From positions 1 through 37,472 of IMG/VR virus record IMGVR_UViG_3300025097_000019: a stretch of DNA of 37,472 nucleotides. One strand, 5' to 3'. This document shows, piece after piece, positions 1-37,472 of this stretch. This stretch comes from a virus. A model generated the notes under the pieces. The model had not been told where the DNA came from. It saw nothing but the letters and a program-made list of their open reading frames with translations, and did not search any database. A program made the position numbers and the translations under genes. Positions within the stretch are counted from its first letter, which is position 1. The number at the start of each line of letters is the position of its first letter.

Positions 1-672
1 CTTCGTGACATCGGTATCATACCTAATATTACTGTAGCGAACATAACAGATGATACAGCAGATAAATTAAAGAAATATTGTGGAGCAGTAGCAGTATCCT
101 GTTATGAAAATAAAGATATTTGCTATGATTCTGTAAAAAAATTAACAGACAGAGGGATGGATCAAATAAATATACATTATATGATCTGCGATGAAAGTTA
201 TGATAGAGCCTTAGAGGTTCTTAAAGATATAAAGAACGATGAAAGACTAGCTGAATTAAATGCTTTTGTTTTGCTGTCTCTAAAACAAAAAGGTGGAGGA
301 GAGAATTTTACGACTCTTTCTGAAGAAAAATTTAAAAACCTAGTGAATACAGCATTAGACGAAAAAATATCAATAGGATTTGATAGCTGTTCGTGCCACA
401 AATTTTTGGCATCAGTTAAAGATCATGATAATTATGATCAGTTTAAAATGAATGCTGAGCCATGCGAAAGTTCCTGCTTTAGTACTTATATCTCTGTAGA
501 CGCTGAATTTTTCCCCTGTTCCTTTGCAGAGGGAGTTAAAGGATGGAAAGATGGTTTAGATGTCGTTAATTGCGACAGCTTTATAAAAGACATCTGGAAC
601 CATCCAAGAACCATAGATTTCAGAAATAAACTATTGTCTAATTGTAGAAATTGCTTTTTGTTTAAAGTTTAA
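1..672 (+). CDS. radical SAM protein with SPASM-like C-terminal domain (partial, 5' end missing)
   Basis: The reading frame is open from base 1, so the start and the CxxxCxxC cluster motif of the radical SAM core lie outside the window; 223 codons plus stop are visible. The visible part has the end of a TIM-barrel-like domain (strand INIHYMICDE, then helix, then FVLLSLKQKG) followed by a Cys-rich tail: C-S-C in SCSCHKF, C..SC in EPCESSCFS, FPCSF and a terminal CRNC. This is the cysteine pattern of SPASM/twitch auxiliary Fe-S domains. Such enzymes reductively cleave S-adenosylmethionine and often modify peptides. Four genes with one shared N-terminal tag follow it, separated only by an HNH gene that looks inserted, so a peptide or protein substrate is plausible. 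Radical SAM membership is likely from the C-terminal pattern; the substrate is unknown. Confidence 0.75.
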   Translation, partial: LRDIGIIPNITVANITDDTADKLKKYCGAVAVSCYENKDICYDSVKKLTDRGMDQINIHYMICDESYDRALEVLKDIKNDERLAELNAFVLLSLKQKGGGENFTTLSEEKFKNLVNTALDEKISIGFDSCSCHKFLASVKDHDNYDQFKMNAEPCESSCFSTYISVDAEFFPCSFAEGVKGWKDGLDVVNCDSFIKDIWNHPRTIDFRNKLLSNCRNCFLFKV

Positions 673-688
673 TAAAGGAATTTCTTTG

Positions 689-743
689 TTTATCTCCTAT
701 AAAGTACATGGAACGAGCATCCATAAACTTTATAGGAGATAAA
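689..743 (+). promoter_or_regulatory. RNA hairpin hiding the ribosome binding site of the HNH gene
   Basis: Arms at 689-704 and 728-743 form a perfect 16-bp inverted repeat (TTTATCTCCTATAAAG / CTTTATAGGAGATAAA) with a 23-nt loop. The AGGAG ribosome binding site at 734-738 lies wholly inside the right arm and the ATG follows directly at 744. In RNA read through from the upstream gene the site would be paired and translation shut off. A transcript starting inside the loop would free it. This is the design known for T4 homing endonuclease genes such as I-TevI. Confidence 0.8.
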
Positions 744-1397
744 ATGAAGAAAGAATGTAAACTTTGTAATAAACTATTTACGACAAAATACAGTCATCAA
801 AAATTTTGTGACAAAAAGTGCAGGAATAAATTTTGGGCATTAGACTATTATTACAAAAATAAAGAAAAAATACTCAAAAAAATGAAGAGTAAAGAATATA
901 GAGCTAAAGAAAGGAAATATAAAAAACTTCCTAAAAACAAACAACATCGAAATGAATATTTGAGACAAAAAAGAAAAACAGATCCTTGTTGGAAATTAAA
1001 ATGTTGTGTTATAGATAGGATCAGGAAAGACAATAACATTGGTCATTTATTTAAAATGAAAAATTTAGAGTTAAACATCGGATACAAAATTGATGATCTA
1101 TGGTTGTATTTGAAATCCAATATTCAACCTACGTTTTCTGAAAAAGATTATTTATGTGGGAATTTAGAGATAGACCATATAATAGATTATCACTGGTTTT
1201 TATCGCTAAAACCAGGAGATGAAGAGTTTAAAAAATGTTGGGACATGAGAAATTTAAGACTAATAACAAAAAAAGAAAATCTTAAAAAATATAGGAAAAA
1301 AATGAATTGGGAAGAAATTAAAAAACTGGATATTATCGATTTGCTTCCAAGGGGAGCAGACGAGATATACAAGACGTTAGCCACATCGGAGAAATAA
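744..1397 (+). CDS. HNH homing endonuclease with N-terminal zinc finger
   Basis: A 217-aa protein. The ATG at 744 is preferred over an in-frame ATG at 708 because AGGAG stands 5 bases before it and the 708 start would lie inside the hairpin loop. Near the N terminus there is a four-cysteine finger (CKLC..FC..KC), then a Lys-rich helical linker. The HNH-like core is IDHIIDYHWF followed by NLRLITKKENL, where the Asp-His pair and the Asn fit the beta-beta-alpha metal fold. It probably makes a double-strand break that spreads its own gene. It lies between the radical SAM gene and the first tagged gene and ends one base before the next ATG, so it looks like an insertion into an older operon. It shares the CxxC..FC..xC finger with the endonuclease at 34837 and the intein at 23199. 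Confidence 0.8.
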   Translation: MKKECKLCNKLFTTKYSHQKFCDKKCRNKFWALDYYYKNKEKILKKMKSKEYRAKERKYKKLPKNKQHRNEYLRQKRKTDPCWKLKCCVIDRIRKDNNIGHLFKMKNLELNIGYKIDDLWLYLKSNIQPTFSEKDYLCGNLEIDHIIDYHWFLSLKPGDEEFKKCWDMRNLRLITKKENLKKYRKKMNWEEIKKLDIIDLLPRGADEIYKTLATSEK

Positions 1398-1398
1398 C

Positions 1399-1749
1399 AT
1401 GAAACAGAGAAACGGATTTGTAAGCAATAGTTCAAGTAGCTCTTTTGTCATTCTTATGGGTAAAGATTTTAACCTTACAGATGAACAGATACAAGATGCT
1501 ATAAATAAGAATTGCGACGAAGACAGAACTAATGTTGATGAAGTTAGAGCCAACATTGAATCATTAAAAGATGGTGGAGGTCTTTGGGACTATGACAACG
1601 CAGCATATAGCTCTGTAAAACAGTTATGCAGAGATTATGATTTAGTTATTGGTTCGATTGATGGAGGTCCAGAAGACGGTCAGATTATCAACGTACTAAC
1701 TGAAAATAATCTGCCGAAATTCAAGAAAGCGATAGAAAATGAAAATTAG
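1399..1749 (+). CDS. Ser-tagged protein 1, unknown function
   Basis: A 116-aa protein starting with the tag MKQRNGFVSNSSSSSF, shared almost exactly by the next three genes. After the tag comes a unique acidic domain with a VDEVRANIESLKDGGG helix and a DYDLVIGSIDGGPEDG strand-turn. No known family is recognised in this part. The coding sequence overlaps the next gene by 11 bases, so the two are probably translationally coupled. No membrane segment is seen and the tag is too polar to be a secretion signal. Uncharacterised phage and bacterial proteins with a similar start are known to me from memory, but no function for the tag is. Confidence 0.85.
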   Translation: MKQRNGFVSNSSSSSFVILMGKDFNLTDEQIQDAINKNCDEDRTNVDEVRANIESLKDGGGLWDYDNAAYSSVKQLCRDYDLVIGSIDGGPEDGQIINVLTENNLPKFKKAIENEN

Positions 1750-2119
1750 AAACGGTTTTGTTAGTAATAGTTCAAGTAGTTCTTTCGTTGTAGCTATTAA
1801 AAAAAATGACGCATGTCCTCATTGCGGAAGAAGCGATCCCAATATTTTAAAAGCTATTGAAAGGAAAGCATGTTATGGGGGAGAAACCGAACTTGAAGGC
1901 GTAGGTATAGATGCAGTTTTAGAGTATTCTGATCAAATATGCGAATATGGCGACTATAATAACGATAAAGCAGATAGAATAAGAGAAAAAGCTGCAACAT
2001 ACGGAAACGATTGGGAATTGGCTGTTTTTTATGTGTCTTATCACGATGAATTCATAAACCAAATGATAAAAGAGATGAAAGCAGCAGGAACAATAGAAAT
2101 TTTAGATGAAGAAGGTTAA
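1739..2119 (+). CDS. Ser-tagged protein 2, unknown function, CxxC motif
   Basis: A 126-aa protein beginning MKIRNGFVSNSSSSSF. The body differs from its neighbours: a CPHC motif right after the tag (residues about 25-28), two more cysteines in the middle, then an acidic C-terminal part with WELAVFYVSYHDEFINQMIKEMK. The CPHC pair could bind zinc or be redox active, but a clear second CxxC is missing. It starts inside the end of the previous gene and ends 2 bases before the next ATG, so it belongs to one operon with the other tagged genes. Confidence 0.85.
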   Translation: MKIRNGFVSNSSSSSFVVAIKKNDACPHCGRSDPNILKAIERKACYGGETELEGVGIDAVLEYSDQICEYGDYNNDKADRIREKAATYGNDWELAVFYVSYHDEFINQMIKEMKAAGTIEILDEEG

Positions 2120-2121
2120 AA

Positions 2122-2562
2122 ATGAAAATTAGAAACGGATTCGTAAGCAACAGTTCAACCAGTTCATTCCACATCTATGGGATATGCCTAGATGAAGGTG
2201 ATGAAATTGCAAACAGAATTAAAGAAAATGCTACAGATGAGATGAAAGAACTTCTGCTCACCAAAAACAATGAAGCCGCAGCGAAATCATCATACAGAGA
2301 TGCGTTTGATAGTTTTGAAGCATATATGGATCATTTCGAAGAAGATGATTACGAATTGTTATATGAGCTAGGAGATGCAATAGATCTTTCAATAAACCAC
2401 CCTGAATACTATGGCATTTACATTGGTATTGATCCAAGCGACATTGGCGACAACGAGACAGGCAAAGAGTTTAAAACTCGCGTAGAGGATCTTATCAAGT
2501 CTTTGCTTGGCGATGATATCAAAGGATTCGGTTGGCATGAAGAGGCTTGGAGAGACGGATAA
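2122..2562 (+). CDS. Ser-tagged protein 3, unknown function
   Basis: A 146-aa protein beginning MKIRNGFVSNSSTSSF; one Ser is replaced by Thr, so the hydroxyl at that place is kept. The body is strongly acidic (EEDDYELLYELGDAI, IGIDPSDIGDNETG) and ends FGWHEEAWRDG. It resembles small acidic phage proteins of unknown role and no family is recognised. Its TAA overlaps the next ATG (TAATG), so translation is likely coupled. At DNA level the tag region stays similar to the other copies while the rest does not align. Confidence 0.85.
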   Translation: MKIRNGFVSNSSTSSFHIYGICLDEGDEIANRIKENATDEMKELLLTKNNEAAAKSSYRDAFDSFEAYMDHFEEDDYELLYELGDAIDLSINHPEYYGIYIGIDPSDIGDNETGKEFKTRVEDLIKSLLGDDIKGFGWHEEAWRDG

Positions 2563-2951
2563 TGAAAACGAGAAATGGATTTGTAAGCAATAGTAGCTCA
2601 AGTAGTTTCATATGTGAGATTTGTGGAACGTTGGAAACAGGTTACAATTGCGGACCAGCAGAAGTTGGTTTTGAAGTTTGTGAACATGAACATATTTTTT
2701 GTAAGAAACATCTTGATAAAGTTGATAAAGAAATAACCTATAAAGAAGATGATTATTGGGGCGGTGAAGCTGTTACCGAAAATTGTTGCCCGATCTGTAC
2801 TCTAAAAAATATAGATGACTCTCTGTTATTGAGATATCTTATGAACAAACTCAATACAACAAGACAAGATACCGTAGACACAATACAACATAACTTCAAA
2901 GATTTAGCTGAACTGTTAAACAACTTAGAGGAATCTAGCACTAACAATTAG
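2562..2951 (+). CDS. Ser-tagged protein 4, Cys-rich, likely zinc-binding
   Basis: A 129-aa protein. The ATG at 2562 (sequence TAATG) is chosen over an in-frame ATG at 2547 because it places the tag MKTRNGFVSNSSSSSF at the very N terminus, as in the three genes before it. The body has many Cys and His residues: CEIC just after the tag, CEHEHIFCKKH, then CCPIC, a layout that fits two zinc sites as in RING or treble-clef folds. The C-terminal 45 residues are helical. It is the last of the four tagged genes. Confidence 0.85.
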   Translation: MKTRNGFVSNSSSSSFICEICGTLETGYNCGPAEVGFEVCEHEHIFCKKHLDKVDKEITYKEDDYWGGEAVTENCCPICTLKNIDDSLLLRYLMNKLNTTRQDTVDTIQHNFKDLAELLNNLEESSTNN

Positions 2952-2963
2952 ATTGGGAAAAAC

Positions 2964-3275
2964 ATGGGAACAATGTATTTTAAATGTCCCGTTTGTGGTC
3001 ACGACATTCACTTCAAAGACAAGGATAATATATTTCCTGTTAATTACAAAATGAAATGTAAATTTTGTACTTCTATTTTTGGATTTGTTCCTAAAATCTT
3101 TGTAAAAGCAGACTTTACGTTGCATGGAGCACAACTCCAAGAGAAAGAAATAGAAAATATACTTGACTCTGACCCAGACGAAGAGGATAGACGATTGCCA
3201 TTAGATGAGTTGACATCAGCGATTGATGAATTCGAGAAACAGCATAATGTCCAAAAAGAAAAAAGAAATCCGTAA
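2964..3275 (+). CDS. zinc-ribbon protein, unknown function
   Basis: A 103-aa protein with two cysteine pairs, CPVC at about residues 9-12 and CKFC about 23 residues later, forming a zinc ribbon. The C-terminal half is acidic and helical. It lacks the Ser tag but follows the four tagged genes by 12 bases and is probably in the same operon. An ATG three codons further on is also possible. The function is not recognised. Confidence 0.75.
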   Translation: MGTMYFKCPVCGHDIHFKDKDNIFPVNYKMKCKFCTSIFGFVPKIFVKADFTLHGAQLQEKEIENILDSDPDEEDRRLPLDELTSAIDEFEKQHNVQKEKRNP

Positions 3276-3338
3276 AAAATAATTAAAGGAAATAATTAAT
3301 AGGCTCATCAAAAGAAATTGCCATAAAAAAAGCATCTA

Positions 3339-3360
3339 GATGAAGGAGTTTCATTTTTTT
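3339..3360 (+). terminator. weak candidate intrinsic terminator
   Basis: Arms GATGAA / TTCATT (one G-T pair) around the loop GGAGT are followed directly by a run of T. The stem is only 6 bp, so termination would be weak. It lies in the gap after the zinc-ribbon gene. The rest of 3276-3400 holds only the GGAG ribosome binding site of the next gene. Confidence 0.35.
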
Positions 3361-3400
3361 ATCCGAAACATAAGTTAATAACCTAGTTACGGAGAATATA

Positions 3401-4729
3401 ATGAAACTTATAAAAAACGCAAATGGTAAAACAACTGTAAAAATCAGCCATCAAGAATGGGTCCAAATCGGAAAAGAAGCTGGTTTTTGGGACAATGTTC
3501 AACAAGTAGGAAAAGGTGTAAAAGGCATAGGACAAGGAGCCTGGAATGCTGGTGCCGGAATCGTTGGTATCCTTGGAAATGCTTATAAAGGCTTAAGCAA
3601 CGGGATACAACAACTAAGAGCAAGAATACAACAAGGACAAGTTTCTAGACAGGAATATGGTCAATATAAACAAATGATAGAAGGCATGCAAAATGATTTG
3701 GCAGCAGCAGATGCTGAATTAGCCGCAATAGATCAACAAACAGCACAATCAAATCAACAAGCAGATCAAGCTGATGCTGACTATGCTGCGGCTCAACCAT
3801 CCTATGCCTCAGAAAAACCAATTAAACTCATTAAAAAAGCCAATGGCAAAACAACTATAAAACTTACAGAACAAGAATGGTTGGATATGGGGAAAAAAGC
3901 AGGATTTCCTGAAGCAGGACTAGAGGTTGATGACGAAAGATTTGATTATTATGTCCCAGGATTTGACACTATATTCCGAGGAGTTCAGAGAAATGATATA
4001 GAGATGGTACAGAGAGGAATTGATGCAGGAGCAAAACCAAATAGAATGATATTAGAGCAAGCGGTTCTTGGTCCAATGGGTATAAAACCTAATAAAGAAA
4101 TAATTACACTTTTACTTGAAGCTGGGGCTGTACCTACAGATGGCACGCTATCTAAAGCAGAACGTCAAAAAGATCCAGAAATGATTGAACTTATAAAAAG
4201 CTTTATGTATGAACCAAGAAATTATAATATAGCCTCGACAACTGCATCAACAAAACCAATTAGATTAATAAAAAAAGCCAATGGCAAAACAACTATAAAA
4301 ATAAACGAGAATAAATGGCAACAGATAGGATTAGCAAACGGTTGGATCAAAATAAAAACCGTTAAAACAGCAAATATAATACAACACAACCCACGACATA
4401 AAGAATACCCATACAACTTATTATGGAATCTTGATTATGAACAAGATCCTAGTGAACCTGATATAGCAGTAGAGTTTAACTATAAATGGGACGCTGGCTC
4501 TGACGGTGCATTTACTCAAGGAATAGCAGGTGTCGAACAAGGAAGACGTACAGAATCTGATCGTGAACCAGCATTCGACATAACTGCACTAAAAGTAACC
4601 GCTCAAGAAAACACAGTATATGGTCCTGCCGGTACAGATATCACAGAATCAATGGAGACTGGCCCGATAATTGAAATTATAGAAGACGCATTGTACGAAG
4701 AAAAAAGAAATGAAGAACTTGGCTACTAA
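3401..4729 (+). CDS. modular protein with three copies of a KLIKKANGKTTIKL module and an ankyrin-like segment
   Basis: A 442-aa protein containing three copies of a roughly 30-residue module, KxIKLIKxANGKTT[IV]K then EW..[IM]G..[AN]G[FW]. Copies start at about residues 1, 142 and 286. Copy 1 leads into a Gly-rich part and a Gln/Ala-rich coiled coil. Copy 2 leads into an ankyrin-like pair (NDIEMVQRGIDAGAKPN, then NKEIITLLLEAGAVP). Copy 3 leads into an unrecognised C-terminal domain. It reads like three small proteins, each starting with the same tag, fused into one. Copies 2 and 3 share an identical 30-base stretch, so the duplication is recent or kept by gene conversion. Virion or host targeting of the tag is possible but not shown. 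Confidence 0.85.
   Translation: MKLIKNANGKTTVKISHQEWVQIGKEAGFWDNVQQVGKGVKGIGQGAWNAGAGIVGILGNAYKGLSNGIQQLRARIQQGQVSRQEYGQYKQMIEGMQNDLAAADAELAAIDQQTAQSNQQADQADADYAAAQPSYASEKPIKLIKKANGKTTIKLTEQEWLDMGKKAGFPEAGLEVDDERFDYYVPGFDTIFRGVQRNDIEMVQRGIDAGAKPNRMILEQAVLGPMGIKPNKEIITLLLEAGAVPTDGTLSKAERQKDPEMIELIKSFMYEPRNYNIASTTASTKPIRLIKKANGKTTIKINENKWQQIGLANGWIKIKTVKTANIIQHNPRHKEYPYNLLWNLDYEQDPSEPDIAVEFNYKWDAGSDGAFTQGIAGVEQGRRTESDREPAFDITALKVTAQENTVYGPAGTDITESMETGPIIEIIEDALYEEKRNEELGY
3833..3862 (+). repeat. 30-bp direct repeat, copy 1
   Basis: Identical to 4271-4300. It encodes the core of the second KANGKTTIK module. A related, less exact copy is at the gene start (about 3414-3445). Confidence 0.85.
4271..4300 (+). 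repeat. 30-bp direct repeat, copy 2
   Basis: Identical to 3833-3862. It encodes the core of the third KANGKTTIK module. Confidence 0.85.
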
Positions 4730-4828
4730 GGAAATCCAGAAGACCAGCGAGAAATTGACAACATGGAAAGACATATGGACGAAACGACTTATTATGGAAA
4801 TACAAGACACAGTTATGATAACGAATAA
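4730..4828 (+). other. in-frame open extension after the TAA stop
   Basis: The 32 codons after the TAA at 4727 stay open to a second TAA at 4826. The encoded peptide (starting GNPEDQREIDNM) has the same Glu/Asp/Asn-rich style as the preceding domain. It may be the lost C terminus of the 3401 gene after a point mutation to TAA, or a readthrough product. No ribosome binding site or start of its own is evident. Confidence 0.4.
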
Positions 4829-4840
4829 TTTAGGATAATA

Positions 4841-6124
4841 ATGAAAATTATTAAAACAGCAGGATATAGAAAAAAAATATCTCAAAATGAATGGGAAGAC
4901 GACCGACTAGATCCAGAAGCTAGAGCTTTGATAGAACGCATGCAAGCTCACGCTGAACAAGTTAGAAAAGACAAAAAAGAAAATCCTGAAGCTTATGTTG
5001 TTGATCCACCTAAAACTCGTGATGATGTAATAATTAATCGAAAAGTAAAAGAATGGTCGATTAATGATTGGATAGAATATCTGTTTAACTGCATACCGAG
5101 TGGAGACAAAAACGCATATGGACTGATGTCTGAAATACCAGAACAAATGAAACAAAAAATTATTAATATTTTAGGAGAAGAAATATTCGAAATAGCAAAC
5201 CATGCTGATGTTTATGACGATGGTTGGGCGCAAGGCGATATAAGCGAAATGTTTAGAGCGGTTATATATGATTTTAATAGCTATTTTCAATCGAATAGCA
5301 TAGCTTCTGACATAATGGCAAAAACTATTTATGATAATTATTATGATGAAGAGGAACCAGATTGGGCGAAGAACACCATCCAAGAATTCTATAACATGTC
5401 TCCTTTCTATTTAAAAAAAGCACTTAATGTGTATTATCCCGATGTAAAAGAAACAGGTGAGGATGAGGATGATTATGACAGAAATGGTCCCGAAGAAGAC
5501 ATCCCTCCATCATGGGATTCAGGAGTCACACCAGAAGTTGAACAACGCGATTACGCTTATGCCTATACCTCTTATTATCGTCTAGTAAAAACAGCACAAT
5601 ACCAAAGAGAAGTAGCACAAAATGGCGAGGAAGATTCTTATGCAGTATCAGATAGTAAAATGTCATCCATTGACATCCAAAAAGCACTTCAAGATAAACC
5701 ACTAGAATGGATACAAGCCGTAAGCAGATTCCCTGCAATGCTTCAAAAAGAAATAATAGATGAACGCCCGAATCCCAACCAAGAGGATATTCAAGATATT
5801 AATTCATGGAAATTAATAGCAAATCAACCAGTTAAATATGAAATGACTCACTTATTAAGAAATGCGAATAATTTAAATTCCATAGCAAGATGTCCGGTTG
5901 ATGTGATTAAAGAAATAAATCAAAAATGGGGATTACAGATAGTTGCTGGAAAAGTTTACGATCAAAACCCCGGACGCTATAAAGACTATGCGACAAAATT
6001 TAAAGGAGAAACTGCTGAACCCTCTGTCATGGTGAACGATGAGATAATTTGGGGGGTAGGACGATTTATTTCTGCTTTATTACGAAAAGACCAAAACTTA
6101 ACTGTTTGGAATATAAAAAAATAA
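4841..6124 (+). CDS. large hypothetical protein with KTA-type N-terminal module repeated inside
   Basis: A 427-aa protein starting MKIIKTAGYRKKISQNEWEDD, a diverged form of the module in the previous gene (IK.A....K.S..EW). A second similar start, YRLVKTAQYQREVAQNGEED, appears at about residue 248 after an acidic, proline-containing linker, so the protein again looks like two tagged proteins joined. The middle is helical and acidic; the C-terminal half has many short helices and ends in a hydrophobic WGVGRFISALL segment. No family is recognised. The GGATAATA before the ATG gives a weak ribosome binding site. Confidence 0.8.
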   Translation: MKIIKTAGYRKKISQNEWEDDRLDPEARALIERMQAHAEQVRKDKKENPEAYVVDPPKTRDDVIINRKVKEWSINDWIEYLFNCIPSGDKNAYGLMSEIPEQMKQKIINILGEEIFEIANHADVYDDGWAQGDISEMFRAVIYDFNSYFQSNSIASDIMAKTIYDNYYDEEEPDWAKNTIQEFYNMSPFYLKKALNVYYPDVKETGEDEDDYDRNGPEEDIPPSWDSGVTPEVEQRDYAYAYTSYYRLVKTAQYQREVAQNGEEDSYAVSDSKMSSIDIQKALQDKPLEWIQAVSRFPAMLQKEIIDERPNPNQEDIQDINSWKLIANQPVKYEMTHLLRNANNLNSIARCPVDVIKEINQKWGLQIVAGKVYDQNPGRYKDYATKFKGETAEPSVMVNDEIIWGVGRFISALLRKDQNLTVWNIKK

Positions 6125-6142
6125 AGGAATCTTATTTTTTAC

Positions 6143-6178
6143 TTGCAATGTGTATAGAAGATCGGTTATAATACCGAT
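6143..6178 (+). promoter_or_regulatory. sigma70-type promoter with palindrome around the -10 box
   Basis: TTGCAA at 6143 and TATAAT at 6167 are 18 bases apart. The -10 box is framed by a perfect inverted repeat: ATCGGT-TATAAT-ACCGAT at 6161-6178. This fits a repressor site that would cover the promoter. A second dyad, GCATGC..GCATGC, follows at about 6192-6213 in the transcribed part. Transcription would run into the tRNA-like element and the HNH gene. Position 6346-6435 shows nothing else I can name. Confidence 0.6.
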
Positions 6179-6234
6179 ACTGAAATTAGAAGCATGCTCA
6201 ATCAAAGGCATGCATAAATAAACGAGATAGAAAA

Positions 6235-6345
6235 ATGAAGACTCAAAACAACATTACGACTGACAGACAGAACGCCGCTGGCGTAGTCGCTCAGTCTCTA
6301 TCATCGTATTATTCATCTCTCTTGCTGTCCAGTTTATGTCTCTAA
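6235..6345 (+). CDS. possible 36-aa ORF, unknown
   Basis: The ATG follows GAGATAGAAAA. The 36-aa product starts MKTQNNITTDRQ and ends in a Ser/Leu-rich stretch (LSSYYSSLLLSSLCL). It could be a small membrane-seeking peptide, or this stretch may be a non-coding leader. No family is recognised and the call rests on one start and a weak ribosome binding site. Confidence 0.25.
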   Translation: MKTQNNITTDRQNAAGVVAQSLSSYYSSLLLSSLCL

Positions 6346-6435
6346 AACATACTCCGGATTTGCTCTAAATTTCCCCTTTCGTTTTCCCATTAATTTCCAG
6401 TAAATCCCAGTAAGAGAATTTTTATAACTAAATAA

Positions 6436-6526
6436 GGATCTTGCTCCACACACGAGTCTGTAAAACTCGCGCCCATTATAATTCTGTGTGGTGGTTGGGT
6501 AGATGGTTCGATTCCATCAGGGTCCA
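6436..6526 (+). tRNA. tRNA-Tyr-like element (anticodon GUA), abnormal architecture
   Basis: The acceptor arms GGATCTT and AGGGTCC pair with two G-T wobbles, with A as discriminator. The T arm GATGG-TTCGATT-CCATC is canonical. An anticodon hairpin CGAGT-CTGTAAA-ACTCG (6453-6469) carries U33 and anticodon GUA. Only 10 bases lie between acceptor and anticodon stem, so a normal D arm is missing, while 32 bases lie between anticodon and T arm. Two of these stretches pair with each other (CCACACA 6446-6452 with TGTGTGG 6485-6491). It may be a broken, rearranged or highly derived tRNA. Confidence 0.5.
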
Positions 6527-6540
6527 GTAAGGAAAGTAAA

Positions 6541-7452
6541 ATGTTTTACAAACAATGCAAACTAATAAAAAAGACAAAGAATGGCATGATCCAAGACGTT
6601 CGTTGGATTCCCGAAAAATATGCTAAAAGGAATAGTATCCTAGAGCTTCACATAGATGGAGAATGGGATGATGGTTGGAAAGTAATGTCTGTCGATAGTA
6701 GAATGGACGAAAAAGCTCTACTTGATAGAAAGAAAGCTCACAAGAAACAAGGCGAAGTCCTTATTACAACTAAATATTATGATGAAAAAAGATTAAGTGG
6801 AACAACTTATAGAGAGCTAAAAAGAAAATGCTTTGAATTTGGTTTAGATTACGAATCTTTAAAAAGATATAAAGCAGTTAAAGATATTAATAAGTTAGAA
6901 TTATTAAACGCTGTAAAAACATCTGTTAGTATAAGAGAGGTTCTTGGAAAACTTGGATTCGATAAAAATCATGGAAGTAAATATTCCGCTATCAAAAAAT
7001 TAATTGATACTTTTGATATAAACATAGATCATTTTACAGGTATGCTTTGGTCAAAAGGTAAAACTAGATTTACAGATGAAAGGATAAATAGACAAGGAAA
7101 GAAGACAGAAACTCCATGGGACGAAGCGTTTGCTAAAGGAAGCAGTGCGAAAACACATTCTTTAATGAAAAGACTTATTTTAAGTAAAAAAAGAGAATAT
7201 AGATGTTCAATTTGTGGGATTAATACATGGAGCAATAAACCATTGCGATTAAGATTGGATCACATAGATGGAGACTGTTGCAATAACGAAGAAGGTAATT
7301 TGCGATTATTGTGCCCGAATTGTGATGCTCAAACTGATACGTTTTGTAGAGGAAAACGAGCAAAAAATTTAACTCATAAATGGTGGGAGGATTTAACCGA
7401 TTTAGGAGTTAAAATAAAATCTAAATCTGAACAAAAAATAAAAACACGATAA
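6541..7452 (+). CDS. HNH endonuclease fused to a small phage protein; 3' end frameshifted
   Basis: A 303-aa protein. Residues 1 to about 75 (MFYKQCKLIKK..VRWIPEKYAK..DDGWKV) look like a separate small phage protein that I have seen stand alone. Residues about 80-160 hold helical DNA-binding repeats of the kind found in homing endonucleases. The HNH core is at about 222-275: CSIC, LRLDHIDGDCCNN, NLRLLCPNCDAQT. It nicks or cuts DNA for homing. The ribosome binding site AAGGAAAG is directly behind the tRNA-like element. The stop at 7450 falls in an A-rich stretch, and the expected C-terminal zinc-ribbon plus helix-turn-helix is found in another frame just downstream, so the gene seems to have lost its last domain by frameshift. 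Confidence 0.8.
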   Translation: MFYKQCKLIKKTKNGMIQDVRWIPEKYAKRNSILELHIDGEWDDGWKVMSVDSRMDEKALLDRKKAHKKQGEVLITTKYYDEKRLSGTTYRELKRKCFEFGLDYESLKRYKAVKDINKLELLNAVKTSVSIREVLGKLGFDKNHGSKYSAIKKLIDTFDINIDHFTGMLWSKGKTRFTDERINRQGKKTETPWDEAFAKGSSAKTHSLMKRLILSKKREYRCSICGINTWSNKPLRLRLDHIDGDCCNNEEGNLRLLCPNCDAQTDTFCRGKRAKNLTHKWWEDLTDLGVKIKSKSEQKIKTR

Positions 7453-7693
7453 AAAGATAAAATATGATAGAGATCGCAAAACATTAAAATGCAAGATTTG
7501 TGGTGATCCTACTAGCGAAAACTCAAAACACACAATATGCAGGAAATGTTACTTATTAAGTCCCATAAATAGAAAAGTTAGCAATAGACCTTCTACTGAA
7601 CAGTTGCTTGATGAAATAAAAGAATTAGGTTACTGTGGAACCGGAAGAAAATATGGAGTATCTGATAATGCTATCAGAAAATGGTTAAAATAA
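7442..7693 (+). pseudogene. out-of-frame C-terminal domain of the HNH endonuclease
   Basis: This open stretch has no start codon. It encodes a zinc ribbon (CKICGD..ICRKC) followed by a helix-turn-helix (ELLDEI-type helix, then GRKYGVSDNAIRKWLK), the usual C terminus of phage HNH proteins. It overlaps the end of the 6541 gene in a different frame. A one-base indel in the A-rich stretch around 7430-7460, or a sequencing error there, would explain it. Confidence 0.65.
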
Positions 7694-7698
7694 AATAC

Positions 7699-7773
7699 GC
7701 CCTCGTAGGCAAAATGGAGAAAGTCACTTGGTTTAGGTCCAAGATATTGCAAGTTCGAATCTTGTCGAGGGTA
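7699..7773 (+). tRNA. tRNA-Leu-type anticodon UAG on a short-variable-arm body
   Basis: The acceptor arms GCCCTCG / CGAGGGT pair with a G-T at the first position. The anticodon arm is CTTGG-TTTAGGT-CCAAG with anticodon TAG. The T arm is GCAAG-TTCGAAT-CTTGT and the discriminator is A. The variable region is only 5 bases, although bacterial leucine tRNAs normally have a long variable arm, so the identity is uncertain. CCA is not encoded. Confidence 0.75.
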
Positions 7774-7776
7774 TAT

Positions 7777-7847
7777 GACTCATTGGGCAAGTGGTAAGTC
7801 GGTTCTCTGCAAAAGAACAGACCCCAGTTCGATTCTGGGATGGGTCT
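7777..7847 (+). tRNA. tRNA-Cys (GCA)
   Basis: The acceptor is GACTCAT / ATGGGTC. The anticodon arm is GTTCT-CTGCAAA-AGAAC (GCA) and the T arm CCCAG-TTCGATT-CTGGG. The discriminator is U, the known cysteine identity base. CCA is not encoded. Confidence 0.9.
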
Positions 7848-7854
7848 TTAAATT

Positions 7855-7940
7855 GGATGGTCAAGCCGATAGTTGGCGACGGCACCTGTTTTGAAAACAG
7901 ACGAGCGAAAGCCTTACAGGTTCGACCCCTGTACCATCCG
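7855..7940 (+). tRNA. tRNA-Ser (UGA)
   Basis: The acceptor is GGATGGT / ACCATCC. The anticodon loop is TTTGAAA (TGA) on a CTGT/ACAG stem. The long variable arm expected for serine is present (GAGCGAAAGCC region). The T arm is ACAGG-TTCGACC-CCTGT and the discriminator is G. Confidence 0.9.
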
Positions 7941-7946
7941 TTTAAT

Positions 7947-8084
7947 TAACAGACTAACTGAAAATAGTTGGCGAAAATGGCAAACGCAGAATTGCAAGCA
8001 CGTATGTGTGATTTCCTAGCTGTGAAGGTAAAACCACAGTATATTGGTTCGAGTCCAGTACCATTTTCTAACGTTAGTCTGTTA
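7947..8084 (+). repeat. 12-bp inverted repeat bracketing one tRNA-like gene
   Basis: TAACAGACTAAC at 7947-7958 is the exact reverse complement of 8073-8084. The two arms enclose the divergent tRNA at 7962-8067 with a few bases to spare on each side. They would close a long stem around the tRNA in the precursor and may guide or block end processing. Confidence 0.75.
7962..8067 (+). tRNA. divergent tRNA with enlarged anticodon arm, identity unclear
   Basis: The D arm (GCGAAAATGGCAAACGC) matches those of the leucine tRNAs in this cluster. The T arm is ATTGG-TTCGAGT-CCAGT. The acceptor AAATAGT / ACCATTT has one A-C mismatch but can extend outward by two more pairs. A class II-type variable arm (CTGT..ACAG, with inner GGT/ACC) is present. 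About 31 bases take the place of the 17-base anticodon arm and no standard 7-base loop with U33 is clear, so the anticodon cannot be named. It could be decayed or carry a short insertion like the tRNA at 8270. Confidence 0.5.
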
Positions 8085-8087
8085 TTT

Positions 8088-8174
8088 GGAACGATGGCAG
8101 AGTGGATTATTGCGCGACACTGCTAATGTCGTTGGCCTGAAAGGGTCACGTAGGTTCGAATCCTACTCGTTCCG
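8088..8174 (+). tRNA. tRNA-Ser (GCU)
   Basis: The acceptor is GGAACGA / TCGTTCC. The anticodon arm is CGACA-CTGCTAA-TGTCG (GCT). A long variable arm is present, the T loop is TTCGAAT and the discriminator is G. Confidence 0.92.
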
Positions 8175-8180
8175 TTACAC

Positions 8181-8261
8181 GCTCCTATGGCGAAATGGCA
8201 ACCGCTCAGATTTCAAAAGTCTGTACCTTCGGGTTTACTTGTTCGAATCAAGTTAGGAGTA
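8181..8261 (+). tRNA. tRNA-Leu (CAA)
   Basis: The acceptor is GCTCCTA / TAGGAGT with a G-T first pair. The anticodon loop is TTCAAAA (CAA). The variable arm is of class II type with a TTCG loop. The T arm is ACTTG-TTCGAAT-CAAGT and the discriminator is A. Confidence 0.9.
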
Positions 8262-8269
8262 GTTAATCA

Positions 8270-8391
8270 GCCAGAGTGGCGAAATGGCAACCGCTGCGGA
8301 CTTAATGAATTCTTGCAGAATGAACCTGATAACGAGAATTCCTTAATCCGTTGTCCTTCGGGACTTGAGGGTTCGACTCCCTTCTCTGGTA
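8270..8391 (+). tRNA. tRNA-Leu (UAA) with a 39-nt insertion in the anticodon loop
   Basis: The acceptor is GCCAGAG / CTCTGGT. The D arm, the variable arm (GTCC-TTCG-GGAC), the T arm (GAGGG-TTCGACT-CCCTT) and A73 are all normal for class II leucine tRNA. The anticodon stem is GCGGA (8296-8300) / TCCGT (8347-8351), but 46 bases lie between instead of 7. Removing 8306-8344 leaves the loop CTTAAAA with anticodon TAA, which is the canonical form, and gives an 83-base tRNA. The insertion folds back on itself through GAATTC/GAATTC and TTAA/TTAA, which stack on the anticodon stem. It is far too short for a self-splicing group I intron. Confidence 0.75.
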
Positions 8392-8435
8392 TCAGTTTAT
8401 TAGTTGTCTAATCTTATATTGTTAGGAGAATTAAA

Positions 8436-8738
8436 ATGGACACAGAATTTATTAATCGTTTAGTAGAAAAACCTAAAGAAATTGACGGATGGATAACAGT
8501 CTATAAACAAAACAAACGTGAGTTTAGAAAAATACTAGCTTACGTTGATACATTAGATCTTGATACAGAAGCTAAACAAAAGATTATGATCATTTGCTTA
8601 ATACGAGAAGAAGAAAAAACACAAAGAATAATTGAAAGAAACATAGCTAGAATGAAAGCATCTAATAAAATAAAAGCCAACAAACCAATAAGTGGATGTA
8701 GAAACGGACGATGCGGAAATAGAAATAGAAAACGCTAG
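8436..8738 (+). CDS. hypothetical protein with Cys/Arg-rich tail
   Basis: A 100-aa protein with GTTAGGAG as a good ribosome binding site before the ATG. The N-terminal 70 residues are charged and helical. The tail (SGCRNGRCGNRNRKR) is basic with two cysteines and could contact nucleic acid. No family is recognised. It is the first gene after the tRNA cluster. Confidence 0.7.
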   Translation: MDTEFINRLVEKPKEIDGWITVYKQNKREFRKILAYVDTLDLDTEAKQKIMIICLIREEEKTQRIIERNIARMKASNKIKANKPISGCRNGRCGNRNRKR

Positions 8739-8750
8739 ATTAGCCGTATT

Positions 8751-8780
8751 TTGTGTTTATTTGATTTAGTATAATATAAT
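8751..8780 (+). promoter_or_regulatory. candidate promoter with TATAAT just before the ATG
   Basis: Two overlapping TATAAT boxes lie at 8770-8775 and 8775-8780. The first would start transcription at about the ATG at 8782, which gives an almost leaderless mRNA. TTGTGT at 8751 stands 18 bases before the second box. The gene at 8782 has no ribosome binding site, which fits leaderless translation, but no -35 box is well placed for the first -10 box. Confidence 0.4.
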
Positions 8781-8781
8781 T

Positions 8782-9093
8782 ATGAATCAATACCAAAAAA
8801 CTATTCAAATAATAAGAAATCGTCATAATCGTATAATCGCCTTTTCTAAAAAGATACAAGAAGCTATGGGACTGTCTGACGAAGATGCTAAATGGGCGTT
8901 TAGAAATGATGTGTCTTGGGACATACCAGGGTATGAAATAGTATGTAGTCACGATCAATGTCGAAATGTTTTCATAGCTAGACCAGATATCAAAAAGATA
9001 AAAATAGGTCATATTTACCCGATACCCACTAACAATCCTCCTTCAAGGGCGAAACAAAAAGAAATCCTTAAAATAATTAAAAAGAATATGTGA
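8782..9093 (+). CDS. hypothetical protein
   Basis: A 103-aa basic protein with two cysteines (EIVCSHDQCRNVF), a helical N terminus (QKTIQIIRNRHNRIIAFSKK) and a Lys-rich C terminus. No family is recognised. Only AT-rich promoter sequence stands before the ATG. The gap that follows (9094-9215) holds only weak -10-like boxes and the AGGAG site of the next gene. Confidence 0.65.
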   Translation: MNQYQKTIQIIRNRHNRIIAFSKKIQEAMGLSDEDAKWAFRNDVSWDIPGYEIVCSHDQCRNVFIARPDIKKIKIGHIYPIPTNNPPSRAKQKEILKIIKKNM

Positions 9094-9215
9094 CTATCAT
9101 TTATACTACAATGTAAATGAAGGAAAAAGAAAGAAAATAATTTATTAATACTTTGTGACTTAATCAGACGATACAATAAATATAGTTGATAACTGAAACC
9201 TAATAGGAGTTTAAA

Positions 9216-9563
9216 ATGAACAGGAAACAAACACAAGCAAGACAAGGCGACATTTTCTTTGAAGTAGTTGATGGACCATCTGAAGCCGCTCTCAAGAAAG
9301 ATCAAAGACATGAGACTCCAGTTCTCGCTCACGGAGAAGTAACTGGTCATACTCACGCCATCGCAACCCCACATATCTCGCAGTTCCAGAGTTATGTTGA
9401 CCCAGATAATGGACATGTTTATGTCAAATCTCCAACGCAGATGTCTGTAGATCATGACGAACATGATACTATCACGATGCCGAAAGATGAATGGATCAAG
9501 ATTTCTCGTCAACGCGAATATGATCCGCTTTCCGCTGAAAAAGAGCGTCAAGTAAGAGACTAA
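9216..9563 (+). CDS. conserved small phage protein with HGEVTGHTHAI motif
   Basis: A 115-aa protein that begins with RQGDIFFEVV and has the motif HGEVTGHTHAI near residue 45, then VDHDEHDTITMPKDEW. Small proteins with QGDV..GEVTGH.H are frequent in phages and some bacteria. Their role is not established; the conserved His residues suggest metal binding in a small beta-barrel. AATAGGAG is a strong ribosome binding site. Confidence 0.8.
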   Translation: MNRKQTQARQGDIFFEVVDGPSEAALKKDQRHETPVLAHGEVTGHTHAIATPHISQFQSYVDPDNGHVYVKSPTQMSVDHDEHDTITMPKDEWIKISRQREYDPLSAEKERQVRD

Positions 9564-9600
9564 TACTCTACTTAAGAAGAACTACATAAGGAAGAAGCAA

Positions 9601-9959
9601 ATGGCTGAAGAGAAGAACCAAGAAAAACGTGCAGTTGTAACGAATGAAAAACTAGTTAATAGAATCAGTAAAAGTTACAGTGTACCAAGATCTTATTTGG
9701 GACAAAAAGTAGCAATTCTTTGTAACAGATACCAGTATCGTGGTATATTACTTGACATATCACCATTCGAAATTGTACTTGCTAATGCGTTGAAATTTCT
9801 GGCAAAAGTAGTAGAGAAACGCCAGAACGAGAAGACGATATTGATGGACCAGTAGTTATAAGTTTAGCTTCAGTAGAATTGATCTATCAACCAAATTGGG
9901 TACATGCCCCGTTAACAAATGAAGAAGAGACGTTTGATCTCTTAAGTAAAATACATTAA
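9601..9959 (+). pseudogene. frameshifted paralogue of the next gene
   Basis: The first frame gives an 84-aa product to 9855. Its residues GQKVAILCNRYQYRG..IVLANA align with the gene at 10011. Just after AATGC (9788) the match jumps to another frame, where VEISG, TPEREDDI, IYQPNW and APL run on to a TAA at 9957-9959. Compared with the intact copy, 7 bases (AAGATCA) are missing at this point. So this is a tandem duplicate broken by a 7-bp deletion, or a truncated product with a new tail. Confidence 0.8.
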
Positions 9960-10010
9960 TCTAAACCGTTTAGCTAATCAAGCTAAAACAACCTACAACA
10001 GGAGTAGAAA

Positions 10011-10415
10011 ATGACAGATGTAGCAAATGACGCAACCAAAGAAGTAGATCCAACAGCCCAAGCAGATAAGATTAAACAGATGTTAAATGGTCTGACCAAA
10101 TTTGGTGATATCATCAACTCTCATGAAGGTCAAAAAATCGCTGTGTTGTGCGCTCGATATCAGTATCGCGGCGTTGTAGCTCATGTCGGTGAAGACTTTA
10201 TTGTCTTGGCTAATGCAAGATCAGTTGAAATTTCTGGTCCTTCTGCAAAAGCAACGCCCGAACGAGAAGACGATATTGGTGGATTCGTAATCATCAAGCA
10301 TGATGCTATTGAAATCGCTTATCAGCCAACTTGGTCGCAAGCTCCATTGTCTTTCGAAGAAGAAAATGCAGAATTGACTTCTAACGAAACAACAACCTCT
10401 AGCGAAGTTGGTTAA
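10011..10415 (+). CDS. conserved hypothetical phage protein (intact paralogue)
   Basis: A 134-aa protein with GQKIAVLCARYQYRGVV, FIVLANARSVEISG, TPEREDDIGG and EIAYQPTWSQAPL. The alternating short strands around the RYQYRG turn suggest a small beta-barrel, but I cannot name a family with confidence. AGGAG stands before the ATG. It is the intact copy of the tandem pair with 9601. Confidence 0.75.
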   Translation: MTDVANDATKEVDPTAQADKIKQMLNGLTKFGDIINSHEGQKIAVLCARYQYRGVVAHVGEDFIVLANARSVEISGPSAKATPEREDDIGGFVIIKHDAIEIAYQPTWSQAPLSFEEENAELTSNETTTSSEVG

Positions 10416-10434
10416 TCAAACTAAAGAGGTAATT

Positions 10435-11061
10435 ATGAGCGATACGAGACAAAAGTTTGAGAAGTGGAGAAGTCGAATAAGCGGCATCCGTAGACTCTAC
10501 CCATTTGGAAAATTGGAACTCAAGAAAGACATTCTTGGAAGACTCCATTGTGACGATGGTCCAGCATATATCTCGCCTTTTCGTTGTATCTGGTATCAAG
10601 AAGGCAGAAAACATGGTCTAGACGTTGATGCTTTTGGTAGTACATGTTTTTATTACGAGAATATTCTTGTTCCTCCCCGTTACATTAACTTCCCTGAAAC
10701 TTTGACGTTTGAAGAAGTTATTAACCATGACAATACTGAGATACGTTATGTCGGTATGCAAATATATGGTTATGATCGAATGAGAAAAGAGAACCGATTC
10801 AGAATCGTTGATTCTGATGTAGCGGAAGATGGATCTGAACGAGAACTTTTGCAATGCGATGGAGTTTTTAGGGAGCAAGCTCAGACGGATGCTCCTGAGC
10901 CTATCACGCTTGTTAAAGTTTCTAACTCGTCTCCAAATGAGGATGGTACTTTTAAACCGTATTATTTGAAAGTTCCGCCAGATATGAAAACGTGTCAACA
11001 AGCCGTTGCTTGGACGTTTAACAAGAAGGCAGAAGATTATGCACCAGCACAAGAAACTTGA
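10435..11061 (+). CDS. DUF6745-like protein
   Basis: A 208-aa protein. The ATG at 10435 is chosen because AAAGAGGT stands 5 bases before it; an in-frame ATG at 10408 overlaps the previous gene and has no such site. The N-terminal half has LHCDDGPAY..W..EGRKHG, a repeat-like signature. The C-terminal half has LVKVSNSSPNEDGTFKPYYL then VPPDMKTCQQAVAWTF, which matches my memory of DUF6745. The function of that family is unknown. A clear terminator follows. Confidence 0.75.
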   Translation: MSDTRQKFEKWRSRISGIRRLYPFGKLELKKDILGRLHCDDGPAYISPFRCIWYQEGRKHGLDVDAFGSTCFYYENILVPPRYINFPETLTFEEVINHDNTEIRYVGMQIYGYDRMRKENRFRIVDSDVAEDGSERELLQCDGVFREQAQTDAPEPITLVKVSNSSPNEDGTFKPYYLKVPPDMKTCQQAVAWTFNKKAEDYAPAQET

Positions 11062-11086
11062 TAATAAGTTGTAACCTATTTAAAGA

Positions 11087-11119
11087 GGTAGGGTATGTTA
11101 ATCCATATCCTACCTTTTT
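11087..11119 (+). terminator. intrinsic terminator
   Basis: GGTAGGGTATG / CATATCCTACC form an 11-bp stem with one G-T pair and a 6-base loop, followed by five T. It closes the operon that ends at 11061. Confidence 0.85.
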
Positions 11120-11143
11120 AATAACTTAAAAGGAATAAAAGAT

Positions 11144-11323
11144 ATGAGCGAAGTTAAATTTAATGTTGAAGTATATGATGAAACCGATAAACTAGAAAAT
11201 ACCTATACGTTTGCTGATGAAAGATATGACGTATTTTCAGCAGATGCAGCAATGGATATTGCTAAAAGTGCTGCTAGATGGATAACCCCTGAGAAAGGCA
11301 GATTCATAGTCGAAAGGAAATAA
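11144..11323 (+). CDS. small hypothetical protein, 59 aa
   Basis: The ATG has AAAAGGAAT upstream. The product starts MSEVKFNVEVYDETD and ends RFIVERK; it is acidic with a predicted strand-helix-strand pattern (VYDETD..YTFADERYDV..DAAMDIAKSAARW). No family is recognised. Confidence 0.6.
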   Translation: MSEVKFNVEVYDETDKLENTYTFADERYDVFSADAAMDIAKSAARWITPEKGRFIVERK

Positions 11324-11326
11324 ACT

Positions 11327-11538
11327 ATGGGACTTTGGAGATATCTTTTTAAAAATAAAAAGAAAATTGAACTTCTTCATATTTTTTCCCAACAGGACTA
11401 TTTGTTAATTCTTTTGGTATAGATATAGATTATCATAATGCTAAAAGACCTGTAGCCGAGGATGAGGTAACTCCTTTAAAGAACTCTGTTAAAGAGATTA
11501 ACGACTTGTACGAGAAAGTTTTTAATCTGAACAACTAA
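11327..11538 (+). pseudogene. small gene interrupted by a frameshift
   Basis: The ATG at 11327 gives 31 codons (MGLWRYLFKNKKKIELLHIF..) up to a TAG at 11420. A -1 shift at the run of six T (about 11383-11388) leads into an open frame, FPTGLFVNSFGIDIDYHNAKRP, that ends at 11536-11538. Both halves read like one small protein of about 70 aa. Mutation, a homopolymer sequencing error or real frameshifting are possible; the T run does not form a good slippery heptamer. Confidence 0.5.
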
Positions 11539-11601
11539 AGGATTTTACATCTAATTGCCGAATATTATATGAATGTCGTATAAGAATTTTGCACAAGGGA
11601 A

Positions 11602-11636
11602 AAGAGTATAATATCGTTTATTATGCTCTTTTTTCT
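11602..11636 (+). terminator. intrinsic terminator
   Basis: AAGAGTATAATA / TATTATGCTCTT form a 12-bp stem with one G-T pair and a 5-base loop, followed by TTTTCTTTT. It separates the small genes from the strong promoter behind it. Confidence 0.85.
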
Positions 11637-11637
11637 T

Positions 11638-11666
11638 TTGCAAAGTGAATGAAAATATGTTATAAT
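11638..11666 (+). promoter_or_regulatory. strong sigma70-type promoter giving a likely leaderless mRNA
   Basis: TTGCAA at 11638-11643, a 17-base spacer and TATAAT at 11661-11666 with an upstream TG (extended -10). Only 7 bases separate the -10 box from the ATG at 11674, so transcription should start at or next to the ATG. No ribosome binding site is present. The phage lambda cI mRNA from PRM is a known example of this arrangement. Confidence 0.75.
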
Positions 11667-11673
11667 TAGAGTC

Positions 11674-12312
11674 ATGAACCCTAGAACTTTTAAAAAATTG
11701 AAAAAAAGAATCAAAAAAATAGATAAAGCTATCGAGAAAGGTACGCTTAAGACTTATCCTATGGAAGGACTAAAAGATCGTATGCACGATTTAAATGAAA
11801 AGCGTAAACACTTTCCCCACAACTTCTATTGGTGGCTCAGTAGATGCAAAAGAAAAATTGCAGATAAATACTATTACTGCAAATGTTTCCTCTTTCATCG
11901 TTATAATGTGGTAAAAGCAAAGACTCTACCGCCAACATGGGTAGACAGAGATCTTCTTTTACTTCATTCTAGTTTTGCTGTCTTCTGTGATGTAATAGAA
12001 AATGAGAAGCTGTTAGAAAATGTTGGTTGGGATCATACTGAGCAAATAGAAGAGATGAAGAAAGAGGACTGGGAAGACAAACAATCTCAAGCGGATAACA
12101 TTAAAGCTCTTCAAGAGAAGCATGAACACGATCAAAAATTAGAGAAAGAATTAAAATATCTCTATAACTGGTGGAAGGTAGTACGTCCCGAGAGACAAGA
12201 AGAAATGAGCAAACCTTCAAATTGGGACTATGACAAAGATTTAAAATACTACGAAGAAGATACTGATCATTTGATAAGATTGATGAAGATTAGGAAAACG
12301 TTGTGGACTTAG
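11674..12312 (+). CDS. conserved hypothetical phage protein
   Basis: A 212-aa protein with a basic N terminus, a Trp/Tyr-rich middle (YWWLSRCKRKIADKYYYCKC, then VKAKTLPPTWVDRD, LLLHSSFAVFCDVIENE) and a long charged helix. The layout of a W/Y-rich segment followed by LPPxWxDxD and LLLHxxF recurs in uncharacterised phage proteins as I recall them; no function is known. Its stop overlaps the end of the opposed muramidase gene by 4 bases. It is expressed from its own promoter. Confidence 0.75.
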   Translation: MNPRTFKKLKKRIKKIDKAIEKGTLKTYPMEGLKDRMHDLNEKRKHFPHNFYWWLSRCKRKIADKYYYCKCFLFHRYNVVKAKTLPPTWVDRDLLLLHSSFAVFCDVIENEKLLENVGWDHTEQIEEMKKEDWEDKQSQADNIKALQEKHEHDQKLEKELKYLYNWWKVVRPERQEEMSKPSNWDYDKDLKYYEEDTDHLIRLMKIRKTLWT

Positions 12313-13193
12313 ATCTGTCCTAACTCTCTAGCGTATTGGAACATAGCTCTTTGATTTGCTTCCATTCTAGTTGCTACTCCACCAAGTCTTCTTTTTTTAG
12401 CTTTTCTATAACCTTGATGGTTTAGATATTCTTTTCCGGCACTTGCCCAGTCGTTTGCATTCATAAATCTAAGAGTTTTGGGGGTAGCTCTTGTACCGAT
12501 ATCGCCTCTATAGACTCCATCAAAGATAGCATCTTGCAGATATGGAGGCAGTGAATTAAAATGATTTGGGTCTTTGAATAAACGTTTAGCCCTATTAGAG
12601 TGTTCATCTATATCATGTTTCAACAGTTGTTCTACTTGTGGATTTGTAAGTTCTTGTCTGCCATTTAGGACTGCATCAAAATTGACTGTGTTTCCGAATA
12701 GTTTTGAGAAAATCCTTCTTGATACTGCTGTTTGTTTTGCTTTTGTTTTTCCGTTGTTGGGGTTAAGCATGGCATGTCCAACACCTATATCTATTTCCCC
12801 TTTTCTTCCTATTGGATTTGCCTTATTAACAAAGCCTTCGTTATCGATCAATTTTTGACGCATACGATCAAAAGCTGTAGGCTCTTTTTGTACAGGTGCT
12901 TGTTCTGTCACTTCTTGTTGAGGTTTGTTGATATTATCTTGGACTTGTTGAATAATTTGTTCTGGTACATCTTGCTGTTGAGCTTCTTCTATGGCTTGCT
13001 GTTTTAAAGCTGCTGTATCGCCGTTGTTGCTCTTTAGACGGTTAAAAATGTCTGTTTGAGTCCATCCTAGATAGCCTAGTAACGGAGCTAGAACCATTAT
13101 TTCTCCGATTATGAAATTGTTTAGAAAGCCTGCTTCTTTCATCATTGTTTCATCCAAGTAGTATTTAATATTTTGTTGTTTATACCAATTCAT
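12309..13193 (-). CDS. membrane-tethered muramidase, T4-lysozyme-like (GH24-type)
   Basis: A 294-aa protein likely to cut the peptidoglycan glycan chain for lysis or entry. Residues about 24-43 (FLNNFIIGEIMVLAPLLGYL) form a hydrophobic anchor after a short N terminus MNWYKQQ. A Gln-rich linker (60-105) follows, then the catalytic domain. Catalytic Glu119 sits in DNEGF and the G-[VI]-GH element in IDIGVGH at 135-140, as in T4 lysozyme. The C-terminal part has FMNANDWASAG and RMEANQRAMF, typical of phage members. The start has no clear ribosome binding site. The opposed gene with spanin features begins next to it, so the pair looks like a lysis module. The N-terminal anchor could act as a signal-anchor. 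Confidence 0.75.
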   Translation of the reverse strand: MNWYKQQNIKYYLDETMMKEAGFLNNFIIGEIMVLAPLLGYLGWTQTDIFNRLKSNNGDTAALKQQAIEEAQQQDVPEQIIQQVQDNINKPQQEVTEQAPVQKEPTAFDRMRQKLIDNEGFVNKANPIGRKGEIDIGVGHAMLNPNNGKTKAKQTAVSRRIFSKLFGNTVNFDAVLNGRQELTNPQVEQLLKHDIDEHSNRAKRLFKDPNHFNSLPPYLQDAIFDGVYRGDIGTRATPKTLRFMNANDWASAGKEYLNHQGYRKAKKRRLGGVATRMEANQRAMFQYARELGQI

Positions 13194-13239
13194 TATGCCG
13201 ATAATATATATTCGGTATATAACGGAGATATCCTTTAAA

Positions 13240-13782
13240 ATGAAAAAAATAGCACTAACATTGATAATCGCTTTAGTCCTTTGTTCTGGATGTTACGAGT
13301 TTTACTTCAACGATACGCCAGATAGCTCGATTACTCCTCAAGCAACACCAGTAGAAGATATAGGTGAGCCTATTTTTGAAGAGCCGATAACTATTGAAAA
13401 CCTTGTGGTAGACAATCGTAATAAAACAGAAAAGATAGACAGCCTTGAGAGGGTAGCAAAGCAGAAGCAAAAAGTTCTTGAAAATATCGTCGCTGAGAGC
13501 AATAAGATAAAAAATGGGGTCAATGCCATAAAAACTATAGCAAAGACCACAGAACCAACCACAAAGCCTTCTATAGAGCCTTATTTAAAGACTATTGGCG
13601 ACAGTTCTGACAAAATAAACGATTTAGTCACTAGTCCTATTGAAAACATTGTTCCTATAGACATTCCTTTTGAACCGACTCCATATAACAATATTTGGGA
13701 AAGTCCGAAGTTTTGGTTAGGTTTGATCTTTGGTCTTTTGGGAGTAGGTTTAATCGTTAAATTTACGTTTTTCAAAAATTAG
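13240..13782 (+). CDS. candidate unimolecular spanin (lipoprotein with C-terminal membrane segment)
   Basis: A 180-aa protein. The ATG at 13240 (GGAG 12 bases upstream) gives a clean lipoprotein signal: MKK, hydrophobic ALTLIIALVL, then CSGC with the lipidated Cys at 18. The -3 residue is Cys instead of the usual Leu. Residues about 50-100 are a helical, coiled-coil-like segment, followed by a Pro/Thr-rich linker. Residues 159-176 (WLGLIFGLLGVGLIVKF) are a membrane segment at the C terminus. One protein with an outer-membrane lipid anchor and an inner-membrane segment is the design of u-spanins such as phage T1 gp11, which fuse the two membranes at the end of lysis. The gene lies next to the muramidase. 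An in-frame start at 13195 is less likely. Its 3' end overlaps the opposed Nudix gene by 11 bases. Confidence 0.65.
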   Translation: MKKIALTLIIALVLCSGCYEFYFNDTPDSSITPQATPVEDIGEPIFEEPITIENLVVDNRNKTEKIDSLERVAKQKQKVLENIVAESNKIKNGVNAIKTIAKTTEPTTKPSIEPYLKTIGDSSDKINDLVTSPIENIVPIDIPFEPTPYNNIWESPKFWLGLIFGLLGVGLIVKFTFFKN

Positions 13783-14329
13783 ACATTATTCTTACAAACA
13801 TACCGCTATAAAGCCAACCTTTAGCAGACCATTTAACCGTTTCATCATCTATTAAATCAGCCACTTGTTTAGTATTTAAAACAAGTATTTCTATATCTTC
13901 AGCAGATTCATTTTTTTCGGTAGAAGGTTCTCCCTCGACTTCTGCAAAAACCATAGCCACTGTTTCGTCTGTGAGTCCTGCTGAATTGTATGTTGGAGGG
14001 CTAACGGTCAGAATCTTTTTTACCTTCATGCCTGTTTCTTCTTCGAATTCTCTTTTAGCTGTATCTTCTACTGTCTCTCCTTCATCTATAAGTCCAGCAG
14101 GGAATTCTAGAATATAATCGCCAACAGGAACTCTATATTGTTTGATTAGAACTAATCTATGAGGATCTCTCATCAAACCAACGATCATAACGGCATCGCA
14201 TCCTTCAGGTTCTGTAGTTGATCTGCTCACATAGGTCCACTTTCCTTCTTTGCCTTCATGTTCATATGTTGCTTCCATAAGGTTCAAGAACGGACGTTCT
14301 GTGATTACTTCTCGTTTAGTTGTTTTCAT
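13772..14329 (-). CDS. Nudix hydrolase, ADP-ribose pyrophosphatase type
   Basis: A 185-aa protein. The start at 14329 is chosen because AAGGATAAA precedes this ATG; a longer in-frame version would begin before it. The Nudix box is complete at about 79-101: GLIDEGE, seven residues, REFEEETGM. The segment SPPTYNSAGLTDE after the box and VPVGDYILEFPAG before it are typical of ADP-ribose pyrophosphatases (NudF family), which split ADP-ribose into AMP and ribose 5-phosphate in a Mg-dependent reaction. It lies on the same strand downstream of nadE and pncB, which links it to NAD+ turnover. Other nucleoside diphosphate substrates are possible. Confidence 0.85.
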   Translation of the reverse strand: MKTTKREVITERPFLNLMEATYEHEGKEGKWTYVSRSTTEPEGCDAVMIVGLMRDPHRLVLIKQYRVPVGDYILEFPAGLIDEGETVEDTAKREFEEETGMKVKKILTVSPPTYNSAGLTDETVAMVFAEVEGEPSTEKNESAEDIEILVLNTKQVADLIDDETVKWSAKGWLYSGMFVRIMSNF

Positions 14330-14388
14330 TTTATCCTTTATTTGAGTTTTTAACAATGGGCATCCTTCTGCCGGTACCAAATGCGACT

Positions 14389-14733
14389 TTATTTCTCATC
14401 CATTATTTTATTTGCCACAAAAGAACATAATTTAACAAATTTATCTTGAGGAAAATTCCATTTCATACGATTAATATCTTTGTGAACCCACTGAACATTG
14501 TCTTTTACATATCCTTTACTACTATCGATTCTATCTAAAGATGCAGTATTCTCATGATCCCAATCATTACCGCCTTTTGGTAAAAAAATAGGCAAATTTG
14601 ATTCCTCCGCATTTACATTCGCAAATATAAAAATGCCTTTTCCTTTTGGTTCCAAGAGCATAAATCCATCATACTTTTTCACAGTTAACATATTGTATTT
14701 TTTATTTATTATATCATTAGGATCTATCCGCAT
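14389..14733 (-). CDS. short HNH endonuclease, probably reduced
   Basis: A 114-aa protein. The start at 14733 (MRIDPND) follows TTTGGAG; a start 14 codons upstream lies in a hairpin loop and has no ribosome binding site. The C-terminal part, SLDRIDSSKGYVKDNVQWVH then KDINRMKW, is the HNH core and closely matches the C terminus of the endonuclease at 26234. The DNA-binding repeats of that protein are missing here; instead residues 10-50 are unlike any domain I know. It may be a remnant that relies on few contacts, or an inactive insert between nadE and the Nudix gene. Confidence 0.7.
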   Translation of the reverse strand: MRIDPNDIINKKYNMLTVKKYDGFMLLEPKGKGIFIFANVNAEESNLPIFLPKGGNDWDHENTASLDRIDSSKGYVKDNVQWVHKDINRMKWNFPQDKFVKLCSFVANKIMDEK

Positions 14734-14751
14734 TGTTGCTCCAAATAAAAT

Positions 14752-14799
14752 AGGGATAAAACCCGTTTCAGCCATTACTCAGAAACAGGAATTATCCCT
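14752..14799 (-). promoter_or_regulatory. long hairpin between nadE and the short HNH gene
   Basis: On the minus strand AGGGATAATTCCTGTTTC pairs with GAAACGGGTTTTATCCCT: 16 pairs, two T-T mismatches, 12-base loop. It is followed by ATTTTATTT, so it may work as a terminator or attenuator for the pncB-nadE transcript. Unlike the hairpins at 689 and 26173 it does not contain the ribosome binding site of the HNH gene. Confidence 0.55.
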
Positions 14800-14874
14800 A
14801 ACAATTTTATAGTAGTATCTCGAAGTAATGGTCGGACACTTCTATAATATTACATTGTTATCGTAAACATTCCT

Positions 14875-16596
14875 TTAACGTTTCTTAAAAACTATTGGAA
14901 CTCTTCTCGATGTACCGAACGAAACTTTTGATACTTTGATACCGGGAGCGGCTTGTCGGCGTTTGAATTCTGTACGATCAACCAACGATATCATTCTATC
15001 GTATTGAGCTTTTGCGTTTGGCGTTACAGCCCAGACTTTTACTTCTTCTGGGAGGTCATCAGTACTTATGAATTCATAGAAATCGCCGATATAACATTCG
15101 ATGTATGCATAAAGAATCGGATCTAAGATTTCGTATGGCAATAAATTGTCATCATCTTTTTGATCAGGAGCAAGTTCTGCACTTGGCGGTTTCCTTATGA
15201 TGTTAACAGGGATTAACTCTTTCTTATTTTTCTTATTGAAGTATTCAGCTAAAGCATAAACGATGGTTTTGTAAACATCATTGATAGGAGCGAATCCTCC
15301 GCACATATCTCCATAGATTGTGCAGTAGCCGACTGACAATTCAGATTTATTGCCTGTACTGAGAGGAAGCATACCAAAAGCGTTAGAAGCATGCATTACG
15401 GCTGCTCCGCGAATTCTAGCTTGCATATTTTGGTCTGCTACATCATTATAGCCTTTATAGCCTTTATCGTCTTTGATCTTGGCAAAGACTTTATTGTATT
15501 CGCTCAACAATTCTATATGTTTGATTGGAAGAAGAGAATCGTTGAATTGAAGATTCTTTTGCAATTTTTTTGCATCGTCTAAGGAGTGATCGCTACTGTG
15601 GATGCTTGGCATTCTTATTCCGTAAACATTTTCTGCTCCGATAGCATCGCAAGCTAATGCTGCAATTACGGCTGAATCGATTCCGCCAGAGCTTCCGAAA
15701 ACGACAGAGTTGAATCCGCTCTTTTTGATATAATCTCTCAATCCGAGAATGAGCATATCCCAAAGTAATCCAATCGGATCTTCTTCACTTCCCTTTACCT
15801 TCTCCATTACGTCTACATCTATATAGTGTTCGTTACCTGTCGTACAGACATGGGACGTAGATTTGATAGTTCTTTCTGCCTTATACGTAACTCTACCAGT
15901 TTCTACGATAAGACTGTGACCATCAAAAACTAGATCGTCTTGACCGCCAATTTGGTTGACATAGATCAAAGTCCCTTTCGCAAAACTTTCTCTTAACGTT
16001 TTAATTCGTTCGGCAGGCTTTCCCATAACATACGGAGAGCTATTGATGCTAATAATGTTATGAATGCCCATTTCACGATATTGAGCGAGAGGATTAGTTT
16101 TATAGTTATAATCGTCGGTATCTTTATCGTTCCAAATATCTTCGCATATTGCTAATCCCCATTTTTCTCCGTCTATTTCGACAACCGCTAATTTATTGCC
16201 AGGTTCGAAATATCGCCCTTCGTCAAACACATCGTAGAACGGTAACAGTTGTTTTTGGTATCGAGCTACAACTGTCCCGTTTTTTATAACTGCAAGCATG
16301 TTACGGAAAGGTTTACCTCGACCATTATAATTCTTGTCGATGTATCCAACAACGGTAGAGTATTGACTTCCAGCCGAGAACGTAACGATCTCTTGTAACC
16401 ATCTTAAATTCTGTTCAACAAAATCGTGGTTGTACATTAGATCTTTTACAAGGTATCCTGGAATTGAAAGTTCAGGCGTTACGACCAAACTGATAGTCGT
16501 ATCAGCACGAGCCGTTTCCATTGCAAGTTTAATTTGGTCTGTATTGCTTTGAAAATCCAAAGGCGTAGTATTGGTTTGTGCGATTACTATTTTCAT
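14875..16596 (-). CDS. nadE: glutamine-dependent NAD+ synthetase
   Basis: A 573-aa protein, full length for the two-domain type. It makes NAD+ from nicotinate adenine dinucleotide, ATP and glutamine in the cytosol. The N-terminal nitrilase-like glutaminase domain has its triad: Glu42 (TPELSIPG), Lys115 (YQKQLLPF), Cys151 (LAICEDIW). The synthetase domain has the ATP PP-loop GSSGGIDSAV at 301-310, then STGNKSELSVGY and KPPSAELAPDQKDDD. All key residues are present, so it should be active. It overlaps the end of pncB by one base (TAATG), which shows one operon. Neither domain looks truncated. Confidence 0.95.
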   Translation of the reverse strand: MKIVIAQTNTTPLDFQSNTDQIKLAMETARADTTISLVVTPELSIPGYLVKDLMYNHDFVEQNLRWLQEIVTFSAGSQYSTVVGYIDKNYNGRGKPFRNMLAVIKNGTVVARYQKQLLPFYDVFDEGRYFEPGNKLAVVEIDGEKWGLAICEDIWNDKDTDDYNYKTNPLAQYREMGIHNIISINSSPYVMGKPAERIKTLRESFAKGTLIYVNQIGGQDDLVFDGHSLIVETGRVTYKAERTIKSTSHVCTTGNEHYIDVDVMEKVKGSEEDPIGLLWDMLILGLRDYIKKSGFNSVVFGSSGGIDSAVIAALACDAIGAENVYGIRMPSIHSSDHSLDDAKKLQKNLQFNDSLLPIKHIELLSEYNKVFAKIKDDKGYKGYNDVADQNMQARIRGAAVMHASNAFGMLPLSTGNKSELSVGYCTIYGDMCGGFAPINDVYKTIVYALAEYFNKKNKKELIPVNIIRKPPSAELAPDQKDDDNLLPYEILDPILYAYIECYIGDFYEFISTDDLPEEVKVWAVTPNAKAQYDRMISLVDRTEFKRRQAAPGIKVSKVSFGTSRRVPIVFKKR

Positions 16597-17762
16597 TATT
16601 TAATTCCTAATGTAGTTTTGCAAAGTTCGATTGCTTCGATTGCTCCTGTATGTTTTCCTCTAACATCAGAAAGCTTGCATGTATTAACCCAAGGTTCTTG
16701 ACCGTTAGGTTGAGCCGCTATCATTTTAATAACTATGTTAAGAGGCTTTACTCCAACATCGTTGGAAAAATGTGTTCCGATGCCGTAACCGTCTTTAATC
16801 TTTCCTTTGCAGAATTCATGAATCCTTTTTACTTCATCGACGTTTAGTCCATCGGAGAAGATGATAGTTTTCGACAACGGATCGATTCCAAGTCTTTTGT
16901 AGTGAGCGATAGTTTTATTTGCGAAAACTATAGCATCATCGGAATCATGTCTTACTCCATCGAATAGTTTAGCATACATCATGTCAAACGATTTGAAGAA
17001 GTCATCGGTTGTGAATGTATCTGTCAATGCAATACCAAGATCGCCGTGATAGACATCAACCCATCGTCCAAGAGCGATTGAGTTAGCCATTCTGTATCCG
17101 TATTTAGCGGCGTGGAACATAATCCATTCGTGAGCTTCTGTCCCAATGGGCTTAACTCCGTAGAGGTATGCCAAAAGAACGTTACTTGTTCCAATGAAAG
17201 TTTTCGATGTTTTCAATTCGTTAACGACATAATCGTGGACTCTGAGAGAAAAGCGTCTACGACTACCGAAATCAGCGAAGTACGCTCCCATTTCTTCAAG
17301 TCTTTTGCCTTTCTTTCTGGCGATTTCTTCATAGTTGTCATTGGGCTTTTGTCCTGTCATTTCGAAATATAACTCGCTAATGAGAGACATAAGAGGAACT
17401 TCCCAATAGATTGTGCTGTACCATGGACCTTCTATGATGACGCTAAGTTCTCCAGCATCATTTTGCCATATTACTACTTCTTCTGGATTATATTTATATT
17501 TTACGAAAAAATCTATATAAGGGTTAGAAAGAAATGGGCAATTGATTTTTAACCATGCTATTTGAGAGGCATTCAAATCAGGGAGATATGCCATTTCATC
17601 TACTGCTTCTCTGAGTTTTTTTGCGAATCCTTCTGGGAAGACAGTCCCGCCTCGATTGAAGAGAGAATACTTTACATTAGCATTTGGGTATAATTTGACT
17701 ACAGCAGCACCCATTGTAATCTTGTAAAGATCATTATCTAATTTTGATGTTATTCTAGCCAT
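16596..17762 (-). CDS. pncB: nicotinate phosphoribosyltransferase
   Basis: A 388-aa protein. It joins nicotinate to phosphoribosyl pyrophosphate to give nicotinate mononucleotide, the first Preiss-Handler step of NAD+ salvage. The motifs seen are LDNDLYKITMG at the N terminus, DFGSRRRFS at 164-172, GTSNVLLA at 191-198, GTEAHEW at 207-213, GVRHDSDD and FSDGLN, all in the order of the PncB family. AGAAAGGAT precedes the ATG. It is the first gene of the minus-strand operon with nadE; the adenylyltransferase (nadD) that would link the two steps is not in this window and may come from the host. Confidence 0.92.
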   Translation of the reverse strand: MARITSKLDNDLYKITMGAAVVKLYPNANVKYSLFNRGGTVFPEGFAKKLREAVDEMAYLPDLNASQIAWLKINCPFLSNPYIDFFVKYKYNPEEVVIWQNDAGELSVIIEGPWYSTIYWEVPLMSLISELYFEMTGQKPNDNYEEIARKKGKRLEEMGAYFADFGSRRRFSLRVHDYVVNELKTSKTFIGTSNVLLAYLYGVKPIGTEAHEWIMFHAAKYGYRMANSIALGRWVDVYHGDLGIALTDTFTTDDFFKSFDMMYAKLFDGVRHDSDDAIVFANKTIAHYKRLGIDPLSKTIIFSDGLNVDEVKRIHEFCKGKIKDGYGIGTHFSNDVGVKPLNIVIKMIAAQPNGQEPWVNTCKLSDVRGKHTGAIEAIELCKTTLGIK

Positions 17763-17813
17763 TTTTCATCCTTTCTATTGTTACGTCTCGCTCCTATTGT
17801 AATTAAAATAAAA

Positions 17814-17839
17814 ATCGGGAAATTTACTCATTTCCCGAT
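17814..17839. promoter_or_regulatory. dyad 1: ATCGGGAAAT / ATTTCCCGAT
   Basis: A perfect 10-bp inverted repeat with a 6-base spacer, in the divergent region between pncB and the sigma factor. On the minus strand it lies just upstream of TACAAT, a possible -10 box for pncB, so it may be an operator. It could also be a hairpin. The 13 bases AAAATCGGGAAAT at 17811 recur at 17879. Confidence 0.6.
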
Positions 17840-17879
17840 AATCTCTATTTTTATGATTTTAAGCATAAACTTTTTGACA

Positions 17880-17910
17880 AAATCGGGAAATGTAATCTTT
17901 TTCCCGATTT
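17880..17910. promoter_or_regulatory. dyad 2: AAATCGGGAAA / TTTCCCGATTT
   Basis: A perfect 11-bp inverted repeat with a 9-base spacer and the same core as dyad 1, 66 bases further on. TTGACA stands directly before it at 17874, but no -10 box is correctly spaced. Two copies of one dyad in a divergent promoter region suggest a shared regulator of the NAD+ operon and the sigma factor gene. Confidence 0.6.
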
Positions 17911-18038
17911 CTGTTTATGATTGATTTGTTATTATATCTCTTTTTGAGTCACATCTTGGAAGTTTTTTGCATTTTTTTTAAATATGTGTATACAATTTGT
18001 CGTATATTATAGTGTAGTAAATTTGATGAACTCTTAAT

Positions 18039-18065
18039 TTGATGCAATTCCTGTCGCACTATAAT
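18039..18065 (+). promoter_or_regulatory. weak candidate promoter for the sigma factor gene
   Basis: TTGATG at 18039 and TATAAT at 18060 are 15 bases apart, which is shorter than usual. TTGCAT at 17967 with TATACA 16 bases further is an alternative. The GGAG at 18081 and ATG at 18090 follow. Confidence 0.3.
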
Positions 18066-18089
18066 ATTAACCTTATAATAGGAGACCGT

Positions 18090-18914
18090 ATGAAAGTTGA
18101 AAATATTTTTGATGTTTGGGACGTATATTTAAAAGATAGAGACGATAAAAGTAAAAACAAGTTAGTTGAACATTATTTCACATTCGTAAACAAGATTGCA
18201 ACAACATTATCTAGAAAGTTGAACGGTCATGTTTCTCAACCAGAATTAGCATCTCATGGAGTCGATGGATTGTATAAAGCTATAGAAAACTTTGATGTCA
18301 CGCGAGGCAATAAATTTGAGACATATGCTTACATTAGGATAAGGGGAGCGATGTTAGATGGACTGAGAAAAGAAGATTGGGTTCCTAGAAGTGTAAGAAT
18401 CAGAGAAAATTCAATACAAAAAGAGCAAGATAAACTTCAAAATGCTAGTGGTGAAAAAGCGAGTAGGTCAGATGCGTTAAAAGAATTGGGTATTAACGAA
18501 TTAGACTACAACAAGCATCCTGAAAAATTTCGTGCGAGATCGATCTTTAGCATAGAGTCATGCTCCAACCCAGATATAGATAATAATGACAACAAAAAAG
18601 ACTTCAACGAATATCTTGAATCTCATAAAAACTCATCGCCTGATAGTAGGATAGTGAGGATGGAATTCTTGAATAAACTTATTGGCAGAAGATTTACAAA
18701 ACTAGAAAAAAACATTGTCTACTTATATTACTACGAAGAATTGACTATGAAAGAAATAGCCAAACAACTCAAAATCTCTGAATCAAGAATTAGTCAGATC
18801 CATCAAAGCGTTTTGAAAAGACTAAAAACTAGAATAAAAATCAATCCAAATTATTTTAGTGATAATATTCTTGATATAATAGAAAAATGTAAAAATAGTA
18901 ATCCTTTGTTCTAG
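18090..18914 (+). CDS. RNA polymerase sigma factor, FliA/sigma28-like
   Basis: A 274-aa protein. The ATG at 18090 has AATAGGAGACC before it and is preferred over an in-frame ATG at 18039. Region 2 is at 51-103: ELASHGVDGLYKAIENFD, then FETYAYIRIRGAMLDGLR and DWVPRSVR, which is the signature of the FliA/WhiG group. Region 3 follows but is interrupted by an Asn/Asp-rich stretch at 155-185. Region 4 is at 202-250: LEKNIVYLYYYEELTMKEIA then ISESRISQIHQSVLKRL, a complete helix-turn-helix for the -35 box. It probably directs host RNA polymerase to a phage promoter class. The macro domain gene follows after 9 bases. Confidence 0.9.
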   Translation: MKVENIFDVWDVYLKDRDDKSKNKLVEHYFTFVNKIATTLSRKLNGHVSQPELASHGVDGLYKAIENFDVTRGNKFETYAYIRIRGAMLDGLRKEDWVPRSVRIRENSIQKEQDKLQNASGEKASRSDALKELGINELDYNKHPEKFRARSIFSIESCSNPDIDNNDNKKDFNEYLESHKNSSPDSRIVRMEFLNKLIGRRFTKLEKNIVYLYYYEELTMKEIAKQLKISESRISQIHQSVLKRLKTRIKINPNYFSDNILDIIEKCKNSNPLF

Positions 18915-18923
18915 GATATAAAA

Positions 18924-19427
18924 ATGATAAATGCTTTTGTGGGAGACATAGTTGACGTACATACAGACGTAATAGTCAATGCTGCTAATGGCATTGGTGT
19001 TATGGGGGGAGGAGTTGCAGGATCTATTCGGCGTGCTGGTGGTATAGAAATACAAAATGAAGCGAGAAGGATATGCAAAAATAAGAATAAAGAAGCTGGC
19101 GAATGTTACGTGACTGGACCCGGCGATCTGTCTACAAATAGTGTAAAATATATTTATCATGCCGTAACCATGAGATATCCTGGTGGATATACAAGTCTAA
19201 ATATAATTTCGAAAGCGATAAAAAGCGTGTTTGAGCGATTATTATTAGATGATATAAAATCTGTGGCTATGACAGCGTTGGGAACTGGAGTAGGATCTTT
19301 AGAATATTCTTTGGTTGCAAACATAATGGTAAAACATGCTAAAGAATACGATAACATACTTGAAATATACTTTGTAGACAAAAATGAAAACTTCATAAAT
19401 AAGGTTAACAGTATTCTAGAGAAATGA
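18924..19427 (+). CDS. macro domain protein (ADP-ribose binding or hydrolysing)
   Basis: A 167-aa protein made of one macro domain. It has GDIVDVHTDVIVNAANGIG at 7-25, the glycine loop MGGGVAGSIRRAGG at 27-40 and the phosphate loop TALGTGVGSLEYS at about 114-126, all expected in this fold. The Asn pair in VNAAN and the GGGV loop fit members that hydrolyse ADP-ribosyl bonds or O-acetyl-ADP-ribose. In a phage it may remove ADP-ribose marks or clear ADP-ribose derived signals. Its last 4 bases overlap the HNH gene (ATGA). Confidence 0.92.
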   Translation: MINAFVGDIVDVHTDVIVNAANGIGVMGGGVAGSIRRAGGIEIQNEARRICKNKNKEAGECYVTGPGDLSTNSVKYIYHAVTMRYPGGYTSLNIISKAIKSVFERLLLDDIKSVAMTALGTGVGSLEYSLVANIMVKHAKEYDNILEIYFVDKNENFINKVNSILEK

Positions 19428-20077
19428 CAACACAAACCAATAATAATATAATAAATAGTCCTACGCTTGTTCTAAACAAAAGCTTAGATGCTATTGGTTT
19501 TACACCTCTGTATAAAACATTAAATAAAGTATTTTCTTTTCGTGCAAAATACGTAGATAACGAAACGTTTCAACATTTGACATGGAGCGATTGGTCCGAC
19601 CTCTTTTCAATTCCCATTGAGGATGATGAATCTATTTACGGAGATTATCAATGGCTTAACGTTAATAGATTTAAAGTTAGACTTCCAAGAATTGTTGTCC
19701 TTCAAAAATACAATAAAATTCCCCACACTAGAGTTAGACTTACAAGACGAAATCTTTTAATTAGAGATGGATACAGATGTCAATATACCGCCAAAAAAGT
19801 AACTTCTAGAACTGGAACAATAGATCACATTATGCCAAAATGTCGCGGTGGATTAACTACATGGGATAATGTCGTTATCTCGACTTTTGAAGTTAATGTT
19901 GAAAAAGGAGGAAGAACTCCTGAAGAAGCAGGGCTTAAGTTGCTTAGTACTCCCAGAGAACCTCATTGGAATCCCTTATATACCTTTGGTCAAAAACTTC
20001 CAAAAGAATGGAAATATTTCGTTCGTACTGACCAGTGGAACGAATTTGGTTATTGGGACGTAGAGTTAGAACCATAG
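19424..20077 (+). CDS. HNH endonuclease lacking the zinc cysteines
   Basis: A 217-aa protein. Residues about 105-165 follow the HNH family pattern: LIRDGYRCQYTAKKVT, TIDHIMPKCRGGLTTWDNVV, then ISTFEVNVEKGGRTPEEAG. The catalytic DH pair and the second Asn are kept, but the usual CxxC knuckles that hold the structural zinc are replaced (CQYT and STFE). The N-terminal 100 residues are unlike standard homing enzymes and contain LVLNKSLDAIGFTPL, a common start in this subgroup. The start overlaps the macro domain stop. It may be a packaging- or repair-related nuclease instead of a homing enzyme. Confidence 0.75.
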   Translation: MTTQTNNNIINSPTLVLNKSLDAIGFTPLYKTLNKVFSFRAKYVDNETFQHLTWSDWSDLFSIPIEDDESIYGDYQWLNVNRFKVRLPRIVVLQKYNKIPHTRVRLTRRNLLIRDGYRCQYTAKKVTSRTGTIDHIMPKCRGGLTTWDNVVISTFEVNVEKGGRTPEEAGLKLLSTPREPHWNPLYTFGQKLPKEWKYFVRTDQWNEFGYWDVELEP

Positions 20078-20101
20078 AAGAAAACCCCCTAAAGAGAAAA
20101 A

Positions 20102-20824
20102 ATGATAAATAAAAAAGTGGTACATGTATCTAAAAAATCGAGACTGACAGTCAGACGTTGGAAAAGTACAATGCGAGGACTACCTGGTTTTATTATAGGA
20201 AATGGTCCGTCAGTTAATGACTATGATGTCGCATCTTTATTGAAAGGTACTTTCACGATAGGTATTAATAGAGCGTTTAAAGTTATAGACCCTACTGTAT
20301 TAATGTGGCAAGACGTAGAATTATGGTTGACAGAAAGAGCGATTTTACCTAAATTGAAAGCCGTTAAATATAGTAGAAATGCTTCTGATCCACGAGGGAT
20401 CGCATATCAATTTAAACTCATGACAGGACCGTTTCGTATTCCTCCTAACCCAATGGTTCTTTTTGGGAAGGGTAGTACTGGACCACTAGCATACCAATTT
20501 GCTCACGCTCTGGGTTGCGATCCCATCGTTTTGATAGGGTTCGACTGTCAAAATAGAGATGGTATAACAGACTTTTATGGGAATAATCCCCATCACAAAA
20601 AACACACATTATCCAACTGTTCTAGAGGATTAAAATGGATAACTAAAAGTTCTAATGGTAGAATGATTATTAATTGTTCTGACAATAAGTTCTTAAAAGA
20701 TCGTCTTCCTCTTGACAAAGTTGTCAAAAAATTGAAACCATATTATCCGGCAAACACTAGAGAATATTTTGTAGAAAGATTATTCTCTAGAAATGTCCAA
20801 TCCAAAAAGAATAGAAAAAAGTGA
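20102..20824 (+). CDS. MptE-like (DUF115) domain protein
   Basis: A 240-aa protein with FIIGNGPSVNDYDVASLL near residue 30, FTIGINRAFKVIDPTVLMWQD, and DPIVLIGFDCQN near 140. This order matches the 6-hydroxymethylpterin pyrophosphokinase MptE-like domain, also found in flagellin accessory glycosylation proteins and in phages. The exact reaction in phages is not known; a nucleotide- or pterin-diphosphate related transfer is possible. Lys/Arg-rich ends suggest contact with nucleic acid or membrane. The gap to the next gene holds a promoter with a dyad. Confidence 0.7.
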   Translation: MINKKVVHVSKKSRLTVRRWKSTMRGLPGFIIGNGPSVNDYDVASLLKGTFTIGINRAFKVIDPTVLMWQDVELWLTERAILPKLKAVKYSRNASDPRGIAYQFKLMTGPFRIPPNPMVLFGKGSTGPLAYQFAHALGCDPIVLIGFDCQNRDGITDFYGNNPHHKKHTLSNCSRGLKWITKSSNGRMIINCSDNKFLKDRLPLDKVVKKLKPYYPANTREYFVERLFSRNVQSKKNRKK

Positions 20825-20848
20825 TTGCATCATCTGCTATAATGCAAT
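20824..20848 (+). promoter_or_regulatory. extended -10 promoter inside a 7-bp inverted repeat
   Basis: TATAAT at 20838-20843 with TG one base upstream forms an extended -10 box. ATTGCAT (20824-20830) and ATGCAAT (20842-20848) form a perfect inverted repeat that overlaps it. No -35 match is seen. It would drive the AAA+ ATPase gene and could be covered by a repressor. Confidence 0.5.
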
Positions 20849-20874
20849 AATTCAACGCTATACAAGGAAACAAA

Positions 20875-22131
20875 ATGACAGATATAAACGAAGATCTTGG
20901 AGTCTTGAAACTTGCAGAATTTTTCAACAATAAAAAATATCAGTCTGTAGACATGAACTCTAGTTTCTACATACACAACATATTGCAGTATCAATTAAAA
21001 ACTTTCCTAAAAAATAATGACTATAAGATAGTTGATAAATTCTACATCTCTAAATATTCGGCAATTGTAGAACCTAAAATGAGTATCGCATATAGCTCAC
21101 CAGGCAAGAGTTTTACTATATATATAAAAGCCTTTATATTCATGGAGAACAAAAAAACAAACGAAAGAATAGCGTTGTTCACGAGTCCGAACTATGACGG
21201 ATCGATGCAGAACTATAGCATTTTTGCATTGAAAAGTCCAAAAGATTTTTGGGAAAAATGGTTAAGTTATAGCAAGCAAAATAATTTCTATAAAGGTCAA
21301 AAAATAAATCCCCTTTGCAATTTCTTAGAGCTAAATAAAAAGACTAATTGGGATTCTATAATAATTGCACCTAAAATCAAAAAAGTCATAAAAAGAAATG
21401 TTCATAACCTATATAGCAACAGAGACATTCTTGCCAAAAATAAGATTTCTATAAAACGAGGCATAATATTATGTGGAGTTCCTGGGACAGGCAAGACAAT
21501 GCTCTGTAAAGTTCTAGCGAATGAAATGCCTATGACCATTATATATGTTCTTCCGTCAGACATAAGACGTATTTGCGATGTCTCTAGAATATGCGAAATG
21601 GCAAAAGATCTATCACCAACTCTGTTGATACTTGAAGATATTGATTATATCGCAGAAGATAGAGATTTTAGCGGTCACGGTGGCAATTTGTGTATTGAAC
21701 TTATGAATAGAATGGACGGACTGCAAGAAGAATTCAAAAATGTTATTACTATTGCGACCACTAACATGATAGATAAAGTCGAAAAAGCGATTAAAAACAG
21801 ACCTGGAAGGTTTGATAAAGTTATAGAAGTCGATGTTCCCGCAGCAAAAGAAAGAGAAAAGATGATTGAAATATTCACAAAAAGCTTCAAACTTCATAAA
21901 GATGTAGATATAAAAGCAATAGTTAAAAAAACAAAAGGCATGCCTGGTGCATTCATTTTCCATATCTCAGAATATGCTGCTATACTAGCAATAGAAGACA
22001 AAAGCATGAACAAAAATGATATAGCTATTGTTAAACAAAAGCATTTTGAAGAAGCAATTGAAGAATTAAAAGACAAAGATTTTGGATGCGGAGCCGAATA
22101 TGAGCCAAAAGAGAAAATGGGTTTTCATTAG
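20875..22131 (+). CDS. AAA+ ATPase
   Basis: A 418-aa protein. The first 180 residues have no recognised domain. The AAA+ module follows: Walker A GVPGTGKT at about 201-208, Walker B LLILEDID at about 249-256, sensor 1 TIATTN near 303, and the arginine-finger region RPGRFDKVIEVDVP near 315. This is the classical AAA subgroup that includes FtsH, Cdc48 and BCS1 type enzymes. It should use ATP hydrolysis to pull on or remodel proteins. No protease domain is attached. A lid domain with GMPGAFIFHISEYA follows. ACAAGGAAAC serves as ribosome binding site. Confidence 0.9.
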   Translation: MTDINEDLGVLKLAEFFNNKKYQSVDMNSSFYIHNILQYQLKTFLKNNDYKIVDKFYISKYSAIVEPKMSIAYSSPGKSFTIYIKAFIFMENKKTNERIALFTSPNYDGSMQNYSIFALKSPKDFWEKWLSYSKQNNFYKGQKINPLCNFLELNKKTNWDSIIIAPKIKKVIKRNVHNLYSNRDILAKNKISIKRGIILCGVPGTGKTMLCKVLANEMPMTIIYVLPSDIRRICDVSRICEMAKDLSPTLLILEDIDYIAEDRDFSGHGGNLCIELMNRMDGLQEEFKNVITIATTNMIDKVEKAIKNRPGRFDKVIEVDVPAAKEREKMIEIFTKSFKLHKDVDIKAIVKKTKGMPGAFIFHISEYAAILAIEDKSMNKNDIAIVKQKHFEEAIEELKDKDFGCGAEYEPKEKMGFH

Positions 22132-22258
22132 AAGAAATATATTTCGCCGTTAAAGATTAACAGAGAATCGAGTTAAAAAAAAGTTGGTGTTACGACGAAA
22201 AGAAAACAAAGGAAGATTTCACAAATCATTTAAAATAAGATTCGGTGTAGCAAAATAA
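22100..22258 (+). other. possible small basic ORF with internal in-frame TAA
   Basis: An ATG inside the end of the AAA+ gene starts MSQKRKWVFIRRNIFRR and stops at 22151. The same frame is then open for 34 more Arg/Lys-rich codons to 22258. The two halves look alike in composition, as if one basic protein of about 50 aa had gained a stop. The remaining gap to 22310 holds TATAAT at 22270 and the AGAAAGG site of the next gene. Confidence 0.25.
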
Positions 22259-22310
22259 ATAGTCTCAAATATAATATGAATAATAGACATAATAGAAAGG
22301 TAAAAGCGAT

Positions 22311-25300
22311 ATGGAGCAGGAGATTTACGATTATAATTCATCTCTAAAGGAATCAACAAAATATTTCAACGGAGATAAATTAGCAGCAAAAGTTTTTTTG
22401 GACAAATACGCACTAAGAGATAATAAACAAAATCTCCTTGAAAACACTCCAGACAAAATGCATGTTAGGATGGCTACCGAATTAGCTAGGATAGAAAAGA
22501 AAAAGTTCAAAAATCCAATGTCTTTTGAAGAGATATTATCATACATACAGAATTTCAAAAAGATTGTTCCCCAAGGCTCACTAATGTATGGCATCGGAAA
22601 TCCTTATCAATTTGTAACTCTGTCTAATTGTTTTGTCGTTGCTCCTCCTTTAGATAGCTATTCTGGAATTTTGCATACAGATCAACAGATGGTTCAAATA
22701 TGCAAACGCAGAGGCGGCGTTGGGACAGATATCTCAAATCTCCGTCCTGATGGAACGCCTACGACTAATGCCGCTAGAACATCTACTGGCATTATTTCTT
22801 TTATGGAGAGATATTCCAACTCTATACGTGAAGTAGCTCAAAACGGCAGAAGAGGAGCAATGCTTTTATCTATCAGCGTTCATCATCCAGAAATACTAAA
22901 ATTTACGAAAGTCAAAAGAGATTTAACAAGAGTTACTGGTGCAAACATATCTATAAAGCTGACAAACGAATTTCTTGAGGCTGTTAATAAAAACAAAGAA
23001 TATGAGATTCGTTGGCCTGTAGATTCGAAAAATCCAAAAATATCTAGAATGGTCAACGCCAGAGATGTTTGGAGACAAATAGTAGAAAACGCTAGAAACT
23101 CAGGTGAACCAGGTCTTTTGTTTTGGGACAAAATCTTAGAAGAAAGTCCAGCAGACTGTTATAGCAAATATGGCTTTACTACAACAGGCACGAACCCGTG
23201 TTTTAGCGGAGATACATTAATTGCAGTAGCTGATGGAAGAAATGCTGTCTCTCTTAAAGATTTAGCAAAAGAAGGAATGGACGTACCAGTATATTCTGTT
23301 AACCCCAATAATGGAGAAATATCTATTAAATGGGGAAGAAATCCCAGAAAGACCGGAGTCAATAAGCAAATGGTACGAGTCCATTTTGACAATGGATCTC
23401 ACATCGATGTAACCCATGATCACAAATTCCCTCTAAAAACAGGTGAAACCAGAGAGGCGAAAGAATTAAAAAGCGGTGACAGTTTATTTAAGTTCATTAA
23501 AAGGCCAGAAAAAATTGTTAAAACTAACAAGAAAGAATACTATAGAACGTATTGTAACGCTTTAAACTCTAAAAAAGACAAAATCTATGAGCATAGGTTG
23601 ATTGCAAAATTTATGGACACTGATAAATGGAATACTTTATATGATATAAACAAACAAGATGGCTGGGTAAAAGGTGGCATTGTTGTACATCATAAAGACT
23701 ATGATGGATTAAATAATGACCCAAATAATTTAGACATTATGACGTTTTCAGAACACAAAGAATATCATGCAAAAAAAGATAATTCAGGAGAAAAAAATGG
23801 CAGATATTCTGGATACACAAATAAAGATATAGAACAATTTGCAATAACATTGACTAAAAAAATAAATAGACGTTTTACTAAAAATGACTGGTTCAATTTT
23901 GTTAAAGATAAAAAAATACCCAAACGACTTTCTAGCTTTAGAACTAATGGATGGTTTAAAAATATTTTAGATCTAGCTAAATGGGCTGCAAATGAGTGCG
24001 GTATAGAACATGCAGATAAAGATCCAAGAGTTGTAAAAACTTTTCAAAAGGCAACAAAGCAGAGATATGACGCAAGGATAGATCAGAACAAAGTTAAAGT
24101 TATACGCAAATGTGAGTGGTGCGGAAATTCTTTCGAAGTAGATTATAGTCATAGAGAAATCAGTTTTTGTAGCATATCTTGCAGTAATTATCATGCAAAC
24201 GAAAAAGGGACTAATAAAACACGAACTAACTCGATCAATAATACATATGAAAAGAAAGCTATAAAAACGAGAAATGATCAAGTGCGAATTTATTCTAAAT
24301 TAACTTTTGATAATCCTATTAAAAACCCATCTCTTAAAGAATGGGAAAACGCTTGCAAGAAAGAAAATGTTTCGTTTAGGTTACGAACAAAATATGGTTT
24401 TAAAAATCTCACAGAAATTAAAGAATTAGCAGCAGACTACAATCATAAAGTTACTAAAATAGAATATATCACAAAAAAACAAGATGTTTATAATATAACT
24501 GTGGATGACAATCATACTGTAGGAGTTATCACTGATATCAGGAAAAATAAATCAGGAAATGATATATTTGATGGTATTTTTGCACTACAATGTGGCGAAG
24601 TACCTTTAAGTCCTTGTGATTCCTGTAGATTACTGTTATTAAATCTTTTCAGTTATGTTATAGATCCTTTTACTAAAAATGCCAAATTTGATTTTGAACA
24701 ATTCCATAAAGATGCACAAGTTGCTCAAAGATTTATGGAAAATGTAATAGATCTTGAGTTAGAATGTATTGACAAAATCATAGATAAGATAGATAAAGAT
24801 CCAGAGCCAGAGGCAATCAAACTGGTTGAATTGTCGCTTTGGAGAGAAATACGCGAAGTCTGTGAAACGGGGAGAAGGACTGGAACAGGAACAACGGGGC
24901 TAGGGGATACGCTTGCAGCGTTAGGTCTTGATTATGGTTCCAAGCAAGGAATCAAAACAGCAGAAAAAATTTATAGAACCTTGAAACTTGGATGTTATAG
25001 AAGTTCTGTAGACATGGCAAAAGAATTAGGACCATTTAAAATTTGGGGTTATAATCTTGAAAAGAATAATCCATTCTTGCTGAGAATAAAAGAAGAAGAT
25101 CCAGAACTATATAAAGATATGAGAAAGTATGGCAGAAGGAATATAGGACTTCTTACGTCTGCTCCTGCTGGTAGCGTGAGCATTTTAACTCAGACAACAT
25201 CTGGAATCGAGCCTCTTTTCCAAATGGAATATAAGAGAAGAAAGAAGATTAATCCTAGTGATAAAAATACTAGAGTTGATTTTGTAGACCAAAACGGAGA

Positions 25301-26153
25301 TTCATGGGAAGAGTTTACTGTCTATCATTCTAAAGTTAAAATGTGGATGGACGTTACTGGAGAAACAGATATAACAAAATCCCCCTGGTTTGGTGCATGT
25401 GCAGAAGATATAGATTGGAAAAGACGAATCCAAATGCAAGCTGCCGCAGGCAGAAATTTAGATCATTCAATATCGTCCACTATAAACCTCAAAGAAGAGA
25501 CTACAACTGAAGAAGTGGCTGATATCTATGAAGCTGCATGGAAAGCGGGACTCAAAGGGATTACTGTTTATCGAGAAAATTCTAGGACTGGAGTTCTTAT
25601 TGCCAATGATAGCAACTGCATCCCAAGAGATGCTGATAACATTGATAAACATGATGCTCCTAAAAGACCAAAGGTTTTACCATGTGATATTTATCATATT
25701 TCCGTCAAAGGACAAGACTACCTTACCGTAGTTGGGCTTTTGTCTGACGACCCATATGAAATTTTTGCTCTTAAAAATGGGCAAATACCCAAAGCTCATA
25801 AAACAGGTATGCTCAAAAAAGTTAAGAGAGGACATTATAAACTCATTACGTCTGAAGGAGCCGAAATAGAGAATATAATGGATGAGTCAGGCGACATGGA
25901 AGAGGCTATCACAAGACTCGTTTCTTCTAATCTAAGACATGGAGCAGATATCTCGTTTGTAGTAGAACAATTAGAAAAAACGAAATCAGCTTCTTTTGGA
26001 TCATTTGAAAAGGCTATAGCCAGATCGCTTAAAAAATATATTGACGATGGTAAAAAAGTAAATGGCGAAGAATGTGAAGAATGCGGAAATGAATTAATAC
26101 GTGAACAAGGTTGCAAAATGTGCAAAAACTGCGGATTCTCTGCGTGCAATTAG
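22311..26153 (+). CDS. nrdJ: class II (B12-dependent) ribonucleoside-diphosphate reductase, split by an intein
   Basis: The ORF has 1280 codons; without the intein (residues 297-760) the enzyme is 816 aa. It reduces ribonucleotides to deoxyribonucleotides using adenosylcobalamin, and no small subunit gene is nearby. Seen are SNCFVV with the first redox Cys near 107, RRGGVGTDISNLRP, QNGRRGAMLLSISVHHPEI, GTNP-(intein)-CGEVPLSPCDSC with the radical Cys at 761, RRTGTGTTGLGDTLAALG and TSAPAGSVSILTQTTSGIEP. The C terminus has the TSCPD-like part (KVLPCDIYHISVKG) and a zinc ribbon CEECG..GCKMCKNCG as in NrdJ proteins. The intein must be removed for activity because it sits next to the radical Cys. 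With the dUTPase it supplies DNA precursors. Confidence 0.92.
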   Translation: MEQEIYDYNSSLKESTKYFNGDKLAAKVFLDKYALRDNKQNLLENTPDKMHVRMATELARIEKKKFKNPMSFEEILSYIQNFKKIVPQGSLMYGIGNPYQFVTLSNCFVVAPPLDSYSGILHTDQQMVQICKRRGGVGTDISNLRPDGTPTTNAARTSTGIISFMERYSNSIREVAQNGRRGAMLLSISVHHPEILKFTKVKRDLTRVTGANISIKLTNEFLEAVNKNKEYEIRWPVDSKNPKISRMVNARDVWRQIVENARNSGEPGLLFWDKILEESPADCYSKYGFTTTGTNPCFSGDTLIAVADGRNAVSLKDLAKEGMDVPVYSVNPNNGEISIKWGRNPRKTGVNKQMVRVHFDNGSHIDVTHDHKFPLKTGETREAKELKSGDSLFKFIKRPEKIVKTNKKEYYRTYCNALNSKKDKIYEHRLIAKFMDTDKWNTLYDINKQDGWVKGGIVVHHKDYDGLNNDPNNLDIMTFSEHKEYHAKKDNSGEKNGRYSGYTNKDIEQFAITLTKKINRRFTKNDWFNFVKDKKIPKRLSSFRTNGWFKNILDLAKWAANECGIEHADKDPRVVKTFQKATKQRYDARIDQNKVKVIRKCEWCGNSFEVDYSHREISFCSISCSNYHANEKGTNKTRTNSINNTYEKKAIKTRNDQVRIYSKLTFDNPIKNPSLKEWENACKKENVSFRLRTKYGFKNLTEIKELAADYNHKVTKIEYITKKQDVYNITVDDNHTVGVITDIRKNKSGNDIFDGIFALQCGEVPLSPCDSCRLLLLNLFSYVIDPFTKNAKFDFEQFHKDAQVAQRFMENVIDLELECIDKIIDKIDKDPEPEAIKLVELSLWREIREVCETGRRTGTGTTGLGDTLAALGLDYGSKQGIKTAEKIYRTLKLGCYRSSVDMAKELGPFKIWGYNLEKNNPFLLRIKEEDPELYKDMRKYGRRNIGLLTSAPAGSVSILTQTTSGIEPLFQMEYKRRKKINPSDKNTRVDFVDQNGDSWEEFTVYHSKVKMWMDVTGETDITKSPWFGACAEDIDWKRRIQMQAAAGRNLDHSISSTINLKEETTTEEVADIYEAAWKAGLKGITVYRENSRTGVLIANDSNCIPRDADNIDKHDAPKRPKVLPCDIYHISVKGQDYLTVVGLLSDDPYEIFALKNGQIPKAHKTGMLKKVKRGHYKLITSEGAEIENIMDESGDMEEAITRLVSSNLRHGADISFVVEQLEKTKSASFGSFEKAIARSLKKYIDDGKKVNGEECEECGNELIREQGCKMCKNCGFSACN
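23199..24590 (+). other. intein with HNH homing endonuclease inside nrdJ (464 aa)
   Basis: It starts with Cys1 (CFSGDTLIAVADG) right after GTNP and ends FALQ just before CGEVPLSP. Block B has THDH and block F has VYNITVDDNHTVGVIT. The last residue is Gln, not the usual Asn, and the penultimate His is absent, so splicing would use the rarer Gln-ending route. In the middle is an HNH core (VVHHKDYDGLNNDPNNLDIM, then FSEHKEYH) and a zinc finger CEWC..FCSISC. The host protein is restored by self-splicing; the nuclease spreads the element. Confidence 0.9.
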
Positions 26154-26172
26154 TTTTAAATTTAAAAAAGGA

Positions 26173-26228
26173 CTTTTATATCAGCTTGAGTAATTGTACA
26201 TATAGATAAATTATAAGCTATATAGGAG
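26173..26228 (+). promoter_or_regulatory. RNA hairpin hiding the ribosome binding site of the second HNH gene
   Basis: CTTTTATATCAGCTT (26173-26187) pairs with AAGCTATATAGGAG (26215-26228): 14 pairs, two of them G-T, with one bulged C and a 27-base loop. The AGGAG site at 26224-26228 lies fully in the stem and the ATG follows at 26234. This is the same layout as at 689-743 with unrelated sequence. Confidence 0.7.
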
Positions 26229-26233
26229 ATATT

Positions 26234-26968
26234 ATGAGAGGAGCCAAAAAAATAGATATTACTGGTAAAAAGTTTGGAACATTAACAGTTGTCAGCGTAG
26301 ACGAGAACACACGTATTAAAAGAAACAGCAATTCGACTTATTGGTTATGTAAATGCGATTGCGGTCGGATGAAAAGTTATAGAAGCGATGTTTTAAGGAA
26401 ATATACACCTAAATCTTGTGGATGTGCTAGTTTATTTGTTAAAATTGGTGATAAATTTGGAAATCTAACTGTTATTTCTAGACTAAAAAATAACAAAAGA
26501 ACTATTTATTGGAATACTAAATGTGCTTGTGGGAAAGAGATTATAGTCAGTTCACATGCGTTAAAATCGGGTAGAAAATCTTGTGGATGCTTAGAAAACC
26601 CTAGCGGAAGCAGACATCCATCTTTTATCGGGATAGAGGATATCTCAGGAACAACAATAGGCAGAATACAAAGAAACGCAGAAACTCGTGATATAGAACA
26701 TAATGTTGATAAAAAATATATATGGGATTTATTTTTAGCTCAAAACAAAAAATGTGCGTTAACTGGTATGGATATACAATTTGGGCAGCAAAGCCGAAAA
26801 AAAGAAAAAGTACGAGAAGAAACTGCATCTTTAGATCGTATTGATAATTCATTAGGATATATAGAAGGAAACGTACAATGGGTCCATAAAGACATTAATA
26901 AAATGAAGAATAATCATTCATTAGAATATTTTAAAAAATTATGCAAATTAGTTTCAGAACACAAATAG
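26234..26968 (+). CDS. HNH homing endonuclease with two DNA-binding repeats
   Basis: A 244-aa protein. Two copies of a repeat lie in the N-terminal half: GKKFGTLTVVS..CKCDCG..SCGC (about 9-63) and GDKFGNLTVIS..CACG..SCGC (about 73-125). Such repeats contact DNA in phage homing enzymes. The HNH core is at about 175-225: KCALTG, SLDRIDNSLGYIEGNVQWVH, KDINKMKN. It lies between nrdJ and the dUTPase and is the full-length relative of the short gene at 14389. Its ribosome binding site is sequestered in a hairpin, which suggests late-only expression. Confidence 0.85.
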   Translation: MRGAKKIDITGKKFGTLTVVSVDENTRIKRNSNSTYWLCKCDCGRMKSYRSDVLRKYTPKSCGCASLFVKIGDKFGNLTVISRLKNNKRTIYWNTKCACGKEIIVSSHALKSGRKSCGCLENPSGSRHPSFIGIEDISGTTIGRIQRNAETRDIEHNVDKKYIWDLFLAQNKKCALTGMDIQFGQQSRKKEKVREETASLDRIDNSLGYIEGNVQWVHKDINKMKNNHSLEYFKKLCKLVSEHK

Positions 26969-27025
26969 AAAGCAAGCCAAAACTGTGGCTGGACAGCTTG
27001 TTCTTAAATTAGAGAAAGGATTGAA

Positions 27026-27619
27026 ATGAAAGTAAAAAAGTTACACAAAGATGCAATAATACCTCAAAGAGCACATGATGATGATGCTGGTTACGATATA
27101 ACCGCTATCGATGATGGGAACATTAAAGTTGTTCCAACTGGGGATAATGATGGAATAACATGGAGAATGCTTTATATAGAGTATAAAACAGGATTGGCTA
27201 TAGAGCCTCCTGTGGGCTATCATATAGAATTAGTAGCTCGTAGCTCAGTTTCTAAGACAGACTTGATTCTGGCTAACTGTGTGGCTGTTGGTGACCAAGG
27301 ATACAGAGGAGAATATAGATTCCGTTTCAAATGTCCTGCTGAAACTCATAGAACCGTTTGGGCAAAAAACGAGGAAGAAGCATCAGAAACATTCAAAAAA
27401 TATATATCTGGTGCAAAGATATATAAAGCTGGCGATAAAATTGGTCAAATGCTTATAAGAAAAACAGAAGTTATGGAGATACAAGAAGTAGCAGAATTAT
27501 CAGATACGATCCGAGGAGAGGGAGGATTTGGAAGTACTGACGTAAAGGACCAACTGAACGCTATTGCCAACAATCCAGATTTGATTTTAGATGGAGGAAG
27601 TAGAATTAAATTCGAATAA
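27026..27619 (+). CDS. dut: dUTP diphosphatase (dUTPase)
   Basis: A 197-aa protein with the five motifs of the trimeric dUTPase family: DDDAGYDI (1), ARSSVSKTDLILAN (2), VGDQGYRGEYRFRF (3), KIGQMLI (4) and RGEGGFGST (5). It turns dUTP into dUMP and pyrophosphate, which keeps uracil out of DNA and feeds thymidylate synthesis. It is longer than the usual 150 aa because of an insertion of about 25 residues between motifs 3 and 4 and a C-terminal tail of about 25 residues after motif 5. GAGAAAGGATTG precedes the ATG and a strong terminator follows, so it closes the nucleotide operon. Confidence 0.95.
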   Translation: MKVKKLHKDAIIPQRAHDDDAGYDITAIDDGNIKVVPTGDNDGITWRMLYIEYKTGLAIEPPVGYHIELVARSSVSKTDLILANCVAVGDQGYRGEYRFRFKCPAETHRTVWAKNEEEASETFKKYISGAKIYKAGDKIGQMLIRKTEVMEIQEVAELSDTIRGEGGFGSTDVKDQLNAIANNPDLILDGGSRIKFE

Positions 27620-27640
27620 CTATCTTTAAATAGTTCATTT

Positions 27641-27673
27641 AAAGCCTATCACATTGTGGTAGGCTTTATTTTT
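27641..27673 (+). terminator. strong intrinsic terminator
   Basis: AAAGCCTATCAC / GTGGTAGGCTTT form a 12-bp stem (one T-G pair) with loop ATT, followed by ATTTTT. It separates the nucleotide genes from the packaging region. Confidence 0.9.
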
Positions 27674-27708
27674 GCAAGGAATTTGTTCATTTTTTACGAA
27701 AATAAGGT

Positions 27709-28710
27709 ATGAGTGAACTTTTTATAGTATATCGAGAAAATGATGCTGATAGCGAATTATTGGCAGATTATTATTTAGCTAAATACGATCTTGATGGATC
27801 TAACAAAATAGGAGTACCTTGCAGTCTAACCGAGATACTTCCAAGTTATGAAGATTTTCAGGCCGAAGTAGAAGATTCCATCAAAGCTGTTATAGATGCA
27901 GATACGAGCGTTATTGTTTTGGGAATGAATGTTCCTGGCGGATTTCATGATGGTGGAGACATTATATCTTCTACATCTAGAATATCTAGAATAAATCATA
28001 CATTTTCTAAAAAAACGTTTAATCCTCTTTTTGACAGAAAAGAAATGTACGAATATGGCAGTCGAGCTTTAAATGTCGCACTTATTTGTTCAAGAATTGA
28101 CGGTCCAACTCTTGAAAGTGCAAAAGCTATTATAGATAATGGAGAGAATCTAAAAAATCAAATATATATGAATGGAGCTTTTATTTTAGATCCATATGCG
28201 ACTGTCACAAATAGCAAAGAAGAACAATACAGAGAAGATCTTTTATATGCAGCGAACAATTCAATCCCTAGAACGAATGTTAGGCTCATATCTACCATAT
28301 TAATTGATCCTTATCTTGACCCAGTTATTCCTTATCTGCAAAAGGATTCGATATATTGGGGATGGTTTCAAGATAGATCTACTGAATCTTTTTTCAGGAA
28401 TACTGACACTCAAAGAATATTTTTCTATAATGCAGATTTTGATGGAGCGTTTTCAGTTCGAGATCTAGATTCAGAAACATGGTGTAGATTAGCTTTGAAT
28501 GGAGGTTATGCTACATGTGCAGGGGCTATGTCGAGTCCAACGACTGAAGGCTATCTTAGACCAACTCCATTCGTTGAATCTTTGATAAAAGGATTTTCTA
28601 TAGGCGAAGCGTATATACTCAGTTCTCTTTATCTTGATTGGACTATAACTCTATTTGGAGATCCACTTAATACCGTTTCGTTTAGATATTCTGTCCCGCC
28701 CAGTAGGTAA
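27709..28710 (+). CDS. TIGR03790-like protein, probable virion-associated
   Basis: A 333-aa protein beginning ELFIVYRENDADSELLADYYLAKYDLD, with GMNVPGGFHDGGDIIS near 83 and EAYILSSLYLDWTITLFGDPL near 300. The layout of VVYN..DS..ADYY..K at the start and SxxYLDWTxxLxGDP at the end recalls the TIGR03790 family, which I know only as uncharacterised. In phages it occurs near structural genes. It has no signal peptide and a catalytic role is unproven. AAGG gives the ribosome binding site. Confidence 0.6.
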   Translation: MSELFIVYRENDADSELLADYYLAKYDLDGSNKIGVPCSLTEILPSYEDFQAEVEDSIKAVIDADTSVIVLGMNVPGGFHDGGDIISSTSRISRINHTFSKKTFNPLFDRKEMYEYGSRALNVALICSRIDGPTLESAKAIIDNGENLKNQIYMNGAFILDPYATVTNSKEEQYREDLLYAANNSIPRTNVRLISTILIDPYLDPVIPYLQKDSIYWGWFQDRSTESFFRNTDTQRIFFYNADFDGAFSVRDLDSETWCRLALNGGYATCAGAMSSPTTEGYLRPTPFVESLIKGFSIGEAYILSSLYLDWTITLFGDPLNTVSFRYSVPPSR

Positions 28711-28717
28711 TTGAAAA

Positions 28718-29431
28718 ATGGCAACAAGTATAAAAAATCAAATATGGCATGATGCGATGTGGAATCTAGCTAAAGCCGTAGGCAGATACACTCTCAAAAA
28801 AGCAGAGGCTTATGAGAATGTAAGGACCATAGTAAATAGTCAAGATTTAACAACAGAAACAGATCTTCTACTTAAATCTGTAGCCGTTTACGAGACATAT
28901 ACAACTGGGTTAATAAACTCTATGTTTGGGTCTTTGTCTTCTCAACTGTTACTTCTTCCTATCACTGGGTATTGGAGTTCCAGTCTCGAAACCTACCTTA
29001 ACACCAACAGTCTAAAAGTAAGCCAGTTATTATTAGATGTAGTGAAAGATGGCGATATAAGTTTGCCATCAGGTTTAATTTATGAAGAAGGATATTGGGA
29101 ATACAAATCACTGATTATCAATAGATCTAATTTATATTCATTGTACCATTTCGAGATTGACGTAGCAGCAGACAGCGATTTTTCTACGATACTAGCTTCT
29201 GCTGATAGTAGCGTATCTGCTGCTGAATGGCTCTATGAAAAAGAAGAAGAAGAATTTGTGCCTATCCCCACAGATGGAGTCCCATCAAGTTACATAGATA
29301 GAAAAATAATGTATCAAAGTTCATCGTCAGAATATTTAGTAAGAGGAAAAGAATACTATTTTAGAATTAGACAAAAAGATCAATATAATACATATAATTT
29401 TACATATTATAGGGACAGTATAGGAACATGA
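28718..29431 (+). CDS. hypothetical structural protein
   Basis: A 237-aa protein with a helical N-terminal half and a beta-rich C-terminal half (YWEYKSLIINRSNLYSLYHF, DVAADSDFSTILASADSS, REYYF-like end) that resembles a fibronectin-type module. It starts 7 bases after the previous gene and overlaps the next by 4 bases. It may be a tail or head-tail component; no family is recognised. Confidence 0.65.
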   Translation: MATSIKNQIWHDAMWNLAKAVGRYTLKKAEAYENVRTIVNSQDLTTETDLLLKSVAVYETYTTGLINSMFGSLSSQLLLLPITGYWSSSLETYLNTNSLKVSQLLLDVVKDGDISLPSGLIYEEGYWEYKSLIINRSNLYSLYHFEIDVAADSDFSTILASADSSVSAAEWLYEKEEEEFVPIPTDGVPSSYIDRKIMYQSSSSEYLVRGKEYYFRIRQKDQYNTYNFTYYRDSIGT

Positions 29432-29805
29432 TTTCACCAACAGATTATAAAAGTGTTGCCGACCAGATAAATGAGATTCAACTCATAGACGAGACAGCTA
29501 TAGATCTTATTGACTTGATGGAAGGGGAAATAGAAGATTTATCTGTTTTAAATGAACCAGTTGATAGAATAAAAACCAATATCGCAGAAATAGAGACTAA
29601 ACTAAATACTAGATTCACAACAGAAAATAGTATTAGTAGTTTCGTAAGAGCTTTACAACTTCATGTTTTGGATAATACTATATATACTAATATAAATGAT
29701 TATTTAAATGAATTTGGAATCAAAGTTGGACAACTTTTTGCCGATGTTTCTGCAAGAGTTGGATATCCCATTTATTCAAGTAATATTAATGACGGTGGAA
29801 GCTAA
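29428..29805 (+). CDS. hypothetical protein, helical
   Basis: A 125-aa acidic protein with long helices (VADQINEIQLIDETAIDLID, RIKTNIAEIETKLNTRF). It starts in an ATGA overlap with the gene before it and ends 19 bases before the terminase start. Its position next to the large terminase subunit would suit a small packaging or head protein, but the sequence gives no proof. Confidence 0.6.
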   Translation: MISPTDYKSVADQINEIQLIDETAIDLIDLMEGEIEDLSVLNEPVDRIKTNIAEIETKLNTRFTTENSISSFVRALQLHVLDNTIYTNINDYLNEFGIKVGQLFADVSARVGYPIYSSNINDGGS

Positions 29806-29824
29806 CGGACTAAAGGAGCAAATT

Positions 29825-31717
29825 GTGCCTAGAACAAAAAAGCCACAAAAAACAGTTAAAGATTTGATACAAAAAATGAAGACAGAGCTATCCTCAAAGG
29901 ACGGTATTGGTAGTTCAATTCCTGATATCGTTTCTTTTTGCGAAAAAAAGGAATATCTAGATCTTGGTGGACAGGGGATTACACTTTACCCTATGCAAAA
30001 ACTGATTTTAAAAATATTCTATAGAGGTTCTGTAGGAAATAAAAACATAACTTTGACAGAAGAAGAAATTCAAATGTGTAAAGACATAGGATGCAATACT
30101 GAAGAGAGAGGAGACTTACTATCAAAGTTTGAACAAACGGAAGTATTCAGACAACTAATTCTGATATGGGGAAGACGATCAGGAAAGGATTTCTTGTGTG
30201 GGATTATTATGGCATACGAAGCTATGAGGCTTCTTGAATGTGCTGGAGGAAACCCTTATGCCATTTATGGATTAAGTGATTCAAACCCAATTACGATTCT
30301 GACGGTTGCTACTGCCGCTCCTCAGGCACAACTTGCGTTTAATGAAGTCAAAACAAGAATTCTTTATTCTCCTTACTTCCAAAATAAGTTTATACCAGAT
30401 GGAATAGAAGCGAACAAAATTTTCCTATTGACTCCACAAGACAAAAAAAACAATGATTTGTTTAAATCAAGAACTAAAGGTTCTATCGTTGTAGAAGTTG
30501 GACACAGTAACTCTGACGCTCTGCTTGGTAAGCAGATATTCGTTTTGCTGATGGACGAAGTTGCAAGTTATAAAACTTCAGGCGGAGCTTCTTCCGGCGA
30601 AAGAATATTTACCGCTCTTACCCCTAGTTTGGAAACATTTGGTCGCAACATAAAAGTTATTGACGAAAATGGAGAAGAACAAACAGAGCGAGTACTAGAT
30701 AGTAAACTTGTTTGTATCTCGTCTCCTAGAGGCGAAGAGGGACTGTTCCACAGACTTTATAAAGAAGCCCATCTAGTACAAGATAGATTAATGTGCAAAC
30801 TTCCTACATGGCACGTAAATCCAAAAATGACCGAAAAGTCATTAAGAAAAAACAACGAATCCATGAATGCAGAAGACTTTTTGATGGAGTATGGAGCAGA
30901 GTTCTCTGGTACCGGTGGTGAGAGTTTCTTCGTAAGAGATAAAGTTATAGGATGCTTTAAACCCGGACTTGAGTTACAAGAAACAGGAAGAGCAGGATTT
31001 ACGTACTTTGCTCACCTAGACCCAGCGACTACAAGTCACAACTATGCTCTTGTTATCATACATAGAGAAAGGTATTTAAATACAGAAACAAACAAATCTG
31101 ATTTTAGGATAGTTGTTGATCAGATAAAATATTGGAAACCATTACCAGGAAAACCAGTTAGAATAGAAGAGGTTGATGATTATGTCATCAATTTAAGAAG
31201 AAAATTCCATTTAGGTATGGTTACATATGATGTTTGGAATTCCATACAAAGTATTGAGAAACTTAAAAAGGCAGGAGTACCAGCCAAATGTACTCACTTT
31301 TCTGCTCAATATAAAATGGCGATATATACTCAGTTGGAAGTATTGATGAATAGCGATAAAATTTGGATACCCAGACATAAACTAATGCAAGATGAAATGC
31401 TTCATTTACAAAGGAAGACAACTGTAAAAGGATTTAGGGTTAGTGCTCCTAAAGATGGAGATGTCAGAACTGACGATTTGACAGATGCTCTTGCTGGTGC
31501 ATGTTATATTTCAATGAATGCTGTAGCTCATAAACTTCCGGGAGCCAGATTAGTCAATATGGGAGTTGCGCCGAGTAGTAACGCAATTAACTGGAGATCT
31601 ATGAGTGGAGCGTCATATGGAACTGGACCTGGCGGTCAGGTAGCAAGACAGATGGAAACTAGACAACCTCAACGAAATCAAAATACAGGTGTCCCACCAT
31701 CTGCTTTTAATAGATAA
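29825..31717 (+). CDS. terminase large subunit
   Basis: A 630-aa protein that packages DNA into the capsid. The GTG at 29825 is chosen because AAAGGAG stands 6 bases before it; a longer in-frame ATG at 29708 would overlap the previous gene by 98 bases. ATPase domain: Walker A WGRRSGKD at 115-122 and Walker B FVLLMDEV at 239-246. Then SSPRGEEGLFHRLY (coupling motif region). The nuclease domain has the acidic residues Asp399 (AHLDPATTS), Asp469 (VTYDVW) and Asp550/551/554 (RTDDLTDALAG), as expected for an RNase H-like fold. The tail after 570 is Gly/Pro/Gln-rich and probably disordered. Confidence 0.92.
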   Translation: MPRTKKPQKTVKDLIQKMKTELSSKDGIGSSIPDIVSFCEKKEYLDLGGQGITLYPMQKLILKIFYRGSVGNKNITLTEEEIQMCKDIGCNTEERGDLLSKFEQTEVFRQLILIWGRRSGKDFLCGIIMAYEAMRLLECAGGNPYAIYGLSDSNPITILTVATAAPQAQLAFNEVKTRILYSPYFQNKFIPDGIEANKIFLLTPQDKKNNDLFKSRTKGSIVVEVGHSNSDALLGKQIFVLLMDEVASYKTSGGASSGERIFTALTPSLETFGRNIKVIDENGEEQTERVLDSKLVCISSPRGEEGLFHRLYKEAHLVQDRLMCKLPTWHVNPKMTEKSLRKNNESMNAEDFLMEYGAEFSGTGGESFFVRDKVIGCFKPGLELQETGRAGFTYFAHLDPATTSHNYALVIIHRERYLNTETNKSDFRIVVDQIKYWKPLPGKPVRIEEVDDYVINLRRKFHLGMVTYDVWNSIQSIEKLKKAGVPAKCTHFSAQYKMAIYTQLEVLMNSDKIWIPRHKLMQDEMLHLQRKTTVKGFRVSAPKDGDVRTDDLTDALAGACYISMNAVAHKLPGARLVNMGVAPSSNAINWRSMSGASYGTGPGGQVARQMETRQPQRNQNTGVPPSAFNR

Positions 31718-31739
31718 TTTCAAGAACAACAAAGGAAAA

Positions 31740-31770
31740 TTGTAATATAGTGATAATTTAGTATTATAAC
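31740..31770 (+). promoter_or_regulatory. candidate promoter for the gene at 31798
   Basis: TTGTAA at 31740 is followed after 16 bases by TATTAT, or after 19 by TATAAC. A TGGAG ribosome binding site lies before the ATG at 31798. Confidence 0.4.
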
Positions 31771-31797
31771 TAGTGTACAACATACTGGAGATAAATT

Positions 31798-32553
31798 ATG
31801 TATAACTTTAAAAAACAAGCCCAAATTAAACCGACTGAAAAAATGCTGCAAGAACAGAACAAATTTTATGGTGTTTCTCAGGATGGAGACGCTGTAATAA
31901 CTGACAAACAGCTTAAAGATGACAGAAAAGACCCACAAGGAGATAAGATCGGAGAAAAGCAGCTTAAAGACGTTCGCAATGCATCTGATTCTATCATTTT
32001 AGAAAAACAACTTAATGTTGGGACTGGCTCATCTGTAGATACAAGAGGAGACAAAGGCGTTGTCCTCATGGATATGCCCTTGGAAACTGCCAGAAAGGCA
32101 CAGAAAGACTTTGATAAAGAGAATAAGGGAAACCTATCAGCAGAAAATAAAGCCTTCTGGGACGCTCTTGTAGGAGGCGGTAAAAAAATTAAGAATAACG
32201 TTCAAGGCAGTCAACTTCTATCTAACTACGATTCAAGAGAAGATTTCAATAAAAGCAATCCATCTTTTGATAAGAAGGCTTCTTTGTTATCTGACGCTGA
32301 TGCAATGCTGTATCACGTTTATAAACAAGCCGCTTCGCAGAGTAGAGATTTGACCAATGACGAACAACTCATCGTAAATAGCATCAATGCTAATAAAATG
32401 AGAATTCTTGCAGATCATAAAGCGGATATTGCTGCTGACGAAGACTACAGAGCCGATCAAGCTGACATTGAAGGTGACGAGCGAGAAGAAAGAGAACAAG
32501 AAGAAAGAGATTACGAACAGTATAAGAAAGACAATCCAAACGAGTTTATTTAA
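31798..32553 (+). CDS. hypothetical protein with EKQL repeats
   Basis: A 251-aa protein starting MYNFKKQAQIKPTEKMLQEQ. It carries three repeats of the type [VI][IG][TLE][DE]KQL at about residues 38-67, ITDKQLKDDR, IGEKQLKDVR and ILEKQLNV, each followed by a short charged spacer. The second half is helical and ends in a very acidic coiled segment (EREEREQEERDYEQ). It looks like a disordered, possibly capsid-internal or scaffold-like protein. No family is recognised. Confidence 0.7.
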   Translation: MYNFKKQAQIKPTEKMLQEQNKFYGVSQDGDAVITDKQLKDDRKDPQGDKIGEKQLKDVRNASDSIILEKQLNVGTGSSVDTRGDKGVVLMDMPLETARKAQKDFDKENKGNLSAENKAFWDALVGGGKKIKNNVQGSQLLSNYDSREDFNKSNPSFDKKASLLSDADAMLYHVYKQAASQSRDLTNDEQLIVNSINANKMRILADHKADIAADEDYRADQADIEGDEREEREQEERDYEQYKKDNPNEFI

Positions 32554-32556
32554 TAA

Positions 32557-33021
32557 ATGAATTTTTACAAGCTTCACAAATTGGCTTATCGGGGAAATAT
32601 CCCTAGAATGGAAGATCCTGATAGTAGGTTCGCTGATCCATATAGCACCAAGTCTAGTCCTGGTGATGGGCAGGGAACTAAGCTAAATACTCCTGGAAGT
32701 GAAGAGACCAATCCAGGAAGTTTTGGCGGTAGAGCTAGAGGGAAAAGTTTTCCAGATGATTTTTCGCCAGGCAGCAACTATGCGGAGCAAAAGAAAAAAG
32801 ATATTCCAGCATCAGAGCATATGTTTATTGGCGGTGAAGGCGAAGGTGACAAAGCTCCTATAGGAGAAGGCGTAGGTGGAGGCAATCAAAGTCAACCATT
32901 TGTGGATTCAAGAGAAAAATATATCGATATGACTAATAGAGAGCCAGTTGGCCCTCATAATATGCAAAGGTATAGAACTGTCATTGACAGAACGCGGAAA
33001 AAACTACACACAGAGAACTGA
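32557..33021 (+). CDS. hypothetical Gly/Pro/Ser-rich protein
   Basis: A 154-aa protein with start MNFYKLHKLAYRG, similar in style to MYNFKKQ of the previous gene and MNWYKQQ of the muramidase. The rest is rich in Gly, Ser, Pro and Asp and is likely disordered (SPGDGQGTKLNTPGSEETN). The end is basic (RYRTVIDRTRKKLH). It starts 3 bases after the gene before it. The function is unknown. Confidence 0.65.
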   Translation: MNFYKLHKLAYRGNIPRMEDPDSRFADPYSTKSSPGDGQGTKLNTPGSEETNPGSFGGRARGKSFPDDFSPGSNYAEQKKKDIPASEHMFIGGEGEGDKAPIGEGVGGGNQSQPFVDSREKYIDMTNREPVGPHNMQRYRTVIDRTRKKLHTEN

Positions 33022-33034
33022 AGGGAGCACCAAA

Positions 33035-33892
33035 ATGAAAGTTAGAGTATCAAGGAAATTAAGAGGAGAATTGTCTATAGACGCTATCGGATTTCCAGTT
33101 AAAGCAGGGCAAGTTATTGAACTTAGTCCAGAGCAGGAAACTGATATAAATGTATCAACAGCTATTCTCAAAGGACTTATCGTAGATGTGAATGCAGTTA
33201 AAGAGATTAAAGAAGTTAAAGAAGAGTCGATGAAGAAAAAAGTAACAAAAAAAATGACGTTAACTGAGCTTAATAAAGCTAGTCAAAAAGATGATTTAGA
33301 AGAAGATAAAATTCATCAAGCAAAAAAAGCAATAGAAGAGCTACAAGCAGAAATAGATGCAACAGCGACTCCAACTAAAATGAGTGCTTTTGACATGGAG
33401 AAGCAGACCATGCTGAATAAAGATGAAAGCACCAAAGCAGCTATGGATCGCATTGGTGGCATAGAGATTGAAAGTCTCCAAGTAGGTACGAACATAGACT
33501 TTTCTGATGAAGGAGTAGAAATAGAAATAGATCCTTTGGCGAAACCAGAACCAAAAGAAGAATCAGTTGATATTTTTAAAACTGAAACAAAGAAGACTGC
33601 TAAAAAGACCACTAAAAAGGCTAGAAAAACAACGAAGAAGACCACTAAAAAAGCTTCAAAAAAGACAGCCGCAGCAAAAAAAGCTCAAAAGAAATTAAAA
33701 GAAGCTGCTAAAAAAATATCTGAATCCTCTATTAAACCAGTAGGCAACCAGAGAGAAGAGAAAACTACTGACATGCTGGCATATGACAATAGTGGAGAAG
33801 GCGATGATATAGGTTTTGTTGACCAAGAGCAAGAAAAAGCACTTCTTGCCAAAAGACCAGAATTAAATCAAAATAAAGAAGATTTATTCTAA
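33035..33892 (+). CDS. protein with histone H1-like lysine-rich segment
   Basis: A 285-aa protein. The start at 33035 follows AAGGGAG and gives MKVRVSRKLRGELSID, a small beta-type N-terminal domain (about 1-50). A helical acidic part follows, then at about 189-228 a repeated Lys/Thr/Ala segment (TKKTAKKTTKK, KKASKKTAAAKKAQKK) like the tails of histone H1 and bacterial Hc1/AlgP-type proteins. This part should bind DNA without sequence preference. The C terminus is acidic. Location after the terminase suggests a role in packing or organising DNA in the head; this is inference. Confidence 0.75.
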   Translation: MKVRVSRKLRGELSIDAIGFPVKAGQVIELSPEQETDINVSTAILKGLIVDVNAVKEIKEVKEESMKKKVTKKMTLTELNKASQKDDLEEDKIHQAKKAIEELQAEIDATATPTKMSAFDMEKQTMLNKDESTKAAMDRIGGIEIESLQVGTNIDFSDEGVEIEIDPLAKPEPKEESVDIFKTETKKTAKKTTKKARKTTKKTTKKASKKTAAAKKAQKKLKEAAKKISESSIKPVGNQREEKTTDMLAYDNSGEGDDIGFVDQEQEKALLAKRPELNQNKEDLF

Positions 33893-33901
33893 AGACTAAA
33901 A

Positions 33902-34714
33902 ATGAAAAGTACTTGGGACATACTACAAAAAGAGACATATTACTATGGAGTAAAACTCATAGACCAAAAAATATGTCAATTTAGATACAAAAATAAAATG
34001 TATCAGACTCCCATCCAAACAAAAATACAACTTATTGACAAGCAGATCAAAAACAATAATAAATTACTTGATAAACTTTGGAATGAACTTTCCGAACTGT
34101 TACAACAAAAAAAAGAAATGGACGCATCAGTTGGCATAGATGTTCGTTTAGTGAAACTTTTTGTAAACTCGCTTAAAGATATTGATATTTTAGCTCGTCT
34201 TTTATGCTCCGCATCTGATAGATGTAGGAAGAGTTTAATAGAAATAGGTTTCTTCAAAAACCTTAAACTAGCGTTAAATACTGATTCTATCGACTTCTCT
34301 AAAGATGTCATGATGTCTGTTCCTGATTACAAACTATGTTTAGATTGGACTATAAGAAAGAATTGCATTCTATCATATATTAGGAAACTTCTTCGTTTTG
34401 TTTTAAGCGGTCAAGTTTTTACTAGTAGAGATGTGGTCAAAACAGCAAGAGGAGTCGCTGGTCCATGGTCGAACTTAGATCTTCCTATGCTTGAAAGAGC
34501 TTTTGAATGGAACGATATTTCAGACGAAGTTGCTGGCAGACAAAAAGATAAACAGCAACAACGCAGATATAGAAAAGGATTTGACAACTATAACAATGAT
34601 GGTCGCGCAGGTGAAGGTCATTATTGGAGGGAACTAAGGAACGAACCTTATAGTTGGTACGATAGAGGCACAGAAGACCCTTATCCTTCGAGAAGCACGT
34701 TATCAAAATGGTAA
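33902..34714 (+). CDS. hypothetical protein in the structural region
   Basis: A 270-aa protein with a coiled-coil segment at about 40-75 (KIQLIDKQIKNNNKLLDKLW). The middle is helical with several Cys (LLCSASDRCRKSL, CLDWTIRKNC) and the C terminus is Arg/Asn/Tyr-rich. It begins 9 bases after the previous gene. No family is recognised. The gap 34715-34836 has an AT-only hairpin AAAAGAA-TAA-TTCTTTT with T run (34746-34764), a possible weak terminator. Confidence 0.65.
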   Translation: MKSTWDILQKETYYYGVKLIDQKICQFRYKNKMYQTPIQTKIQLIDKQIKNNNKLLDKLWNELSELLQQKKEMDASVGIDVRLVKLFVNSLKDIDILARLLCSASDRCRKSLIEIGFFKNLKLALNTDSIDFSKDVMMSVPDYKLCLDWTIRKNCILSYIRKLLRFVLSGQVFTSRDVVKTARGVAGPWSNLDLPMLERAFEWNDISDEVAGRQKDKQQQRRYRKGFDNYNNDGRAGEGHYWRELRNEPYSWYDRGTEDPYPSRSTLSKW

Positions 34715-34836
34715 AGCTATTTGACAAATGAATACATTATATTAAAAGAATAATTCTTTTTTACCAAATATGTTAGAGGAAACTGCTTTTACTCTTTGAA
34801 TTATTACGTAGAACTAGTTAATTTGGAGATTTTTAA

Positions 34837-35529
34837 ATGAATAAGATAAAAGGATTATGTAAAAAATGTTTAATTTGTGAAACAGAATTTAGATCAGATG
34901 TTCATAAAAGAAAGTATTGTTCTGAAGAGTGTTTTAAAGAGTCTGTAAAAATAAGACAAAAAAAATACTTAAAAGACAATAAAAAAGAGATACGAAAACG
35001 ACGAACAACATGTAAATATTGTGGCAATAGTTTTAAAGTCCATGAATTAAAAAATAGATGTTGTGGTGGAGAACAGTGTCAAGAAGATCGCAAAAAAGAG
35101 AAATCTAAATTAGCACAAAAAAGACATTACAATAGAAATGTAAAAAAGACAACTAATAAATTTAAAAAAAGAGACGCAGAGAATGCTAGAAATTACAGAA
35201 AAAACCATCAAGAAGAAATAAACAAAAGGGACAGATTAAGGAAAAAAGAAAAAAGAAATTGGGTCAATAGTATAAAAAAGAAATCTAAATGCGAAAAATG
35301 CAACGAAGAAAAATGGTTTTGTTTAGATTTCCACCATAAAGATCCAACACAAAAAGATTTTACTATATCTAATTGTATTTCTATGGGATATGGTAAAAAA
35401 CGCATATTAAAAGAAATAGAAAAATGTATTGTTTTATGTAGTAATTGTCATAGGCATCTACATTACTTAGAATTAAATGAGAAAGAATGGAAACTAACAA
35501 ACGAATGGCTTAACAAAGGTAAATTATGA
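34837..35529 (+). CDS. HNH homing endonuclease with two zinc fingers
   Basis: A 230-aa protein. It has two N-terminal four-cysteine fingers: CLIC..YCSEEC at about 11-33 and CKYC..CCGGEQC at about 55-75. A very basic helical linker follows. The HNH core is at about 150-205: CEKC, CLDFHHKDPTQKDF, then CIVLCSNCHRHLHYLE. It is a fingered relative of the gene at 744. Its stop overlaps the next start by 4 bases (ATGA), so it seems fitted into the operon. A weak pairing CCAAAT / ATTTGG covers part of its GGAG site, much weaker than the hairpins at 689 and 26173. Confidence 0.85.
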   Translation: MNKIKGLCKKCLICETEFRSDVHKRKYCSEECFKESVKIRQKKYLKDNKKEIRKRRTTCKYCGNSFKVHELKNRCCGGEQCQEDRKKEKSKLAQKRHYNRNVKKTTNKFKKRDAENARNYRKNHQEEINKRDRLRKKEKRNWVNSIKKKSKCEKCNEEKWFCLDFHHKDPTQKDFTISNCISMGYGKKRILKEIEKCIVLCSNCHRHLHYLELNEKEWKLTNEWLNKGKL

Positions 35530-35966
35530 AAAAACAATCACAACATTCAAACGTATTAGACTTTTTAATGAGAAATCTTTATGATGTAGATCTAAAAACC
35601 TACAAGACAAAAGATCATGTAGATCCTAAAAGTGCTAAATCTCTATATTCTGTATGGAAAGACACTAACAATCAAGTATCTGCAAAAATATATAAAAAAC
35701 CTAAGACATTGAGTCCAACAGAGATAGAAGCTATGACAGATCAAGGACTGATTAGGTGTGTTGGTGACAAGGTAGAAATAACCTCAAAAGGGTCTGACAT
35801 AATTAAAACAATGATTTTAGGTAATGATAAATCATTTTTCGATAGTAACAATGATATAGATTATATTACGGCAAAGAACAACATTAACGCACGACAAGCT
35901 TCTAAAAAGCAAACTAGTAAATATGAACAATCATGGTGGAATAGATTTTGTGAGGATAACGCATAA
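35526..35966 (+). CDS. hypothetical protein with winged-helix-like segment
   Basis: A 146-aa protein. Residues about 65-100 (LSPTEIEAMTDQGLIRCVGDKVEITSKG) have the helix-turn-strand pattern of a winged helix, as in small phage proteins that bind DNA or portal. The end is Gln/Ser/Lys-rich with SWWNRFCEDNA. The start overlaps the previous stop by 4 bases and its last base is shared with the next ATG (TAATG). No family is recognised with certainty. Confidence 0.6.
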   Translation: MKKQSQHSNVLDFLMRNLYDVDLKTYKTKDHVDPKSAKSLYSVWKDTNNQVSAKIYKKPKTLSPTEIEAMTDQGLIRCVGDKVEITSKGSDIIKTMILGNDKSFFDSNNDIDYITAKNNINARQASKKQTSKYEQSWWNRFCEDNA

Positions 35967-36352
35967 TGAAAAACGTTCTTGTTTTAAATCCAGAGAAAGA
36001 GATTATAACAAAACAAGCCATAGATAGAGAGTTAATTTGGTACGACCACGAAAAGAAAAAGATGTTAAAATTCAATGGTGGCAAATTAGCTTTTGAATAT
36101 GGTTTTGATGATGATCTGCAAAAATTTAGAATGATTCCAAAAGTTGAAGAATTATTCGAAAGCAAAAAAGAAAGAGCTATGGACAAGGAGTCTGTAGATA
36201 CTTGGTTTGATTTATACTCTAGATACAATGACACTACTGCGACGATAGCTACAAAAGTAGAAAACGGTATTATTTTTAATGTAGAAGAAGCAGAACTCGA
36301 AGATTTTATTTACGATTTAGAAAGACAAAATATAGATTTTGAGGTAGAGTAA
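35966..36352 (+). CDS. hypothetical protein
   Basis: A 128-aa protein with alternating strands and helices (VLVLNPEKEIITKQ, IWYDHEKKKMLKFNGG, FDLYSRYNDTTATIA) and an acidic C terminus EEAELEDFIYDLERQ. Both ends share one base with the neighbours (TAATG). The function is unknown. Confidence 0.65.
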   Translation: MKNVLVLNPEKEIITKQAIDRELIWYDHEKKKMLKFNGGKLAFEYGFDDDLQKFRMIPKVEELFESKKERAMDKESVDTWFDLYSRYNDTTATIATKVENGIIFNVEEAELEDFIYDLERQNIDFEVE

Positions 36353-36729
36353 TGCTTAAAATGACAGTAGAAATGGCAGATACACCAAGCTTGCATCAGC
36401 AAGGTCTGATGTTTAGAAATAAACTTGGTGAAGATTCTGGTATGGCTTTTAAGTTTTCAACTCCTAAAGTTCTTAATTTTTGGGGATTAAATACATATAT
36501 TCCATTAGATATTGCTTTTGTCTCTCCTGAAAATAAAATAATTAAAATAACAAATATAAAACCTATGTCTATGAAAGCGGTATCAAGTGATACTGATTGT
36601 TTAATGGCTATAGAGGCGAATTTAGATTTTTTTAGTGTGAATGGAATTAAAATAGGAGATAAAGTAGATCTGGAAAAAAATGAAATTGGCGAAACGATAG
36701 TTACTTTCAAAAAAGTTGAAGGAAAATGA
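36352..36729 (+). CDS. DUF192 family protein
   Basis: A 125-aa protein. It has VEMADTPSLHQQGLMFRNKL, SGMAFKFS, FWGLNTYIPLDIAFVSPENKI and IKIGDKV in the order of the DUF192 family (GLMfR, GMlF, FWMxNTyIPLDI). The family is a small beta-barrel of unknown function and often carries a secretion signal in bacteria; no signal peptide is seen here. In phages it occurs in structural operons, which matches its place. Confidence 0.85.
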   Translation: MLKMTVEMADTPSLHQQGLMFRNKLGEDSGMAFKFSTPKVLNFWGLNTYIPLDIAFVSPENKIIKITNIKPMSMKAVSSDTDCLMAIEANLDFFSVNGIKIGDKVDLEKNEIGETIVTFKKVEGK

Positions 36730-36753
36730 AGGAAATAAAGTTATTTATATCTA

Positions 36754-37347
36754 ATGAGAGTAATAGCAACACAAAACTATTTGAAGAAAATTGAGGCACA
36801 AATGTTATATGACCCAGATAGCCCAGATGAACCTCTCGATATGTATGACGCACAAACTTTTGATATAGAGATGCCAGAAGATGATATGGTAGAAGATGAT
36901 ATGGTAGAAGGCGATCTTCCGATTCTCACCCCAGAAGAAGCGATGGGAAAGATGGAAGAAGAGGAAGCATCAGAAGCTGAACTGCCTGAAATAGATGAAG
37001 AAAAAATTCAAGAGTATCCTGCTTTTCCGTCTGTTTTTCAAGCGCTAAGATGGGCTAAGCATAATAAAGAAGTAATAAGAATAGAATATACCTGTAAATC
37101 AGGACGAGCTATTACAAGAGATGTAGAACCTCACGGAGACTTTTATGCACGAACAACGCATAGAAGAATTTTTGTTACATTTGATGAACAAATTGGTGAT
37201 GTTAGAAGCTTCATAGGATCGAATATATCTAACTATATATTTACTGGTCAAACGTTTGAGCCTAAGTTTAACTTCTCTACAGAGAGAAGAAACTACATGA
37301 GAAGACAACGTAGGCGAAACATTCAGCCTTTTAAAAGGACATTATAA
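36754..37347 (+). CDS. WYL-like domain protein with acidic N terminus
   Basis: A 197-aa protein starting MRVIATQNYLKKIEAQM. Residues 25-85 are acidic and low complexity, with the repeat DDMVEDDMVEGD. Residues about 90-180 (VFQALRWAKHNKEVIRIEYT, SGRAITRDVEPHG, RRIFVTFDEQIGDVRSF, ISNYIFTGQTFEP) have the strand pattern of a WYL-type domain, which binds nucleic acid or nucleotides in regulators. The tail is Arg-rich. Phage structural operons can carry such proteins; assignment is moderate. Confidence 0.6.
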   Translation: MRVIATQNYLKKIEAQMLYDPDSPDEPLDMYDAQTFDIEMPEDDMVEDDMVEGDLPILTPEEAMGKMEEEEASEAELPEIDEEKIQEYPAFPSVFQALRWAKHNKEVIRIEYTCKSGRAITRDVEPHGDFYARTTHRRIFVTFDEQIGDVRSFIGSNISNYIFTGQTFEPKFNFSTERRNYMRRQRRRNIQPFKRTL

Positions 37348-37472
37348 TGGAAAAAATAGTTCAAAACCTTACAAAAATTGCAAGTTCACTAGATAGCCAA
37401 AAAAGAATTAAATTGGCATCTCAAATAGACAAATTCGCTGACGCTTTAGTGCAGATTAAAACTGCTCAATAT
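37347..37472 (+). CDS. hypothetical protein (partial, 3' end missing)
   Basis: The ATG shares one base with the previous stop (TAATG). The visible 42 residues start MEKIVQNLTKIASSLDSQKR and are helical, with IKTAQY at the cut end, recalling the KTA-type motifs of the proteins at 3401 and 4841. The rest lies outside the window. Confidence 0.6.
   Translation, partial: MEKIVQNLTKIASSLDSQKRIKLASQIDKFADALVQIKTAQY

Follow-up and report, generated by a model that had tools for sequence, protein, structure and literature searches.

The first 2,951 positions of the window, by which we mean the whole 37,472-nt stretch of viral DNA that was analysed (IMG/VR record IMGVR_UViG_3300025097_000019), raise the question of what a radical SAM enzyme does beside a series of genes whose products begin with the same short tag. 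An initial annotation had placed a radical SAM protein with a Cys-rich auxiliary domain before this tagged family, and that observation is confirmed (Table 1), matches of the window ORF to phrog_7293 (E 2.6e-68) and to the SPASM profile PF13186 (21.9 bits, cut-off 21.5) being in agreement with it. The enzyme and the tag probably make up a two-part protein-marking system, in which the enzyme would recognise the N-terminal tag and modify its F-x-(S/T)-N-S-S core.

Table 1. Features of the enzyme and tag locus at the start of the window
Feature	Coordinates	Strand	Remarks
Radical SAM/SPASM enzyme, class A (phrog_7293), C-terminal 223 aa	1..672	+	Profile matches; 59% identity to full-length enzyme of L166
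Strong RNA hairpin	689..743	+	-27 kcal/mol, z -8.1
HNH homing-endonuclease-like gene	744..1397	+	Inserted between enzyme and tagged genes
Tagged protein 1, 116 aa	1399..1749	+	Tag MKQRNGFVSNSSSSSF at 1399-1446
Tagged protein 2, 126 aa	1739..2119	+	Tag MKIRNGFVSNSSSSSF at 1739-1786; 11 bp overlap with gene 1
Tagged protein 3, 146 aa	2122..2562	+	Tag MKIRNGFVSNSSTSSF at 2122-2169
Tagged protein 4, 129 aa	2562..2951	+	Tag MKTRNGFVSNSSSSSF at 2562-2609

The window holds the 3' two-thirds of the enzyme gene, the 5' part having been lost at the contig edge. Its SPASM-like Cys-rich region lies at about positions 463–654, and the CxxxCxxC part that is seen in full-length relatives is missing because the contig start truncates the 5' side. 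The 3' end is complete, since relatives likewise terminate in 'CRxCPLFKV'; this shared ending also rules out an intron or split gene, with the enzyme ending early and the HNH gene lying inside the intron. An Rfam search found no intron.

The HNH ORF matches the HNH_3 profile below cut-off only; its longest form begins at 708, 744 being the most likely start. The initial annotation supposed that this gene had split an older operon. In keeping with that, it lies between the enzyme and the tag genes and is absent from this interval in the relative L206; however, it separates two genes and splits neither. A related HNH gene occupies the interval between the enzyme and the tags in the relative L203. 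RNA folding shows that the hairpin sequesters the AGGAG ribosome-binding site of the HNH gene, and it belongs to the inserted HNH module, not to the enzyme/tag system.

The four tagged proteins of the window have MKxRNGFVSNSS(S/T)SSF in common at the extreme N-terminus. Beyond the tag they show no significant mutual similarity, and each has relatives in other phages: the cargoes of proteins 2 and 3 are 81% and 77% identical, respectively, to tagged proteins of L206, and the cargo of protein 4, with the pattern CxxC...CxxH...CPxC, belongs to a family that occurs behind tags of class A and class B (see below) alike. The predicted model of protein 4 (pLDDT 86) has a poorly ordered tag end, and a structure search with its cargo returned RING-like matches at a non-significant E > 0.4. 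A degenerate tag pattern gave 0 matches in 100 dinucleotide shuffles. Since AGY and TCN codons are both used at every Ser position, conservation of the tag is at the level of the protein and not of the DNA, and a DNA-level element was rejected on the same grounds.

The initial annotation had proposed looking for co-occurrence of the radical SAM family with the tag, and this proved strong, beyond chance, in phages and in bacteria, a result that supports the protein-modification system which the annotation had suggested. On contigs of at least 60 kb picked for the enzyme family alone, the tag was present with 39 of 40 class-A and 9 of 10 class-B enzymes, and a reversed tag pattern, used as a control, was found on none of these 50. 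Conversely, 35 of 50 contigs picked for the tag alone encoded the class-A enzyme (28 of 35 among those of at least 100 kb). Fifty control contigs, comprising 11 named large phages (including T4, RB69, KVP40 and phiKZ) and 39 random contigs, yielded neither the enzyme (0/50) nor a genuine tag (0/50). Fisher p-values for the phage co-occurrence are 9e-25 and 4e-15, over contigs that are not phylogenetically independent. Nicotinamide phosphoribosyltransferase had too few relatives to serve as control bait. As for bacteria, the tag was found in 4 and the enzyme in 6 of 250 Lachnospiraceae genomes, all 4 tag genomes having the enzyme (p 9e-8), and a tagged gene adjoins the enzyme at 69 of 80 bacterial loci.

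The pairing extends over at least three enzyme/tag classes, which are homologous in their enzymes (hhalign 98.5–98.9%). The linked pair described in the initial annotation is real; the system is not specific to phages. Class B, with the tag RxDFVTNSSSSSF, occurs in phages and many Clostridia; among named phage isolates, a search for its enzyme gave no match at E 1e-20. Class C, with RxGVFETNSSSxHS, occurs in Lak megaphages and the Microcystis phage LMM01. It was found from its tag alone, the sole widespread non-tag neighbour being a radical SAM protein (78 of 119 loci, median gap 18 bp). Tags near the enzyme were exclusively A at 47 class-A loci and exclusively B at 93 class-B loci, and 343 of 345 lay on the same strand as the enzyme. 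At class-C enzyme loci, a C tag lay within 6 kb in 62 of 80 and an A or B tag in none, with 120 of 120 on the same strand. One phage carries both B and C systems, each adjoining its own tags, and a class-C enzyme, a tag and a cargo are joined in one natural fusion protein. Homologous cargoes are found under different tags (A versus B, E 2e-27; A versus C, E 1e-16; a protein of L240, sorted by script as class B and really class C, was left out of this cross-class comparison), and the tag class on homologous cargo follows the genome's own enzyme. At loci with an enzyme and no tag in reach (for example L217, L183 and L187), inspection by eye revealed no obvious fourth tag.

These data bear on whether the tag could be an unrelated localisation or expression signal, with the enzyme merely residing in the same accessory gene islands. 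Large phages do indeed carry both as accessory genes. Of the 50 tag contigs, 15 yielded no class-A enzyme, 8 of these 15 being shorter than 100 kb (some of the 15 hold other radical SAM genes, not adjacent to the tags), and RB16/KP27-like phages have ~20 kb between the enzyme and the tagged genes; in RB16, a laboratory phage that grows on E. coli, the enzyme is RB16p156 and the tagged proteins are RB16p106 and RB16p111. Such hitch-hiking is nevertheless very improbable given the exclusive matching in three independent classes, the different tags carried by homologous cargoes, intergenic gaps of tens of bases, the fusion protein, and the fact that bacterial chromosomes show the pairing as well.

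Full-length relatives carry the radical SAM Cys triad, its first spacing being longer in many class A and B members, and 6 of 9 members match PF04055. The window enzyme and a class B member, which scores 27.2 bits against TIGR04085 (cut-off 27), have the Cys-rich SPASM domain; class C does not qualify, because it has no conserved Cys beyond the triad. A class-A model (pLDDT 96) has CteB, TigE, PqqE and EpeE among its nearest PDB folds, and sequence searches of the PDB gave nothing for class A and only E 0.01–0.08 for class B. Profile similarity to anaerobic sulfatase maturase is weak (E 0.08), and the enzyme does not classify as TIGR03942. An ordinary cofactor or nucleoside enzyme of the queuosine, MoaA or viperin type beside unrelated genes would account for the many radical SAM models that match weakly, below their cut-offs, but it is extremely unlikely in view of the enzyme–tag linkage and of the best scores to the NCBIfam equivalogs for these enzymes, which fall far under the cut-offs. 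The grouping with queuosine or cofactor enzymes that the initial annotation named as contrary evidence is therefore not seen, the predicted fold being nearest to peptide maturases.

That fold, together with a constant N-terminal stretch followed by a variable remainder and many precursors per enzyme, would suit a classical RiPP pathway, in which the tag is a leader, the remainder a core, and the modified product is set free by a protease and an exporter. As in such pathways, a candidate substrate with a constant leader is encoded close by; a cluster of short precursor, protease and exporter is not present. Beside the genes, neither a protease or transporter nor any other third component was found to be conserved; only a small HTH protein recurred as a further neighbour, in 18 bacterial loci. 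The cargo falls into about 148 families of 44–919 aa, unrelated save for the tag, and includes folded domains; the proteins are cytosolic and acidic, and a membrane-like segment occurs in only 1 of 462. Moreover, the class-A model has no classical RiPP recognition domain (an N-terminal winged-helix RRE), because its residues 1–45 form strands only. We consider this pathway quite unlikely.

Alternatively, the tag might serve for docking only, the tagged proteins being adaptors or targets that bind an enzyme acting elsewhere, on a host protein or small molecule. Binding alone could explain a constant, class-matched tag, and the cargo does include interaction-type domains (LRR_5, beta-propeller, BRCT). 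On the other hand, the tag is all that the many cargo families share, one enzyme with many tagged proteins is the usual enzyme/substrate layout, and the core hardly varies at any residue, with Ser/Thr kept at fixed positions. Docking alone is thus unlikely, and from these sequence patterns we infer that the enzyme goes beyond binding and modifies the tag.

Several cytosolic proteins, products of neighbouring genes and otherwise unrelated, begin with a constant 16–18-residue tag (MKxRxGFVSNSSSSSF in the window phage). In the proposed marking mechanism, the radical SAM enzyme would recognise this tag and would use the 5'-deoxyadenosyl radical to modify its invariant core. The tag would be a transferable module for recognition and modification, whose cargo could be swapped as long as the tag suits the genome's enzyme class; a candidate purpose is to direct the marked phage proteins to one shared fate or partner. 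As to the chemistry, our guess among known options favours oxidation or an intra-tag cross-link at Phe, Ser, Thr or Asn, a thioether being unlikely because the tag lacks Cys. If class C, with only its three radical-SAM Cys, performs the same reaction, an auxiliary iron-sulfur cluster is not essential; the unlike auxiliary-cluster content of A/B and C may also mean different chemistry. More tentatively, as a proposal that we judge almost evenly balanced and slightly doubtful, this may be a general and hitherto unrecognised protein-tagging system of bacteria and their viruses, in which enzymes of at least three radical SAM classes would give numerous unrelated cytosolic proteins a new chemical mark, made from the Ser-rich tag encoded at their N-terminus, and a phage could mark a whole protein set at once.

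The enzyme families phrog_7293 and phrog_16999 are already catalogued, with annotations that give no substrate, tag or pairing. In our literature search none of the tag sequences came up and no description of the enzyme–tag pairing was found; radical SAM is absent from the 'Jumbo phages' review (PMC7824862). If the proposal is true, a radical SAM class would be a general N-terminal protein-marking machine used by gut Clostridia and by lytic phages, among them Lak megaphages, T4-like Klebsiella/Enterobacter phages and a cyanophage, and a function would be gained for two large phage protein families annotated as 'unknown' or generically and for hundreds of tagged orphan proteins. Protein engineering would also gain a short portable tag with a new post-translational chemistry, and it could be asked experimentally why a phage marks whole sets of its proteins.

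Among known systems, the radical SAM/SPASM RiPP maturases CteB, TigE, PqqE and EpeE belong to the same superfamily, provide the nearest predicted folds and have a linked substrate with a constant N-terminal stretch. TM-scores to them are, however, only about 0.5 and identities 10–14%; the putative substrates described here measure 44–919 aa and carry unrelated cargo, no recognition domain, protease or exporter is visible, and class C lacks auxiliary-cluster Cys. Anaerobic sulfatase maturase (anSME) and QhpD modify side chains of full-size protein substrates, and anSME can act on Ser, but each is dedicated to a single defined partner family, which it modifies at an internal position, whereas here one N-terminal tag, without the C/S-x-P-x-R motif, spans many unrelated cargoes. 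Prochlorosins and proteusins combine a constant leader and a hypervariable remainder with several substrates per enzyme, and the tagged proteins resemble them in these respects; unlike theirs, the variable part here consists of folded domains from families that are conserved independently and turn up again behind other tags.

Four genes of the window, a linear virus contig of 37,472 bases, encode proteins that share the N-terminus MKxRNGFVSNSS(S/T)SSF (the tag) and diverge completely beyond it. No significant mutual similarity was found among the four remaining portions (cargoes), and each has relatives in other phages that there too lie behind the tag. The constant tag with different cargoes described in the initial annotation is therefore borne out, as is its reading of the upstream gene as a radical SAM protein with a Cys-rich auxiliary domain: this enzyme scores 21.9 bits against the SPASM model PF13186, barely above the cut-off of 21.5, and is matched by the phage family phrog_7293 (E 2.6e-68).

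Features of the window and of three other loci (positions refer to the window unless a locus is named)
Feature	Position	Strand	Remarks
Radical SAM protein, C-terminal 223 residues	1-672	+	first gene; remainder beyond contig edge
Hairpin over HNH ribosome-binding site	689-743	+	z -8.1
Four tagged genes	1399-1749, 1739-2119, 2122-2562, 2562-2951	+	overlapping or almost touching
Repeated-motif genes	3401-4729, 4841-6124	+	roughly KLIKKANGKTTIK...W..IG; three copies in one protein, a related copy at the N-terminus of the following one
Further HNH-like/homing-type genes	6541-7452, 19424-20077, 26234-26968, 34837-35529		by eye
Five clustered tRNA genes	7699-8261	+	Leu, Cys, Ser, Ser, Leu
NadE-like NAD synthase, nicotinamide phosphoribosyltransferase-like gene, adjoining Nudix gene	14875-17762, 13772-14380	-	by eye
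Ribonucleotide reductase ORF	22311-26153	+	1280 aa
Class-C enzyme, C tag and cargo	L605:3216-4577 (G410:C1)	+	one 454-codon frame
Class-C radical SAM gene interrupted by intein-like insert	L604 (G412:C1:126000-133000)		709-codon frame
Helix-turn-helix protein	L432:9983-10288		Lachnospiraceae

Enzyme and tag co-occur in phages beyond chance, the test proposed in the initial annotation. The enzyme was present in 35 of 50 contigs selected by the tag only (28/35 among the tag-selected contigs of at least 100 kb), mostly with E below 1e-60, and the tag was present in 39/40 contigs selected only by the class-A enzyme, to which the window enzyme belongs, and in 9/10 selected by class B, a branch with 29–31% identity. 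By comparison, 50 controls, namely 11 named large phages (T4, RB69, KVP40, Aeh1, Aeromonas 25, S-PM2, phiKZ, G, SPO1, RaK2 and CcrColossus) and 39 contigs picked by random 14-mer, contained neither the enzyme (0/50) nor a genuine tag (0/50; two pattern matches were not the peptide), the co-occurrence contigs being mutually related and many fragmentary, and the random controls shorter on average. A reversed tag pattern gave zero matches in any enzyme-selected contig. RB16 and KP27, which are T4-like and carry the enzyme, each encode two tagged proteins; T4, RB69 and KVP40 have neither enzyme nor tag. Several large phage contigs (L012, L041, L048, L085 and others) carry tagged genes with no recognised class-A enzyme or radical SAM match; these may be fragments, use a host enzyme or represent a further class. 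In L211 (IMGVR_UViG_3300032007_000006), which has a class-A enzyme, the tag is a Cys variant, RTCFVSNSS, in four copies distant from the enzyme.

Each enzyme class is matched to its own tag (RxGFVSNSSSSSF for A, RxDFVTNSSSSSF for B). A tags were found in 47 class-A loci and B tags in none, while 20 phage and 73 bacterial class-B loci (93 in all) had B tags and zero had A; the enzyme's strand carries 343 of these 345 tags. A third tag, RxGVFETNSSSxHS, was spotted beside two class-B loci and then scanned for alone. The only widely common non-tag neighbour at 119 C-tag loci was a radical SAM protein of ∼300 aa (78/119, median gap 18 bp), corresponding to phrog_16999 'Fe-S oxidoreductase'; profile comparison shows its homology to class A (98.9%) and class B (98.5%). 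When 80 loci were selected by this class-C enzyme, a C tag lay within 6 kb in 62 (66 with a laxer pattern), always on the same strand, and no A or B tags were found. Microcystis phage LMM01 and the Lak megaphages conform to this pairing, and IMGVR_UViG_3300027374_000478 holds B and C systems together, each enzyme beside its own tags.

The tag behaves as a portable module. The 462 unique tagged proteins are 44–919 aa long, their net charge per 100 residues has a median of −8, and one contains a membrane-like segment. They fall into ∼148 cargo families, of which 105 are singletons; bacterial cargo domains include LRR_5 repeats, beta-propeller and BRCT. The CxxC/CPxC cargo family of the fourth window gene occurs with A or B tags (one pair E 2e-27), and another cargo has an A tag in locus L235 and a C tag elsewhere (37% identity, E 1e-16), so the tag follows the enzyme and not the cargo. 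AGY and TCN serine codons are mixed at every tag position, indicating that selection acts on the peptide. A model of the fourth window cargo shows poor order over its ten N-terminal residues (pLDDT 52), and the tag end enters the first strand. The enzyme–tag–cargo fusion in L605 is a single case and could reflect a lost stop codon.

A single genome scan with class B gave at least 188 relatives, mostly in gut and rumen Clostridia, with Bacteroidales, Anaerolineaceae and others among those listed. In 69 of the 80 bacterial loci retained, a tagged gene adjoins the enzyme, either 10–50 bases downstream or ∼390 bases upstream; apart from these two, the neighbourhood contains no generally conserved gene. 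Among 250 evenly drawn Lachnospiraceae genomes, all four with the tag also have the enzyme, which was matched in six, the other two matches being partial (Fisher p 9e-8; 4e-6 excluding the genome used as centre). A small helix-turn-helix protein, possibly a local regulator, lies near the enzyme in 18 bacterial loci.

An AlphaFold2 model of the class-A enzyme of locus L166 (60 homologues, pLDDT 96, pTM 0.93) most closely resembles CteB, TigE, BlsE, DesII, PqqE, EpeE and BtrN, four of which are RiPP maturases. Its first 45 residues are modelled as strands only, leaving no winged-helix RRE. No NCBIfam equivalog was approached, so membership of a known unrelated family, such as queuosine or cofactor enzymes, which would have spoken against the proposal, was not found; classes A and B are filed as radical SAM/SPASM.

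The likeliest mechanism is binding of the N-terminal tag by the enzyme and modification of the tag's invariant core, F-x-(S/T)-N-S-S. Conservation within the search pattern is partly imposed by it; the residues conserved outside it, R (−3), K (−5) and F/Y (+9), are likely to serve in recognition. Since the tag has no Cys, a thioether is unlikely. The class-C enzyme has the three radical-SAM cysteines only; if all classes share one chemistry, the auxiliary cluster would be dispensable. EpeE-type epimerases use a Cys thiol as H-donor, and no further conserved Cys that could so act was found in class C. Our guess from these absences is an oxidation or an intra-tag link involving Phe, Ser, Thr or Asn. 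Such a mark might serve localisation, stability or recognition by a common partner.

The HNH gene, situated between the enzyme gene and the four tagged genes, had been proposed to split an older enzyme–substrate operon. It was probably inserted there, since in L206 (a related phage with tagged proteins up to 81% identical to those of the window and an enzyme from a different class-A branch) the tag array begins 13 bases after the enzyme gene without an HNH gene, L203 has a related HNH (42% identity) in the same interval, and a strong hairpin covers the ribosome-binding site, a form of sequestration known for phage homing endonucleases. The enzyme gene itself was left unsplit, as its 3' end is complete. 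Elsewhere in the window, the repeated motif is perhaps a second constant module, the NadE-like, phosphoribosyltransferase-like and Nudix genes look like a phage NAD+ salvage set, and the ribonucleotide reductase appears to contain an intein (CFSGDTLIAV...) with the unusual end FALQ|C.

A text search confined to 5.39 million open-access papers found neither the tag sequence nor a description of the pairing, in agreement with the earlier remark that no such phage system was known to have been described. The system is filed under the enzyme-plus-linked-substrate kind. Although it departs from RiPPs in the defining features tested (short precursor, protease/exporter and RRE), its mode of working resembles that of RiPP maturases whose leaders are constant.
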